Source: Pararhizobium sp. IMCC3301
Lineage (GTDB): Bacteria > Pseudomonadota > Alphaproteobacteria > Rhizobiales > GCA-2746425
Reading direction: 5' to 3'
DNA: 64,000 nt
Assembly (NCBI RefSeq): GCF_030758315.1
Contig: NZ_CP132336.1
Coordinates: forward strand, 372,001 to 436,000
Below the pieces are notes generated by a model. The model saw only the letters and a program-made list of their open reading frames with translations, did not search any database and was not told the origin of the DNA. Shown in pieces: positions 1-64,000 of this stretch (position 1 is its first letter; each line of letters begins with the position of its first letter). The position numbers and the translations under genes are program-made.

Positions 1-1184
1 ATCGCAGCAATTTCCGCATCGCTATCCGACACGAAATGATTGATCGCGATCACGGCCGGCACGCCAAATTGCTTCACATTTTCAATATGTCGCCCCAGAT
101 TGGCGCAGCCCTTGGTGACTGCCTTGACGTTTTCCGCTGCCAGATCATCCTTGCCGACGCCGCCATTCATTTTCAGGGCGCGAACTGTGGCGACGATGAC
201 AGCAGCCGAAGGTTTCAGCCCGGCTTTGCGGCATTTGATATTGAAAAACTTCTCAGCCCCGAGATCCGCACCAAAGCCGGCTTCAGTGACCACATAATCG
301 GCGATCCTCAGTGCTGTCGTAGTCGCCACAACCGAGTTGCAGCCATGGGCGATATTTGCAAACGGGCCGCCATGGACAAAAGCCGGATTGTTTTCCAGCG
401 TCTGCACCAGATTTGGCTGCATCGCATCTTTCAGCAACACAGCCATTGCGCCATCAGCCTTGAGGTCGCGCGCATAGACAGCACTTTTGTCGCGCCGGTA
501 GCCGATGATGATGTCGCCGAGGCGTTTTTCCAGATCTTTCAGATCGTTCGACAGGCACAAAATCGCCATTACCTCCGAGGCAACGGTAATATCGAACCCG
601 GCCTCGCGTGGAAAACCGTTGGCAACGCCGCCAAGTGAACACACGATCTCGCGCAACGCCCGGTCATTCATGTCCATGACACGGCGCCAGGCGATTCTGC
701 GTTGATCGATCCCCAGATCATTACCCCAGTAAATATGGTTGTCGATCATCGCCGACAGCAGATTGTGGGCCGAGGTGATGGCATGGAAATCGCCAGTAAA
801 ATGCAGGTTCATATCCTCCATCGGGACGACCTGGGCATATCCGCCGCCTGCCGCACCGCCCTTGATGCCGAAACAGGGGCCGAGCGAGGCTTCGCGAATA
901 CAGATGGCAGCTTTCTTGCCGATCCGGTTCAGCCCGTCCCCCAGTCCGACAGTGGTGGTCGTCTTGCCTTCACCGGCAGGGGTTGGATTGATGGCTGTCA
1001 CCAGGATCAGTTTGCCCATCTGATTGGCTTTCACAGATCGAATGAACTCAGCTGAAACCTTGGCCTTGTCGTGGCCATATGGCAGCAGATGCTCTGTGGG
1101 AATGCCAAGTTTGGCGCCAATTTCCTGGATCGGTTGTTTTGATGCGGCCCGTGCAATTTCGATGTCGGATTTAGGTGCGCTCAT
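1..1184 (-). CDS. fhs: Formate--tetrahydrofolate ligase, 3' part outside window
   Basis: ATP-dependent ligation of formate to tetrahydrofolate, giving 10-formyl-THF for one-carbon metabolism in the cytoplasm. About 394 N-terminal residues are visible, of a family length near 555; the rest lies beyond base 1. The reading begins [14 protein letters not shown] and reaches the nucleotide-binding stretch [17 protein letters not shown] near residue 67, then [19 protein letters not shown] and, late in the visible part, GGVGKDDL and [12 protein letters not shown], all typical of Fhs. The ATG at 1184-1182 is the first start in frame. The gene is divergent from the GlxA-type regulator at 1312, with about 130 bases between them, so the two may share a control region. 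Family identity is very clear; only the 3' truncation by the window edge is notable. Confidence 0.95.
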
Positions 1185-1311
1185 GCTGGATCCCACTGTG
1201 ACAGATTGATTTGAAAAGACATGTTCGGGTGCAACCACTGCGGCAAATCACCGGTTCGCCGCAATTTGATTGACTAAACATAGCTTTCGCCTTAACCCGA
1301 AAATGCTTTAA

Positions 1312-2460
1312 ATGCGACATCCTCTGGTACGAAACCTGCCAAATTTTCATGGTACCAGTTTTGCGGTGCCGATTTTATCGACGCACCGTATGGTGTTATG
1401 CGAATTAGTGAGGGGCAACGAGTCTTTGAGACGGTTTGTGTTTCTGGCCCTACCCAATTTTTCGATGATCGCCTTTGCAACGGCGATCGAACCATTGCGG
1501 CTTGCAAACCGGTTTCTTACTGACGATTTTTATTCCTGGAGTGTGGTCTCCGCAAATGGCAATCCGGTGTGCGCCAGCAACGGACTGGAGATCGCGGTTG
1601 ACGGGTCTTTGGACACGATTGCCGAATTGTCGAATATGGATGACCGCCCGGACATGGTTCTGGTTTGTGCCGGCATTGATGTCGACCAGCTGGAAACAAA
1701 GCATACAAGGGCACTGATCCGCCGCCTCTACCGCACCGGAATTGCGATTGGCGGCCTGTGTACGGCCTCATGGGTGCTGGCGGAGGCTGGCCTGCTTGAC
1801 GACAGGCAATGCGCCATTCACTGGGAAAACCTGCCCGGGTTCATGGAGCGATTTCCCAAAGCCCATGTTCATGCCGATTTGTTTGAAGTGGATGGCAGAT
1901 TATATACCTGTGCCGGTGGCACAGCGGCGCTCGACATGATGCTCTACATCATTGCCCAGGATCATGAAGAATCCATCATCAACCGAATTTGCGAACAATG
2001 CCTGACGGATCGTGTGCGCAGTGCCACAGACCGCCAGAGATTGCCTTTGCGGGCCAGGCTCGGCGTGCAGAATGCGCGTCTGCTGAGTATCATCGAGATG
2101 ATGGAAGCCAACATCTCGGAGCCACTGGCGCTGACCGATATCGCTGCAACCTCCAATCTGTCGCGACGGCAGATCGAACGACTGTTCAGGCATAATCTGG
2201 CCCGCTCCCCGGCACGCTATTACTCTGAATTACGGCTTGACCGCGCACGGCATCTGTTGTTGCAGTCCAATCTGCCGATTGTCGATGTGGCAATAGCCAG
2301 CGGTTTCGTCTCGGCATCGCATTTCTCCAAATGTTACCGCGATCAGTTCGGGCGCTCGCCCCAGGTTGAGCGCCGCGAAAAGGAGCGCGCCCAGAGAGCC
2401 GCCACAGCCGGTTTGGCTCCCGGCTTCGTGAATGAAGAAAGTCTGTCAGCGCCGGTCTGA
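1312..2460 (+). CDS. GlxA-family (DJ-1/PfpI + AraC) transcriptional regulator
   Basis: DNA-binding regulator of 382 residues or fewer. The N-terminal half is a class-I glutamine-amidotransferase/DJ-1-like sensing domain, from about RFVFLALPNFSM near residue 40, through VLVCAGIDV and GGLCTASWVLAEAGLL, to about residue 215. The C-terminal half carries two AraC-type helix-turn-helix motifs (LTDIAATSNLSRRQIERLFR and VDVAIASGFVSASHFSKCYR). Relatives include GbdR-type regulators of choline, betaine and sarcosine breakdown, but the ligand here cannot be read from sequence. The true start is uncertain: the first 30-39 residues are not family-like, and ATG 1390 or a start near 1408-1426 would give a more usual length of about 350. 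It is divergent from fhs, which would suit control of a methyl-group or one-carbon pathway; that link is inference. Confidence 0.85.
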   Translation: MRHPLVRNLPNFHGTSFAVPILSTHRMVLCELVRGNESLRRFVFLALPNFSMIAFATAIEPLRLANRFLTDDFYSWSVVSANGNPVCASNGLEIAVDGSLDTIAELSNMDDRPDMVLVCAGIDVDQLETKHTRALIRRLYRTGIAIGGLCTASWVLAEAGLLDDRQCAIHWENLPGFMERFPKAHVHADLFEVDGRLYTCAGGTAALDMMLYIIAQDHEESIINRICEQCLTDRVRSATDRQRLPLRARLGVQNARLLSIIEMMEANISEPLALTDIAATSNLSRRQIERLFRHNLARSPARYYSELRLDRARHLLLQSNLPIVDVAIASGFVSASHFSKCYRDQFGRSPQVERREKERAQRAATAGLAPGFVNEESLSAPV

Positions 2461-2567
2461 GTGCTGGACACACCAGTGCCAAATTGGCATAGTCCGGCGC
2501 AAATCAATAAGCCCGCCGGCAGTTTCACATCAGTTGATGCTGCATCCGGGCAAAGGATCTGAGACCC

Positions 2568-2948
2568 ATGAAAAACTTCCTGCTTCGCATTTTCACATGG
2601 TGGAACGGCCATACCATTGGCACCAATTTTTACCTGTGGCGAAAAGGCGAGCGCGTCGGCGAGGATGAGGACGGCAACGTTTATTACCGCGCCGAAAAGG
2701 ATACCCGTCGCATGGTGATGTATAATGGTGAGGCGGATGCATCCAAAATTCCAGCCGGATGGCACGCATGGATGCATCATCGCACGGACATTGCGCCGGT
2801 CGACGAGAGCTACATCGCAAAAGACTGGCAGTTGCCGCATCAGGCCAATATGACGGGCACTGCTTTGGCTTACCGCCCGCCAGGTTCGATCATGACCCCT
2901 GAAACCCGCCCCCATGTATCCGGCGATTACGAACCCTGGACACCGTAA
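2568..2948 (+). CDS. NADH:ubiquinone oxidoreductase accessory subunit, NDUFA12 family
   Basis: Supernumerary subunit of respiratory complex I on the cytoplasmic (matrix-equivalent) side; the family is confined to mitochondria and alphaproteobacteria. The 126-residue product shows the family pattern: an aromatic N-terminus (FLLRIFTWWNGHTIGTNFY), then GEDEDGNVYYRAEKD, RRMVMYNGEADASKIPAGWH and WMHHRTDIAPVDE, ending in a proline-rich tail (YRPPGSIMTPETRP). The length is normal. The gene is followed by the DUF2155 gene and convergent aat, an order I know from other rhizobial genomes. It does not lie in the main nuo operon, which is usual for this subunit. Confidence 0.93.
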   Translation: MKNFLLRIFTWWNGHTIGTNFYLWRKGERVGEDEDGNVYYRAEKDTRRMVMYNGEADASKIPAGWHAWMHHRTDIAPVDESYIAKDWQLPHQANMTGTALAYRPPGSIMTPETRPHVSGDYEPWTP

Positions 2949-3021
2949 GCCTCCAGACTTTCGCCGCATTTATCCGCAATTGACACTTGGCGTCCCCGAA
3001 AGGGTTTCCAGGGAAATGATA

Positions 3022-3474
3022 ATGACAACCGCGATGCATGATCAGATACGATTTTGGCGACTGACACTGGCCCTGCTGTGCGGCGTCGGTAGTTTGCTGG
3101 GTCTCGGCCTTCAGACCACTCAAGTGGCAGCTTCCGATAAACTCAACAATCCGGTTGCCGTGTTCGCCGGCCTCGACAAGATCACCGGCCGTATTATCGC
3201 GTTTGATGTCTATATCGACGAAACCGTCCAGTTCGGGGCCCTGCAGGTCACGCCGCGTGTATGCTATTCACGCCCCCCGACCGAGCTGCCCAACACCACC
3301 GCCTTTGTCGAAGTTGACGAAGTCACCCTGCACAATGAGATCCGCCGCCTGTTCGGCGGCTGGATGTTCGCTTCAAGTCCGGGCCTGAAAGGCGTTGAAC
3401 ATCCGGTTTATGACGTCTGGCTGACCGGCTGCAAGGAAGACACTACCGTCGCCGCGCCGGAAAACGCTGGCTAA
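3022..3474 (+). CDS. DUF2155 domain-containing secreted protein
   Basis: A 150-residue exported protein of unknown function from a family found widely in alphaproteobacteria next to the NDUFA12-like gene. It has a signal peptide (hydrophobic [17 protein letters not shown], likely cleavage near VAAS), followed by the DUF2155 core: [44 protein letters not shown] and [14 protein letters not shown], ending [11 protein letters not shown]. Two cysteines (CYSRPP and TGCKED) may form a disulfide. I chose ATG 3022 because AGGGA at 3010-3014 sits 7 bases before it; ATG 3016 is an alternative, and the frame is also open upstream to 2914, overlapping the preceding gene. Its stop lies 4 bases inside the convergent aat gene's stop region. 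Confidence 0.87.
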
Positions 3475-4106
3475 TTCGAGGGCGTATCATAGCGAAAGAA
3501 ATCGCTGTCGACCTGCAGAGCATTTTGCAGAAGCTCATTATATTCCGCGCGCGGCACTTCATGCGCCCCGAATCGTCGTAGATGGTCAGTCACGAACTGA
3601 GTATCCAGCAGCGCGAAATTTCCGGCTTTCAAACGGTTTCTGAGATGCACAAGCGCAACTTTTGAAGCATCCGGCACCCGCGAAAACATGCTTTCTCCAA
3701 AAAATGCCCCGCCAATATGGATACCGTAGAGCCCGCCCATCAATGCGCCTTGCTGCCAGCATTCAACGGTATGGCAGAACCCCATTTGAAACAATTCGCC
3801 ATACAGATCGCGAATTGGCTGATTGATCCAGGTTTCCCGGCGTTCCGATGTCAATTCGGCGCAGCCTGAAATGACGCCCTCGAAATCACTGTCGATCCGG
3901 ATTTCAAATTCATTCCGGCGAAGGGTTTTGGCCAGGCTGCGCGGCACATGAAACGTGTCGAGCGGGATGACGCCGCGCTGATCCGGTTCGATCCAATACA
4001 GCGTCGGATCATCAGCGGATTCAGCCATTGGAAACAGTCCGCAAGCATAGGCTTTCAACAGCACTTGCGGTGTTATTTTCATTTGCTCTGCGTCATACTC
4101 AGTCAT
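3471..4106 (-). CDS. aat: Leucyl/phenylalanyl-tRNA--protein transferase
   Basis: Transfers Leu or Phe from aminoacyl-tRNA to the N-terminus of proteins starting with Arg or Lys, marking them for ClpS/ClpAP degradation (bacterial N-end rule). The 211-residue sequence holds the family signatures: [29 protein letters not shown], a central [44 protein letters not shown] and [18 protein letters not shown]. The length is typical. The start ATG (4106-4104) lies inside the first copy of a 13-base tandem repeat (4102-4149); an internal ATG eight codons later (MKITPQ) is an alternative. It is convergent with the DUF2155 gene and downstream of accBC on the same strand. Confidence 0.95.
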
Positions 4107-4149
4107 CAGGCCCCGTCATCAGGCTCAGTCATCAGGCCCAGTCATCAGA
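4102..4149. repeat. 13-bp tandem repeat over the aat start codon
   Basis: Four copies of GTCATCAGGCYCM (starting at 4102, 4115, 4128 and 4141; the last is partial) are spaced exactly 13 bases apart. The copy at 4102 contains the aat initiation codon on the minus strand. Because 13 is not a multiple of three, each unit places an ATG in a different frame, and the upstream ATGs run quickly into TGA. A separate pair of 19-base near-identical direct repeats (4172-4190 and 4192-4210) follows. Confidence 0.8.
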
Positions 4150-4231
4150 ATTGCCGGTCAGACTTGACTCTCCAGTGCTCTGCCAGACAGGCCAGTGATC
4201 TGCCAGACAGAAACCTCCTGCGGTTGCAAAC

Positions 4232-5569
4232 CTACAAATCCAGATGTTTTTCCAGCCAGTGAATATCATACATGCCATTGGCAATATCGGGATTATCAAC
4301 CAGTTCCACAAACAGCGGAATCGTGGTCTTGATGCCATCGACAACATATTCCCCCAGAGCGCGGCGCAGCCGCATCATGCATTCCACGCGGCTGCGGCCA
4401 TGGACAATGAGTTTGCCGATCAGACTGTCATAATGCGGCGGCACCAGATAGCCTTGGTAAACCGCTGAATCAACTCGCGTTCCCAGCCCGCCAGGCGGAT
4501 GATAATAGGTAATGCGGCCGGGCGATGGGGCAAAGGTGGCCGGATCTTCCGCATTAATGCGGCATTCGATGGCATGGCCGGAAAACTCCACGTCTTCCTG
4601 CTTCAGCGTCAGTCGGCCCCCTGCAGCAATGCGGATCTGCTCATGCACCAGATCAATACCGGTGATCGCCTCCGTAACAGGATGCTCCACCTGCAGGCGC
4701 GTGTTCATTTCGATAAAATAGAACTCGCCGTCTTCATAGAGGAATTCGATCGTGCCGACGCCGGAATATCCGAGATCAGCCATCGCCTTTGCCACGACCC
4801 CGCCGATCCGGTTGCGCTGTTCATTATTCAGCGCTGGCGAGGGAGCTTCCTCCCAGACCTTCTGGTGACGGCGCTGCAGCGAACAGTCGCGCTCGCCAAG
4901 GTGGATAGCATTGCCCTGCCCGTCTCCCAGAATCTGAATTTCGATGTGACGCGGTTTTTCCAGATATTTCTCAAGATAGACAGCATCGTCTCCGAAGGCG
5001 GCTTTCGCTTCCGAGCGGGCGGACTGCAATGCATTTGACAGATCAGCGGCAGTCTTGGCCAGCTTCATGCCGCGGCCACCGCCGCCGGCGGATGCTTTGA
5101 CCAGCACCGGATAACCGATTTCCTCAGCCACTTTGGCCGCCTCGTCATCGTCTGTAACGCCGCCATCGGAGCCGGGCACAACCGGAATTCCAAGCTTCTT
5201 GACTGTATCCTTGGCGGCAATCTTATCGCCCATCACCCGGATATGTTCCGATTTCGGCCCGATGAAGGTGATGTTATGCGCTTCGAGTATCTCGGCGAAC
5301 CGCGCGTTTTCGGATAGAAATCCGTAACCCGGATGCACCGCTTCAGCGCCGGTGATCTCACAGGCAGCCAGAATTTCGGGAATGTTGAGATAACTCTGGG
5401 CCGCCGGTGGCGGGCCGATGCAGACGCTTTCATCAGCAAGGCGAACATGCATTGCATCCTGGTCCGCAGTCGAGTGAACCGCAACTGTCTGGATGCCAAG
5501 TTCCTTGGCAGCACGCAGAATACGCAGGGCGATTTCGCCGCGATTGGCAATCAGAATTTTGTTGAACAT
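4232..5569 (-). CDS. accC: Acetyl-CoA carboxylase, biotin carboxylase subunit
   Basis: ATP-dependent carboxylation of the biotin carried by AccB, the first half-reaction of malonyl-CoA synthesis for fatty acids. The 445-residue ATP-grasp enzyme begins [16 protein letters not shown] and contains [15 protein letters not shown], the glycine-rich ATP lid [55 protein letters not shown] with the metal-binding glutamates, and CRINAEDP. Length and domain order are normal. It sits 7 bases downstream of accB in the usual accB-accC operon. aroQ, often upstream of accB, is absent here. Confidence 0.97.
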
Positions 5570-5576
5570 GTAATGC

Positions 5577-6044
5577 CTATTCGATGGTCAGGAGAGGTTC
5601 GCCATACTCTACAGGCTGACCGTTCTCGATGAATATTTCGGTCACCTTGCCTGCCCTGTCCGCTGATATCTGATTCATATGCTTCATGGCTTCGACGATG
5701 ACGATGGTCTGACCAACGGAAACAGTGTCTCCAACCTTCACAAACGCGGCGGCACCTGGTTCCGGTGACAGATAGGCTGTGCCGACCATCGGCGATTTGA
5801 CAGAATGGCCTTTTGGCGCGGCGCTTGCAGCCTGCTCGTCCGGTGTCGCCGAAGAGGCAGGTGCTGCCGCCATTGCCTGCATGGGCGCACTAGCCGCCGC
5901 CGGAGCCATTGTCATGGAAATATGTCTGGCAACCCGGATATGAAGATCGCCTTGTTCCACTTCAATTTCGGTCAAATCCGTCTCGTTCAGGATGACCGCC
6001 AACTCGCGAATGAGTTCCTGATCTATTTTACTGTCTTTAGACAT
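5577..6044 (-). CDS. accB: Acetyl-CoA carboxylase biotin carboxyl carrier protein
   Basis: Carries covalently bound biotin between AccC and the carboxyltransferase. The 155-residue protein has an N-terminal helix segment ([20 protein letters not shown]), an Ala/Pro-rich flexible linker at about residues 45-75, and a C-terminal biotinyl domain with [17 protein letters not shown] and the biotinylation motif EAMKHMNQI, where the lysine is modified, about 35 residues from the end. ATG at 6044 gives the normal length. It is the first gene of an accBC operon; its promoter must lie in the 618-base gene-free stretch to its right. Confidence 0.96.
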
Positions 6045-6662
6045 AGTGCCTCATTTATCCATGCCCCTGACGGGGCTCAATTTTTTACAATATATCATTG
6101 TTCACTTCGAGCGCGAGCAAATTGCCTGTCATTGCGGTCCTGCAGGCTCACGAGCCAGTTGGCAATACACTGGCTCACCATCAAAAATGCTGGCGGTATC
6201 ATGGCAAATCTGCAGCCGTCGGTTTTCCGACAGAACCAGTGTCAGGCCATTTTTGATATGGACGCTATCGTCTGTCATTACGCTCTGCAATGTACGCTAC
6301 AAGATAGAACCTTATAGGAAGAAGCGGACAGGAATGGAAGGCAAAGCACCGCACCTGTGCCCAGATTAGTCGCAGTGATAATATTTTGCCGCTCTTGGCG
6401 CCTCACGATGCTTGCCAGAGTCCCGTCAGATTGGGATTTGCGACTCAATCAAGAATCGTCGATCATATCCGTCCTTACCCCGCACGCCATCACCGCAGCC
6501 GCCGCATGTGCAAGCCAGCACACGCTTTTCTTCCTTTTCCAGATCCTTTGACTCAGATCAATGCCGCAAGCAGCGAACGGATTACGTTTCAATTGTTGCA
6601 GTGCGGTATACGTTTTGGTTCCGATTGAATCGAGGGGACCGCAAGACCCGAAAGGACACCCG
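6045..6662. other. Gene-free stretch between accB and the beta-propeller gene
   Basis: Open frames exist here on both strands but none has a convincing start, family-like sequence or codon pattern. The stretch must contain the divergent promoters for accBC (minus) and the beta-propeller/cytochrome pair (plus). An AT-rich run near 6080-6105, just upstream of accB, is the only obvious composition feature. I see no tRNA or terminator. Confidence 0.6.
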
Positions 6663-8096
6663 ATGGGACAACAAATTACACGCAGAGCAGTGCTGTTATC
6701 AGGCGCTGCCGTGATTGCAATGGCCACGTTCGCCAGCGCACAGGTAACACTCTTCCCTGAAGTCGAAGAGGCAATGGCACGAGCGGCCGCGATGGACTGG
6801 GCGACGCCGGAATCCGAACGTGGCGGTCTTTATCTGGTGGCGCAGTTTGATTCCAGCGGCCCCGATGCCTGGGACGCGGCGGCGCACCCGCTGGTTTATA
6901 TCACCTCCGAAAGCTACGACAATGACAACCCTGACCGGACCATTGCGGGCGGCTTTGCCGGGTTCCATCTGATCGACGGTTATTCCAAGCAAGTCGTGGC
7001 CGAATTCATCGCCGTGACAACGCCGGAAACTGGCGGCATGCGCGCCGGACCGCACGGGGTCAATGTATCGCCCGACGGCCGCTGGGCCTATGTCGGCTGG
7101 TCGGAAATCGATGACAGCCCAACGCAATATACTTCTTATGTTGCCATAGTGAACATGCAGACGCTGAAGATCGACAAACTGCTCAAGCAGGAAAGTCTTT
7201 ATCAGGGCCAGCTTCGCGCTCAGCGGCTGCACCACATACAATCCTGGCGTGATGTGGACGGTAACGACCGTACCGTCCTGCAATGGGGCTTTGGCGCCAA
7301 TGGCGGGCCGCACCATATTCTGGATCCCAATGACGACAACCGGGTTGTGCGTTCGATCACCTATGACGATGTCCAGGTCATGGGCCATCCGTACACCACG
7401 CCCAGCCCGGACGGCAAGACGCTCTATGTCTCGATCGGATCGCCCGAACTGCGCGAAGCGCCGTTCAAAGGGGCCGGGATCGCAAAAGTCGATCTGGAAT
7501 ACGGCACCGTCACCAACATCATGGAGGTCGGCAATCACCCGATTGGCATCACCCATGATGTGGATGGCCGGTTTACCTATGTCGTCGATGGCTCAAACAG
7601 TCTCGTCTACAAGATCGACAATGACACCGACGAGGTTGTCGGGCACACCAGTGCCGGGGTCGCCGGTCCTTACGGTATTGCGATGAACTGGGATGAAAGC
7701 CTGATCTTCACGGTCGGCAAAGGCGAAGGCACGCACAATCGCGGCGCGGTTCTTGGTGTGGTCAATGCCAAACCCTTCACAAGTTATACCGGGCTGCGCC
7801 AGCAACCGATCTTCATGGGTGGTTCGGCTTCCAGCCTTGATCACGCGATCCTGCACCCGGACCCCAAAGTGAATGAACTTTGGGTGTCCAACATGAAGGG
7901 TTGGGAAACCATCGTGCTTGACATCGATACGTTCGAGCCTTCGGACTGGATCAAGACCCCCAACGGAGGCGATACGCACTCGGGCGGCTTCGTCCGCTAT
8001 GCGCCGGACTTTACCGGTGAATTGCTGGTGGATATGGGTGGGCCAAAATCGGAATCCATCCGTGAACTGATCCGTCAGGCCAAAGCCGCCGGATAG
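6663..8096 (+). CDS. Exported YVTN/YncE-like beta-propeller protein, histidine-rich
   Basis: A 477-residue secreted protein. The start at 6663 is supported by AAAGGA a few bases upstream and by a signal sequence (ITRRAVLLSGAAVIAM, cleavage near FASA-Q); the twin arginine suggests Tat export but the motif is imperfect. The mature part shows repeated beta-propeller blades: GPHGVNVSPDGRWAYVGW, GHPYTTPSPDGKTLYVSIG, NHPIGITHDVDGRFTYVVDG and GPYGIAMNWDESLIFTVGKG. Unusually many loops carry histidines (RLHHIQSW, GGPHHILDP, SLDHAILHPDP, GDTHSGGFV), which could bind a metal or cofactor as in other periplasmic redox propellers; that is inference. It is followed after about 140 bases by a signal-peptide cytochrome c, so the two probably form a periplasmic redox unit. 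The substrate is unknown. Confidence 0.75.
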   Translation: MGQQITRRAVLLSGAAVIAMATFASAQVTLFPEVEEAMARAAAMDWATPESERGGLYLVAQFDSSGPDAWDAAAHPLVYITSESYDNDNPDRTIAGGFAGFHLIDGYSKQVVAEFIAVTTPETGGMRAGPHGVNVSPDGRWAYVGWSEIDDSPTQYTSYVAIVNMQTLKIDKLLKQESLYQGQLRAQRLHHIQSWRDVDGNDRTVLQWGFGANGGPHHILDPNDDNRVVRSITYDDVQVMGHPYTTPSPDGKTLYVSIGSPELREAPFKGAGIAKVDLEYGTVTNIMEVGNHPIGITHDVDGRFTYVVDGSNSLVYKIDNDTDEVVGHTSAGVAGPYGIAMNWDESLIFTVGKGEGTHNRGAVLGVVNAKPFTSYTGLRQQPIFMGGSASSLDHAILHPDPKVNELWVSNMKGWETIVLDIDTFEPSDWIKTPNGGDTHSGGFVRYAPDFTGELLVDMGGPKSESIRELIRQAKAAG

Positions 8097-8234
8097 CCCA
8101 AGGTAGCACTTCCCGAATTGAAGAAAACCGGTAACCGCAGCGCAGACAAAGCGTTGCGGTTACACCTAAACACACACCTCTGGGGCGAACACATCCCGGA
8201 AGGGAGCGCACGATAGACAGAAAGGACATGAGGA

Positions 8235-8834
8235 ATGCCGAATTTGGACAGAGTTTTTCCATCCATCGCCAAAATGTTGGCAGCCGCCCTTTTGCTGGCC
8301 AGCAGCGGCACAGTATTGGCTGCAGACCACGAGGACACACTTATTGAAAAAGGCAGACAGCTTTTCACGGAATCTGCAGGCGACACCGGTTGTGCCGTCT
8401 GTCACGGTGAGACGGCGGTTGGCAATCCCGACGCTGGCGCCCCCTTCATTCAGGGCATCAGCCGCGCGCGCCTGAATGCGGCCCTGACCGGCGCAGTGCC
8501 GGCCATGGAATATTTCAAGCTGAATCGTAGGGAAACCGAGTCGATTTACGAATTTCTGCAATATATGAGCCATGCGGAAGATGTGGAAATGAACGAAGAC
8601 GCGGCGGCAGGCAAGGTCATCTTTGACGAAACCGCCGGCGGAGTGGGTTGTCAGGCCTGCCACGGGGCGGACGGCAGCGGTGACAGCGCACCTGACATCC
8701 GGGGACGCGATGCGCGGACTATTCTGGATCAGCTGCGGCGCAACGAAAACATGGCGTTTATCAAGCTGAACCGAAAACAGGTTGATCAGGTAGCAGCCTA
8801 TCTCGACTATCTACACGCCCTGGAGACGCACTGA
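8235..8834 (+). CDS. Periplasmic dihaem cytochrome c
   Basis: Electron carrier of 199 residues with a signal peptide (MLAAALLLASSGTVLAA). It holds two class-I cytochrome c domains, each with a haem-attachment CXXCH: CAVCH at residues 53-57 and CQACH at 139-143. The halves look duplicated: each ends in a similar segment with a candidate Met ligand (AMEYFKLNRRE and NMAFIKLNRKQ) followed by an amphipathic helix. AAAGGA at 8221-8226 supports ATG 8235. It directly follows the histidine-rich beta-propeller gene, so it is a plausible electron acceptor or donor for that protein; the partnership is inferred from position only. Confidence 0.88.
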   Translation: MPNLDRVFPSIAKMLAAALLLASSGTVLAADHEDTLIEKGRQLFTESAGDTGCAVCHGETAVGNPDAGAPFIQGISRARLNAALTGAVPAMEYFKLNRRETESIYEFLQYMSHAEDVEMNEDAAAGKVIFDETAGGVGCQACHGADGSGDSAPDIRGRDARTILDQLRRNENMAFIKLNRKQVDQVAAYLDYLHALETH

Positions 8835-9258
8835 TTACACCAATTGCATGGTATCATTTCGCCTTGAGCGCGGGCTTTCACGTCTACAACGAGGGATATC
8901 CAGGCAGTTTGATTGCTGATCAACTGGTGCCACCAGAAATTTCCGAAGATGAGCACCGAACAATTTCAACCCCAGGCCGTGTCGCGTCCGATGCGGCCCG
9001 GCAAGATGCCAAAAGTCAAAAGAGGCAGAAATCCTCATGTCTGTTACAACACAGGACACCGGCACACCAAAGAACACCGCAGTGAGAACGGCCTCTTTCA
9101 GCCTGCCACAGCGATGTTCACCGTCAATGCTGCTCTGGAAGGGATGCAAATCCTGAAGGCATGCGGGCACGCGCCCGCAGTGCCGAGCTTCATGTCAACG
9201 TTGCGGTGACGGGCAAGGTCGCATACGTGCGGGCCGCACATCACCGCAGAATGTCGGC
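8835..9258. other. Gene-free stretch after the cytochrome gene
   Basis: No recognised gene. A plus-strand frame from ATG 8949 would encode 86 residues but resembles no family I know and has no clear ribosome site. A 7-base GC-rich inverted repeat (TGCGGGC at 9162-9168, GCCCGCA at 9173-9179) forms a small hairpin without a T run, so it is not a convincing terminator. Confidence 0.5.
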
Positions 9259-9558
9259 TTAACGGAAGCAGTAAGCCGGACGACGCTGGAACAGGTTGAA
9301 CTGGCATTCGTTGGTAACTGCTCCGGTAACTGCTCCGGCAGCTGCACCAATGACAGCGCCGCCGCCGATAGATCCACCTGTCGCTGCTGCAAGGCCAGCC
9401 CCAGCGGCTGCACCTGCACCGGCACCGGTCACCGCCCGCTCACCCGGAGTTGAACCACAGGCCGCCAGCGCCAAAGTTGTGCCGAACATCACCGTCATGC
9501 CAAGTTGACGGAGGCCAAAGTGACGGGAAACAGAATTTTTTGCTCTGAGTGCAGTCAT
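9259..9558 (-). CDS. Glycine-zipper lipoprotein
   Basis: A 99-residue outer-membrane-type lipoprotein. ATG at 9558 is preceded by AAAGGA at a 7-base spacing. The signal peptide ends in the lipobox LALAACGST; the lipidated cysteine is followed by an Ala/Gly-rich double glycine-zipper segment (AGAGAAAGAGLAAATGG and GAVIGAAAGAVTGAV), then a short tail ending FQRRPAYCFR. Such small proteins associate with the cell envelope, but a specific role cannot be read from sequence. It is divergent from lrgA with about 107 bases between start codons. Confidence 0.85.
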   Translation of the reverse strand: MTALRAKNSVSRHFGLRQLGMTVMFGTTLALAACGSTPGERAVTGAGAGAAAGAGLAAATGGSIGGGAVIGAAAGAVTGAVTNECQFNLFQRRPAYCFR

Positions 9559-9665
9559 GAGAAAATCCTTTATCTTGTGCGGCACACACCTGTCCGCAGC
9601 CGTTGCCTGAGATGGCAGGGGATATAGACTATGAACAATAAAACAACCCTTGCCTAGGTGGTACA

Positions 9666-10037
9666 ATGCTCAGAGCGCTTACTTTGTTCCTCGCTTGCCA
9701 ATTGTTTGGTGAATTTTTTGTTCGCGTCACCGCACTTCAACTCCCCGGCCCACTCGTCGGAATGATGATTTTGCTTGTTGCCCTCTTCATCTGGAGCAAG
9801 CGTGAAACGCCAGAGGCCGGATCCGAAAACGCGCCGGTTGACCGCACGGCGCAGATGATTCTCGGAAACCTGTCTTTATTATTCGTCCCTGCTGCAGTCG
9901 GAATTGTCCAGCATCTGCCATTGCTCGCCAACCATACTCTGGCGCTGACACTGACCATTGTTGGCTCCACGCTGCTGACGCTTCTGGTAAGTGTCGCAGT
10001 GTTCCGGCTGTTAAGTGCCAGCAGGGAGTTATCCTGA
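9666..10037 (+). CDS. lrgA: CidA/LrgA-family holin-like protein
   Basis: A 123-residue inner-membrane protein with four predicted membrane segments, the first being LTLFLACQLFGEFFV. The family signature LPGPLVGMMILLVAL comes next, then LSLLFVPAAVGIVQHL and a final helix TLTIVGSTLLTLLVSVAVF. LrgA/CidA proteins are described as holin- or antiholin-like modulators of murein hydrolase activity, and more recently as by-product (for example pyruvate) transporters with LrgB. The gene is one base away from lrgB (stop 10037, next start 10039), so they are co-translated. Confidence 0.93.
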   Translation: MLRALTLFLACQLFGEFFVRVTALQLPGPLVGMMILLVALFIWSKRETPEAGSENAPVDRTAQMILGNLSLLFVPAAVGIVQHLPLLANHTLALTLTIVGSTLLTLLVSVAVFRLLSASRELS

Positions 10038-10038
10038 G

Positions 10039-10767
10039 ATGGCACCGGAAATTGACGGCAGCCTGTTTGAAGTCTGGGTCTATCTGTCTCAGACCCCGCT
10101 GCTCTGGCTGACCGCAACCCTGCTCGCCTATGTGGCTGCGGACTGGATGTCCCAGACCTTGAACAGGCACCCTCTGGTCAACCCGGTGGTGATTTCTGCC
10201 GCACTGCTGATCGCTATTCTCAAACTCAGCGATACCAGCTTTGAGACTTATTTCGAAGGTGCCCAGTTTGTGCACTTTCTGCTCGGTCCGGCCACCGTGG
10301 CGCTGGCTGTCCCGCTTTACCGCAATCTGCCGAAAGTAACCTCGCGTTTTCTGCCGGTGCTGGCAGCTTTGCTGGCCGGTTCTTTGACTGCCATTGTCAG
10401 CACTTTGAGCATTGGCTGGGCTCTCGGCTTGCCTGGCGATATTCTCGTATCTCTGGCGCCGAAATCGGTCACAACGCCAATAGCCATGGGAATTTCTCAG
10501 CAATTGGGCGGCATCCCAACCCTGACCGCTGTTCTGGTGATCGCAACAGGAATTACCGGAGCCATCATGGTGACACCGCTGATGAACGCTTTGAAAATTG
10601 ATGATTTTGCCGCCCGCGGCTTTGCCGTCGGCATCGCATCCCATGGCATCGGCACCGCCAGAGCATTTCAGATCAGCCCGCTGGCGGGAACCTTTGCCGG
10701 CATTGCGATGGCCCTCAATGGCGCGCTGACAGCTTTACTTGTCCCGTTTATCCTCAGGCTGTTTTGA
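10039..10767 (+). CDS. lrgB: LrgB-family membrane protein
   Basis: The 242-residue partner of LrgA, rich in membrane helices. Family motifs seen: NPVVISAALLIAILKL, FLLGPATVALAVPLYRNLP, LAPKSVTTPIAMGISQQLGG and the terminal GIASHGIGTARAFQ with AGIAMALNGALTALL. The length is typical. CAGGGAG about ten bases upstream supports ATG 10039. With lrgA it forms a two-gene operon; the FG-GAP gene downstream is convergent. Confidence 0.94.
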   Translation: MAPEIDGSLFEVWVYLSQTPLLWLTATLLAYVAADWMSQTLNRHPLVNPVVISAALLIAILKLSDTSFETYFEGAQFVHFLLGPATVALAVPLYRNLPKVTSRFLPVLAALLAGSLTAIVSTLSIGWALGLPGDILVSLAPKSVTTPIAMGISQQLGGIPTLTAVLVIATGITGAIMVTPLMNALKIDDFAARGFAVGIASHGIGTARAFQISPLAGTFAGIAMALNGALTALLVPFILRLF

Positions 10768-10785
10768 GAAACTTTATTTGATGGC

Positions 10786-11811
10786 CTAACGCGACTGCAC
10801 CGTTACAAGCGCTCCGGTGCCATCGCCAAACACGAATACCGGTTGGCCGCCAGATCGCACGACACCAATTGCTGTCTTGATCCGGTTCGGGATTACAACT
10901 TCAAACAGTTTTTTGGATCTCGCCACGAAACTGTACGCCGCGAGTGCGCTCTGCCCGAACCTTGGCAGTACCAGATCCATCACTCCATCGCCGTTAACAT
11001 CCGCGACAGCTGACATATTCAGTTCCGCGCTGCCGTTTATGTGATTGGACAAACCGGACACCCGGGCAATTCTCTGAAACCTGCCGTTTTTCAGAGTCAG
11101 GATTTCCAGTTCTCCGGTCAGATGCGGTTTTATGACCTGAGCGATATCGAGCCTGCCATCGCCGTTAAAATCGGCAATACCGGCGATGTTCAACCATCTG
11201 CTTGGCAAGCTGATCGGCGGGGTCGCAGCGCTTTCAACCAGTTTTCCATTGCGCACTGTATAGACGGCAATTGCCGCGCCCTCTGTCAGGCTGGATCTGA
11301 TCGTCACATAATCAGCAATCCCGTCTCCATTCACGTCGGCAATCCGGGGCGCAATATCTTCAAACACCTGGGATGGCGGCAGATCCAGCTGCAATGTCTG
11401 GCCTGCCATCTTCACGACCAGACTGCCGGCTTCAATCCGGTCACCCAGCGCGCCATGGCCATAGCGCGTTGTTGGCTGCGCATACCAGGCGCGGTTTCCA
11501 GCCCGGTCTGACACGATATAACCATCAGGAATACCGTCCGTGGCCGCCTTGCGTCGTGGCGGTTGGGCGGACACAAGTTTCAATCCGGCATCTCCTGAGG
11601 ATCTCAAAACCGCCCATTTTTGCCGGTTGCGGGAGAACACCTGATCTCCTGCCTGGCGAATTTCATCCGATCCGGCCGAAGACCCGTTGGTGGCCGACGC
11701 AACCACACTGGCGGCATACCACGAAGCGGCTGCTTCAGACGCCATCCAGACCGTCATCATGACGATGACAGACCAGAGTTTCCCGTAGGTTTTCACGTCG
11801 CCAAACCTCAT
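10786..11811 (-). CDS. FG-GAP/VCBS-repeat exported protein
   Basis: A 341-residue protein with an N-terminal hydrophobic segment (LWSVIVMMTVWMASEAAASW) acting as signal peptide or anchor. The C-terminal two thirds contain at least three calcium-binding FG-GAP/VCBS-type repeats with the DxNxDG loop: DVNGDGIADYV, DFNGDGRLDIAQ and DVNGDGVMDLVLP. These fold as integrin-like beta-propeller blades. No enzymatic domain is visible, so the role is unknown; adhesion or envelope sensing are possibilities only. It is convergent with lrgB and downstream of pdxH on the same strand. Confidence 0.8.
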   Translation of the reverse strand: MRFGDVKTYGKLWSVIVMMTVWMASEAAASWYAASVVASATNGSSAGSDEIRQAGDQVFSRNRQKWAVLRSSGDAGLKLVSAQPPRRKAATDGIPDGYIVSDRAGNRAWYAQPTTRYGHGALGDRIEAGSLVVKMAGQTLQLDLPPSQVFEDIAPRIADVNGDGIADYVTIRSSLTEGAAIAVYTVRNGKLVESAATPPISLPSRWLNIAGIADFNGDGRLDIAQVIKPHLTGELEILTLKNGRFQRIARVSGLSNHINGSAELNMSAVADVNGDGVMDLVLPRFGQSALAAYSFVARSKKLFEVVIPNRIKTAIGVVRSGGQPVFVFGDGTGALVTVQSR

Positions 11812-11850
11812 CTTTTCAATGCAACATCAAAAACTGCAAACCGGCAGCGC

Positions 11851-12504
11851 TCACGGATAAAGCCGCGTCTTGCGCCATGTTTTGCTCTGCGGATTTTCAC
11901 GCGAAAACACGATCCGATCATGCAACCGGAAGGATCCATTCTGCCAGAATTCGATGCTTAATGGTGTGACCCTGAATCCAGACCAGTGAGATGGTCTGGG
12001 GATCTCGGCATCCGCATATTTCCTGGTATATTCGGCGACTGCACGTTCAAGCACGGCACGGGATTCAAGAGGACGCGACTGCTGGCTGGCCCAGGCTCCG
12101 ATCCGGCTGCCTTCCGGTCTGCTGTTGTAATAGGCGTCTGCCTCCGCATCGGAGACCTGTTCCACCGGACCGCAAATGCGAACCTGGCGCAACAGGCTTT
12201 TCCAATGAAAACACAGAGCTGCTTGCGGATTGATCTGCAACTCCTGCCCTTTTGGGCTCTCAAAATTGGTATAGAAAACAAAGCCCTTTTCATCGAGGCC
12301 CTTCAACAGCAGAATGCGGACATTCGGCGCGCCATGTGCGTCGGCAGTAGCCACGGACATGGCGTTCGCATCGTTTGTTTCGTTTGCTTTTGCATCCTCC
12401 ATCCAGCTTTCAAACAACTCGAACGGCGCAGTTGCCGTCGGATCGGCAATCGTGAAGTCACGGCTCATTAACCTTGATTGTGTAGTCTGATCGTCTATAG
12501 CCAT
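11851..12504 (-). CDS. pdxH: Pyridoxamine 5'-phosphate oxidase
   Basis: FMN-dependent oxidation of pyridoxamine- or pyridoxine-phosphate to pyridoxal 5'-phosphate, the last step of vitamin B6 synthesis and salvage. The 217-residue product has the N-terminal split-barrel signatures ([54 protein letters not shown]) and the C-terminal dimerisation region ([48 protein letters not shown]). ATG 12504 gives the usual length; the frame extends 27 codons upstream without family-like sequence. It is divergent from the RT0821-type lipoprotein gene, and the two start codons are only 25 bases apart. Confidence 0.96.
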
Positions 12505-12528
12505 GGAATTTGTTGACCCGTTTTTTGC

Positions 12529-12990
12529 ATGATGGATTTTCTTCACATCAGATATAGGCCTGCACGCGTGACACGCCAATTGCAAAGTTTTCTGATCACT
12601 GTCGTACTGGCTGGCTTGACTGGCGGATGCGCCGTATCCTCCAGCTTTCTTGACAATAAGGTCGATGATATTGTGACCGGATCGGTCGGCAAATCAACAA
12701 AACCCGATAATGTGGACCTCTCCGACTGGGTGAGTATGCGAACAGCGCTGAATGAGGCGACCCGTGACACCATTGCAGGTTCCCCGGTTCCCTGGGAAAA
12801 TGAAACTACTGGATCCAGCGGTAGCCTGATGGCTTTTTCCGCGCCCAGCGACGGAGACAGCAGATGCAAAAATTTTGCTGCTACGTTGCAGAACATTGAT
12901 GGTGTTCATCGCTTTAAGGGTGAGGCCTGTACAGCCGGACGCGATAATTGGCAAATCAATCGATTTGAGCTGATTGATCTCACTCCCTGA
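12529..12990 (+). CDS. RT0821/Lpp0805-type surface lipoprotein
   Basis: A 153-residue predicted lipoprotein: a hydrophobic leader ([18 protein letters not shown]) ends in the lipobox LTGGC. The C-terminal half has the family pattern [49 protein letters not shown], including two cysteines that could pair. The family is common in alphaproteobacteria as a small envelope antigen of unknown function. ATG 12529 and 12532 are both possible starts. Its end is 3 bases from the convergent antiporter gene. Confidence 0.8.
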
Positions 12991-12993
12991 AGT

Positions 12994-14268
12994 CTATTCT
13001 TCCTCTTTCACCCCCTCCATCGCCCAGCCGACGGTAAATCCGTGCAGTATGGTCGACAACAGAATGACCAGCCCGACCAGCGACCACAATTGCGGCTCAT
13101 TGGTGAATTCCATGTAACTTCCAGCATAGCACAGATAGTAAATCGAGCCGATTCCGCGCACGCCATAGACCGAGACCACCGCCCGGTCGCGAAACGTTAG
13201 ATTCGTACCCAACAGGGAAATCCATCCCGACAAAGGACGGATGACAAGCAGAAGCATCAGAGCCATGAAAGTCAGCGTCCATGTCAGATGGGCCAACAGC
13301 AATGGCAGGACGGTCCCAAGCGCAATCAGCAGGAGCGCAGTCAGAGCATGCTCGATCGATTCCGAAAAATCGTGAAGCTGACGATGGAAATGATGGTGGT
13401 TCTCAATGCGGCGCAGTTTCAGGCCCAGCACCGCCACCGCGATGAAGCCATAGCCCTCCACAAGTTCAGTTGAGCCATAGCATAAGAAAACACCGGCAAG
13501 TGCGACAACACCCGATCCGGTATCGGCCAGAACTGATCCCTTCGGCACAACGAACAGCACCTTGCCCAGAGCCCAACCGCCCACCCAGCCCATGCCGGCA
13601 CCAACAATTATCCGGTAGATTACGTCGCGAAACAGCCATTCCAGCCCCCATTCGCCCGGGTTCAGCCCTTGCGCAGCAACCAGCAACCCCAGATAGACGA
13701 AAGGAAAGGCCAGCCCGTCATTCAGCCCGGCCTCGGTCGTCAGTGTAAAGCGGACAGGATGTTCCGCACCTTCATGGGGAGGGCCGACCTGGACATCAGC
13801 AGCAAGCACCGGATCGGTTGGTGCCAGCACTGCACCCAGCAAAATGGCACCGGCCACTGTCAGTCCGGCGACACCAACGCCGAGCAGCGCCACTGCCAGG
13901 ATGGTCAGCGGCATTGCGATACCAAGCATCCGAATTGTCGGAATCCATTTGCGCCAGGGCAGCAGACTATCGATCCGCATGCCCGCTCCAAACAGGGCAA
14001 CGATGACCGTTAACTCGCTCGTCAGTTCCCAGGGCAGCGGCATCTCACGAGGATCAGGCGCCTCGGAAAACTCCGGGATGAGCAGTGCTGCTGCAGCTCC
14101 GAACAGGATCATCAATGGCGCTGATGCAGGCTCGCGTGTTGACACCAGCCTTGGCAACCAGCGTGCCGCAATCACCACAATGCCGATCACTGCCAGCATG
14201 ATATGATAGGGATTCAGAGTGAAAAATGGTTCGGTGGACAAGGTCGCTCCTGCACAATGGACTGGCAA
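12994..14268 (-). CDS. CPA1-family cation:proton antiporter
   Basis: A 424-residue inner-membrane antiporter with 11-13 hydrophobic segments. The central CPA1 features are present: VIVALFGAGMRI, GAVLAPTDPVLAADVQVG with the conserved TDP motif of the ion-binding site, and TLTTEAGLNDGLAFPFVYLG, where ND marks the second conserved acidic residue. Late conserved segments include RAVVSVYGVRGIGSIYYL. Na+ or K+ versus H+ selectivity cannot be settled from sequence. It is probably monocistronic, convergent with the lipoprotein gene. Confidence 0.9.
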   Translation of the reverse strand: MPVHCAGATLSTEPFFTLNPYHIMLAVIGIVVIAARWLPRLVSTREPASAPLMILFGAAAALLIPEFSEAPDPREMPLPWELTSELTVIVALFGAGMRIDSLLPWRKWIPTIRMLGIAMPLTILAVALLGVGVAGLTVAGAILLGAVLAPTDPVLAADVQVGPPHEGAEHPVRFTLTTEAGLNDGLAFPFVYLGLLVAAQGLNPGEWGLEWLFRDVIYRIIVGAGMGWVGGWALGKVLFVVPKGSVLADTGSGVVALAGVFLCYGSTELVEGYGFIAVAVLGLKLRRIENHHHFHRQLHDFSESIEHALTALLLIALGTVLPLLLAHLTWTLTFMALMLLLVIRPLSGWISLLGTNLTFRDRAVVSVYGVRGIGSIYYLCYAGSYMEFTNEPQLWSLVGLVILLSTILHGFTVGWAMEGVKEEE

Positions 14269-14421
14269 TCACCTTATATGATTCGCCAATCGCAATGTGC
14301 AGTCATCAACCACAGCCGTCGAGGCTAATTCCTGATCCGCCCTGACGCGAAGATATTGGCGCGCACCAAATGGCAAGTGCTGGCGCTGCAATCCCCTCAT
14401 GAACAGGATTTGCCAATCCCA

Positions 14422-14622
14422 TTAATGTTTCATCACCAGTTCTGCGGTGATTTTTGAGGCGATCTGATATTTTGCTTTCTCCAGATGCCTGACGGCCTCA
14501 GGTTCCACTTCCAGTGTTTCATTGATGGCATAGTCGAGAATGGCCATCAGTGCTTGGCGCTGTTTGTACTCATCGCTGAAGCGGTTGATGAAATCGCGCA
14601 GATCATGGCTGACTTCTCTCAT
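14422..14622 (-). CDS. Small conserved-looking protein of the luxI-P450 operon, function unknown
   Basis: A 66-residue, largely helical acidic protein (MREVSHDLRDFINRFSDEYK ... VRHLEKAKYQIASKITAEL) that I do not recognise. It has no signal peptide, membrane segment or cysteine motif. It starts one base after the P450 stop (start 14622, P450 stop codon 14626-14624), so it is very probably translated together with the P450 as the third gene of the luxI operon. An accessory or regulatory role for the P450 or for quorum sensing is possible but unsupported by any motif. Confidence 0.65.
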   Translation of the reverse strand: MREVSHDLRDFINRFSDEYKQRQALMAILDYAINETLEVEPEAVRHLEKAKYQIASKITAELVMKH

Positions 14623-14623
14623 G

Positions 14624-15925
14624 TTATGCGACTGCCTCCGTTTGTCTGAACTGGCGTTCGTTGCGAGTCGTCAGACTGATCTCAAGATCAGGCGCCAGCA
14701 AAGTGACGGAAGGGTGTGGCTTCATGTGGACCGTCCCGAACTCTCCGGACAGACTGAAGGCGGAGGCGAACTGCAAGGCTACAAGCTGTAATTCAAACAT
14801 TGCGATGGCCATGCCGATACATGATCTGCCGCCGACGCCGAACGGCATATAAGAGGGATGCGAATAATCACGGTCAAGCCGGAACTCCTCCGGCTGTTCC
14901 CAGTTGCGCGGATCCTTGTGCATCACCCATGGGCTGATCATGACCATGTCGCCTCGGCGGAATTTATGGCCTTCAACCTCGGTTGATTGCAAAAATTCGC
15001 GCGACGTCCACCAGCCAGCGGGATAGACTCGAAGGGTTTCCTTGACAAAGGATTCGCTCAACGGGGCGCGCCGCAAAGCGCCGGAATCGCCGTTTTCCAG
15101 ATCTTCCATCACACTGTCGGCTTCATAGGCCAGGATGTCGGCCAGCGACGGATCCAGCGCCATTTTGTAGAACATCCAGGAAATCGAAGCTCCGGTCGTA
15201 TGATGACCGGCGATCAGAAGCCCGAGCAGTTCAGCATTGACCTGTTCGTCACTCAAACCGGCCTCTTCCAGAGCCAGCAGCAACGGAGAACGATTGTTGC
15301 TGGAGCGAGCCCGGTTGATCACGGCCGCCACAATCTCCCGGGCACCATCAATGCGTTGGCTGCGCTCGGCAGCTTTCCTTGGTCCGTTCGGCAGCACCCG
15401 GAACATATCATCGGCAAGTTCGGATTCCACGGTCTGGACCGCCGCGATCAGTGCCATACGATCCGCTGCATCCAGAACATCATGGCCAAACAGCGCTGTT
15501 GCCCCCATCTGCAGAGCCAGCGGCGCAGAGATATTTGTCGGTCGAAACGACTTTTGCGTTGCCAGTCCGGCGATATAGCCATTCACCACTGCAATCATCT
15601 TCTCGATATTGCCGGAGATTGCATTACGTTGCAGGTGACGGTGGATCGCCGTTTTGGAAGCCTTGTGTGCATCCCCATTATTGGTCAGCAGGCTCTGGCC
15701 CATAATCGGCCGCAATCGTTGCACCAGTGATCCTTTGTCAAGCTCACCGGTTGGCCATTTCAAGATCGATCTGGTGGCTTGCGGTGAATTACACAAATAG
15801 ATCGGGCGCAGCCCGAGAGAGAGCGGCACAAATCCCTGTTCCAGGTCAGCGGCATGAGCCCGGTCAGTCAATAATGCCAGCGGGTTACGCCGAAATGCTG
15901 GAACGTCGCGAAAGGGAAAATGCAT
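14624..15925 (-). CDS. Cytochrome P450
   Basis: A soluble haem monooxygenase of 433 residues. P450 landmarks are clear: the I-helix AGHHTTG at residues 239-245, the ExxR pair KETLRV (E296, R299), an aromatic PERF-like region EEFRLDRDYSHPSY, and the haem-thiolate loop PFGVGGRSCIG with Cys369. In the I-helix the acidic residue usual before the TT pair is replaced by His242, as in eukaryotic CYP51 enzymes (AGQHTS). The first 41 bases overlap the 3' end of luxI, and a 66-residue protein follows at once, so it belongs to a quorum-sensing operon. No ferredoxin or reductase gene is adjacent. The substrate is unknown. Confidence 0.93.
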   Translation of the reverse strand: MHFPFRDVPAFRRNPLALLTDRAHAADLEQGFVPLSLGLRPIYLCNSPQATRSILKWPTGELDKGSLVQRLRPIMGQSLLTNNGDAHKASKTAIHRHLQRNAISGNIEKMIAVVNGYIAGLATQKSFRPTNISAPLALQMGATALFGHDVLDAADRMALIAAVQTVESELADDMFRVLPNGPRKAAERSQRIDGAREIVAAVINRARSSNNRSPLLLALEEAGLSDEQVNAELLGLLIAGHHTTGASISWMFYKMALDPSLADILAYEADSVMEDLENGDSGALRRAPLSESFVKETLRVYPAGWWTSREFLQSTEVEGHKFRRGDMVMISPWVMHKDPRNWEQPEEFRLDRDYSHPSYMPFGVGGRSCIGMAIAMFELQLVALQFASAFSLSGEFGTVHMKPHPSVTLLAPDLEISLTTRNERQFRQTEAVA

Positions 15926-16559
15926 CTGACTTCTCCAATGGATTTACATGGGACAACAATTGCCGGAACCGCGGACCTGACTGGGCATCAATCGGGATTT
16001 CGCCTGAAACCACATTGACCGGCCTGCCGGCGGCATCTGTACCGATCTTCAGGGGGGGGCCATAGCGCTCGGTGACAATCCCAATGCGGGACAGCAACCT
16101 TTCATGCGACAGGTCCGAAAATGCCACCAGACGGGCCGCCTGCATGGCATATGAAAACCGGAACATGGCGGCGTAGGTGGTCAGCGCGTACTGAAACCGG
16201 CGTTCCCCGGTGGTAACGACGAAACGACTGATTTCCCAACTTTTTTCGTCGGTTGGGTAGGGCTTATTGGTTGCCAGATGTGAGAATTTTTCTGCGGCAA
16301 GATAGGGTCTATCAGCTCTGATCGCACGGAACGAGCCGACAATCTTGTCCCTGTATTTCACCGCACAATGCAGGGTATCGGGACGGTCAAATTCATCCCG
16401 TTCCAAACCCTGGTTCACCTTCAGGTCCCAGCCGAGTGAATCGACCAGAATGCGCTTTCTGAACGCCAGCACGTCCTGAATGTGATTTGAAGCGTCTTGT
16501 GCATCTCCAATGAAGATGTCTATGTCCGAATCTGAATTCGATTTGCCTAATAAAAGCAA
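15885..16559 (-). CDS. luxI: Acyl-homoserine-lactone synthase, LuxI family
   Basis: Makes an N-acyl-homoserine lactone from S-adenosylmethionine and an acyl donor. The 224-residue protein has the invariant LuxI pattern: FRKRILVDSLGW, LERDEFDRPDTLH, then GSFRAIRADRP and WEISRFVV. The start is an unusual TTG (16559-16557), but a perfect AGGAGG lies five bases before it and no ATG allows a complete N-terminus. A run of eight C on the coding strand (16052-16059) encodes Gly-Pro-Pro-Leu. It heads an operon with the P450 gene (41-base overlap) and the 66-residue gene, and is divergent from luxR. Confidence 0.93.
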   Translation of the reverse strand: MLLLGKSNSDSDIDIFIGDAQDASNHIQDVLAFRKRILVDSLGWDLKVNQGLERDEFDRPDTLHCAVKYRDKIVGSFRAIRADRPYLAAEKFSHLATNKPYPTDEKSWEISRFVVTTGERRFQYALTTYAAMFRFSYAMQAARLVAFSDLSHERLLSRIGIVTERYGPPLKIGTDAAGRPVNVVSGEIPIDAQSGPRFRQLLSHVNPLEKSDAFSLSRRSSISA

Positions 16560-16627
16560 GGTCGCCTCCTGCCAGCTGTGTATGGCGAGAGCTAACGATG
16601 TATGCTAGAGAATAACCATCCCGATAA

Positions 16628-17422
16628 ATGGTGAGTTTTGAAATGAACCTGGAACAGGCGATATCTGCAATCGAAAGCTGCGCGACTGAAGGCGCGTTGG
16701 TTGCGGCTCTCAACACCATCGTCGCTGACTTTGGCTTTGGCGCATTCTGCTTTTTGGATGGCGGGTCGCCAGGCAAGTCCGAGCCCTTCTATATCGGCAC
16801 CACCGGTGCCGGTTGGGAGAACGATTATGCGTCAAATGATTTCATTATCTTCGACGAATGCCTGAAAACCGCCCGCAGGACAAATACTCCATTCCTGTGG
16901 GCCAGCGTCCCCTTGCCGCAACGGGCCGGAAAACGAAAACCTGGCGCACATCGCATCATGGAAGCTGCAATGGATTACGGCTTTCAGGAAGGTCTGGTTA
17001 TTCCATTCCATTTTGTCGATGATATCGGACGCATGCGGTCGTGTGTCTGCACGCTTTTCTGGCAGGACAAACCACGGCATCTTTATCAGAGCGTAGAGCA
17101 GATCCGGCACATTCTCCACGTCATCCTGATCTACTGGATGCAGGAACTGATACGAACCCGCGAACCCGCCAGCCGCAGCGGTGATATCATTCCCTTCAGC
17201 CGCCGCGAGAAAGCCTTTGAGACCACGCGCCTGACAGATCGCGAACGTGAAGTTCTGTCTTGGGCAAGCAGAGGCAAAACGGCTGCTGAAACGGCCGATA
17301 TTTTATCTATTTCATCTGAGACGATTGATACCCATATAAAGAATGCTATGGAGAAACTTCAGGCCGGCAACAAGACCCACGCCGTTGCCAGAAGCATTTT
17401 CCTCGGTTTAATCGACGTCTAA
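16628..17422 (+). CDS. luxR: LuxR-family autoinducer-binding regulator
   Basis: A 264-residue quorum-sensing transcription factor. Residues from about 15 to 175 form the autoinducer-binding domain (FGFGAFCFLDGG, GWENDYASNDFIIFDE, FLWASVPLPQR, DYGFQEGLVIPFHF). The C-terminal HTH is of GerE/LuxR type: RLTDREREVLSWASRGKTAA, ETADILSISSETIDTHIKNA, MEKLQAGNKTHAVARSI. ATG 16628 or the ATG five codons later (MNLEQA) can start it. Divergent transcription from luxI with about 70 bases between starts makes it the likely receptor for the LuxI product and regulator of luxI-P450. Confidence 0.93.
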   Translation: MVSFEMNLEQAISAIESCATEGALVAALNTIVADFGFGAFCFLDGGSPGKSEPFYIGTTGAGWENDYASNDFIIFDECLKTARRTNTPFLWASVPLPQRAGKRKPGAHRIMEAAMDYGFQEGLVIPFHFVDDIGRMRSCVCTLFWQDKPRHLYQSVEQIRHILHVILIYWMQELIRTREPASRSGDIIPFSRREKAFETTRLTDREREVLSWASRGKTAAETADILSISSETIDTHIKNAMEKLQAGNKTHAVARSIFLGLIDV

Positions 17423-17452
17423 GTTTAACACAAATGTTTCTGGAAAAACCCA

Positions 17453-18418
17453 ATGTCAGATCCCTATAAAGTTCTGGGGGTGACGAAGGGCGCGAGTGCT
17501 GCCGATATCAAGTCCGCATTCCGCAATCTCGCCAAGAAGAACCACCCGGACCAGAACCCTGATAATCCGAAAGCCAAAGAAAGCTTTTCGAAGATCAATA
17601 ACGCTTATGATATTCTGAGCGACAGTGAAAAACGTGCGCAATTCGACCGCGGTGAAATCGACAGCGACGGCAATCCCGTGCACCCGGGTTTTGCCGGAAA
17701 TGGCTTTGGCGGTTTCGGCCAGAATAGCGGGCAACGGCGCAGTGGTGCGTCGGAGCAGACCCACACCGGAGCTGGCGCGGAAGAAATTCTGAGTGAGATT
17801 TTTGGCGGTCGCGGCGGTTTTGGCCGTACTGGATTTGGCCAGCAGCGCAGCGGCGGATTTGGTCAGTCGGGCTTTGGCGGCGCTCGCTCGGCGCAAAAAG
17901 GCGCGGATGTCGAAGGCAGAGTGGCTGTCACGCTGGAGGATATCGATGCGGGAAAGAAGGCATCAGTAGCTCTGGGAGACGGAAGAACGGTTGCTGTTGC
18001 CCTGCCAAAAGGCGTCAAAGACGGCCAGACTATAAGATTGAAAGGTCAGGGCGAGCCCGGACCACTGGGCGGCCCTGCGGGCGACGCCAGAATTACCGTG
18101 AAGTTCATCCCCCATCCCCTCTTCAAGGTGGATGGTGCCAATCTGCGTTATGATGCGGCGATTCATCTGCACGAAGCCTATCTGGGCGGCAAGATACAGG
18201 TGCCGACCCTGTCCGGCCGGATAAACCTCACAGTTCCGCCAAAAAGCAATTCCGGCAACACTCTGCGCGTGCCCGGCAAGGGCCTGCCGGGTAAATCACG
18301 GCGCGGCGACCTTCTGGTCACCTTGCTGATACAGTTCCCGGATCAGGACGAACCGGACTTGAAGGCGCTGATGACAAGCTGGGCAGCGGAAGGCCGTCCA
18401 CCACTGAAACCGAGATAA
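17453..18418 (+). CDS. DnaJ/CbpA-like co-chaperone
   Basis: An Hsp40-type partner that stimulates DnaK. The 321-residue protein has an N-terminal J domain (DPYKVLGVTKGASAADIKSA, with the HPD motif in KKNHPDQNP) to about residue 68, a Gly/Phe-rich linker (GFGGFGQNSG and similar) to about residue 145, and a DnaJ C-terminal client-binding domain (GADVEGRVAVTLEDIDAGKK, IHLHEAYLGGKIQVPTLSG, LRVPGKGLPG). It lacks the CXXCXGXG zinc-finger repeats of true DnaJ, placing it with CbpA-type (class B) proteins. Confidence 0.92.
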   Translation: MSDPYKVLGVTKGASAADIKSAFRNLAKKNHPDQNPDNPKAKESFSKINNAYDILSDSEKRAQFDRGEIDSDGNPVHPGFAGNGFGGFGQNSGQRRSGASEQTHTGAGAEEILSEIFGGRGGFGRTGFGQQRSGGFGQSGFGGARSAQKGADVEGRVAVTLEDIDAGKKASVALGDGRTVAVALPKGVKDGQTIRLKGQGEPGPLGGPAGDARITVKFIPHPLFKVDGANLRYDAAIHLHEAYLGGKIQVPTLSGRINLTVPPKSNSGNTLRVPGKGLPGKSRRGDLLVTLLIQFPDQDEPDLKALMTSWAAEGRPPLKPR

Positions 18419-18655
18419 GGCTTCAGTGCCACGCCGGGTCAGGAAAAACCGTATCCGGTGCCAGCAGCAAACCACAGTCTTCCGGCTCCCATCTTGACGA
18501 AAGTCTCGCCTGCGCCCTGCCCGGCCCGCAATTTCCAGCGCAGCTTTCAAAAGTCGCTGCCAACTGGCATCGGCACATCAGCAAATGAAATGCTTGAGGG
18601 CGCGGCCCCTATCGGTCTATGGGTCAGCTCTGTTCAGTTTCGGTAGATTGACACC

Positions 18656-19705
18656 ATGTCGCAGAATGCCCATTTCCAACAACCCGGACTTGCCCGGCAG
18701 AGCCGTGCCGCCGCAGTTTCAGCGGCTGAATTGCTCAAAAGCGGAAACCTTGTCGGCCTGCCCACTGAAACCGTCTACGGCCTGGCTGCAGATGCAACCA
18801 GCGACCGGGCTGTAGCGCGCATTTATGCAGCCAAAAACCGGCCCGATTTCAATCCCCTGATATGCCACGTCGACAGCGTTGAGATGGCACGGACACTGGC
18901 TGCCATCGACGAGCGTGCACAAAACCTGATCGACGCTTTCTGGCCCGGTGGCCTGACACTGGTTCTGCCACAACTCAAAAACGCGCCGGTCAGCGAACTG
19001 GTGACAGCCGGTCTGGGGACGATTGCCCTACGCTGCCCTGACAACAGCTTTGTGCGTTCCCTCATAACTTCTCTGCAGGTTCCCCTTGCTGCCCCCAGTG
19101 CTAACCCCTCCGGGATGCTCAGCCCGACAAGTGCGCACGATGTGCGCGCGGCGTTCCCGGTTGAAACCGTTCCGCTGGTCGTTGACGGTGGCAATTGCCC
19201 GGTCGGCCTGGAATCCACCATCGTCGCCTGTATTCCCGGAACCCCGGTGACATTGCTGCGTCCCGGCGCCATTACAAGTGAACAATTGCAAAAAGCACTG
19301 CCCGAAGAGGCAATCCTCACCCACCGCGCCAATGCACAGGATCAGATGATTCCGGCTGCGCCCGGCATGCTGAGTTCACATTATGCGCCGCGCGCCGCAG
19401 TCCGCCTGATTTCAGCCGGACAACTCCAATCCGCCCCCGGTATTGGAACCGATGATGCCGTCCTGACCTTTGCCGGCGCCGCCCTCCCCGGCGACAATAA
19501 GGCCGCAGCCCGGCTTGATCTCAGCCCGTCCGGCGATCTTGTCGAAGCAGCGGCCAATCTGTTTTCGATGCTGCGCCAGCTCGACCGGGCCGGGCCGCAG
19601 ACGATTTACGTGGTTCCACCACCCCGTCACGGTCTTGGAGTGGCGATTTACGATCGCTTGCAGCGTGCCGCTGCGCCGCGTAACAATGAACTGACACATT
19701 CCTGA
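18656..19705 (+). CDS. L-threonylcarbamoyladenylate synthase (Sua5-type)
   Basis: Makes threonylcarbamoyl-AMP from threonine, bicarbonate and ATP for the t6A37 modification of ANN-decoding tRNAs. The 349-residue protein has the N-terminal YrdC/TsaC fold (GNLVGLPTETVYGLAADATS, IYAAKNRPDFNPLICHV, FWPGGLTLVLPQ, TIALRCPDN, PLAAPSANPSG, LESTIVACIPGTPVTLLRPG) and a C-terminal Sua5 domain after a linker (PAAPGMLSSHYAPRAAVRLI). The extra domain distinguishes it from short TsaC. It is followed, 16 bases on, by the deacetylase-like gene. Confidence 0.94.
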   Translation: MSQNAHFQQPGLARQSRAAAVSAAELLKSGNLVGLPTETVYGLAADATSDRAVARIYAAKNRPDFNPLICHVDSVEMARTLAAIDERAQNLIDAFWPGGLTLVLPQLKNAPVSELVTAGLGTIALRCPDNSFVRSLITSLQVPLAAPSANPSGMLSPTSAHDVRAAFPVETVPLVVDGGNCPVGLESTIVACIPGTPVTLLRPGAITSEQLQKALPEEAILTHRANAQDQMIPAAPGMLSSHYAPRAAVRLISAGQLQSAPGIGTDDAVLTFAGAALPGDNKAAARLDLSPSGDLVEAAANLFSMLRQLDRAGPQTIYVVPPPRHGLGVAIYDRLQRAAAPRNNELTHS

Positions 19706-19721
19706 TTCAAAGGCATAGAAT

Positions 19722-20657
<936 letters not shown>

Positions 20658-20666
20658 GAGAGCCCA

Positions 20667-20909
20667 ATGAGCGACGACAAGACGGATCTGAAAACAATGA
20701 GTTTTGAAACCGCGCTCGCGGAACTCGAGACAATTGTGGCACGTCTGGAAAAAGGCGATGTGCCGCTGGAGGAGTCCATTTCGATTTATGAGCGCGGCGA
20801 AGCCCTCAAGGCACGATGCGATACGCTGTTGAAATCGGCGGAAGAAAAAGTCGAGAAAATTCGCAGCAGTGCTGACGGAAAGACGGTCACCACTGAACCT
20901 CTCGACTGA
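20667..20909 (+). CDS. xseB: Exodeoxyribonuclease VII small subunit
   Basis: The small subunit of the single-strand-specific nuclease ExoVII, 80 residues. The family core is obvious: [20 protein letters not shown], then [20 protein letters not shown] and [15 protein letters not shown]. The length is normal. It lies 9 bases after the deacetylase-like gene and is probably co-transcribed with it. About 270 bases without a gene follow before pirin; the large subunit xseA is not in the window, as is usual. Confidence 0.96.
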
Positions 20910-21183
20910 ATATCCATATCATTCCGGTTGACAGTGATTTCACACCGTCAAGGCTTTGAAAGCGGCGCACACTGGGTCTAGATTTGTCTAATGCAAATTA
21001 AGATCGTGGCATGTTTGCATTGTACTATTTGATGATCCCGACCAGTTCATCCCGCAAGGCTGGCAGACGGTGTCACACTCGGTTTGTGGAGATAGAACCC
21101 ATTTTTGAGGGTTTCTGGCCAGCAGACGCACAAATGTGGTCAAATGTATCGACATAAATAGAACATGCGCGAGGAGGATTTCC

Positions 21184-22101
21184 ATGACATGGCACCCTGC
21201 AGCCGATCCGGTCCCCGGAGACAAAAGAGCTTGCGACGCAATCGAAACGATCATTGTTCCCCGGGCGCGTGATCTGGGCGGTTTTGAAGTGCGGCGCGCG
21301 CTGCCCTCAGCCAGGAAGCAGATGATTGGCCCTTTCATCTTTTTTGATCAGATGGGTCCGGCTGAATTTCTCACCAATCAGGGGGTTGATGTGCGCCCGC
21401 ATCCGCATATCGGATTGTCCACAGTGACCTATCTGTTTGAGGGCGAGATTTACCATCGCGACAGTCTGGGAAGCGAATTGCCGATTGCTCCTGGCGAAGT
21501 CAACTGGATGACGGCTGGAAAGGGCATCGTGCATTCAGAGCGGACATCCGATGAAAAGCGAAAACTGGGCCAGAATCTGTTCGGCATTCAGACCTGGGTG
21601 GCGATGCCGAAGCAATTTGAGGAGATTGATCCGGGCTTCGAACATCAATCCGCCGAAGCGCTTCCGGTTCTGCAGGATGGAGGGGCGAGCACCAGAATTA
21701 TCATCGGCAATATGTATGGCCGCAAATCACCCGTCAAAACCTATTCCGATATGTTCTATGCCACGGTGGACCTGCAGCCTGGCGGCGTAATTCCGCTCGA
21801 TGCGGATTACGAAGAGCGCGGCATTTATATCGTGTCCGGAGAGATAGATATCGCCGGCGACCGGTTTGAAGGCGGCCGGCTGCTGGTGTTTAAACCCGGC
21901 GACCCGATAACGGTGCGAGCCAACACGGCATCCCGGCTGATGCTGCTCGGTGGCGAGCCGATGGACGGACCGCGCCATATCTGGTGGAATTTCGTTTCTT
22001 CCAGCAAGGAGCGGATCGAACAGGCCAAAGAGGACTGGCGGCAGGCCCGGTTTGACACGGTTCCCGGCGATGCAGAAGAGTTTATTCCCTTGCCGGGATA
22101 G
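21184..22101 (+). CDS. Pirin-family protein
   Basis: A 305-residue bicupin protein. The N-terminal cupin has the pirin signatures [33 protein letters not shown] and [20 protein letters not shown], with the metal-site histidines in HPHIG and the HSER of GIVHSERTS; a second cupin follows (DVDLQPGG-like region and [15 protein letters not shown]). Pirins bind Fe and include quercetinase-like enzymes and regulators; the function here is not determinable. AGGAGG just before ATG 21184 fixes the start, although the frame is open from 21136. It sits between xseB and dxs. Confidence 0.92.
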
Positions 22102-22185
22102 GCTGCAGGGGACATATATAGGTCACAATGCCCGCCTATCTGGCGCCGCTCGCCAACCAGAACCGCCAACCGAAAAGGTGCCTCA

Positions 22186-24105
22186 GTGAGCACAAGACCT
22201 GACACACCGCTTCTCGATCAGGTGAACAATCCTGATGATCTGAAGAAAATCGCGGAGTCCGATCTTCCCAGGCTTGCTGAAGAATTGCGTGCCGAAATGC
22301 TGGATGCGGTGTCAGTAACCGGTGGTCATCTGGGGGCCGGACTGGGCGTGGTCGAACTGACTATTGCGCTGCACTATCTCTTCAACACGCCTGACGACCG
22401 CATCATCTGGGATGTCGGACACCAGTGTTACCCGCACAAAATTCTGACCGGCCGGCGCGATCGCATTCGTACGGTACGGCAGGGTGGCGGCCTGTCCGGC
22501 TTCACCAAACGCGACGAAAGTGTGTATGACCCCTTTGGTGCGGCACACTCGTCAACCTCGATATCCGCCGGGCTCGGCATGGCCGCGGCACGGGATCTGG
22601 ACGGCAAGTCTCACAAGATCATTTCAGTGATCGGCGATGGCTCAATGTCTGCCGGAATGGCCTATGAGGCGATGAACAATGCCGGGGCTGTCGATGCTCG
22701 CCAGATCGTTATCCTCAACGACAATGACATGTCCATTGCGCCGCCTGTTGGCGCGATGAGTGCCTATCTTGCGCGGCTGGTTTCCGGGCGCACTTACATC
22801 AGCCTGCGTGAAGCCGCCAAGGCCCTGACCAGCCATTTGCCGAAATTCATTCAGCGCAACGCCCGCAAAACCGAGGAGTTCACCCGCAGCTTCTTCACCG
22901 GCGGCACCTTGTTCGAGGAACTCGGCTTCTTCTATGTCGGGCCGGTTGACGGGCATAATTTTGACCATTTACTGCCGGTTCTGAAGAATATCCGTGATGC
23001 GGAAAATGGCCCGATCCTTCTGCATGTCGTCACCCAGAAGGGCAAGGGCTATGCACCGGCGGAGGCTTCAAGCGACAAATATCACGGCGTTTCAAAGTTC
23101 AATGTGGTGACTGGCGAGCAGGCGAAATCCATTCCCAATGCGCCCTCCTATACAAAAGTCTTCGGCAGCAGCCTGGTCGACGAGGCGCAGCGCGATGACA
23201 AGATTGTCGGCATTACGGCCGCCATGCCTTCGGGAACCGGCATTGACCTGTTCGGCGAGGCGTTTCCCGAGCGTACCTTTGATGTCGGCATTGCCGAACA
23301 GCACGCGGTTACCTTTGCTGCTGGCCTTGCATCGGATGGTTACAAGCCATTTGTCGCCATCTATTCAACTTTTCTCCAGCGCGCTTATGATCAAGTTGTC
23401 CATGATGTCTCCATCCAGCAACTCCCAGTGCGCTTTCCCATTGACCGGGCTGGCCTTGTCGGTGCCGACGGGCCGACACATGCTGGTTCATTTGACATTG
23501 CCTATCTCAGCTGTCTTCCCGGATTTGTCGTCATGGCAGCTGGCGACGAAGCGGAATTGCGCCATATGGTGGCAACTGCCGCCGCCTATGATGAGGGGCC
23601 AATATCGTTCCGCTATCCACGGGGTGAAGGTCTGGGTGTTGAATTGCCGGAGCGTGGCCGAATTCTCCAGATCGGACAGGGCCGGATTTTGCAGGAAGGT
23701 GGCAAAATTGCCATTCTCTCTTTCGGCGGGCGTCTGGGAGAAAGTCTCCGCGCGGCCGAAAAACTCAACGCCATGGGTCTGCCAACCACCGTTGCTGATG
23801 CCCGTTTTGCCAAACCACTCGATACAGCTCTGATCGCCGAACTGGCCCGCAATCATGAAGTTCTGATAACCGTCGAGGAAGGCTCGGTTGGAGGCTTCGG
23901 CAGTCATGTGGCGCAGTTTCTGACTCTGAACGGATTTCTCGATGGTTCAGTCAAATTCCGCCCGATGACCCTGCCTGATATTTATCTCGATCATGATAAG
24001 CCGGAGGCCATGTATGCCGCCGCCCGGCTCGACGCGGGAGCCATCGTCGATACGGCCACAAATGCGCTCGGCTTGCAGAAAAGCGAACTTATACGTCGCG
24101 CCTGA
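22186..24105 (+). CDS. dxs: 1-deoxy-D-xylulose-5-phosphate synthase
   Basis: TPP-dependent condensation of pyruvate with glyceraldehyde 3-phosphate, entry step of the MEP isoprenoid pathway and precursor supply for thiamine and B6. The 639-residue sequence carries [38 protein letters not shown], the TPP motif [20 protein letters not shown] ... [22 protein letters not shown], the pyrimidine domain [18 protein letters not shown] and [24 protein letters not shown] at 22186 is the start. Length and domains are normal. ispA, often upstream in related genomes, is not here; pirin occupies that place. Confidence 0.97.
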
Positions 24106-24130
24106 TATAGAATCCGACATCAAACCTATC

Positions 24131-24211
24131 TAGACTCTGAACTCAATTAGGAGATTGAATTGGCGCTGAGCTCACTCACCAATTCCATCTCCTAATTGAG
24201 TTCAGACCCTA
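24131..24211. repeat. Long near-perfect inverted repeat (33-bp arms) downstream of dxs
   Basis: Arms at 24131-24163 and 24179-24211 are complementary at 30 of 33 positions, including a perfect 19-base core (CTGAACTCAATTAGGAGAT at 24137-24155), with a 15-base loop. No T run follows, so intrinsic termination is not the obvious role. The size and symmetry suggest a palindromic repeat element or MITE-like relic; it may also end or stabilise dxs mRNA. Confidence 0.8.
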
Positions 24212-24286
24212 AAGCACGCTTCATGGACCGCTGCTAATCAGTGTCGCCATCATTCCATGCACCCAGGCGGCACCCAGGCGGCACCC

Positions 24287-25693
24287 ATGTTCAAAACAAT
24301 TGCATCCATCAGTTCAGTGTTGCTGGCAGTCGCCATGCTGGTCTTCGGTCACGGATTGCAAAGCGCACTTGTGCCGCTGCGCGCTGAGATCGAAGGTTTT
24401 GGCACGCTCGCCATCGGTGCCAGTATTTCGGCCTATTTCGCCGGCTTTGTCATCGGTTGTCTGGTGGGACCATTTCTGATTCTGCGTGCCGGCCATATCC
24501 GCGCCTATGCTGCCATGGTTTCGCTGGCTTCCGCTGTTGCACTGCTCCACCCGCTGTTGATCGATGAGACCGCCTGGGCAGTGTTCCGCTTTGCCACCGG
24601 ATTCTGTATCGCAACCTTCTATATTGTCATTGAAAGCTGGTTGAACGAGCGCGCTACCAATGAAATACGGGGCCTCATCATGTCGACCTATGTCGTGGTC
24701 ACGCTGGTCGGCATCATGGCGGGCCAGTTTGCCGCGGCGCTGGGGTCCGTTGAAGGCTTCACCCTGTTCATCGTCGCCTCAATTGTGGTGTCGGTGGCGG
24801 TTATTCCGATTGCCCTGACGACGTCCGCGCAACCGGCACCAATCACACTGGTCCGGTTCCGCCCCAGGCAGCTTTACAACACCTCCCCGGCAGCCTTCGT
24901 CTCTGCTTTGCTGATCGGTGTCTCGGCCGCCTCAACATGGATGCTGGCTCCGGTTTTCGCCACCGGTCGCGGCTTTGACACCAGTTTTGCCGCTATTTTC
25001 GCTGCCATCATGATTGGCGGTGGCGCAGTGGCGCAATGGCCGATCGGGCGGACATCCGACAAGTTCGACCGCCGTCTGGTCATCGTAGCGCTTGGTATCG
25101 GCTCGGCCGTGTTCTGCACGCTGCTCGGTCTGGTCCAGGGGGATTCCAGATGGCTCTTTCTCGCTCTGGTCTTCATGGTAGGGGTTTTCACACACTCAAC
25201 CTATGCCATTGCCGTGGCACATGCTTTCGATCACAGCGAGCCGGATACCTATGTGGAAACCTCATCCGGCATGTTGCTGGCGTTTGGCATTGGTTCAACC
25301 ATCGGACCGCTGATCGCCTCTTTTCTCATGGCCACGACCGAACCGGGCGCGCTGTTCCTGTTCGTGGCAGTGGTGCAGGTGGGGATGGTCATCTATCTGA
25401 TCTGGCGCATCAACGCCAGCAAAGCCCCGGCAATACCGGGCCGCGAAGACTTTGATCTCGCATCGACTGCGCCAGTCATGGCAATGACCAATGATCAGGC
25501 AGTGGATCTCAATACCGATTTGCTGATCCCGAAGTCAATCATCGAAGCCAATTCGCTTCTTGAAGCCAACAACGCTGTCCAATTGCACGATTTCGGATAC
25601 TCCTCCGAGGGACTCACCGCAGATCACAGCGTTGAATTTCAACCGGAAGCAGGTATATCTGTCCCCGAGTTGCCAAAGTCGGAATCCGGTTGA
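24287..25693 (+). CDS. MFS transporter (YcaD-like) with long C-terminal tail
   Basis: A 468-residue inner-membrane major-facilitator protein with about 12 membrane helices, beginning FKTIASISSVLLAVAMLVFG and including GPFLILRAGHIRAYAA, FCIATFYIVIESWLNERATN (a conserved segment of the YcaD group), and QWPIGRTSDKFDRRLV between helices 8 and 9. After the last helix (VVQVGMVIYLIWRINAS) about 85 residues of polar tail follow, longer than usual. The substrate is unknown. ATG 24287 matches family N-termini; ATG 24257, ten codons upstream inside a short direct repeat (GCACCCAGGCG), is an alternative. Confidence 0.87.
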   Translation: MFKTIASISSVLLAVAMLVFGHGLQSALVPLRAEIEGFGTLAIGASISAYFAGFVIGCLVGPFLILRAGHIRAYAAMVSLASAVALLHPLLIDETAWAVFRFATGFCIATFYIVIESWLNERATNEIRGLIMSTYVVVTLVGIMAGQFAAALGSVEGFTLFIVASIVVSVAVIPIALTTSAQPAPITLVRFRPRQLYNTSPAAFVSALLIGVSAASTWMLAPVFATGRGFDTSFAAIFAAIMIGGGAVAQWPIGRTSDKFDRRLVIVALGIGSAVFCTLLGLVQGDSRWLFLALVFMVGVFTHSTYAIAVAHAFDHSEPDTYVETSSGMLLAFGIGSTIGPLIASFLMATTEPGALFLFVAVVQVGMVIYLIWRINASKAPAIPGREDFDLASTAPVMAMTNDQAVDLNTDLLIPKSIIEANSLLEANNAVQLHDFGYSSEGLTADHSVEFQPEAGISVPELPKSESG

Positions 25694-25889
25694 GCAACAG
25701 GCTGCAATTGTAGCGGCCATCCGGTTTACCCCAAGCGGGAAGGCATCCCCCTGTCGTGAAGAAAATATTTGGCAGCCATAGTCTGTTCCCCGCTCTTGAA
25801 GCGCATGACGAGCTGATAAACCACATCGCATCCGCCGCAGTGTCAAAAGCCGCCGCTAACAAGCTCACACATTTTGCGGCAGCCGGTTC

Positions 25890-26636
25890 TTGAGCAAGGC
25901 TCGGCTGGATCTTGAACTGGTCAATCGCGGATTGCTGCCGAGCCGGGCGCGGGCGCGCGATGCGGTGTTGCGCGGGGTTGTCACGGTCAATGGGACCATT
26001 GCCGCAAAAGCCTCAATGACAATACAACAATCCGACCGCATCGAATTGAGCGATCCGGCAAGTCAATATGTCTCCCGCGCCGCACTGAAACTGAAACGGG
26101 GCCTTGAGTATTTCGATCTCTCTCCGGCGGGCAGAAACTGCGTTGACGTCGGTGCCAGCACCGGGGGGTTTACCCAGGTTCTGCTGGAGGAAGGTGCCAG
26201 CGCGGTTTTTGCTTTTGATGTCGGTCATGGCCAGCTTCACCCTTCAATCGCTGAAGACCCGCGGGTTATCAGTCGCGAAGGCCTGAACGCGCGCGATCTG
26301 ACGCGGCGGCACCTGCCCTTCCCTGTCTCGTTCCTGGTAGGCGATGTCAGCTTCATTTCACTGACCCTCGCCTTGCCAGCAATCCTGTCACTGGCTGATC
26401 CCGGTTCACCGGGAATTTTTCTGATAAAACCGCAATTTGAAGTCGGCAAAGGCCAATTGGGCAAAGGCGGTATCGTCAATGATCCGGAACTTGCTCTTGC
26501 CAGCGCCGACAAAATCGCCGACTGGCTGCAGACCACCGCGAAATGCAGTGTTATCGGTCTCACCAACTCACCGATTTCCGGCGGAGATGGAAACCAGGAA
26601 TTCCTGATCGCAATCCGGACACCGCAAAAAGGCTGA
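25890..26636 (+). CDS. tlyA: TlyA-family rRNA 2'-O-methyltransferase
   Basis: A 248-residue S-adenosylmethionine-dependent methyltransferase of the TlyA/hemolysin A group, which 2'-O-methylates rRNA. An N-terminal S4 RNA-binding domain (RLDLELVNRGLLPSRARARD, VTVNGTIAAKAS) is followed by an FtsJ-like domain with the SAM loop CVDVGASTGGFTQVLLEEG, VFAFDVGHGQLHP, VGDVSFISLTLALP and LIKPQFEVGKG. Start is TTG 25890. It is two bases away from the next methyltransferase gene (stop 26636, start 26639), so they form an operon. Confidence 0.92.
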   Translation: MSKARLDLELVNRGLLPSRARARDAVLRGVVTVNGTIAAKASMTIQQSDRIELSDPASQYVSRAALKLKRGLEYFDLSPAGRNCVDVGASTGGFTQVLLEEGASAVFAFDVGHGQLHPSIAEDPRVISREGLNARDLTRRHLPFPVSFLVGDVSFISLTLALPAILSLADPGSPGIFLIKPQFEVGKGQLGKGGIVNDPELALASADKIADWLQTTAKCSVIGLTNSPISGGDGNQEFLIAIRTPQKG

Positions 26637-26638
26637 TC

Positions 26639-27892
26639 ATGATCAAAACCCTGACAATCGACCACCTCGGACGCGAAGGCGACGGCGTCGCGCGCACTGC
26701 CGAAGGCCCGGTCTTCGTGCCCTACACCCTGCCCGGCGAGGTGGTCCGCGCCTTTGTCGACAAAGGACGCGGCGAGATGATCGAGATCATCGAACCCAAC
26801 TCCGACAGGATTAAGCCGGCCTGCCGCCATTTCGGCACGTGTGGCGGCTGTGCGCTTCAGCATATGAGCCAGAAAAGCTATCTGTCCTGGAAGCGTGAAC
26901 AGGTCGAACATGCCCTGCGCAAAAACGGAATCACATTCCCGGTAGCGGAGCTGATCCCCGTTTCACCCGGGACAAGGCGGCGAGCGGCCTTTTCGTTCAA
27001 GGCCGCCAGAGACGGCGTGCATTTTGGATTTCACGCCAGAAAATCCGACGAAATCGTCTCCCCCGAAGAATGTCCGATCCTGCATCCGGCGCTGGAAAAG
27101 CAGCTTGTCCACAAGCCCGGCAAGAAAGCATCGGGACCTTTCGCCCGGTTGGCCGCCCTGGTGGTGCGGGCCAAGCGGGAAGAACGCATGATCGCCACGC
27201 TCGGCCGCAACGGCATCACTATTGATATGACCGGCCGTCCGCCTGGCAAAAACCGGTTTCAAAGCCAGGAATTGTGGGATGCCACGGCTCCGTTCTGGAA
27301 GGTTTTCCTGAATGATGAACTTGCCAGTATGGATCAGGCGGATGATGTGATTGACAGTGGCGGATTTGAGCTGTCCGTGTCGCCCGGCGCATTCCTGCAG
27401 GCAACTGCTGAGGCCGAAGCCGCTCTCGTCAATCATGCGGTGACCTTTTTGAAAGACTGCAAATCCTGTGCCGATCTGTTTTGCGGCATTGGCACATTTA
27501 CATTACCGTTGGCGAAATTCGCCAATGTTCTGGCAGTCGAGTCGGATCAGCAAGCTCTGAACGCATTGAAAAAAACCGCAGCCAGAACAAAAAAAATAAA
27601 GCAGATCAATACGTTGCGGCGTGATCTTTTCAAACATCCAGTGTCACATATTGAAATGAAAAAAATCGACGGCGTGCTGTTTGATCCGCCCCGTGCCGGG
27701 GCCAGCGCCCAATGCGAACAACTGGTCAAATCTGCGGTCGGGCGCGTTGCAGCGATTTCGTGCAATCCAGTCAGTTTTGCCCGCGATGCCCGGATCCTGA
27801 TCGATGGCGGTTTCAAAATACGTTCGCTGCAGCCGGTCGATCAGTTTCTCTGGTCACCCCATATCGAATTGGCCGCCACATTCGAGCGGTAG
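26639..27892 (+). CDS. TrmA/RlmD-family 5-methyluridine RNA methyltransferase
   Basis: A 417-residue SAM-dependent RNA (uracil-5) methyltransferase. It has an N-terminal TRAM-like segment (TIDHLGREGDGVARTAEGP), a four-cysteine Fe-S signature (CRHFGTCGGC followed by ECPIL), and the C-terminal catalytic domain: CADLFCGIGTFTLPLAKF, DGVLFDPPRAGA and AAISCNPVSFARDA with the catalytic Cys and Pro. That makes it a member of the RlmC/RlmD group; the exact rRNA or tRNA site cannot be named. ATG 26639 is chosen since upstream codons overlap tlyA. Confidence 0.92.
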   Translation: MIKTLTIDHLGREGDGVARTAEGPVFVPYTLPGEVVRAFVDKGRGEMIEIIEPNSDRIKPACRHFGTCGGCALQHMSQKSYLSWKREQVEHALRKNGITFPVAELIPVSPGTRRRAAFSFKAARDGVHFGFHARKSDEIVSPEECPILHPALEKQLVHKPGKKASGPFARLAALVVRAKREERMIATLGRNGITIDMTGRPPGKNRFQSQELWDATAPFWKVFLNDELASMDQADDVIDSGGFELSVSPGAFLQATAEAEAALVNHAVTFLKDCKSCADLFCGIGTFTLPLAKFANVLAVESDQQALNALKKTAARTKKIKQINTLRRDLFKHPVSHIEMKKIDGVLFDPPRAGASAQCEQLVKSAVGRVAAISCNPVSFARDARILIDGGFKIRSLQPVDQFLWSPHIELAATFER

Positions 27893-27937
27893 TGCAGATG
27901 GTGTGATCGGCAGACCGGTTTGACAGAACAGACAGAT

Positions 27938-28670
27938 CTGGATCCCCGGGACAAGCCCGGGGACGACGGGTGGAGAGGTTTCAGCTCAATCCAGACCCCA
28001 ATGCACCAATCCACCCCTCACCGCCCTCTTCCATCATCCTTGGGCTTGTCCCAAGCATCCAGCGACCAGATTGCAAAGCTGATGATCCGCAAATGACTGC
28101 GCCTGATCTGGATCCTCGGAACAAGTCCACTACTGTCCGGGGACGATGGGTGGAGAAGTTTCAGCTCAATCCAGACCCCAATTCACCATTCCCCGCTCAG
28201 CCATCCTCCACCGTCATCCTTGGGCTTGTCCCAAGGATCCAGCGACCGGATTGCAACGAGGATGAACCGCAAATGAATGCGCCTGCTCTGGATCCCCGGG
28301 ACAAGCCTGGGGACGACGGGTGGAGAGGTTTCGGCTCAATCCAGACCAATGCACCAATCGACCCCTCACCGCCCTCTTCCGTCATCCTTGGGCTTGTCCC
28401 AAGGATCCAGCGACCGGATTGCAACGAGGATGGACCGCAAATGACTGCGCCTGCTCTGGATCCCCGGGACAAGCCCGGGGACGACGGGTGGAGAGGTTTC
28501 GGCTCAATCCAGACCCCAATCACCAATCGGACCCCTCACCGCCCTCTTCCGTCATCCTTGGGCTTGTCCCAAGGATCCAGCGACCAGATTGCAACGAGTG
28601 TGAAACGCATATAACTGCGCCTGTTCTGGATCCCGGAGACGACGGGTGGAGAGGTTTCGGCTCAATCCAG
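27938..28670. repeat. Tandem array of palindromic intergenic repeats (4 units plus a partial)
   Basis: Units of about 168-180 bases start at 27938, 28108, 28288, 28456 and (partial) 28626. Each begins CTGGATCCCCGGGACAAGC, followed by GGGGACGACGGG, then a spacer, then an inverted counterpart (GTCATCCTTGGGCTTGTCC ... GGATCCAG), then a second spacer ending near GCGCCTG. The two halves of a unit are therefore mutually complementary. This is the common Rhizobiales repeat whose translation gives LDPRDKPGDDG and VILGLVPRIQ; long frames through it are artefacts. Copies are about 90 percent alike by eye; the second is the most diverged. Confidence 0.9.
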
Positions 28671-28710
28671 GAAACCGAATTGTCCGGCAGCCCTGCGGCA
28701 CCGTCCAGGA

Positions 28711-30003
28711 TCAGGAAATTTTTTGCATCACTGCGAAATAGAACCCGTCGGTCGCGGTTGAGGCCGGCGTCAGCGTGATCGACATCATGTCAGCCGACCA
28801 GGGCTGCGGCTTGTCAAAGCCGTATATGTCCTGCCAGACCTCACCGGCCGAAACCAGTTCAAAGGCGGGATTTCCATTCAGGAAACCTGCGACGCTGTCT
28901 TCGTTTTCCGCAGCCAGAACACTGCAGGTCATATAGATCAAAAACCCTTCCTGGCGGACAAAGGGCGCTGCTTCCTCAAGCACGATCTGCTGTTCTTCCT
29001 GGCGTGCCTGCAACTGCTTTTCGGTCAACCGCCATTTGGCATCCGGCTTGCGCCGCCATGTGCCCGAGCCGGTGCAGGGTGCATCGACGACAACCCGGTC
29101 GCAGCCTCCCAGCAGATCGGCCAGCCGGCCATCATCCGGCTTTAACACGATGGTCTGATCAGCACCTGCCCGCTGCAGACGTTCAAATATCCCGGATTGG
29201 CGATTTCTGTCATTGTCATACGCGTATAGCTTACCGGTGTTTTTCATCGCAGCGGCCAGCGCCAGAGTTTTGCCGCCAGCACCGGCGCAAAAATCCAGAA
29301 TGATCTCGCCCGGCTGCGCATACACCAGCTCGGATGCGATCTGGCTGGCTTCATCCTGTATTTCAACACGGCCAAGCTGGTAGGATTCTTCGACCTGGAT
29401 ATTGGGATGCCGCCGGGCCGCATCGGACGGCGGGATGCGCAAACCGGTGGACGAGATCTCGGCCAGTTCCGCGCCGAATGATTGCAGCACCGCCAACTCG
29501 GTGCTGCGATCCGATTTCAGCGTATTAACCCGCAAATCCAGTGGCGGCCGGCCACACAATGCTTTGGCTTCGATGATCCACCCATCTGCAAAATTTGACT
29601 GAAAATGTGGTACCAGCCACTTTGGCAGATCGGCCTGTATCCACTCCGGCGCATCCGTAAGGCGGCGCGCATCTGCGGCCTGGCGTTTGTCCGCATCCGG
29701 CAGGACCGGAGCGAATTTATCACCATCAAAAGCCGTCTCCAGCTCCTGCCAGCTCTGGTTCCAGCGATAGACCACCGTCCCGAACACCAGAGAGGACGCC
29801 TTGTCACTATCCATGATCCAGCGCGTCGAGGCACGCCAGCGCAGCGCATCATAGGCCAGATTGCCGATCACCGCACGGTCTCCCGATCCGGCAAAGCGAT
29901 GCGCCAGGCCCCAATCCTTCAGCGCCTCGGCAATCGGACGCCTCCGGTTCTGGACATCTTCCATCACTTCAATCGCTGCCTGTATGCGCCCGCCAAGTCT
30001 CAT
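28711..30003 (-). CDS. RsmB/NOP-family RNA (cytosine-5) methyltransferase
   Basis: A 430-residue SAM-dependent rRNA m5C methyltransferase. An N-terminal NusB-like/RsmB region covers the first third. The catalytic domain has QDEASQIASELVYAQPGEII, the SAM loop LDFCAGAGGKTLALAAAM, LYAYDNDRNR, VDAPCTGSGTWRRKPD and the second conserved cysteine in YMTCSVLAAEN. The overall length and NOP2/Sun pattern are standard. The target base cannot be specified. Its 3' end is next to the palindromic repeat array. Confidence 0.93.
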   Translation of the reverse strand: MRLGGRIQAAIEVMEDVQNRRRPIAEALKDWGLAHRFAGSGDRAVIGNLAYDALRWRASTRWIMDSDKASSLVFGTVVYRWNQSWQELETAFDGDKFAPVLPDADKRQAADARRLTDAPEWIQADLPKWLVPHFQSNFADGWIIEAKALCGRPPLDLRVNTLKSDRSTELAVLQSFGAELAEISSTGLRIPPSDAARRHPNIQVEESYQLGRVEIQDEASQIASELVYAQPGEIILDFCAGAGGKTLALAAAMKNTGKLYAYDNDRNRQSGIFERLQRAGADQTIVLKPDDGRLADLLGGCDRVVVDAPCTGSGTWRRKPDAKWRLTEKQLQARQEEQQIVLEEAAPFVRQEGFLIYMTCSVLAAENEDSVAGFLNGNPAFELVSAGEVWQDIYGFDKPQPWSADMMSITLTPASTATDGFYFAVMQKIS

Positions 30004-30523
30004 TGTTTCAATCGTCCATCTATCGGCTGGTCATCCCGATTGGCCCACACGGCTATCAGCGCCAGCAAGAGTTCCATGATTGGCGCATGAGACCGCACAA
30101 TAAGTGACCGGATTGTCGTCTGCACAACCAATTGGCGATACACGTGCCCAAATTTCCAAGCTTCAGTAAATGCAACGCGCTGCGTTGCTAAGCAACCCGT
30201 ATTTGAAAAACATGATCAACGACGGAACTCATCCGTCCTACATCCGTTATGCCTCAAGGCAACTGCACATACCATTCAGATTCTTGAACTAAATGGAATC
30301 GAAAATGTGGAAACTTACGACAGCCTGCGATCAAGGGCGCGCAGTAAAGCTCTCCGAAGATATCACCTTTGCGGATATCAACGAGCTTTCTGTAGTGCTC
30401 AATCTGAAGCCCCAGGCTCATAAAGCACCAGCCTGGACACACAAAAGCTCAAGCCGTCTCACTTTCGACCTTTGATACGGAGCATTGATCCCCGCATCAG
30501 GGTTACAACAAAAGGAAATTAAC
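30004..30523. other. Non-coding stretch between the RsmB-type gene and the BA14K gene
   Basis: No gene I can support. A 60-codon plus-strand frame from 30293 (or 30305) has no family resemblance. Two overlapping small palindromes occur at 30172-30196: GCAACGC/GCGTTGC with a 3-base loop, and GTTGC/GCAAC with a 3-base loop. The stretch must hold the promoters of both divergent neighbours. Confidence 0.5.
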
Positions 30524-30961
30524 ATGAATATTCTCTATAAAAGCCTGTGTTCAGGCACATTGGCAATGTCGCTGATAGCCGGAGCACTCGCGCCGGTTGC
30601 AGCCGCACCGCCTCGTGCACCGATCAGCCAGTGGGGTCAGTCAGATATCATTCAGATTCATTCGACTCGCCAACAAACACGCCGTGCGGAGCCCCGACAG
30701 AACCGTTTTGAGCGTCGCAATGGCCGTTACTATTACAATGGCCACCGCGGTTACCAGCAGCGCCGTGCTGGCTATCGGCAATACAATGGTTACTGGTTCC
30801 CGGCAGCCGCCTTTGCTGTTGGTGTTATCATAGGCGGATCGCAAAACAACAACAGTGCCCATGTCAGCTGGTGTTATGATCGTTACCGCTCATACCGCTC
30901 GTCGGATGATACGTTCCAGCCCTATAACGGTCCGCGCAAGCGTTGCAGATCGCCATATTGA
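30524..30961 (+). CDS. BA14K-family exported protein
   Basis: A 145-residue secreted protein of the BA14K (Brucella 14-kDa antigen-like) family, reported as immunoreactive and lectin-like in Brucella. It has a signal peptide (GTLAMSLIAGALAPVAAA), an Arg/Tyr-rich middle (NRFERRNGRYYYNGHRGYQQ), a short hydrophobic stretch (WFPAAAFAVGVIIGG) and the diagnostic C-terminus HVSWCYDRYRSYRSSDDTFQ followed by PYNGPRKRC. The two cysteines may pair. AAAGGA before ATG 30524 fixes the start. Confidence 0.88.
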   Translation: MNILYKSLCSGTLAMSLIAGALAPVAAAPPRAPISQWGQSDIIQIHSTRQQTRRAEPRQNRFERRNGRYYYNGHRGYQQRRAGYRQYNGYWFPAAAFAVGVIIGGSQNNNSAHVSWCYDRYRSYRSSDDTFQPYNGPRKRCRSPY

Positions 30962-30995
30962 TGCATATTTGTGATTGATCACAACACGACGATGG

Positions 30996-31025
30996 GACAC
31001 CCTGTGCTACGGCGCACAGGGTGTC
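30996..31025. terminator. Stem-loop between convergent BA14K and guaB genes
   Basis: A perfect 12-base inverted repeat, GACACCCTGTGC and its complement, with a 6-base loop lies in the 83 bases between the two convergent stops. There is only a weak T content after it on either strand, so it may act as a bidirectional but inefficient terminator. Confidence 0.65.
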
Positions 31026-31044
31026 TCGCTTGATTATGACATTA

Positions 31045-32610
<1,566 letters not shown>

Positions 32611-32636
32611 CTATGTTGCAAATGCGAAAAGCGGCT

Positions 32637-33389
32637 TTATTGCGGTTCTGCTTCGAGTTTCGGGGCCACGCCGCGAAAATCTCTGGCGATCAGATAGGTT
32701 TCCGCCGAATCTTTGCGGCTGGCTGGCGGTTTATAATGCCCGACCAGCCTGAAATCGCGTTTCATTTCGTTCAGCAGCGTGTGCTCGGTACCGCCCTGGA
32801 ACACTTTAGCGATAAAAGTGCCACCTGGATTGAGCACTTCACGGGCAAATTCGACCGCCACCTCACACAATTGAATAATCCGCATATGGTCGGTCTGTTT
32901 GTGCCCCGTCGTCGGAGCCGCCATATCGGACAGGACAATATCTGCCTTGTGCCCGCCCAGCGCTTCGCGCAACAGATCCGGAGCATCATCGTCGAGAAAA
33001 TCCTTCTCCAGCAATGTGACACCAGGCAGCGGTTCCATCGCAAGATAATCAATCCCGACAACTCGGATATCGTCGATATGGCTGCCGACCTTGTCGGCGG
33101 CAACCTGCGACCAGCCGCCTGGCGCTGCGCCCAGATCAACAATCCGCTGGCCCTTGCGCAGCAAATTGTATTTTTCATCGATCTCAAGCAGTTTATAGGC
33201 CGCCCGCGAGCGCATGCCATCGATTTTTGAGCGCTGCACATAAGGATCATTAAGGTGGCGCTGCAGCCATCTGGTCGAGGAAATCTTGCGTCCGCGCGCG
33301 GATTTCACCCGTACCGAAAGGCCACGATAGCCTCCACTGCCGCGCCCGCTGCCACGACCGCTACTTGGCCCTTTGGATTTACCGTTCAT
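32637..33389 (-). CDS. rlmE: 23S rRNA 2'-O-ribose methyltransferase (FtsJ/RrmJ)
   Basis: Methylates U2552 (E. coli numbering) in the ribosomal A-loop late in 50S assembly. The 250-residue protein has a Gly/Ser/Arg-rich N-terminal tail of about 35 residues, then the FtsJ fold with the K-D-K-E tetrad region: [53 protein letters not shown] and [12 protein letters not shown] 33389 overlaps the 3' end of the upstream ppx/gppA gene by 11 bases, consistent with a two-gene operon. Confidence 0.95.
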
Positions 33390-34911
33390 CGGATGTGTTG
33401 CCCATATCGCTGGTCGGCTTGCTGTCTCCAGCCGGCGTCTGCCGGGTTTTTGACTTCGGACGTTTTCTGCGCCACGGCGCACTGCGCAAGCCGCGCCTCA
33501 CCAAGCCATGACCGTCCTTGTTCATCAGTTCTACCAGAATGCCCTCGCGCAAACCACGGTCCGCAACGCGCAGCTGATCGCAGGAAAATTCCCGGCGGAT
33601 AGCTTCGAAAATTGCGCAGCCCGGCAGCACCAGATCGGCCCGGTCCGAACCGATGCAAGGATGTTGCACGCGCTCTTCATAGCTCAACGCCAGCAATTGC
33701 TGGATCATCGATGCGGCATCGTCATTGCTCATCCACATGCCATCAACCCGGCGGCGGTCATAACGCCGCAGTCCCAGATGGACCCCTGCCAATGTCGTCA
33801 CCGTGCCCGAGGTTCCGAGCAGATGATGCCGTCCGCGGGACAGTGCCTGCTGCAACTCGCGGCGCTTTGGAAACGCCTCCAGCATGTCCTGCACCTCTTT
33901 GACCATCAGCTCAAAACTGTCCCATGTGACATTTTTTCCATCATGGCGTTCAGACAGGGTCACGACACCGACCGGCAGCGAGGCCCAGGCTCGTAACGTT
34001 CCGCCCAAACGGTTGCGCTTTCTGCGCCCGCGCCGGTCCAGCCATACAATTTCAGAAGAACCACCGCCAATATCAAACAGCACAACCCCGTCGGAGCGCG
34101 GTTCCACCAGTGACGAACAACCTGTCACCGCCAGTCGCGCTTCGGTTTCCTGATCGATAATTTCCAGATCAAGGCCAATTTCCCGCGAGACACGCTGCAG
34201 AAACTCAGCACCGTTTTCCGCCGACCGGCAGGCCTCTGTGGCAATCAGTCGAACCCGTTCGACCTTGTGGTATTTGAGCTTGTTCCAACAGATCCTCAAG
34301 GCAGAGATGGCCCGGTCCGCAGCCTCATCACCCAAACGGTTATTCCTGGAAATGCCCTCTCCCAGACGGACAATGCGGGAGAATGAATCGATGATGCGGA
34401 ATCCCTGATCTCTGGGTTCGGCAATCAGCAATCTGCAATTATTGGTACCAAGATCGAGAGCGGCGTATTTGGTGACAGATTTGGCCGATGCTGTCTTTCC
34501 GGATTCATCCTGACTACGGCCCTGCCTTGCATAGGCCGGTTTGCCGGACGTCGCAGAAACGGTCGACGCGGCCTGCATTGACGGTACGCGCCCGGCCCCT
34601 TCGACCTGACGGCGTTCTGCATCTGCATCAGCACGCTGCTCCGCATCCGCATCGATATATCCGGCAGACAGTGCCGGTTCATCCAACATCGCAGTTGACA
34701 ATGCCTGCCGCGATGCAACCCTGGCAACTGGTGAGCGGACCGCGATTTCAACGGATCCATCGCTGCCATCTGGTTTCACAGAACCGCCATGCTGCTGCAA
34801 AACTGATACCGGTTCGACACATGCGGTGCCGCCTGACAGTTCATTGCGCGCAAAACCTGTGTCCTGCGAGGATGAGCCCAGCAAACCGGGTTCCCCATCC
34901 TTACTCGTCAC
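33379..34911 (-). CDS. Ppx/GppA-family phosphatase with N-terminal extension
   Basis: An exopolyphosphatase or guanosine-pentaphosphate phosphatase of the sugar-kinase/Hsp70 ATPase fold, 510 residues. The catalytic core begins about residue 147 ([18 protein letters not shown]) and contains [41 protein letters not shown] and [20 protein letters not shown]. It lacks the long C-terminal HD domain of E. coli Ppx. About 145 residues at the N-terminus are Ala/Ser/Gln-rich and look disordered; an internal start close to the core is possible. The C-terminal tail is basic. It is followed by overlapping rlmE, an order common in rhizobia. Confidence 0.9.
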
Positions 34912-35037
34912 TATACTTTCCTCACGCCCTACGCTGGCGGATTGCCAGTGGCGTTTTTACGTTACAGTTAGTGTAGCACTGAATGCACAGACCGCAAGCT
35001 TGAGAACGAGGTTTGCAACATTTGGCCGGATTGCGCG

Positions 35038-36042
35038 CTAAGTCCGCTCTGCAGCGATATTAATCACGGCGCGGCCTTTCACCTGTCCCTTCAGGATTGC
35101 GGGACCCAGCGCTGGCAGATCAGCCAGCCGGTGTTCTTCGACCATCGGCTCCAGCCGGTCCATCGGCAATTCGCCCACCAGACGGTGCCATGCCGCAACG
35201 CGGCGCTCATAGGGACAGGCAACAGAATCAATTCCCAGCAGATTGATGCCGCGCAGCAGAAACGGAATAACCGTAAAAGACGGCACGGCAGCTCCGCCGG
35301 CCAGACCGATTGCCGCCACCGAACCGCCATAGCGGGTTTGCTTGAGAACCCGGCCCAGCATCTCGCCGCCGACCGCATCGATGGTTCCGGCCCAGCGCTC
35401 GGACTCCAGCGGGCGCTTATTTTCCTCTGTCAGTTCCGCGCGCGCAATGATTGTGGTGGCACCCAGCCCTGTCAGATAATCAGCCGTTTCCGGCCGTCCG
35501 GTGACAGCGGCAACGCTGTAGCCCAGATGTGACAGGATCGATACGGCAACCGAGCCAACGCCGCCAGCTGCGCCTGTGACCAGAACCTCCCCCTTGTCAG
35601 GCTGAAGGCCATGTTCTTCCAGTGCCATGACCGCAATCATGGCGGTCAGACCCGCCGTACCGATGGCCATGGCGTGCCGCGCGTTCATGCCTTGCGGCAT
35701 CGGCACCAGCCAGTCCGCCTTGACCCGCGCTTTGGTGGCATATCCGCCCCAGCGGGCTTCTCCGACGCGCCATCCCGTCAAGATGACCTCATCGCCGGCC
35801 TTGTAACGCGCATCCGAAGACTGTGAGACCACACCGGCAAAATCAATTCCCGGAACATGCGGAAAAGTGCGCACCAGCCCGCCCTTGCCGGTGATGCAGA
35901 GCCCATCCTTATAATTCAAGGTGGAATAGGCCACATCGACGGTCACATCGCCGTCCGGCAAGCGGCTGTCATCCAGCGTTTCGATGTTCTGGCTGACGCT
36001 GCCCGCTTCATCCTTATCGACCACCAATGCGGTAAAACTCAT
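35038..36042 (-). CDS. acuI: NADPH-dependent acrylyl-CoA reductase-like MDR oxidoreductase (AcuI/YhdH)
   Basis: A zinc-independent medium-chain reductase, 334 residues. AcuI reduces acryloyl-CoA to propionyl-CoA and is used in 3-hydroxypropionate and DMSP breakdown. Family hallmarks: STLNYKDGLCITGKGG, FPHVPGIDFAGVV, GWRVGEARWGGYA, IGTAGLTAMIAVMALEEHG, VLVTGAAGGVGSVAV, GIDSVACPYERR and a C-terminal LGPAILKGQVKGRAVI. ATG 36042 is used because the family N-terminus MSFTALVV starts there. It is 40 bases downstream of mbfA. Whether the enzyme serves DMSP metabolism or a general detoxifying role is open. Confidence 0.9.
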   Translation of the reverse strand: MSFTALVVDKDEAGSVSQNIETLDDSRLPDGDVTVDVAYSTLNYKDGLCITGKGGLVRTFPHVPGIDFAGVVSQSSDARYKAGDEVILTGWRVGEARWGGYATKARVKADWLVPMPQGMNARHAMAIGTAGLTAMIAVMALEEHGLQPDKGEVLVTGAAGGVGSVAVSILSHLGYSVAAVTGRPETADYLTGLGATTIIARAELTEENKRPLESERWAGTIDAVGGEMLGRVLKQTRYGGSVAAIGLAGGAAVPSFTVIPFLLRGINLLGIDSVACPYERRVAAWHRLVGELPMDRLEPMVEEHRLADLPALGPAILKGQVKGRAVINIAAERT

Positions 36043-36082
36043 TTCTGTCTCCATTTGCTCGTATTCGGTGTTTGCATCAGTA

Positions 36083-37060
36083 TCAGGCACTGCCGATGAT
36101 GATGCCTGCGGCAAACACCAGCGCACCTCCCAGCACCACTTGCATCGCCGCCCTGAAGAACGGCGTATCCATATATTTGTTCTGAATCCAGGCAATCACC
36201 CACAATTCGATGAACACGATCACGAAGGCAATGCTTGTCGCCGTCCAGAAATCCGGGATCAGATAGGGCAGCGCGTGGCCCAGCCCGCCAACCGTCGTCA
36301 TGATGCCGGAGGCAAATCCGCGCTTGATCGGTGAGCCACGGCCTGAAATCTGGCCATCATCGGAAGCCGCTTCAGTAAATCCCATGGAAATGCCGGCACC
36401 GATGGAGGCGGCAAGACCGACGAGAAATGTTGTCCAGGTATCCTGCGTTGCAAAAGCGGTGGCGAAAATCGGCGCCAGAGTGGACACCGAGCCGTCCATC
36501 AGCCCCGCCAGACCGGGCTGCACCCAGGTCAGAATGAATTTGCGGTGGGATTCCTGATTTTCCTGCTCCAGCGCATCCGCATGCAGATGGGTGTCCTGCA
36601 GCTCGCCCGCCTTGGCCAGATGGCCCGCTTCCGCCTGGGCCAGATCGCCGAGCAGTTTCCGCGTATCGGCATCTGTCACCCGCGCCGCAGCGCGCAGATA
36701 AAACTCATGGGCCGCGTCCTCCATATTGGCGACTTCATCGCGAATTCGTTCAATCCCGAGATTTTCGATCAGCCACACCGGCCGCCTGGCGTAATAGCCG
36801 GCCACATGTTCGCGCCGTATCAACGGAATCTCATCGCCAAACCGCACCTTGTGCAGATCGATCAGGCGCTGCCGGTGCAACCCCTCTTCGGTCGCCATGC
36901 CGTCCAGCAGCGCGGCACTGGCAGGAAATTCATCGCGCACCTTGGTGGCGTAGCTCTGGTAGATTCGCGCATCATCCTCCTCCGCCGAGATGGCAAGCGC
37001 CAGCATTTCCTGTTCTGATAAATCCAGAAAACGGCGCGCATTTGAAAAGCGGCTGAGCAT
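36083..37060 (-). CDS. mbfA: Membrane-bound ferritin / iron exporter MbfA
   Basis: A 325-residue inner-membrane protein typical of rhizobia: an N-terminal ferritin-like di-iron domain (ISAEEDDARIYQSYA, TEEGLHRQRLIDLH, MEDAAHEFYLRAA, AQAEAGHLAKAGEL) to about residue 150, then a CCC1/VIT1-like membrane domain (VQPGLAGLMDGSVSTLAPIF, FLVGLAASIGAGISMGFTEA, GIMTTVGGLGHALPYLI, LVFAAGIIIGSA). It is known to export iron and protect from peroxide in Agrobacterium and Bradyrhizobium, under Irr control. ATG 37060 has AGGTGA upstream. I could not see a clear Irr box in the 257 bases before the divergent transglycosylase gene. Confidence 0.93.
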   Translation of the reverse strand: MLSRFSNARRFLDLSEQEMLALAISAEEDDARIYQSYATKVRDEFPASAALLDGMATEEGLHRQRLIDLHKVRFGDEIPLIRREHVAGYYARRPVWLIENLGIERIRDEVANMEDAAHEFYLRAAARVTDADTRKLLGDLAQAEAGHLAKAGELQDTHLHADALEQENQESHRKFILTWVQPGLAGLMDGSVSTLAPIFATAFATQDTWTTFLVGLAASIGAGISMGFTEAASDDGQISGRGSPIKRGFASGIMTTVGGLGHALPYLIPDFWTATSIAFVIVFIELWVIAWIQNKYMDTPFFRAAMQVVLGGALVFAAGIIIGSA

Positions 37061-37317
37061 GGTGATCACCTGTAGGGTTGCCTGTGGATTTGTTGACACG
37101 GATCAGGGGCAAACTAGGGCTGCAATGCGACAAGGTCCATACGCCGCCGCCACTTATCCCGATTATTTCATCCGCAAGTCCGGTCCTGGCCAGCGTCGGT
37201 GGTGTTTTTGATTGGCAACTGCAAGCGCAGGACTGCACGCTTGACGGCAGCATCCGCCCTTGCCAGTCTCGCCGCAGAATCGGAGCTGTTTCAACCCGGC
37301 CCCACGGAGATCATTTG

Positions 37318-38628
37318 ATGAGTGTTTGCCGCAAAAACCGCCCTCTTGAATTGGCTTTTTGGCCCCAAATCCGCTCATTCACCTGCCGATTGCTCCGCAA
37401 CCTTGCTTTGGCTTTGGCGCTGACAGCTCTGTCCGCGCCCGCTTTCGCTCAGGACCGCGCCGCAATTGAGCGGCAATTCCGCAACTGGCTGGATGCAACA
37501 GTGCTGCCACGGGCGCAGGCCGAAGGCGTGTCGCGCAAAACCTTTGAGGTCGCCTTTACCGGAGTGACGCTGAACTGGGACCTGCCGGACCTGGTGCCGC
37601 CCGGCACCGTCGCCCGCGTGCCGCAGCGCCAGCGCCAGGCCGAGTTCAGCGCGCCCGGCAAATATTTCTCGCGCGGCGCGGTTGGCGGGGCAGCCGCCAC
37701 CGGCCGGCAGATGGCGGCGCGCTATGCTAAAATTCTTGCGGCAGTGGAGCGGCGCACCGGCGTGCCGGGGCGCATCATCCTTGCCATCTGGGGCCGCGAA
37801 AGCGGCTATGGCCGCGCATCCATCCCCTATGACGCGTTTCAGGTGCTGGGCACCAAGGCCTTCATGAGCACCCGCGCGCCCTATTTCACCGATGAGTTGA
37901 TTGCAGCGCTGAAAATCGCTGAAGCCGGCCATGCACCGCAACGCGCCATGAAAAGCAGCTGGGCCGGTGCCCTCGGCCAGCCGCAATTCATGCCCTCCAA
38001 TTTCCTCAAATACGCTGCCGATGGCGATGGCGATGGCCGCGCCGACATCTGGGGCTCGCAAGCCGACACCATCGCCTCGATCGCCTCCTATCTGTCCGCC
38101 CATGGCTGGGTCAGCGGCCGCGACTGGGGCTTTGAGGTCACTGTGCCGCCATCCGTCTCCTGTTCGCTGGAAGGTCCCGATCAGGGCCGCACCATCGCCA
38201 CCTGGGAAGCGGCCGGCATCCGCCGCGTCTCCGGAAAACCCTTCCCGGACCACGAAAGACGGGCCGAGGGCTATCTGCTGATGCCGGCCGGCCGCAACGG
38301 CCCGGCCTTCATCGCCACACCGAATTTCTTCGTCCTCAAAGCCTATAATAACAGCGATCTCTACGCCCTGTTTGTCGGCCATGTCGGCGACCGCATCCAG
38401 TATGGCACCGGCGACTTTTCCGCCCCCTGGGGCGCTGTCGGCGGCCTCTACCGCTCCGATGTGGCCACCATGCAGCGCGCACTTGAAGCCCAGGGCCACG
38501 ACGTCGGCGGCGCCGACGGCCTCCCCGGCTTCAAAACCCGCCGCTCCATAGGCCGCTGGCAGGAGGCGAATCGGCGCGCGACAACGTGTTTTCCCGAGGC
38601 AGGCATGAAGGGTGTGCTGGGGCGGTGA
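37318..38628 (+). CDS. Lytic murein transglycosylase (MltB-like) with peptidoglycan-binding domain
   Basis: Cleaves the MurNAc-GlcNAc bond of peptidoglycan with formation of 1,6-anhydroMurNAc. The 436-residue protein has a signal peptide (NLALALALTALSAPAFAQ), an SLT_2/MltB domain with the catalytic Glu in WGRESGYGRAS, ALGQPQFMPSNFLKYAADG and DGDGRADIWGSQADTIASIA, and a C-terminal peptidoglycan-binding repeat (DVATMQRALEAQGHDVGG, DGLPGFKTRRSIGRWQ). ATG 37318 has GGAGA seven bases upstream; the same frame is open for 80 codons before it without family-like sequence. It is divergent from mbfA. Confidence 0.92.
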   Translation: MSVCRKNRPLELAFWPQIRSFTCRLLRNLALALALTALSAPAFAQDRAAIERQFRNWLDATVLPRAQAEGVSRKTFEVAFTGVTLNWDLPDLVPPGTVARVPQRQRQAEFSAPGKYFSRGAVGGAAATGRQMAARYAKILAAVERRTGVPGRIILAIWGRESGYGRASIPYDAFQVLGTKAFMSTRAPYFTDELIAALKIAEAGHAPQRAMKSSWAGALGQPQFMPSNFLKYAADGDGDGRADIWGSQADTIASIASYLSAHGWVSGRDWGFEVTVPPSVSCSLEGPDQGRTIATWEAAGIRRVSGKPFPDHERRAEGYLLMPAGRNGPAFIATPNFFVLKAYNNSDLYALFVGHVGDRIQYGTGDFSAPWGAVGGLYRSDVATMQRALEAQGHDVGGADGLPGFKTRRSIGRWQEANRRATTCFPEAGMKGVLGR

Positions 38629-38884
38629 TGGGGGTTCTTTTGATGGTGAGGGGTTGCGCAAATCAGAACATTGGATGAATAGCGCTTTCGCGCCCATAGC
38701 TGCCTTCCGAGCTCCAGTCAACATGCCATGCTGCGGCCCACCAAAGAAACATTCGTCGTAGCCGCGCGAATTGGAAACCAATCAAGTCTGCAGGTGCTTT
38801 GTTATGTTAGGAATTTCCAGTGGAAATTAGCCGTATCGCTGAGTTAAATATATCCGTTAAGAGACGAGACCCATCTGAAAGAAA

Positions 38885-39463
38885 ATGCAAATGAAAATCG
38901 CATTTCTTGCGTGGGGCTCGCTGCAGTGGGACCCAAGAAATCTCAAACAGGCTACTGAGTTTTCGCCAAGCGGTCTTACACTCCCTATCGAATTTAGCCG
39001 TATTTCTGGAATCAGTGGCAAACCGCGTCGGCTCACCTTAGTCATTGATGAAGAGAATGGTAGCCCGTGCAGCACCTATGCGGCCGAAAGTGCTTTTAAT
39101 GCGCTTGACCAGGCAAAGGAAAATCTTCGAGACCGCGAAGGAATGCACCACGTGAATGGGGTTGGATATGTTACAATGCAAACAGATGATACTAGTATTC
39201 GCGCGTTAGAGCGGCATCCTGAGACAGTCAAGACAATCCGATCTTGGCTCGTAGCAAGCGACTTTGATGCTGCAATCTGGACAGCCCTTGCCAGTAATTT
39301 CACCAAACGTGCGGGGGAACAATTTTCTGTCGAGGCAGCTCTACGCTTTCTCAATCGGCAACCGCAGGTGCAACTCGCCGCTGCGTTGGAATACATCCGT
39401 AAGGCGCCGGCGTCAGTGCAAACGCCAATTCGAGTTGCCGTGTCAAAGCATTGGCCTGTGTGA
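38885..39463 (+). CDS. Gamma-glutamylcyclotransferase-like protein, function unknown
   Basis: A 192-residue cytoplasmic protein. The opening KIAFLAWGSLQWDPRNLKQA, then LPIEFSRISG, KPRRLTLVIDEENGSP and a later LRDREG resemble small proteins with a GGCT/AIG2-like fold in which WGSL corresponds to the substrate loop of the cyclotransferases; I recall similar hypothetical proteins in accessory regions. Enzymatic function is not established. Base composition drops relative to the neighbouring transglycosylase, suggesting the left edge of a transferred segment. ATG 38885 or 38891 can start it. It is convergent with the nuclease-like gene that follows. Confidence 0.6.
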   Translation: MQMKIAFLAWGSLQWDPRNLKQATEFSPSGLTLPIEFSRISGISGKPRRLTLVIDEENGSPCSTYAAESAFNALDQAKENLRDREGMHHVNGVGYVTMQTDDTSIRALERHPETVKTIRSWLVASDFDAAIWTALASNFTKRAGEQFSVEAALRFLNRQPQVQLAAALEYIRKAPASVQTPIRVAVSKHWPV

Positions 39464-39534
39464 ACGCGAGGGGGTCACTCGTCAGATCCGTCAACTGATA
39501 AGCGCTGGAAACTTGCCGCAGCGCAACTACTCAT

Positions 39535-41070
39535 CTATGCCTCAAAACCACCGCAAATAAGTACAGGACCAGCGATCCCTTTGCGCCGTTTGAAAGTCTC
39601 AACACACAGATCAATGAAGTCGGACGTGTCGGCACCTGGTGCGCGGACTACGTCATCAACCACACTAGGTTGCCCTGCAATGATCTTAATCTCTTTGTCA
39701 TCGCGAGCAACTGAAGCAATAGGTAATTCAATGAGAGCGGCATACTGGATCCCCATCAGTTCGACGGATATTGGAGCCAAAATTTCCCCTACCTCGTCAA
39801 CTATCCCGTCTTCCGGCCAACGTGAAAAGTTTAAGTTACCGTCAGGTGTCGATCCCAATGCCAGCAACTCGAAGTGAGTTTCCACCCACTCATTGAACGT
39901 CTCCAACCGAATGGTACCCTGTGGGCGGCGGGTGGATCTATTGAGTGCCGAGCAAATCCTCCGCAGCATGGGTGCAACAGGAATCCAATGCTTGAACGGC
40001 CCCTGCTCTTCGACGATTGGAAGCGTCATTCGGGCGTCTATGAATTGAACAGTCAGCAATTTTTTGGGTCGGGCCAGAACTGCGCCGATTTCGTAAATTG
40101 AAACCGCCTCTTCGAGTTCAACCTTTCGGCTGCCATCATAGTCGAAGGTGACACCAGCCCACTCTTTTTGAAAATCGAAGACGACCTCGAAGTACTGGTT
40201 CGCGAAGCGAATTTTCGACGTTTCCCGATCTGCCAAGAAAGGTGGCGGGATGAAGACATCGACGGGAATTGAGATCCACTCGCCTGTTTCCGCCTCAATC
40301 TCGATCGAAGCAGAGAGAAGCGCCTGAGCATCCATTTCGAGAATGGCATCGCGTAGATAGAACTGGTCGTTGTTCAATGGAATCCCAAATCGACGCTGTT
40401 CGATAGTCAGGTGATTGATCTCAAGCTGCCTTTTTCCTCCAAGGAAAAGGTCACCCAGCTTATGGTGGGCGTTTTCGCCGGGAACAAAGAAGCGCCCGAT
40501 GGTTAGTTCGTCGGCGAACCCGCAGGTTTCTCGGACGCGTTTCTTGTGAGCGATGTACGCATTGGGGGAGCGGCTCACGATATCGTGCAGGGCACTCGAC
40601 AAGCCTTCTCCGTCAGGACCGATTGCTGTTGCGCGCTCCATGGGTATGGGAACTTTGACCTTATGAATCTCTCTGTTGCCCTTCGCCTCCTGCGCACGGA
40701 CGAGTCGCAAAGTGTCGGCGATGAGGGCTTCGTCCACAGGTACGATCAGGCACCGTTTAGAACGTCTCCCCCCTTTTGCATAGAATAGGATTGCGATTGC
40801 GGCTGGCAGATCCGTGTCAACCAGGTGCTTCAGAGCTGAAAGTTTGATGCGTGGTGTCGATGTGGCATGTTCTGTGGTTTTGACTTGGACAAGAAACTTC
40901 AAAAGGTCATTTTGTTGGTCAAGAGGCCGGTCGGGACCGCGCTTCGGGTCGGCTTCAAGCATAAAATCCCAGCCAAGGCGGTCGGGGTCAGACCTTTGAG
41001 CGTGAAACCCCTCCGGCTCACACCAGCTTGCGAATTCATTTTGTCCCCTAGTTCCGGACTCAGGTTTCAT
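39535..41070 (-). CDS. Putative PD-(D/E)XK nuclease-like protein of a defence islet
   Basis: A 511-residue cytoplasmic protein. The first 70 residues resemble a restriction-endonuclease-like fold of the DUF4365 kind: an N-terminal Glu (GQNEFASW, E12), Asp in GWDFMLEAD (D35) and a QxK strand FLVQVKTTEH (Q62, K64), giving E-D-QxK. The rest (about 70-511) has no family I recognise and is predicted mixed alpha/beta without membrane segments. It lies 66 bases downstream of the 985-residue PHP/SMC-like ATPase on the same strand, so the two probably form an operon. Nuclease activity is an inference from the short motif only. Confidence 0.6.
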   Translation of the reverse strand: MKPESGTRGQNEFASWCEPEGFHAQRSDPDRLGWDFMLEADPKRGPDRPLDQQNDLLKFLVQVKTTEHATSTPRIKLSALKHLVDTDLPAAIAILFYAKGGRRSKRCLIVPVDEALIADTLRLVRAQEAKGNREIHKVKVPIPMERATAIGPDGEGLSSALHDIVSRSPNAYIAHKKRVRETCGFADELTIGRFFVPGENAHHKLGDLFLGGKRQLEINHLTIEQRRFGIPLNNDQFYLRDAILEMDAQALLSASIEIEAETGEWISIPVDVFIPPPFLADRETSKIRFANQYFEVVFDFQKEWAGVTFDYDGSRKVELEEAVSIYEIGAVLARPKKLLTVQFIDARMTLPIVEEQGPFKHWIPVAPMLRRICSALNRSTRRPQGTIRLETFNEWVETHFELLALGSTPDGNLNFSRWPEDGIVDEVGEILAPISVELMGIQYAALIELPIASVARDDKEIKIIAGQPSVVDDVVRAPGADTSDFIDLCVETFKRRKGIAGPVLICGGFEA

Positions 41071-41136
41071 CGAAATATTTCCATCATGGTGTGACTAACG
41101 CGAAAGCTCACATTGAATTGTCCGACCCGAGTGAGT

Positions 41137-44094
41137 TTATCGCTCGAGCCGGACGCGGAGGCGACGCGCGCGTTCCTTGAACGCTTCTTCTCCACCCTCC
41201 AAAATATCGCAAACGTGCTTTCGCATGACCGCGTCCTCCAAGCCGCCGGATTGATATGTTATTGGGGGCAATTCGCCAGGGCTGTGCGGTCCCGACGTGG
41301 CAACAATGATCTGATCGGCGTCAGTGTTGATGACGAGATTGGCGTTATGGGTGACCATGATTACTTGCCGCTTTGCTTTCGCCGCTATGAACAAACTGAC
41401 GAGTTCGTCAAATATTGACTTGGGATCAAGATTTTCTTCCGGCTGATCAATGATGAGTGGCCGCTGATCAGCTTCGTCAAGTGCAAGGTAGAGAAGCAAA
41501 AGGACGATGCCTCGGGTACCAGGCGACAATTTGGTAATGTCTGTGCCCTCATAATCAATACCGTATTCGATCTGGATGTGATCGGTACTGAACAGCCACT
41601 TGGCAAAACGCATCAGCCAGTTTCGATAGGCGGTCGCGTCGTCAGCCGGGACATTCGCAACCGCCATCAATTCGTCCTGCCATTCCTCTGTGAAGTGCTG
41701 AAGTGCCTTGTCGATCGAAGCAACATCCCCTGTTTCCCAGGCAGCTTGGATATGGGAATTTGCCCATTGCTCGATAGAGCCTTTGCCCTTGAAATCCCCA
41801 GCCCGCCTAAGATCAAACAGTTCTTCGCCGTCGGAAGCCCACTCTCGCACATCCGCCTTACGGGTGGCCGAAAACGAGAGTTTCTGCAGCGAACCTTTCG
41901 CTGTCTGCAGCCGGTCGACTAACGGCTGGTAGAGTTCGCGCAAAACCTGCTCTTCTGCAATGATGGATGTGAACACACGCAAATAGGCTTGCTGCCGGCT
42001 TTGGCTAAGTGTCCGCATTCGCTCTGCAGCGGCTTCAAAGTCAACTAGTGAAGTCCGCAGGTTCTCGATCTGTGTGTTCTCCTCCGCTATGCGCTTGACC
42101 AGCCGGGCAAATTTTTGGGCAGTCTCCGTATCGATGTTGATGACTGTCTGAAGACGGTCGGCTTCTGCCTCCAATATCGCGAGAGGCGTTTTCACTGGAT
42201 CTGCATCGTCAGCAAGATAGGACTGATTGACCTCCGCCGGCGGTGCAGGTTTCATTCCTCTCCAAGAATTAGCGCTTTGCTGCGCCGAGGTAAGTTTTGC
42301 GGTAAGTGCCACGTCCACGTCACCGTGATATTTGAGGAGGAATGCATCCCAGTCGCTTTCGTCGAGGCGTGCAGCAACGAAACTGGATTTCGTGGCACGC
42401 AAAGCCTCAGGGGCCTTGTTCTCTCGGAACGCTTTTACCTCATCCTGCAACGATAGCAGCGAGGTACCCTGATTTGCATAGAACCGGATATAAGAGCGGA
42501 CCTTCTCGGCTGCGTTAGCGATAACAGTAAGTCTCTCCGCCCGAGGTTCACTTCCTTTGACGATGAGCTTGTTCCGATCAGAATCCAAGCCCTTAACCAG
42601 TTGCTCTTTCTGCGAAAGTTGCTGTTTAAGCCCTGTAATTCGCAAGCGTTTCTCCCGCTCCAATCCGATCTGATCGGACAGCGATACAATCACTCCCGCT
42701 TCTCGCGCGCGCGCCAGCCGATGCCGGTTCGCGCGAAGTTCAAGCAATTGATCAAACCGAAACGTTCCATCCTTTTCAGGGTGAGTTTCAAAAATCACGC
42801 GCTCAATCTCGGCGAGCAGCTCATCCGTCATTCCCTTGGCCGAGCAAAGTTCTTCTACGAACTTCTGGGAAAGGTAGAGTGCTCTGGGAAACCGCCCATC
42901 AAGTTCGGGATCGTATTCGTAATCCAGTAGTTCGCGCTCCGACGGGTCGCCACTACCCCAATCAATCTTCACGCTAACGCCTGACAGCAGACTACCTGCG
43001 CGAACAAGAAATGATGCCGTGCTTAAGCTTTGAGAGGCGGCGTCGCAGCCTGCGGCTATTGCATCAGCAAGTGCTGTTTTTCCAGAACCTCGTGCACCGA
43101 TGATAGCGACGAGACCTGGGTTAAGATCAATCTGAGGTGAGCGCGCCCATTGGGCTCCCTGAATGGTGGCACGCGAGAGCACCTGCGATGGTGTCGCGCG
43201 TATCGGCGGTGCTGTACCCACATATGCACGCCCGCCCGGATCAATCACAGCTTGTCTGAGAGTGTCGAAGTGAGCTCCCCCCTTAACCCAGGAAAGACGA
43301 TCTCCGTCCGGAGCGCCTACCTTCGCTGTGTCATGAGCATCGCTGCCGTGAAGGCATGGCTTGAGAGCACCATAGCGTTCCCGAATGTCGCTCTCCGAGC
43401 TCTTTCTTCCTAGCCAATAGTCACGCTGACTTGGGCTGCTAGAGAAAATGATGTGGGCGAACTTTTCGACTTCCTGGCGTTGAGCACCTTCGGCTTCACC
43501 CCGCATGCCAGAAGTACCGTCATTTCCACTCCCTGCAACAGCTATTAAGATGTTTTGTTTTGCCCAGTCTACGGCTCGGTAAACTTCTACGAGTTGCTCG
43601 AAGTTTACTTTGAATTGCGTTGCCCCACGGGCAAGTGCAACTCGGTCGGACAGTTTGCTATCAACCTTCGTGCCAAGTCGCGTAAGGTCCTCAGGCGTAC
43701 ACGTAAATCGATCACCAAATGCATCAAACGTCAGCTGTGCTAAAAAGCGCTGTGTGGCCTGAACATGATCAATTGCCTCAGGATTGATGAGAAGGTGGCA
43801 ATTGACCCAATTGCCTTTGATTGTCCCAAATGCCAGGCGAAGCTCGACGTTTGGGAATATTAGGTCGACACCAGAAAGTCGACCGCCTTGGTATTTCGCC
43901 TCGCAAACCTCTTCATAGGTGTCGAGCAAATAGTAGTCCGTGACGCCAAGCGCCCGAATTAGGGGCGTCGATGACTCAATCTTCGCAAGATACTGCTCCT
44001 TAGTATCAGTTCCCTTGAATTGATTGTTGAGAACCGTACCTGGCGCATGGATATGCGGTTCCCACCGCAGCCATTGCGAGCCGGAGTTTGTCAT
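41137..44094 (-). CDS. TrlF/Ppl-type protein: PHP phosphoesterase domain fused to SMC-like ATPase
   Basis: A 985-residue protein. The N-terminus is a PHP-type metal-dependent phosphoesterase domain: WEPHIHAPGTVLNNQF gives HxH at residues 14 and 16, and CLHGSDAHD at about 248-255 a second metal motif. A P-loop (AIIGARGSGKTALADA, about 331-346) opens a split ABC/SMC ATPase. It is interrupted by long coiled coils (about 440-780) and closes with LSPGTRGIVLLLLYLAL (signature), PLIIDQPEENLDP (Walker B) and VTHNANLV. This is the layout of the TrlF family and of the anti-phage gene ppl (polymerase/histidinol-phosphatase-like) described by Gao and colleagues in 2020. ATG 44094 matches family N-termini; a GTG lies 15 codons upstream. 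It is followed by a nuclease-like gene. Confidence 0.85.
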   Translation of the reverse strand: MTNSGSQWLRWEPHIHAPGTVLNNQFKGTDTKEQYLAKIESSTPLIRALGVTDYYLLDTYEEVCEAKYQGGRLSGVDLIFPNVELRLAFGTIKGNWVNCHLLINPEAIDHVQATQRFLAQLTFDAFGDRFTCTPEDLTRLGTKVDSKLSDRVALARGATQFKVNFEQLVEVYRAVDWAKQNILIAVAGSGNDGTSGMRGEAEGAQRQEVEKFAHIIFSSSPSQRDYWLGRKSSESDIRERYGALKPCLHGSDAHDTAKVGAPDGDRLSWVKGGAHFDTLRQAVIDPGGRAYVGTAPPIRATPSQVLSRATIQGAQWARSPQIDLNPGLVAIIGARGSGKTALADAIAAGCDAASQSLSTASFLVRAGSLLSGVSVKIDWGSGDPSERELLDYEYDPELDGRFPRALYLSQKFVEELCSAKGMTDELLAEIERVIFETHPEKDGTFRFDQLLELRANRHRLARAREAGVIVSLSDQIGLEREKRLRITGLKQQLSQKEQLVKGLDSDRNKLIVKGSEPRAERLTVIANAAEKVRSYIRFYANQGTSLLSLQDEVKAFRENKAPEALRATKSSFVAARLDESDWDAFLLKYHGDVDVALTAKLTSAQQSANSWRGMKPAPPAEVNQSYLADDADPVKTPLAILEAEADRLQTVINIDTETAQKFARLVKRIAEENTQIENLRTSLVDFEAAAERMRTLSQSRQQAYLRVFTSIIAEEQVLRELYQPLVDRLQTAKGSLQKLSFSATRKADVREWASDGEELFDLRRAGDFKGKGSIEQWANSHIQAAWETGDVASIDKALQHFTEEWQDELMAVANVPADDATAYRNWLMRFAKWLFSTDHIQIEYGIDYEGTDITKLSPGTRGIVLLLLYLALDEADQRPLIIDQPEENLDPKSIFDELVSLFIAAKAKRQVIMVTHNANLVINTDADQIIVATSGPHSPGELPPITYQSGGLEDAVMRKHVCDILEGGEEAFKERARRLRVRLER

Positions 44095-44448
44095 TTTCCA
44101 CCACTGGTGGTCATTAAAGTTTTCAAAGCTGAATCTCACTTCACACTACAATGTAACAAATGTCGCTTCCTACAAATTCCGGAGCTCCACTGGCCTAATT
44201 ATATTTTAGCTTATTAAAAAGCCAGCGATTGCTGCAAACTCGACGGGCAATCCTTATCTCATGCGCGCTTAATTTATCATCTTCTCGTGATTTCTTCTGT
44301 GTTTGTGCAGGATCATTTAAGTCTGCTTACAACTCGAGGGCACAACAAATTTGCGTCAGCAGCGAATGGCCGCTTCCCGTCCTAAACGGCCGACAATAGC
44401 CTGCGATAATGGCCGGTGCTCGCGCTGCCCCAGTCATACCCGACATCC
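44095..44448. other. AT-rich gene-free stretch at the right edge of the defence islet
   Basis: No supportable gene. The stretch from about 44140 to 44330 is clearly more AT-rich than either side and must contain the promoter of the PHP-ATPase operon. It separates the defence genes from the decayed LysR fragment. I found no tRNA, integrase remnant or matching direct repeat with the left edge at 38640-38880. Confidence 0.5.
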
Positions 44449-44735
44449 TCACCCGTCCCTCAGCACCCCCCCCCCATATGCTCAATAATCACTGCCGACC
44501 AAACGCGGATGCGCTCCACCTCCGTATACTCCTTATGCACCACGCCCCGGAAGCTGCGGGTGAAGGAGACCCGTTGCGGCAATACCTGGTGCAGTTCGGG
44601 ATGGCGCCGTGCCATGAAATCATGGACTATGCCGACGCCTGCCCCGTTCAGCACCGCCTGCGATTGCACATCCACGCGGGTAGCGGTCAGATACAGGCGG
44701 AAGGCCGGATCGAGCGGCGCGATGTCATCCGGCGC
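44449..44735 (-). pseudogene. Decayed 3' fragment of a LysR-type regulator gene
   Basis: Minus-strand translation gives LDPAFRLYLTATRVDVQSQ, AVLNGAGVGIVHDFMARRHP, then ELHQVLPQRVSFTRSF and VVHKEYTEVERIRVWSA, closely matching the last 85-90 residues of the intact LysR protein encoded at 50834-51715. The rest of the gene is missing: similarity stops at about 44735, eight bases from the stop of the dehydrogenase gene. A run of ten C (44466-44475) shifts the frame so that translation ends at 44460, while the original ending VLRDG plus stop is still readable at 44449-44463. It lies in the same orientation as the intact gene. Confidence 0.88.
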
Positions 44736-44742
44736 CTGCAGC

Positions 44743-45609
44743 TCAATCGCTGGCGAGATGCCGGGTCAGGCTTGCGCCGTCGAACCCTCCCAGACCGCTG
44801 GACAGCGCCTTTGCGTAGCTCTTTCTGGTTTCTTCCGAGAGCGGCATGGGACGTCCGGTGAGCGCCGCCTGCCGGAGCGCAAGTTCAAGGTCCTTTGCCA
44901 GCCCGGCGATATCGAACGTGCCCGGCTGGTCGGTTCCGTTCAATGTGTCGACAACCACCTGCGCGCGGTTCTTCAGAACCGTCGGTCCGGCGGAGCTGTC
45001 CGCGATCAGCGAGATGGCGGTTTCGGCCTGGATGCCCGAACCCTCCAGCATTGTCAGTGCCTCGGCGAGCGTCTTCCAGTAAATCGCCAGGGGGAGATTC
45101 ACCGCGAGCTTCATCTGGGCGCCGGTACCGGCCGGGCCAAGGTGCTCCACGCGCCGGCAGAGTTGCTCAAGCACCGGCTTTGCCCGCGCGAAGCCCGTCC
45201 CGGTGCCACCTGCCATGCCAAGCAATTGCCCCTTGAGCGCCGGGCCGACCGTGCCGCCGACCGGGCAGTCGACGAAATCGGCGCCTGCGGCGGCGAATTT
45301 TTCGGCCTGCGCCCGCGTCTCGTCGGGAAGCAGGGTCGACAGATCGATGATGAGTTTGCCTGTGATGCCGGCGCGGATCAGTTCCGCCGTTACCGCCTCG
45401 ATCGCCGGGGCATCGGTGAGTGAGACAAGGATCGCGTCTGCTTCTGTTACGGTTGCAAGATCGGGTGCGACAATTGCCCCGGCCTCGGCTGCCGCCGCCG
45501 TGCGCGACTGCGTGCGGTTCCAAACGGTAACCCTGTGACCGACTTCAATGAGGCGCCTGGCAAAGGCGGTTCCCATCCGCCCGGTTCCGACGATTGCGAT
45601 ATGTGTCAT
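44743..45609 (-). CDS. Beta-hydroxyacid dehydrogenase (3-hydroxyisobutyrate dehydrogenase family)
   Basis: A 288-residue NAD(P)-dependent oxidoreductase. The Rossmann start IAIVGTGRMGTAFARRL, the substrate-binding VDCPVGGTVGPALKGQL, the catalytic-lysine segment GAQMKLAVNLPLAI and a C-terminal KDLELALRQA are typical of the family that includes tartronate-semialdehyde reductase and glyoxylate reductase. The glycine motif GTGRMG with Arg allows either cofactor; substrate is unknown. It is the last gene of a minus-strand trio with RraA- and FAH-family genes in a catabolic islet, so it probably handles an intermediate of the same pathway. Confidence 0.87.
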   Translation of the reverse strand: MTHIAIVGTGRMGTAFARRLIEVGHRVTVWNRTQSRTAAAAEAGAIVAPDLATVTEADAILVSLTDAPAIEAVTAELIRAGITGKLIIDLSTLLPDETRAQAEKFAAAGADFVDCPVGGTVGPALKGQLLGMAGGTGTGFARAKPVLEQLCRRVEHLGPAGTGAQMKLAVNLPLAIYWKTLAEALTMLEGSGIQAETAISLIADSSAGPTVLKNRAQVVVDTLNGTDQPGTFDIAGLAKDLELALRQAALTGRPMPLSEETRKSYAKALSSGLGGFDGASLTRHLASD

Positions 45610-45639
45610 GGTGCGATTTCCCTGTTCAATCCGGCCTGT

Positions 45640-46251
45640 TCAATCCGACTTGTCTAATCCGAGTATCTGAAGTGTTGTTTCCCCCGCGCGGAGCCGTTCC
45701 ATCATGCGCGCCTCGCCGGCGGCGCGGGCCTCCGCTGCCGCAAGCGCGGCACGGGCGGCGGCTGCCGGCAGCACGATGACCGCGTCGGCATCGGCGACGA
45801 TCATATCGCCGGGGGTGATCCTGACCCCGCCGATCTCCAGCGCTATGTCGATCTCGCCCCTGTCGCGTTTTGTCGTGCCCCGGATGTCGAGGCCGCGTGC
45901 GAAGACGGGAAAACCCATCGCCGCGATTTCGGCACTGTCGCGCACGGCACCGTCGATCACAAGTCCCGCGATGCCACGCAGCTGGCAGGCAAGCGCCATG
46001 ATTTCGCCGAACGGACCGCTGTCGCAGCTTCCGCCGTAATCCGCCACGATCACGTCACCCGGCGAGGCCGCAGCGATGACATGGTGGAGGGCAAGATTGT
46101 CCCCGGGACGGCAGCGCACTGTCCGCGCCGGGCCGGCAACGCGCATTCCATGCCCAATCGGTCGAAGCGGTGCCAGCAATAGCCGCGCCTGCGATGCGGC
46201 CTCCCCCACGGTCGCCGTGCCGAGCGCTGCAAGGCGCGCGGCAACGTTCAC
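45640..46251 (-). CDS. RraA-family aldolase/decarboxylase-like protein
   Basis: A 203-residue protein of the RraA fold. Members with the catalytic pattern seen here act as 4-hydroxy-4-methyl-2-oxoglutarate/4-carboxy-4-hydroxy-2-oxoadipate aldolases or oxaloacetate decarboxylases. Motifs: VIVADYGGSCDSGPFGEIMA, LVIDGAVRDSAEIAAMGFPV and GVRITPGDMIVADADAV; the Arg of GAVRD and following Asp are the substrate and metal residues of the aldolases. Its start overlaps the FAH-family stop by 4 bases. Together with FAH and the dehydrogenase it suggests retro-aldol cleavage of a C4-C6 dicarboxylate-type intermediate. Confidence 0.85.
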   Translation of the reverse strand: MNVAARLAALGTATVGEAASQARLLLAPLRPIGHGMRVAGPARTVRCRPGDNLALHHVIAAASPGDVIVADYGGSCDSGPFGEIMALACQLRGIAGLVIDGAVRDSAEIAAMGFPVFARGLDIRGTTKRDRGEIDIALEIGGVRITPGDMIVADADAVIVLPAAAARAALAAAEARAAGEARMMERLRAGETTLQILGLDKSD

Positions 46252-46946
46252 GCGGCTGGATCTGCGATGCGGACCTGCATCGGCTCCAGCCCGTCGACCG
46301 AGCAGTCGAGCACGTCACCGGTGACGACCGGACCGACGCCCGCCGGCGTGCCCGTCATAATGATGTCGCCAGCCGCCAGTTTGTGCTGTTCGGAGAGTTT
46401 GGCGATGATTTCATCAATCTTCCAGATCAACAGCGAGATGTCGGCATCCTGCCGGGTTTCGCCGTTCAACTCGAGCCGGACGTGTCCACTGGTCATCACA
46501 CCGGTCTCCTCGACGCGGGTGAGCGGACCGACCGGCGCGGAGTGATCAAAACCCTTGGTCACCTCCCAGGGCAGACCTTTTTCCAGCGCGTTCGCCTGAT
46601 GGTCGCGGCGGGTCATGTCGAGGCCGACAGCATAGCCAAAGATGTGCTTCGACGCCTCGGCCCGGGGAATGTTGTAGCCTCCGGATTTCAGGGCGACGAC
46701 GAGTTCGCACTCATAGTGAAAATTGTTGGTGAAGACCGGATAGGGGATTTCGCCGCCGTTTCGCACGATGGCGTCCGACGGTTTCATGAAAATCACCGGC
46801 GGATCGCGCTCGTCCTGGTTCATTTCCCGGACGTGGGCGAGATAGTTCTTGCCAATGCAGTAGATGCGGCGGACCGCAAACTTGTCGTCGGACGCTGTGA
46901 TGTCGAGATACGCCTGCTGCGGCGGCGAAAGGGCAAAGGCTACCAT
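46248..46946 (-). CDS. Fumarylacetoacetate hydrolase-family protein (fumarylpyruvate hydrolase-like)
   Basis: A 232-residue metal-dependent C-C hydrolase or isomerase. The sequence closely follows the fumarylpyruvate hydrolase/NagK pattern: RRIYCIGKNYLAHVREMN, PPVIFMKPSDAIVRNGGEIP, NFHYECELVVALKSGG (metal-binding Glu residues), FGYAVGLDMTRRDHQ, KGFDHSAPVGPL and IMTGTPAGVGPV. It is the first of three minus-strand genes, overlapping RraA by 4 bases, and is divergent from an ABC transporter operon. The substrate may be an acylpyruvate-type product, but no ring-cleavage dioxygenase is nearby. Confidence 0.88.
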   Translation of the reverse strand: MVAFALSPPQQAYLDITASDDKFAVRRIYCIGKNYLAHVREMNQDERDPPVIFMKPSDAIVRNGGEIPYPVFTNNFHYECELVVALKSGGYNIPRAEASKHIFGYAVGLDMTRRDHQANALEKGLPWEVTKGFDHSAPVGPLTRVEETGVMTSGHVRLELNGETRQDADISLLIWKIDEIIAKLSEQHKLAAGDIIMTGTPAGVGPVVTGDVLDCSVDGLEPMQVRIADPAA

Positions 46947-47257
46947 AGGTTTCTTCCTTGAACGGGTTCATAGACGGGGCCGGCTTTATAGACTGGGCCG
47001 GGTTCATAGACGGGCATGCTGATGCGTTATTTTGCGATTCACGCTCCGCTCAGGCTTCCTCGTTTTGGCGTGTATATCAAGATATTATTCCTGTGTCGAA
47101 ACCAGATCATATATTTTTTTGGTGTTTTCTGCAAAATCGTATATCGTTGAATGGGATCTTTGGGGCCATCGCGCTCCGGGGGGCCCCAAGAAATCAAAAC
47201 GAAAATGATACGGAAACGACACGACAACGACACGACAACGATTGGGAGGACTTTCAA
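46947..47257. promoter_or_regulatory. Divergent control region of the catabolic islet
   Basis: The region between the FAH-family gene and the ABC-transporter operon should carry both promoters. It contains three copies of an 18-base direct repeat around CATAGACGGG (about 46967-47015) and a small dyad ATATC-AA-GATAT at 47074-47085, a possible site for the GntR-family regulator encoded at the end of the operon. Neither is proven; the part from 47070 to 47160 is AT-rich, as expected for promoters. Confidence 0.4.
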
Positions 47258-48289
47258 ATGACGATACGCAACCAGATATCCCGCCGCGGTTTCGGCAAAC
47301 TCACAATGGGCAGCATTGCCATGGCAGCCATTGGCGCGCCGTCCATCGTACGTGCCCAGACAGCGATCACCTTTGCAGTGCCAAACCCTTCTGCGCTGAC
47401 GTGGTTGCCCTATTGGGTGGCCGTGGGCGAAGGCTATTTCGCAGATGAAGGGCTTGCGCCGACCCTCGAAGCAATCGACGGATCGTCCGCGGTGCTTCAG
47501 GCGATGGCGGCCGGACAGGCCCAGATCGGCGCTCCAGGGCCCGGCCCCACGCTTGGGGCGCGTGCACGCGGCGTGGATGTGAAGTTCCTTTACAATCTCT
47601 ATCCAAAGTCGGTCTTCGGCTTGCTCGTCAAGGCGGACAGCGCATACCAGACACCCGCCGATTTGAAGGGCACTGTGATTGGCGTTGGCACTGCCGACGG
47701 GGCAGAAGTCTCGTTCACCAGCGCGATCATGGCCGATCTCGGCATGTCCGACGGGACCGATTTCACTTATCTGCCTGTCGGTGACGGCGGAACGGCCGCA
47801 ATCGCTTTCCTGCGTGATGAGGTCAATTCTTATGCCGGCGCGGTCTCCGATGCCGCGATTCTGGCAGCCCGTGGCCTCGAACTCAGAGAGATCACCCCCG
47901 AAGCCTATCTCGGGTTCTTCGGCAACGGAATTGCAATGCTCGAAAGCCAGATGCAAGCCATGCCGGAGCTCGCGCCGAAATTCGGCCGCGCACTGGTTCG
48001 GGGCACACAATTTGCCTCCGATCCTGCCAACAAGGACGCATCCCTGGCCCATTGCGCCGCTGGCAATCCACAGGAAGGCGAGCAGGACTACGCGGCCTCG
48101 CTGTTCGATGGTGTGGTTGTACGGATGACCCCGACGGACGCGTTCATGGACAAGGGATACGGCTACCAGCCACCGGAGCATTGGCAGGCGATCCACGATT
48201 CCGCCGTTGCCTCCGGGGCGCTCTCGGAAGCCCTGCCTGACCTTTCGGCGGCCTACACGAACGAGTTCGTTGCGGGCTGGAACGCCTGA
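47258..48289 (+). CDS. ABC transporter substrate-binding protein, NitT/TauT (SsuA/THI5-like) type
   Basis: A 343-residue periplasmic binding protein. The start is fixed by GGGAGGA seven bases before ATG 47258. A twin-arginine leader (SRRGFGKLTMGSIAMAAIGA, cleavage near VRAQ) suggests Tat export as a folded protein. The mature part has the family opening ALTWLPYWVAVGEGYFADEG, QAMAAGQAQIGAPGPGPT, LKGTVIGVGTADGAEV and a C-terminal GYQPPEHWQAIHD. It begins an operon with an ATPase, a permease and a GntR regulator and is divergent from the FAH/RraA/dehydrogenase genes, so it probably brings in their substrate. Confidence 0.88.
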   Translation: MTIRNQISRRGFGKLTMGSIAMAAIGAPSIVRAQTAITFAVPNPSALTWLPYWVAVGEGYFADEGLAPTLEAIDGSSAVLQAMAAGQAQIGAPGPGPTLGARARGVDVKFLYNLYPKSVFGLLVKADSAYQTPADLKGTVIGVGTADGAEVSFTSAIMADLGMSDGTDFTYLPVGDGGTAAIAFLRDEVNSYAGAVSDAAILAARGLELREITPEAYLGFFGNGIAMLESQMQAMPELAPKFGRALVRGTQFASDPANKDASLAHCAAGNPQEGEQDYAASLFDGVVVRMTPTDAFMDKGYGYQPPEHWQAIHDSAVASGALSEALPDLSAAYTNEFVAGWNA

Positions 48290-48294
48290 GATAT

Positions 48295-49107
48295 ATGGCG
48301 GAGCCCCAGCCATTGAGACCCCTGCTGGTCGCGCCCGAGGCGCGGCCGGTTTATGAGATCGAGCGGTTGTCCAAGACCTATGCCCGCAACAGTCTCGTCG
48401 CGCTCACCGACGTGCATCTGACGATCCACAAGAGCGAATTCGTCTCGGTGATCGGCTCTTCAGGATGTGGAAAATCGACGCTGCTCAAAATCATGGCCGG
48501 TCTGCTTCCGCCCACCACCGGACGCGTGGTGCTTGAGGGCCGTCCCGTGGTCGGTCCGAGACGGGATATCGGAATGATGTTCCAGCAGGCAACGCTGCTG
48601 CCGTGGAAGACCACGATCGAGAACATCGTCATGCCGATCGAGATCAGAGATGGGCGTGGCGCCGCACGTGCCGCGCGCGAGCGGGCCATGGAGCTTCTGG
48701 AACTGGTCGGCCTCGGCGATTTCGCCAATGTCTATCCAGGTGAACTTTCGGGAGGCATGGCGCAGCGCGCCTCCATATGCCGGATGCTGATCAGCGACCC
48801 GGCGATGCTGCTGCTCGACGAGCCCTTTTCAGCGCTCGACGAATTAACCCGCGATTTCATGAACATGGAGCTGCAGCGCATCTGCACGGAACGCGGCGCC
48901 ACGACATTCCTCGTCACCCACTCGCTCGCCGAGGCCGTATTCCTGTCCGACAGGATACTTGTCATGAAGGCCCGGCCGGGGCATATCGTCGAGGATGTCC
49001 GGATCGACTTGCCACGGCCTCGCACTCTGGAGATGATTAACACGCCGCGCTTCGGAGAGATCGTAGCGCATATCCGCAACCTGTTGGGAAAAGAGGCCTT
49101 CGTATGA
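48295..49107 (+). CDS. ABC transporter ATP-binding protein, NitT/TauT type
   Basis: A 270-residue cytoplasmic ATPase. Walker A GSSGCGKSTLLKIMAG, Q-loop MMFQQATLLPWKT, signature ELSGGMAQRASICR, Walker B MLLLDEPFSALDEL and the H-loop LVTHSLAEAVFLSD are all intact. The signature is LSGGM rather than the more usual LSGGQ/LSGGM variants of this group, which is acceptable. It follows the binding-protein gene by 5 bases and overlaps the permease start by 4 bases. Confidence 0.93.
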   Translation: MAEPQPLRPLLVAPEARPVYEIERLSKTYARNSLVALTDVHLTIHKSEFVSVIGSSGCGKSTLLKIMAGLLPPTTGRVVLEGRPVVGPRRDIGMMFQQATLLPWKTTIENIVMPIEIRDGRGAARAARERAMELLELVGLGDFANVYPGELSGGMAQRASICRMLISDPAMLLLDEPFSALDELTRDFMNMELQRICTERGATTFLVTHSLAEAVFLSDRILVMKARPGHIVEDVRIDLPRPRTLEMINTPRFGEIVAHIRNLLGKEAFV

Positions 49108-49970
49108 CCGATATGGCGCAGAAGCCCCGCGACGACACGGTGTGGGCCGACGACACCGTGTGGGTCGAGCACGAGGCCTTCATCGACCGCATTCCGCGCT
49201 GGGTGGCGATGACATTCCTGTTTGTCACCGTCGTCGGGATCTGGGATCTGGTCACGCGCCTGGGATGGGTGTCGGCCATCATTCTCCCCACACCCGCCGA
49301 GACGCTCAATGACCTGATCTTCGTCGGTCACAACCTGATCAGTGGCGAATACATGCTTGTCGCGCTGTGGACGACGACGCTCACCGTTTTCTACGGGTTC
49401 CTCATTGCGGTCGCGATCGGGTTTTCGCTCGGCGTACTGGTGGGCGAAACGAAATTCGGCGAGCGCGCGGTCATGCCCTATCTCGTGGCGATCGACACGA
49501 TGCCGAAAGTTGCGTTCGCGCCGCTCTTCATCGCCTGGCTTGGATTCGATATCGGCTCGAAAGTTGCGCTTGCAGCCTTCATCGCCACTTTTCCCATTGT
49601 CGTCTCCACGGCCGCCGGTCTCTACGCCGCCTCTGAAAACGAGCGGATGCTTTTCAAGTCGATGGGCGCGAATCGAATGCAGACGCTTCTCCGGCTGAAA
49701 CTGCCGACAGGACTGCCCTACATCTTCACTGGCCTGAAGATCGCGGCGGTCGGTGTCATGGCCGGGGCAATTACGGGCGAGTTTCTGGGTGGCGGCAGGG
49801 GTTTTGGCGCGCTGATCCGGCAGTCGGCGAGCCAGCTCGATACGCCGCGGGTCTTCGCGCTGATCCTCTATCTCAGCCTTCTCGGCCTCGTACTCTACTT
49901 CACCGTCGTCTGGATGCAGCGCCGGTTTGTGTTCTGGAACAAGTCCGATCTGCCAGGCGGGGTTGGCTGA
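49104..49970 (+). CDS. ABC transporter permease, NitT/TauT type
   Basis: A 288-residue inner-membrane permease with about six helices. After a hydrophilic N-terminus of some 30 residues, it has WVAMTFLFVTVVGIWDLV, ALWTTTLTVFYGFLIAVAIG, and the EAA-loop region AASENERMLFKSMGANRMQT with LLRLKLPTGLPYIFTGLKIA, which contacts the ATPase, followed by AGAITGEFLGGGRGFGALI. It is translationally coupled to the ATPase gene (ATGA overlap) and is followed after one base by the GntR gene. Confidence 0.92.
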   Translation: MTDMAQKPRDDTVWADDTVWVEHEAFIDRIPRWVAMTFLFVTVVGIWDLVTRLGWVSAIILPTPAETLNDLIFVGHNLISGEYMLVALWTTTLTVFYGFLIAVAIGFSLGVLVGETKFGERAVMPYLVAIDTMPKVAFAPLFIAWLGFDIGSKVALAAFIATFPIVVSTAAGLYAASENERMLFKSMGANRMQTLLRLKLPTGLPYIFTGLKIAAVGVMAGAITGEFLGGGRGFGALIRQSASQLDTPRVFALILYLSLLGLVLYFTVVWMQRRFVFWNKSDLPGGVG

Positions 49971-49971
49971 T

Positions 49972-50703
49972 ATGAGTGGTGCTGAGACCACTGTGTCGGA
50001 GATCAGGAACCTGTCCGAACAGGCATATCACAGGATTCGCCGCGACATCCTGCTGGGAGAACTGTTTCCCGATGACAAGCTTCAGATCGAGGCCATTTCG
50101 GAGCGCTATGGCATCGGCGCCGTACCGGTGCGCGAGGCACTGAACCGGCTCTCATCGGAAGGCCTCGTCGAGCGCAAGAGCCATCGGGGCTTCTACGTTG
50201 CGCCGATTTCCATTTCCGATCTCGAAGAACTGGTGAAGACGCGCATCTGGATTGAATCGCTGGCACTCAGGGAATCGATCAACCATGGCGACGATGCCTG
50301 GGAGGACGAACTCGTCGTGAGTTGTCACCAGCTTGCGCGCACACAACGACGTCTGCCCGAAGAAGCGGGGCGCGAGATATCCGAGGAGTGGGAAATGCGG
50401 CACAAAGCGTTCCACATGCTGCTCCTCGACCGCTGCGGTTCGGCGTGGCTTCTCGGATTCTGTTCGACCCTGATGGATCAGGCGGTGCGATACCGAAATC
50501 TCTCCATGAACACCAATCCGAGCAAGCAGCGACGCGAGGGTGCTCCCGCCGAACACCAGGCAATCCTTGATGCCGTCCTCGACCACGACGCCGAGCGCGC
50601 ATGTTGCCGCTTGGCAGAACATTATCGCATCACGCTGGATGGACTCAAAAACGTGATCCTGGCCGAACAAGGGGCGAAATATGCGAACCTTAGGCACACT
50701 TAA
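49972..50703 (+). CDS. GntR-family (FCD) transcriptional regulator
   Basis: A 243-residue regulator. The winged HTH is at the N-terminus (LSEQAYHRIRRDILLGELFP, ISERYGIGAVPVREALNRLS, GLVERKSHRGFYVAPI) and is followed by an FCD ligand-binding domain of helices (LEELVKTRIWIESLALRESI, EEWEMRHKAFHMLLL, EHQAILDAVLDHDAERACCR). FadR/FCD regulators usually sense carboxylates. As the last gene of the transporter operon it is the obvious regulator of the islet. ATG 49972 lies one base after the permease stop. Confidence 0.92.
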   Translation: MSGAETTVSEIRNLSEQAYHRIRRDILLGELFPDDKLQIEAISERYGIGAVPVREALNRLSSEGLVERKSHRGFYVAPISISDLEELVKTRIWIESLALRESINHGDDAWEDELVVSCHQLARTQRRLPEEAGREISEEWEMRHKAFHMLLLDRCGSAWLLGFCSTLMDQAVRYRNLSMNTNPSKQRREGAPAEHQAILDAVLDHDAERACCRLAEHYRITLDGLKNVILAEQGAKYANLRHT

Positions 50704-50833
50704 GCCAGAAGGGTTCGATCCTGCAAAGGTAATTCCTGTTCGCGAAGCTTTGCAATGCCGACTTCCCGCCCTTCCTGGCCGAAAAGTGTCTGCGAATGTG
50801 CCAGGTGCCGCGCAGAAGTATAAATCACCCCCC

Positions 50834-51715
50834 TCACCCGTCCCTCAACACCTCGCGCATATGTTCAATAATTGCCGCCGAGCAAACGCGGATACGCTCT
50901 ATCTGCGCATAATCCTCATGCACCACGCCCCAGAAGCTGCGGGTGAAGGAAACCTTCTGCGGCAGCACGAGGTGCAGCTCGGGATAGCGCCGTGCCATGA
51001 AATCATGGACGATGCCGACGCCTGCCCCGTTCAGCACCGCCTGCAATTGCACATGCACGCTGGTGCTGGTCAGACGCGGGCGGAACGCCGGATCGACCAG
51101 CGGGATGTAATCCAGCGCCTTGTCGAAAATCAGTTCCGGCACATAGCCGATGCCGCGCAGCGATTGCAGCGCCGCGATATCCCGTACCGGCGGATGTTGG
51201 TCGAGATAGGCTTGGGTGGCGTAAAGATGCAGCTTGTAATCGGCAATTTTCTGGATTTTCAGCCGCCCGGTTTCCGGTCGTGACACGGCGACAACGAAAT
51301 CCGCCTCGCGTTTCGACAGCGAAAACCGGCGTGGCAGCGCGATCAGCTGCACTTCCAGCTTCGCATAGCGCTCGCAAAGCTTCTGCGCCGCCTCCACCAC
51401 AATATAGGCCGCAACACCCTCCGGCACGCCGATGCGGACACTGCCGGACAGGCTTTCGCGCTGGCCGCCAACGGCATTTTCCGCCTGAATGACGCCGCTT
51501 TCCATCTGCTCCGCCATGGCGATCAGATCCTGCCCGGCCGCAGTCAGCGCATAGCCGCCGGGTGATCTGTCAAACAGTTTTGTGTCAAGCGCCTCCTCCA
51601 GCGCCCGCACCCGGCGCGACACGGTGGCATGATCAACGCCGAGCAGTTTTGCCGCCGCGCTCAACCGCCCGGACCGAGCCAGCGAGAGAAAGAAACGATA
51701 ATCATCCCAGTTCAT
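50834..51715 (-). CDS. LysR-family transcriptional regulator
   Basis: A 293-residue regulator with an N-terminal winged HTH (WDDYRFFLSLARSGRLSAAA, KLLGVDHATVSRRVRALEEA) and a periplasmic-binding-like effector domain (LSGSVRIGVPEGVAAYIVVE, VAVSRPETGRLKIQKI, LNGAGVGIVHDFMARRYP). It is divergent from mmsA with 130 bases between starts, the standard arrangement for control of the valine-catabolism genes. The last 85-90 codons have a diverged, decayed copy at 44449-44735 in the same orientation. ATG 51715 is preceded by GGGAAG. Confidence 0.92.
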   Translation of the reverse strand: MNWDDYRFFLSLARSGRLSAAAKLLGVDHATVSRRVRALEEALDTKLFDRSPGGYALTAAGQDLIAMAEQMESGVIQAENAVGGQRESLSGSVRIGVPEGVAAYIVVEAAQKLCERYAKLEVQLIALPRRFSLSKREADFVVAVSRPETGRLKIQKIADYKLHLYATQAYLDQHPPVRDIAALQSLRGIGYVPELIFDKALDYIPLVDPAFRPRLTSTSVHVQLQAVLNGAGVGIVHDFMARRYPELHLVLPQKVSFTRSFWGVVHEDYAQIERIRVCSAAIIEHMREVLRDG

Positions 51716-51845
51716 AACTTCCCAGCCAATCCGCTGCCATTGTGCATATCTGCACAATGGATAGCGATTTTCTCCATCTGTTCAAGTGTGCAAAGCCATG
51801 TGTAGTGTCGGGCTTGAGCAGATTCAAACCGCAGCGGAGATTGAC

Positions 51846-53342
<1,497 letters not shown>

Positions 53343-53597
53343 CTCGGCGGCGCGGCCGCAGGCACTCTGACTTTCATGATCGGCGGTTCCAAACAGGCTT
53401 TTTCCACCGGTATGGCGCAGTTCGGCACTATGGGACAGAAAGCGGTGCATTGCGGCGAAGGCGGTGCCGGTGCGGTAACCCCTCTTGGAAGTCATGCCAA
53501 AAACCTCTATCAGCAAATGGTGGATGCCGGGCTGGGTGGCACGGATTTTTCCGGCATGATCGAGTTTCTGGAAAATGTGAAGGACGATGGACTATGA
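53343..53597 (+). pseudogene. mmsB: Remnant of 3-hydroxyisobutyrate dehydrogenase (mmsB), internally deleted
   Basis: The frame after the mmsA stop reads [20 protein letters not shown], then [14 protein letters not shown], matching the end of the NAD domain of 3-hydroxyisobutyrate dehydrogenase. It passes without stop into [20 protein letters not shown] and [12 protein letters not shown], matching the extreme C-terminus. The N-terminal Rossmann GxGxxG, the catalytic-lysine helix and most of the C-terminal domain are missing, so roughly two thirds of the gene is deleted. A 73-codon frame with ATG 53376 remains open and overlaps the next gene start (ATGA), so translation coupling to the enoyl-CoA hydratase gene is preserved. 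It cannot be an active enzyme. Confidence 0.85.
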
Positions 53598-54364
53598 GCG
53601 ACACGGTTGTTTTGCAGATGCACGGACGGGTTGCGGTTTTGACCCTGAACCGGCCGGAGGCCCTCAACGCCCTCAATGCCGAGCTGCTGGGCCAGTTGAA
53701 AAGCCATTTTGAGGATCTGTCGCACAATCCCGATGTCGGCTGCATTGTCGTGACCGGCTCGGAAAAGGCGTTTGCCGCCGGGGCCGACATCAAGCAGATG
53801 TCCGGCAAGTCCCATATCGACATGCTGATGAGCGACTTCTTCGGACGCTACAATGCGATGGCTGGCAATCAAATTCCGACGATTGCCGCCGTCAGCGGCT
53901 TTGCCCTTGGCGGCGGTTGCGAACTGGCAATGATGTGCGACATGATTTTCGCCGCTGACACCGCGAAATTCGGTCAGCCGGAAATAAAGCTTGGCATCAT
54001 TCCGGGCATGGGCGGTACGCAGCGCATGACGCGCGCCATCGGCAAGGCCAAGGCAATGGACATGATCCTGACCGGGCGCATGATGGACGCCGAAGAGGCG
54101 GAGCGCAGCGGTCTGGTGGCGCGGGTCATTCCGGCAGCTGAGCTGATGGCCGAAACCATGAAAGCCGCCACAACCATTGCCGGCTATTCGCGCCCCTCTG
54201 TGGTGACGGCCAAGGAAGCGGTCAACCGCGCCTTTGAAACCTCACTTGCAGAAGGTCTGCATTACGAACAACGTGTTTTCTATGCGCTGTTTGCCACCGA
54301 AGACCAGAAAGAAGGCATGGCGGCCTTCACCGAAAAGCGCCAACCCGACTTCAAGCATAAATAG
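53594..54364 (+). CDS. Enoyl-CoA hydratase
   Basis: A 256-residue crotonase-fold enzyme that hydrates enoyl-CoA, here probably methacrylyl-CoA or a short-chain enoyl-CoA of branched-chain amino-acid breakdown. It has [12 protein letters not shown] and [13 protein letters not shown] (oxyanion hole), the two catalytic glutamates within GGGCELA and [20 protein letters not shown], and a C-terminal [13 protein letters not shown] 53594 overlaps the end of the mmsB remnant. It forms the valine-type operon with mmsA; other genes such as a 3-hydroxyisobutyryl-CoA hydrolase are not in the window. Confidence 0.94.
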
Positions 54365-54471
54365 AAGGTTCACTCAGAACCGGCTGGTCTACCGGATAAA
54401 AGACGTCAACGCAGATCTTGCCGGCTGAGCTGATCAGGCTGTGTCGTTCGCATGGTTGGCAACCGCTCTAC

Positions 54472-56919
54472 TCAACTGCGCAATCTCGCATTTTCCGGGT
54501 CCCACAACGGCTTGTCCTGCTGGACGATGGCTTTGAACCGCTCACCGAATATCTCCACCTCAATCGGGTTGCCGGGCACCGCCAGATCTGTGCGCAGCAT
54601 GCCCAGAGCGATGGATTTATCGACGCGGTGGCCCCAGCCGCCGGAAGTGGTCTCGCCGACGATTTCACCCTCATGCCAGAGCGTCGACATATAGGGCGCG
54701 TCACACCGGCCCGCATCGACGACAAGTGTGACAAAGCGTTTGGCAACACCCTGGAGGCGTTGCTCTGCCAGTGCCGACTTGCCTATAAACTCCGGTTTGT
54801 CCCATTTGATGAACCGGTCGAGTCCGGCTTCCAGCAGTGTATAGTCGGTCGACAGATCGCGCTTCCAGCTGCGGTAGTTTTTTTCAAGACGCAGCGCATC
54901 AAGGGCAAACATGCCGAACGGTTTCAGACCGTGGGCTTGGCCCGCACCCATCACCGCCTCAAAAATGACCGCCGTATCGGCGCATTTGGAGTGGATTTCC
55001 CATCCCAGTTCCCCGGCGAATGACACCCGCACCAACTGGCAGTAACGCTCTGCGATCCGTGTGGTCTGATGCGACAGCCAGGACAATTGCAGATCGGCAT
55101 CGCAAATCTGCGCGAGTATCTCGCGCGACTTTGGCCCGGACAGGATGTGGCACGAAAACTCCGTGGTCATATCCACTATCTCGATATCTCCGTTCTCCGG
55201 CAGATACCGCTGCAGCCATTCCAGATCATGCCACTGCGCTCCGGCCGCTGTGATCAGGAAGAACAGGTCTTCATCCAGCGCCATGACCGACATTTCCGAG
55301 ACAATGCGCCCGCTCTCGTCTGAAAAATAGGCCAGGCCGATCCGGCCCGGCTTCGGCACACTGCCGGTCATCAGCCGGCTCAGCCAATCGCGGGCGCCTG
55401 TGCCACTGAGACGAAATCTAGAGAATCCCGGCAAATCCAGTATCCCGGCGGCATCGCGGACCGCATGACACTCCTCGCGCACCCGCGTGAACCAGGGGCC
55501 ATGGCGATCCCACCGTTCGCTTGCAGCTTCGCAGGTATCATCGCCCTCCATTGCGAACCAGTCAGCGCGCTCCCAGCCATTATAGGCGCCGAACTGTGCT
55601 CCCATGTCCGCAATCTGCTGGTGTACGGGAGACAGTTTGCGGTTGCGCCCGGCGGGCCATTGATGATGCGGGAAATGCATGGCGTATTCGTGCCCGTAAA
55701 CTTCCATGCCTTTTTCGATGCAATAGTCATGATCGGCAAAATCGGTAAACCGGCGCGGGTCGACAGCCCACATGTCCCATTCGGTTTGCCCCTCGATGAT
55801 CCATTCGGCCAGAACCTTGCCAGCCCCGCCGGCCTGACAGATTCCGAACGTGAAAACACAGGCTTCAAACGCATTCGGCACGCCCGGCATCGGCCCGATC
55901 AGCGGGTTTCCGTCCGGCGTATAGGGAATCGGACCGTTGATAACTTTGGACAGTCCAGCGGTCTGCAGCAACGGCACACGCGCCGCAGCATCCTCAAGAT
56001 ACCATTCCAGCCGGTCCAGATCATCGGGGAACAACTGAAATGAAAAATCCTCCGGCATCGGATCATCCGGCGAAATCCAGTGAGCCCGGCAATTGCGTTC
56101 ATAAGGACCCAGATTCAAGCCATATTGTTCCTGCCGCAGATAATACGAACTGTCGACATCGCGCAGCAGCGGCAGTTTGGTGCCCGCTTCGCGTGACCAG
56201 GCTTCAATTTCCGGAATATCATCAAACAGCAGATATTGATGGCTCATCACCATCATCGGCACATCCCGACCGAACATTTTACCAACTTCGCGGGCATAAT
56301 AGCCTGCTGCATTGACGACATATTCGCAGCGTATCTCGCCCTGTGCGGTTTCAACAACCCATTGATCGCCCTTCCGCCGGGCACCGGTCACCGGACAGAA
56401 CCGGAAAATGCGTGCGCCCATATCCCGGGCACCTTTTGCCAGAGCCTGGGTCAATTGCGCCGGGTCGATATCGCCGTCACCGGGATCGTAAAGACCGCCC
56501 TGAAGATCATGGGTCTCAACGAAGGGATAGCGCGATCTGATCTCATCAACACTCATCATGTCGATGTTCATCCCCTGATAGCGCCCCATTGCGGCGACCC
56601 GTTCAAACTCCTGCATCCGCTCTCGGCTGTGCCCCAGCCGGATCGACCCGGAGACGTGATAGTCCATCGGGTAGTCAACTTCCGCGCCCAGACGCCGGTA
56701 CAGATCAGTTGAATAGCGCTGCATATTCATGATCGACCAGGAATTGGAAAATGTCGGGATGTTTCCCGCCGCATGCCATGTCGAACCGGCGGTCAGTTCA
56801 TTTTTTTCCAGCAGGACGCAATCGGTCCAGCCCGCCTTGGCCAGATGATACAACGATGAAGCGCCAACAACACCTCCCCCGATTATGACAACACGCGCAT
56901 TTTCTGGCAGATCCGACAT
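54472..56919 (-). CDS. Dimethylglycine/sarcosine dehydrogenase-like flavoprotein with GcvT domain
   Basis: An 815-residue FAD enzyme that probably oxidatively demethylates an N-methylated amine, with transfer of the carbon to tetrahydrofolate. The N-terminal DAO domain starts VVIIGGGVVGASSLYHLA and holds TAGSTWHAAGN, whose His is the covalent FAD anchor in dimethylglycine dehydrogenase. A central FAO_M segment (about 370-430) and a C-terminal GcvT folate-binding domain (FSRFRLSGTGARDWLSRLM, CHILSGPKSREIL, SFAGELGWEIH, FALDALRLEKNYRSWKRDL) follow, with GcvT_C near the end (GGWGHRVDKSIALGML). It lies 124 bases downstream of the TauC-like permease gene on the same strand. Confidence 0.9.
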   Translation of the reverse strand: MSDLPENARVVIIGGGVVGASSLYHLAKAGWTDCVLLEKNELTAGSTWHAAGNIPTFSNSWSIMNMQRYSTDLYRRLGAEVDYPMDYHVSGSIRLGHSRERMQEFERVAAMGRYQGMNIDMMSVDEIRSRYPFVETHDLQGGLYDPGDGDIDPAQLTQALAKGARDMGARIFRFCPVTGARRKGDQWVVETAQGEIRCEYVVNAAGYYAREVGKMFGRDVPMMVMSHQYLLFDDIPEIEAWSREAGTKLPLLRDVDSSYYLRQEQYGLNLGPYERNCRAHWISPDDPMPEDFSFQLFPDDLDRLEWYLEDAAARVPLLQTAGLSKVINGPIPYTPDGNPLIGPMPGVPNAFEACVFTFGICQAGGAGKVLAEWIIEGQTEWDMWAVDPRRFTDFADHDYCIEKGMEVYGHEYAMHFPHHQWPAGRNRKLSPVHQQIADMGAQFGAYNGWERADWFAMEGDDTCEAASERWDRHGPWFTRVREECHAVRDAAGILDLPGFSRFRLSGTGARDWLSRLMTGSVPKPGRIGLAYFSDESGRIVSEMSVMALDEDLFFLITAAGAQWHDLEWLQRYLPENGDIEIVDMTTEFSCHILSGPKSREILAQICDADLQLSWLSHQTTRIAERYCQLVRVSFAGELGWEIHSKCADTAVIFEAVMGAGQAHGLKPFGMFALDALRLEKNYRSWKRDLSTDYTLLEAGLDRFIKWDKPEFIGKSALAEQRLQGVAKRFVTLVVDAGRCDAPYMSTLWHEGEIVGETTSGGWGHRVDKSIALGMLRTDLAVPGNPIEVEIFGERFKAIVQQDKPLWDPENARLRS

Positions 56920-57043
56920 TTGAGTCTCCGGCAGGTTTACTTTCAGATACTGGCGATCTGTTGGCGAGTGATGCCCGGTGCCCCAGCACTCCGGTCAGCG
57001 GGCAACTCGGCGGCCCGGCAGCTATTCGGGACCGGGCGAGCGC

Positions 57044-57910
57044 CTAACCTTTACCTTTCCAGGGAATCAACATGCGCTCCATGAAGCGCATGAACATCTC
57101 GATGATGTAGCCGATCAATCCAATGATGATGATGCCGATAACCACAGTATCGGTCTGCAGAAAATTCTTGGCGATCATGATCATTGACCCGACGCCTTTG
57201 TCAGCGGCAACCAGTTCGGCCGCGACCACCGTTCCCCAGCACACGCCCATTGAGGTGCGCAGACCGGTAAAAATCTCCGGCAGCGCATTTGGAAGAATGA
57301 CATGAATCAGGATCTGCAATTTTGATGCGCCAAGCGAATAAGCCGCATGCACCTTTGAAATCCGCACACTTGAAACGCCGGAACGTGCCGCAATTGTCAT
57401 GATGAACAGCGAAGCCAGAAACAGCAGCGAAATTTTCGCCGTTTCATCGATGCCGAACCACAGAATAATCAGCGGGATCAGGGCCAGTGGAGGCACCGGC
57501 CGCATGAATTCCACAATCGGGTCAAACAAGCCGCGAGCAACCGATGACAGACCCATCGCAAAGCCCAGCGGAATGCCGACAAGCGCGCCGGACACAACGC
57601 CGGCCAGTACCCGGAAGACACTGATTCCGACATGTTCCCACAAGGGCACATTGCGATAACCTTCGCTGACCAGTTTCACGATCCGCTCGGCCGTGCCGTC
57701 GATGGTTGGCCAGTAAAATGGCTTAACCAGCCCGAATACCGACGTTATGATCCACGCTACCAGCAACAGCACCACAATCAGGATGGAATAGAACCGCCCG
57801 GAATTGACAGCACTGGCATCACCGAATTTGACGGTTTTCTGGCTGGTGAATGAATTATCCGCAAGGCCGAGCCAAATAGCCAGGCTGGAAGGCGTTTTCC
57901 GTTCACTCAT
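57044..57910 (-). CDS. ABC transporter permease, taurine/NitT type (TauC-like)
   Basis: A 288-residue inner-membrane permease. After a hydrophilic start it has FYSILIVVLLLVAWIITSVF, ISVFRVLAGVVSGALVGIPL, VEFMRPVPPLALIPLIILWF, the EAA loop KVHAAYSLGASKLQILIHVI, LPNALPEIFTGLRTSMG, and AAELVAADKGVGSMI. It is the third component of the transporter but, unusually, is separated from the ATPase gene by 305 bases that contain a structured element (57957-58052). The solute cannot be decided from the permease. Confidence 0.92.
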   Translation of the reverse strand: MSERKTPSSLAIWLGLADNSFTSQKTVKFGDASAVNSGRFYSILIVVLLLVAWIITSVFGLVKPFYWPTIDGTAERIVKLVSEGYRNVPLWEHVGISVFRVLAGVVSGALVGIPLGFAMGLSSVARGLFDPIVEFMRPVPPLALIPLIILWFGIDETAKISLLFLASLFIMTIAARSGVSSVRISKVHAAYSLGASKLQILIHVILPNALPEIFTGLRTSMGVCWGTVVAAELVAADKGVGSMIMIAKNFLQTDTVVIGIIIIGLIGYIIEMFMRFMERMLIPWKGKG

Positions 57911-57956
57911 TGCTCTGATCCTCTAGATCGCTTCATGGCTACATTGAATCATTTGA

Positions 57957-58052
57957 CCAGGTTTGCACGTTTGTCGGCGAGGCACACTTCGCGCCGTGGT
58001 CTTCATAACCACAAGTGGAGTGTAACGACGTCCGGCGGGCGTGCAAACCCGG
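57957..58052. other. Nested inverted repeats inside the transporter operon (candidate structured RNA)
   Basis: Outer arms CCAGGTTTGCACG (57957-57969) and CGTGCAAACCCGG (58040-58052) pair at 12 of 13 positions. Inside lie ACACT/AGTGT (57984-57988 with 58019-58023) and GTGGT/ACCAC (57996-58000 with 58008-58012, loop of 7). The three stems are concentric, forming one long hairpin with bulges. It lies in the 305-base gap (57911-58215) between the ATPase and permease genes; a 98-codon frame there (57939-58235, minus) has no family resemblance. Confidence 0.5.
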
Positions 58053-58215
58053 CCTTTGGTGCTTCATATCAGTCCACCCGACAGCGTTAGCCAACTTGCT
58101 CGATGCGCCGCCCCGAATTGTAATGGGCCCAATATAGTCTGGGTAGCCCGGGTTGCCTGCCTTGCCGATGAACTGATCTGGAGCATCAAATGCTTCAATG
58201 TAACCATGAAACGAT

Positions 58216-59019
58216 CTAGGTCCCATCGCCACCACCCATGATTTCCTCTTCCATGTTCCAGATCATCGAAAGAACCTCCTCCCGGGTTGCGACGAATTCG
58301 GCTGATGCTTTCACCACCCGCGCTTCCGAGATCAGCGCTTCCTCGGCAAATGGCAGATCGTATTCCTTGACGATACGGCCCGGCCTTGGCGCCATCACGA
58401 TCAGCCGTTCTCCCAGAAACAGAGCTTCCTCGACAGAATGGGTGATCAGGATGATGGTTTTGCCGGTTTCCTTCCACAGCTTCAGAACCAGCCCCTGCAT
58501 CTTTTCACGGGTCAGCGCATCCAGCGCGCCGAGCGGTTCATCCATGAGAATGACATCCGGATCATTTGCCAGACAGCGCGCCAAAGCGACACGTTGCTGC
58601 ATGCCCCCTGACAACTGGTAGACAGGCTTTTCGCCAAAACCTGCCAGGCCCACAATATTGAGCAGCTCTTCGCATTTGGTTGCTGTCTCAGCCCTTGGTT
58701 TGCCTGCCATCTTTGGACCGAACTCGATATTCTCGTTGACGGTCATCCATTCGAACAGGGCACCCTGCTGAAACACCATTCCGCGTTCCGCGCCCGGACC
58801 GGTCACAACATGATTATTGAGGCGGACTTCACCGCTTGTTGGCGAAAGAAAACCTGCCACAATGTTCAAAAGAGTGGTTTTTCCGCATCCGGACGGCCCC
58901 AGCACGGAGACCATCTGACCTTGTTTGATATCCAGCGACACATTGTTGAGCGCATGCACAGCCCCGCCACCGGGCAGCGTAAATACCATGGAAATTTCGT
59001 CGATGATAATACCAGTCAC
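58216..59019 (-). CDS. ABC transporter ATP-binding protein, taurine type (TauB-like)
   Basis: A 267-residue ATPase. Walker A VLGPSGCGKTTLLNIVAG, Q-loop MVFQQGALFEWMT, signature QLSGGMQQRVALARCL, Walker B ILMDEPLGALDALT and H-loop LITHSVEEALFLGERL are intact. TauB/SsuB-type ATPases show the same pattern, including FEWMTV after the Q-loop. GTG 59019 has a G-rich ribosome site (GGGGG); GTG 59037 is an alternative. A hairpin separates it from the binding-protein gene upstream. Confidence 0.92.
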   Translation of the reverse strand: MTGIIIDEISMVFTLPGGGAVHALNNVSLDIKQGQMVSVLGPSGCGKTTLLNIVAGFLSPTSGEVRLNNHVVTGPGAERGMVFQQGALFEWMTVNENIEFGPKMAGKPRAETATKCEELLNIVGLAGFGEKPVYQLSGGMQQRVALARCLANDPDVILMDEPLGALDALTREKMQGLVLKLWKETGKTIILITHSVEEALFLGERLIVMAPRPGRIVKEYDLPFAEEALISEARVVKASAEFVATREEVLSMIWNMEEEIMGGGDGT

Positions 59020-59051
59020 ACACTTACCCCCAGCCACCTGATAGAGAGAGA

Positions 59052-59071
59052 GCGGCAGGTTGCCCTGCCGC
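59052..59071 (-). terminator. Intercistronic stem-loop after the substrate-binding protein gene
   Basis: GCGGCAGG and CCTGCCGC pair over 8 bases with a 4-base loop, in the short gap between the binding-protein stop (59083) and the ATPase start. No T run follows. Such hairpins commonly protect the binding-protein mRNA or partly reduce downstream transcription, raising binding protein over ATPase and permease. Confidence 0.6.
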
Positions 59072-59082
59072 CCGGTCCGCCT

Positions 59083-60069
59083 TTACTTGATAAAGCTGTC
59101 ATCAATGAAGCTGGAATAGTCATCCAGAGCTGCATCCATACCGCCGCCGGAAACCATCATGTCGGCAACACCTTTCGTCATGGCCTGAACACCGCCACCA
59201 AGCCAGTTTTGGCCGGCCTGATCGGCTACACTCGGAAAGCCGAAGTTTTTCATGGTCGCCTTGGTTGCGTCCATATCCATACCGGCTGCCCTGGAAACCA
59301 CTGCATATGCGCTTTCCGGTTTGTCTTTGTAGGCGGCATTGGCAGCTTCAGTGACTTCCAGGAATTTACGAACAAGGTCCGGATACTCTTCTGCAAAGTC
59401 TTCGGTTACCGTCACAATATCAAATGTATTGATTCCGATGGCTTCCTGCTCCGCCCCGGTCATCAGCGGCTTGCCTACCGTCTTCATGCGGTCCAGCGCT
59501 CCACCGAAACCGCAACTCATCACCACATCTCCGCGCACCAGCGCAACGGCAGCATCAGCCGGGTTCATCTGGACAAGATTGACCTTGTCGGCATCAACCT
59601 TCAGATGTTCAAGGGTTTTGAGCAGTTTGTAATGCGTGACATTGCCGATTGGTGTGGCAACTTTCTTGCCTTCCAGTTCATTGGCATTCGCCTGGGTAAT
59701 GCCGGAATCATCGCGAATGATGCAAAGATCATTTTCCGCATAAGTCACCGCAACCCCCACCATTTTGAGTGGCGCTCCACTGGAGATGCCAACGACAAAA
59801 GGTACGAACCCCTGACTGTAGGCTATGTGGACGTCACCCGACATCATGGCCTGGGTCATCTCGTTGCCGTTGCCGAAAGCGCGCCATTCAACTTCAACGC
59901 CCATCGCTTCATCATAGGTTTTTTCAACCTGCGCGACCTGATTTGCGGTCGGCCATTCCAGGAAATAGGCAACGGTTACTTTTTCCAGTGCCTGCGCGCC
60001 ACCCATCCCCAACGTGGCAGCCATGGATACGCCAGCGGCCAAGGCCACTGCGAATTTTCTTAAAGTCAT
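59083..60069 (-). CDS. ABC transporter substrate-binding protein, TauA-like
   Basis: A 328-residue periplasmic solute-binding protein. ATG 60069 follows AGGGAGATACTA; the signal peptide is KFAVALAAGVSMAATLGMGG, cleaved near AQA-L. Mature segments VTVAYFLEWPTANQVAQVEK, VEWRAFGNGNEMTQAMMSGD, LEGKKVATPIGNVTHYKLLK and NPADAAVALVRGDVVMSCGF follow the TauA pattern of taurine binding proteins. A sulfonate or an amino/quaternary-amine solute is possible; specificity cannot be read reliably. It heads the transporter operon, preceded by a 328-base regulatory stretch and the MocR gene on the same strand. Confidence 0.88.
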   Translation of the reverse strand: MTLRKFAVALAAGVSMAATLGMGGAQALEKVTVAYFLEWPTANQVAQVEKTYDEAMGVEVEWRAFGNGNEMTQAMMSGDVHIAYSQGFVPFVVGISSGAPLKMVGVAVTYAENDLCIIRDDSGITQANANELEGKKVATPIGNVTHYKLLKTLEHLKVDADKVNLVQMNPADAAVALVRGDVVMSCGFGGALDRMKTVGKPLMTGAEQEAIGINTFDIVTVTEDFAEEYPDLVRKFLEVTEAANAAYKDKPESAYAVVSRAAGMDMDATKATMKNFGFPSVADQAGQNWLGGGVQAMTKGVADMMVSGGGMDAALDDYSSFIDDSFIK

Positions 60070-60397
60070 TAGTATCTCCCTTGTTTGGCCCGGATATTCC
60101 GGTTTGCAAATATGCTGATTTGACAAGCGCCATCCTGTTTGCAGTCCTCCCGATGACTGTCAGCAATGCTTGCCTTCATGCTTTGTGTTCTACTACCGGT
60201 ATGAAACCGACTCTTGGAACAACGCAGCTCGATTCAAGACCGAGCGGACTGACAACACACCGGATCGCTCTGTCAACATAGCGCCAGTTGACGGTCCAAA
60301 TAGAGCCAACACGGCATTATCATGCTTTTTTGAGATAAATGGTATCAAAAATCGTGTAAATTAGACGAAAGTTGACCCTTATCTATGCGCATCCGTA
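60070..60397. promoter_or_regulatory. Control region upstream of the TauA-like gene
   Basis: No gene. It should carry the promoter for the TauABC-like operon. It contains GGTCCAAATAG at 60293-60303, whose reverse complement CTATTTGGACC differs at one base from CTATCTGGACC at 61949-61959 in front of the aminotransferase gene. TauR of Rhodobacter capsulatus is reported to bind CTGGAC-type repeats, so these are candidate MocR-regulator sites. Confidence 0.4.
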
Positions 60398-61873
60398 TCA
60401 CATCAATTGCCTTGCAACCCTTGCCAGCCTGACAATGCCCGGCTCTATCCGCTCATCTGGTATGGAAGAAAATCCCAACCGGAAGTAGTGTCCCGGACCA
60501 TCTGGATCAGCAAAATAGATCTGTCCCGGTTCAATGACCACGCCTTCTTTCAGGGCGCTGACACCCAATTCATTTGCATCCAGACCGTCCGGCCCTTTGA
60601 CCCAGAACGATGTTCCGCCAAATCCAGGAGATTGGAACCAGCCTGGAAAATGATCCTCCAGGGCCTTGCCGAGAGTTTTCCAGCGTTCGGCATAGGTCCG
60701 ATGCAGCCGTCCGATCAGCGCATCGTGACGCCCCAGCGACAGAAACAGCGCAACAATGCGCTGATTATTGCCGGGCGGGTGGCGCAGCATCAGCCTCCGC
60801 AAGGCACGGACTTCGGCAATCAGCTCGGACGGCCCTACCAGATAGCCCATGCGCAATCCCGGCATGATGGATTTTGACAGGCTGCCGATATACAGAACCC
60901 GGCCCATTGCATCGAGCGATTTCAATGCCGGTGTCGGCTCGCCGAGATAATTGGTTTCAAACTCATAATCATCTTCAATAATCAGCGCGTCATTTTCATC
61001 AGCCCAGGTCAACAAGGCTCGGCGCCGCTCCAGCGACATGGTGACATTGGTGGGAAACTGATGGCTCGGCGTCACAAACACCAGTTCAGATCCACTCAGC
61101 GGATCAATCAGGATGCCTTCCTCATCGACCGGAACCGGACGCACATCGTCGCTCATCAAAGCAAATATATTGCGCATGTCCGGATAGCCCGGATCTTCAA
61201 TCGCCACCGCCGTATGGGGTTTGACCAGCAGACTGGCAAGCAGATACAGCGCGTTCTGCGCACCCAGTGTCACCAGAATTTCATCCGTATCGGCAAGGAT
61301 GCCGCGGCGTGTCAGGATGCGCTGGCGGATTTGTTCCACCAACCTCGGATCATCCTCGGTAAATCGATCATCTGTCCAGGCATCCAGCCACTTCCTGTTC
61401 ATGGCCTGCCGCGTGCAGTCGCGCCATGCGGTAATCGGAAACAACGCCGGATCGGACTGGCCATATATGAACGGATATGGATAATCATGCCAGTTCGCCG
61501 GCTTGCAGATATTGGGTTGCCGCGCCGGGTGCAATCTCAGCTTGGCGTCCCAGTCGATCGGATTTTGCGTTTCCACCTTCTTGGGAAAGGTCGAAACATT
61601 GGTCGCGGCCATTCCGGCATGCAACTCGTCTGATACATAAAACCCGGACCGTTCGCGGGCGAGTAGATAGCCGTCCGCGGCAAGCGCCTGATAAGCCAGC
61701 ATAACTGTGTTTCGTGACACTTTCAGCCGTTTGGCCATCGCTCTTGTGGACGGGATCGGCGACAGGGCCGGCAGTTGTCCTGCGAGCATTGCGGTCACCA
61801 GCATTTCCCTGATCTGGGCCTGCAGCGTTGTCGCTTCCATACGTTCAACATGAAACAAACTGTCGCGCATCAC
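60398..61873 (-). CDS. MocR-family regulator (GntR HTH + aminotransferase-like domain), TauR-type
   Basis: A 491-residue transcription factor binding PLP. Residues about 10-80 form the GntR winged helix (LQAQIREMLVTAMLAGQLPA, PIPSTRAMAKRLKVSRNTVM, AYQALAADGYLLARERSGFY). The rest is a fold-type-I aminotransferase-like effector domain: LVTLGAQNALYLLASLLVKP, VFVTPSHQFPTNVTMSLERR, ALIIEDDYEFETNYLGEPTP, and the PLP-lysine motif YIGSLSKSIMPGLRMGYLVG. Members such as TauR and GabR control operons for taurine or GABA use. It is divergent from the omega-aminotransferase and upstream of the TauABC-like genes, so it probably regulates both. Confidence 0.92.
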   Translation of the reverse strand: MMRDSLFHVERMEATTLQAQIREMLVTAMLAGQLPALSPIPSTRAMAKRLKVSRNTVMLAYQALAADGYLLARERSGFYVSDELHAGMAATNVSTFPKKVETQNPIDWDAKLRLHPARQPNICKPANWHDYPYPFIYGQSDPALFPITAWRDCTRQAMNRKWLDAWTDDRFTEDDPRLVEQIRQRILTRRGILADTDEILVTLGAQNALYLLASLLVKPHTAVAIEDPGYPDMRNIFALMSDDVRPVPVDEEGILIDPLSGSELVFVTPSHQFPTNVTMSLERRRALLTWADENDALIIEDDYEFETNYLGEPTPALKSLDAMGRVLYIGSLSKSIMPGLRMGYLVGPSELIAEVRALRRLMLRHPPGNNQRIVALFLSLGRHDALIGRLHRTYAERWKTLGKALEDHFPGWFQSPGFGGTSFWVKGPDGLDANELGVSALKEGVVIEPGQIYFADPDGPGHYFRLGFSSIPDERIEPGIVRLARVARQLM

Positions 61874-61895
61874 CGAAGTCTCGCTTTCAAAAAGG

Positions 61896-61908
61896 AGTGT
61901 GGCACACT
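61896..61908. promoter_or_regulatory. Palindrome between the MocR and aminotransferase genes
   Basis: AGTGTG-G-CACACT is a perfect 6-1-6 palindrome in the 192 bases between the divergent starts, and CTATCTGGACC at 61949-61959 lies nearby. Either could be a regulator or RNA-polymerase site; there is no direct proof. Confidence 0.35.
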
Positions 61909-62065
61909 TGATCCCCGCCAGAAACTGAATGTGGCTCCATATTCAATCCTATCTGGACCTACAATGAGGCCAATTTCCGCGACACTATCACTTCGAAAAA
62001 CAAATGGCGCGCAATCCGGTATTTTTGCCGGGAGACCAGGCACGGCCGCAAAGGAGGACGAAATC

Positions 62066-63403
62066 ATGAATATGGTTGTGAAACCGCTTGAGAAATTTGT
62101 CACAAACTCGCTGGAACAGCATTGGATGCCATTCTCCGCCAATCGCGAGTTCAAATCCGCGCCGCGCCTGATTACCAGAAGCGAGGGCATGTATCTGTGG
62201 AACCAGAATGGCGACAAACTGATTGACGGCTCGTCCGGGCTGTTCAATGTCGCCTGTGGCCACGGCCGCAAGGAAATTGCCGAAGCCGTGTATGCGCAAA
62301 TGCTGCACAATGACTACACCGCACCGTTTCAGCTTGCTCAGCCCACATCCTTTGCCCTGGCGGCGAAGCTGGCGAAGATCATGCCGGAACCCTTCAACCA
62401 TGTGTTTTTTACCAATTCGGGTTCTGAATCGATCGACACGGCTTTGAAAATGGTAATGGCCTATCACCGGGCGCGCGGTGAATCCCAGCGCATCCGCTTC
62501 GTCTCTCGGGAACGGGCCTATCACGGCGTCAATATCGGTGGTGTCTCCCTGTCCGGAATGGTGCGCAATCGCGAGACATTTCCGGTTGTCATGCCGAATA
62601 TCGTGATGCTGCGCCATACCTGGGAGGAAAACCAGCTTTACACCCGTGGCCAGCCTGAAACCGGCGCCGAGCTTGCCAATGATCTGCAACGGCATTGCGA
62701 GACCTATGGCGGTTCGACCATCGCGGCGGTCTTTGTCGAGCCGATTGCCGGATCAACCGGCACATTGGTACCGCCGAAAGGCTATCTCGACCGGCTCCGC
62801 CAAATTTGTGACCAGCATGGAATTCTGCTGGTGTTTGACGAGGTGATCACCGCTTTCGGCCGCCTGGGAACGCCATTTGCCAGCGATGCATTCGCGGTGA
62901 TGCCTGATATCATCACTATGGCCAAGGCCCTGACCAACGGTGCGATCCCGATGGGCGCTGTGTCGGCGACAGATCAGATTTATGAAACGATCATGAATGC
63001 GGCGCCGGAAAACGCCATCGAATTCTTCCATGGCTACACCTATTCGGCGCATCCGGCGGCCTGCGCCGCCGGCCTTGCCACACTGCAGATTTACGAGGAT
63101 GAAGGCCTGTTTGAACGCGCTGCGGAAATGTCCGATTATTTCCTCGATGGCATCTGGTCGCTGAAGGAATTGCCGGTTGTGAAAGATTTGCGCGGCTACG
63201 GCATGATGGCCGGCATTGAGGTCTTTCCGCTGGAAGGCAAACCGGGCATTCGTGGCAATGACCTGCAGAAAGAATTGTTCTGGAAAGGCTGCCATGTGAA
63301 ATGGACCGGCGATACGGCCATTGTCGCACCATCTCTGATCGCTGAGAAAAGTCATATCGATGAAATCATTGATGCATTACGAAATACTTTGAAGGATCTT
63401 TGA
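62066..63403 (+). CDS. Omega-amino acid:pyruvate aminotransferase (class III)
   Basis: A 445-residue PLP-dependent transaminase of class III, transferring the amino group of a primary amine such as beta-alanine or taurine to pyruvate. AAGGAGG six bases before ATG 62066 fixes the start. Motifs: HWMPFSANREFKSAPRLITR (typical opening of this group), GLFNVACGHGRKEIAEAVYA, FFTNSGSESIDTALKMVMAY, AYHGVNIGGVSLSGM, VFVEPIAGSTGTLVPPKGYL, LLVFDEVITAFGRLG and the Schiff-base lysine in DIITMAKALTNGAIPMGAV. Together with the TauABC-like transporter and the MocR regulator it suggests a taurine- or beta-alanine-type catabolic locus, although xsc is not present. Confidence 0.93.
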   Translation: MNMVVKPLEKFVTNSLEQHWMPFSANREFKSAPRLITRSEGMYLWNQNGDKLIDGSSGLFNVACGHGRKEIAEAVYAQMLHNDYTAPFQLAQPTSFALAAKLAKIMPEPFNHVFFTNSGSESIDTALKMVMAYHRARGESQRIRFVSRERAYHGVNIGGVSLSGMVRNRETFPVVMPNIVMLRHTWEENQLYTRGQPETGAELANDLQRHCETYGGSTIAAVFVEPIAGSTGTLVPPKGYLDRLRQICDQHGILLVFDEVITAFGRLGTPFASDAFAVMPDIITMAKALTNGAIPMGAVSATDQIYETIMNAAPENAIEFFHGYTYSAHPAACAAGLATLQIYEDEGLFERAAEMSDYFLDGIWSLKELPVVKDLRGYGMMAGIEVFPLEGKPGIRGNDLQKELFWKGCHVKWTGDTAIVAPSLIAEKSHIDEIIDALRNTLKDL

Positions 63404-63429
63404 TCTCACCGCAAACCATTGCGGCGCAA

Positions 63430-63463
63430 AACAAGGCGAGATGCAACTGCAGCTCGCCTTGTT
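63430..63463 (+). terminator. Rho-independent terminator-like stem-loop after the aminotransferase gene
   Basis: A perfect 11-base stem, AACAAGGCGAG and its complement, with a 12-base loop, begins 26 bases after the stop and is followed by GTTTATAATT. The T stretch is short but the stem is strong. Confidence 0.72.
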
Positions 63464-63492
63464 GTTTATAATTAGTTTGCGTAATTACCGAA

Positions 63493-63523
63493 AAAATGAA
63501 AATATCAATGAAATTTTCATTTT
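63493..63523. promoter_or_regulatory. Candidate operator: 11-bp inverted repeat before the XRE gene
   Basis: AAAATGAAAAT (63493-63503) and its exact complement ATTTTCATTTT (63513-63523) are separated by 9 bases and end 23 bases before the XRE gene start. The AT-rich dyad is well placed for autoregulation by the HTH protein, which is inference. Confidence 0.55.
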
Positions 63524-63546
63524 AGTGCCGGGCGAATTATCAAACA

Positions 63547-64000
63547 ATGAAACACGGACTGGCAACCTCGACAGATTCTCCGCGCAGCAAACCCGGAGCT
63601 GAATTCACCGCAACGGATCGCGGCGCGACCGGCCTGGTCGGCGATGATATCCGTGCCCTTCGCAAGCACCGCGATCTGACCCTCACCGCGCTGGCCGAAG
63701 CCCTTGGTCGCTCTGTCGGCTGGTTGAGTCAGGTCGAGCGCAATCAAACCGATCCGTCGATTCAGGATCTTCGCAAGATCGCCCGCAATTTCGACATTCC
63801 AATCAGCTTCTTTTTTCGCAACAGCGAAGCGCCCGAACAGGAGCGCGGCGTGATTGTCAGATGCAGCAACCGGGTGGCGCTCGGTTCAAGCGAAAGCGGC
63901 CTCGTCGAGGAACTGCTTTCACCTGATATTTCCGGTGAGTTTGAAATGCTGCGATCCGTGTTTGCGCCCAGCGCGGAAAGTGAAGACAAACCGGCCCGGC
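63547..64000 (+). CDS. XRE-family (HTH-cupin type) transcriptional regulator, 3' part outside window
   Basis: 151 residues are visible before the window ends. After a polar N-terminal tail of about 30 residues there is an XRE helix-turn-helix (DDIRALRKHRDLTLTALAEA, LGRSVGWLSQVERNQTDPSI, QDLRKIARNFDIPISFFFR), then the beginning of a probable C-terminal cupin sensor (RGVIVRCSNRVALGSSESGL, VEELLSPDISGEFEMLRSVF). This architecture is used by PuuR-like regulators of amine and amino-acid catabolism. ATG 63547 fits; a dyad lies just upstream. The reading frame is open to the last base. Confidence 0.88.
   Translation, partial: MKHGLATSTDSPRSKPGAEFTATDRGATGLVGDDIRALRKHRDLTLTALAEALGRSVGWLSQVERNQTDPSIQDLRKIARNFDIPISFFFRNSEAPEQERGVIVRCSNRVALGSSESGLVEELLSPDISGEFEMLRSVFAPSAESEDKPAR

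Follow-up and report, generated by a model that had tools for sequence, protein, structure and literature searches.

Organization of the locus

The window analysed here is the whole 64,000-nucleotide stretch of DNA from Pararhizobium sp. IMCC3301, and the islet of interest within it consists of three reading frames. Two of them lie on the minus strand: a gene for a TrlF-family protein with a PHP domain and an SMC-like ATPase (41137–44094; 985 amino acids), assigned by its match to the NCBIfam model NF045780 and by a homologue in Shimia aestuarii, and a gene for a protein of 511 amino acids (39535–41070). As originally predicted, the second frame begins 66 bases after the first on the same strand, and no promoter- or terminator-like match was found within this gap (41071–41136, minus strand). 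The third gene, on the plus strand (38885–39463), is convergent with the pair and encodes a protein of 192 amino acids from an unnamed family.

The G+C content of the islet is 52.7%, compared with 60.7% at 34000–38628 and 61.9% at 44743–50000. The compositional shift that had been noted is real but moderate, since a G+C content as low or lower occurs in four of the 294 equal-length windows of the 64 kb and since the far left of the stretch mostly lies at 52–58%. The left neighbour, an SLT transglycosylase gene, is present in all five genomes of the genus, and the right neighbour, a dehydrogenase gene, in one of the five (its own genome). In the synteny comparison of the islet ends within the genus, the SLT gene was the sole match within the 12–20 kb compared, and no convincing flanking repeats were found around the islet. 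The islet is probably a defence patch, and we infer that it was acquired by horizontal transfer. The defence setting that had been proposed is supported for TrlF and the 511-residue protein by the neighbours of their relatives elsewhere, and for the 192-residue family by the neighbours in three of the four loci opened.

The 192-residue protein had been described as GGCT-like (GGCT/ChaC), and this assignment was rejected for lack of profile support: the protein has no match in Pfam or PADLOC, its single match in NCBIfam (E = 0.039) is to a family other than GGCT, and its profile finds nothing in the PDB below E = 0.5, with no GGCT protein among the three matches up to E = 10.

The TrlF-family ATPase

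The longest frame of the ATPase gene begins with GTG at 44139 and encodes 1000 amino acids. The S. aestuarii homologue, which shares 88% amino-acid identity with the window protein, begins at an ATG equivalent to position 44094, giving 985 amino acids, and the DNA match between the two genomes starts at the same ATG. The 985-residue frame carries every motif ascribed to it, as located by sequence and alignment on the minus strand: H14 and H16 of the PHP motif H14-I-H16 (44047–44055), the Walker A motif GARGSGKT at residues 333–340 (43075–43098; GARGSGKTA with the following residue), LSPGTRG, and the Walker B/D-loop motif DQPEENLD at residues 883–890 (41425–41448), which is followed by P. Among 14 aligned TrlF proteins (alignment A3), H16, T52, D53, E84, D252, G333/G336/K339, S857/G859, D883–E886, D890 and H916 are invariant, H14 is changed in divergent members, and the PHP and ATPase motifs of the window protein are intact.

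Of the earlier assignment to TrlF/Ppl, the first name stands. The protein scores 663.8 bits against NF045780 (cut-off 350) and matches it over its full length (model positions 2–943 of 944); by sequence nothing separates it from this family, and the one difference is that 24 loci reached via TrlF searches are without the gene for the 511-residue protein. The second name does not stand, and an identification as Ppl was rejected, with a score of 113 bits against the Ppl model (NF042955; PADLOC PDLC02208), for which the cut-off is 1000. In Ppl, too, an SMC-like ATPase comes after a PHP domain, the best common stretch being C-terminal; in PMC12904381 it is described as a single-gene system, whereas the window TrlF has the 511-residue partner, and the Escherichia coli protein is described as a 3'–5' ssDNA exonuclease that is inhibited by NTPs. 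No paper about the TrlF protein was found among the literature matches listed, and a literature search on ietAS was likewise unproductive. At E = 1e-3 a TrlF search gave hits for 145 of 150 genomes and for 14 of 14 controls, which is SMC-type noise, and TrlF counts are therefore limited to matches that exceed the cut-off or reach E = 1e-60. The protein is found above the family cut-off in 12 of the 385 genomes of the class.

The 511-residue protein

The 511-residue protein has an N-terminal DUF4365-like domain with a predicted PD-(D/E)XK fold, recognised by profile comparison, AlphaFold2 and Foldseek, and a C-terminal part of no recognised family. The window protein by itself matches no model in Pfam (DUF4365 included), NCBIfam or PADLOC at E = 1; the Pfam DUF4365 model matches one of 13 relatives (E = 0.0012), and annotated plasmid relatives are labelled hypothetical. 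Weak PADLOC matches of single relatives, among 22 scanned, were to PDC-M02A (best E = 0.001), Aga_REase-PNTD1-PNTD2 (0.014) and Cas4 (0.044), none of which was matched by the window protein. When a profile of the N-terminus (24 sequences) was compared with a DUF4365 profile (21 of 22 matches, the short L145 being left out), a probability of 95.9 and an E value of 6.2e-9 were obtained with the D and Q-x-K positions aligned, and five control comparisons gave E values of 0.16–0.57. With 13 relatives and four DUF4365 sequences the same comparison gave a probability of 14.7 and E = 0.0018, and the strength of the match therefore depends on alignment depth. Profiles of the protein against PDB sequences found nothing below E = 0.77 and no PD-(D/E)XK chain. 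Four sequences stood outside all alignments (L039, which is split, and the fragments L047, L074 and L147), the split frame L101 was aligned with its first part only, and alignment A4 contained the 24-sequence set without L071 and L073.

The AlphaFold2 model has a PD-(D/E)XK-type core of helix–strand–strand–strand–helix–strand with an extra short strand (residues 74–76). The block means of pLDDT are 75–90 across residues 11–130, except for 41–60, and pLDDT is below 50 from about residue 378 on. PD-(D/E)XK enzymes are among the Foldseek matches of this model, with DpnI at rank 14 and Hjc and I-Ssp6803I at ranks 25–27, ranks 15–24 being unrelated folds. The nuclease-like nature proposed for the partner is thus borne out at the level of the fold by profile comparison and predicted structure, and the protein may act as a DUF4365-type DNA nuclease.

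Of the E–D–QxK constellation that had been proposed, D35 (40966–40968, minus strand), a predicted metal ligand, and Q62-V-K64 (40879–40887, minus strand), the predicted active site, are upheld, with D35 and Q62-x-K64 present in all 24 relatives aligned. The glutamate is not: E12 is present in three of the 24 and was rejected as a catalytic residue, and the usual acidic site of the family is position 10, occupied by E in 17, by Q in six (the window protein included) and by a gap in one. In the DUF4365 nuclease TmuRE, according to PMC10810196, Q62 and K64 were mutated to make an inactive protein; that these numbers equal those of the 511-residue protein is a matter of chance. Phage records searched with the 511-residue protein gave no match, and viral contigs searched with TrlF, the 192-residue protein and a Pectobacterium relative of the 511-residue protein gave no relative.

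Recurrence and separability of the pair

A single DNA match of 77% identity joins positions 44094–39535 of the window to positions 6987–11536 of the S. aestuarii locus (L004). Its limits are exactly the start of TrlF and the stop of the 511-residue frame, the settings differ between the two genomes, and no further match to this locus was found in the 11 kb of the window compared; the 192-residue gene lies outside the match. In a third genome (G073), a relic consisting of the TrlF tail precedes an intact gene for the 511-residue protein. The gap between the genes is 56 bp in S. aestuarii and 68 bp in G073. Both genes are under purifying selection (dN 0.069 and dS 1.44 for TrlF; dN 0.14 and dS 2.24 for the 511-residue protein), with dS near saturation in each case. 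The TrlF–511 pair is a real cassette; its intact form is recorded in two genomes, and a search with the 511-residue protein brought one of these to light. With the intact pair in S. aestuarii and a relic with its partner in G073, the 511-residue protein is therefore not absent beside all other TrlF homologues.

As to co-occurrence, this recurrence is one half of the result; the other is that none of the 24 loci reached via TrlF searches has the gene within the stretch examined, and the pair was rejected as a general two-gene system. The TrlF loci read were 26, namely the window, the S. aestuarii locus and these 24 (13 close to the window protein and 11 divergent, with L079 and L080 from one genome); L088 (the same gene as L087), L097 (a truncated TrlF), L049 (a contig end beside the gene) and shorter duplicate copies were left out. 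Of 385 genomes from this class, none but the window's own has both proteins, and the 39 plasmid records with TrlF and the 24 with a relative of the 511-residue protein, compared by eye, have none in common. The plasmid records opened were 11 of the 39, 12 of the 24 and four of 20 with a 192-residue relative.

For the 511-residue family, 26 loci were fetched and read with the window, L147 being added later and L074 lacking a full match. The TrlF search covered 19 of the 26, and L100–L104, L108 and L109 were judged by gene lengths and first residues; neighbours were compared with family models for the closer members of the family. Elsewhere the relatives stand beside IteAS-like genes, before AbiE, or beside no recognised gene. 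In two Methylocystis plasmids they lie 5 bp downstream of genes resembling IteAS (ietAS; ATPase and S8 peptidase), and an IteS-like gene is located upstream in the S. aestuarii locus, whereas the window islet has no such genes and the neighbours score less than the IteA/IteS models require (202 of 510 bits; 32 and 326 of 900 bits).

An obligate two-gene system, in which TrlF would sense infection (ends, nucleotide state) and activate the 511-residue nuclease like other ATPase/nuclease pairs, is unlikely. The shared strand with gaps of 56–68 bp in the window, in S. aestuarii and in the relic of G073, the exact cassette limits and the purifying selection on both genes speak for such a system, and nuclease-type genes closely follow some other TrlF genes (an Mrr-like gene in L094, with 20.7 bits against a cut-off of 21; an AAA_21 ATPase gene and an HNH gene, the latter below its cut-off, in L048; an SLFN_AlbA_2 gene in L082), but the 24 loci without the partner, the PHP motifs kept in TrlF itself and the intact 511-residue genes behind a relic or beside other modules argue against it. 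That two unrelated defence genes landed adjacent once and then spread among bacteria with no functional tie is rather improbable and was rejected as a first choice: intact pairs number only two and both genes also occur apart, but in each of two different settings the common DNA breaks off precisely where the genes do, it persists at 77% DNA identity, and a third genome shows the same order as a relic.

Proposed model

We lean towards reading the islet as a co-transferred cassette in which TrlF and the 511-residue protein are separable defence genes, the latter a nuclease-type passenger. The main unit would be the two co-directional genes, which would move together and are probably carried on one transcript. 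TrlF, as a relative of Ppl, most likely works as Ppl does: by this analogy, its SMC-type ATPase part would recognise DNA ends, bound NTPs would hold it quiet, and a phage that depletes nucleotides and exposes ends would cause the PHP domain to degrade DNA. The 511-residue protein, a putative DUF4365-type nuclease with its own C-terminal part, would be a separable passenger of varied defence modules rather than an obligate TrlF subunit. Where both genes are present, a single infection may be attacked by TrlF, working from DNA ends, and by the 511-residue protein, acting as an endonuclease. The maintenance of the pair across 24% protein divergence could nevertheless reflect a real dependence of the two.

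Possible relationship to SPARDA

The 13 best PDB chains found by Foldseek with the model of the 511-residue protein are all from SPARDA, in a listing that names no subunit, and 12 of them are aligned across 424–499 columns; the superposition is poor, with TM-scores of 0.15–0.24. The DUF4365-APAZ (DREN) nuclease of SPARDA, of which TmuRE is an example, shares with the 511-residue protein an N-terminal DUF4365-type domain and the D and Q-x-K residues, the latter being of the DREN type according to PMC10810196, and the N-terminal profile matches one DUF4365-APAZ protein at E = 0.00069. Compared with three APAZ sequences, however, the C-terminal profile gives E = 0.15, on a par with the controls, and a search for short-Argonaute genes found none in the window or in the examined loci of the 511-residue family (4–21 kb, some of which end at a contig end), whereas it detected one in five other loci, the query's own excluded. 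That the 511-residue protein is related to the DREN-APAZ subunit but does without Argonaute, its C-terminal part being APAZ-like and now switched by another partner, is doubtful; this reading is compatible with both the passenger and the obligate pair.

In conclusion, the 511-residue family is without a named model, yet it has a nuclease-type active site and defence genes as neighbours. As a long shot, it may be a portable Argonaute-free DREN-type effector, placed beside TrlF, IteAS-like, AbiE or helix-turn-helix sensors and activated through an APAZ-like C-terminal part by these partners, whose signal would replace that of a guide-loaded Argonaute. If true, a kinship with the SPARDA nuclease would show one effector re-used under different sensors.

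Organization of the locus

The three-gene region comprises a 192-residue protein gene on the plus strand (38885–39463) and, converging on it from the minus strand, the gene of the 985-residue PHP plus SMC-like ATPase TrlF (41137–44094), followed 66 bp downstream by that of the 511-residue protein (39535–41070). An alternative TrlF start exists at GTG 44139, 15 codons further upstream, and the start at ATG 44094 is shared by the Shimia homologue and coincides with the onset of DNA similarity to it. A motif scan, which is weak evidence, found no promoter-like or terminator-like match inside the 66 bp gap. The G+C content of the region is 52.7%, compared with 60.7 and 61.9% on its two sides, and values this low or lower occur in four of 294 equal-size windows within the 64 kb. 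The left neighbour, an SLT transglycosylase gene, is present in all five genomes of the genus and the right neighbour gene in one of the five. The compact defence patch of the original prediction is real.

Relatives of the 192-residue protein were found in 20 plasmid records, and its W-GSL-W start may resemble ChaC/GGCT. Three of the four closest records were opened, together with a distant one. The three close relatives, with 49–60% identity to the window's 192-residue protein gene, lie near Qat genes (L098:5001–5588), near a CBASS phospholipase and a Piwi gene (L110:4001–4567) and near an N-6 DNA methylase gene (L099:4992–5567), and the distant relative in Caballeronia (L111) is without Qat, CBASS/Piwi or methylase-type neighbours; this unnamed family keeps defence-island company at three of four opened loci.

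The TrlF ATPase

The ATPase is covered end to end by the NCBIfam model NF045780 (TrlF family AAA-like ATPase) with 663.8 bits against a cut-off of 350, whereas its score with the Ppl model is 113 bits, where 1000 are required, and with the PADLOC Ppl model 104 bits. In the PHP part, H16, T52, D53, E84 and D252 are invariant across 14 aligned TrlF proteins and H14 varies; in the ATPase part, the invariant residues are G333, G336, K339, S857, G859, D883–E886, D890 and H916. A literature search by protein name returned no paper on TrlF among the matches listed. A review describes Ppl, a relative of TrlF, as an NTP-inhibited 3'–5' ssDNA exonuclease whose action requires nucleotide depletion and 3' ends (PMC12904381). 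TrlF matches at E 1e-60 or better occur in 39 plasmid records, and in 37 of these the match spans 80% or more of the protein. Among the neighbours in the 11 records opened are AbiEi/AbiEii, restriction, CBASS and VapC genes. Plasmids of Shinella, Agrobacterium and Polymorphum carry an AbiEi–AbiEii–TrlF array (L087, L088, L089 and L097); the TrlF gene of L089 is broken into two frames, and that of L097 is cut and followed by an IS21 element.

Association of TrlF with the 511-residue protein

The proposal of an unnamed two-gene system cannot be generalized. Among the 26 TrlF loci read, the 511 gene adjoins TrlF in the window and in the Shimia aestuarii locus L004 only, and the latter is a biased case, having been reached by a search with the 511-residue protein. 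The 24 other loci all came from searches with TrlF (13 have a TrlF close to that of the window and 11 a divergent one), and in each the 511 gene is absent beside TrlF. Across 385 genomes of the class, a 511-family match was found in six (one being a 43-residue fragment) and a TrlF match over the cut-off in 12, with the window's own genome alone on both lists. On plasmids, the 39 TrlF records and the 24 records with a 511 relative, compared by eye, share none.

Elsewhere, other genes take the position downstream of TrlF. The close neighbour is Mrr-like, just below its cut-off, in L094 and an unnamed 295-residue gene in L095, and in L048 (genome G063) an AAA_21 ATPase gene and then an HNH-like gene follow 52 bp after TrlF (L048:11319–13746), with a faint likeness, below cut-offs, to PtuA/PtuB or restriction-associated ATPase pairs. 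In three divergent loci, of which L082 was the one with a Pfam scan of the downstream gene, a gene encoding SLFN_AlbA_2 (Schlafen AlbA_2) plus HATPase_c_4 lies 8 bp behind TrlF (L082:5320–6528), and genes with closely similar starts lie 3 bp behind it (L081:3784–4998 and L084:5220–6434); a TrlF/AlbA_2 operon is possible in these three. The remaining TrlF loci have another close same-strand downstream gene, or none.

Using blastn, window 36000–47000 gave a single match to L004, from window 44094–39535 to L004 6987–11536 with 77.2% identity, the limits of which are the TrlF start codon and the 511 stop codon; in the comparison of the window with Shimia, purifying selection acts on TrlF and on 511. 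In genome G073, a short frame (L005:8769–9008) is a relic of the last 71 residues of TrlF, with 66–68% identity to the window and Shimia proteins and 56–63% to six others, and 68 bp separate its end from an intact 517-residue homologue of the 511-residue protein. The match limits and this relic therefore indicate that the order and spacing of TrlF and 511 are kept in three genomes, which differ in their surroundings and one of which holds the relic. The TrlF and 511-family genes are separable, and in one line of cassettes they travel together.

The 511-residue protein

At E 1 or better, the protein has no match among the models of Pfam, NCBIfam and PADLOC. In single-sequence searches, one of 13 relatives matches Pfam DUF4365 (E 0.0012), and PADLOC matches are weak and confined to a few of 22 relatives (PDC-M02A best, 0.001). 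The N-terminal 165 residues of 24 relatives, taken as a profile, matched a DUF4365 profile of 21 stretches with a probability of 95.9% and E 6.2e-9, compared with E 0.16 to 0.57 in five control profile comparisons; profiles with fewer sequences (13 and 4) gave 14.7% and E 0.0018. Residues D30, G33, D35, Q62 and K64 are present in all 24 relatives. The inactive form of the DUF4365 nuclease TmuRE was made, according to PMC10810196, by mutating Q62 and K64, residue numbers that are identical to those of the 511-residue protein by coincidence.

An AlphaFold2 model from seven sequences (mean pLDDT 63.5, pTM 0.52; pLDDT below 50 from around residue 378 onward) predicts a core at residues 5–97 of helix–strand–strand–strand–helix–strand, plus an extra short strand at 74–76, with D35 immediately before the second strand and Q62–K64 within the third. 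We take this helix–strand order to be the PD-(D/E)XK arrangement. In a Foldseek search against the PDB, ranks 1 to 13 are chains of SPARDA, the short-Argonaute system with a DUF4365-APAZ (DREN) nuclease subunit (the listing leaves the subunit unnamed), and these include each of the 11 matches with E of 0.001 or below. DpnI is at rank 14 and Hjc and I-Ssp6803I are at ranks 25 to 27; ranks 15 to 24 are unrelated folds, save for a second DpnI entry. The TM-scores of the SPARDA rows are 0.15–0.24, and the likeness is therefore one of local structure and order, with no superposition. The DUF4365 profile match and the predicted core thus bear out the suggested nuclease fold, which stays a modelled one.

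Compared with three APAZ sequences, a profile of the C-terminal part gave no match (E 0.15). A search of 151 records for short Argonaute detected no such gene in the window or at the 511 loci. Outside L148, the source of the query, it detected the gene in five loci collected as DUF4365 or APAZ examples (L126, L130, L139, L149 and L150), and it matched the annotated Piwi gene of L110 weakly (E 0.0044).

On two Methylocystis plasmids (L037:3505–8554 and L038:3427–8476), an ATPase gene and then an S8 peptidase gene precede a 511 relative, with a gap of 5 bp between the peptidase gene and the relative; in L037, the one scanned, the two preceding genes are IteA/IteS-like, below the cut-off. ATPase/S8 peptidase-type genes also lie upstream of a 511 fragment in Afipia. 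A split 511 gene in A. vitis and a 47-residue 511 fragment in A. tumefaciens each have AbiEi/AbiEii directly downstream, a Bradyrhizobium relative adjoins a helix-turn-helix gene, and the neighbours of distant members are mostly hypothetical by annotation. The 511 family is a predicted DUF4365-type nuclease family of unnamed architecture, with Argonaute not detected, which lies beside several different defence modules, and it is this family itself that is the part worth following.
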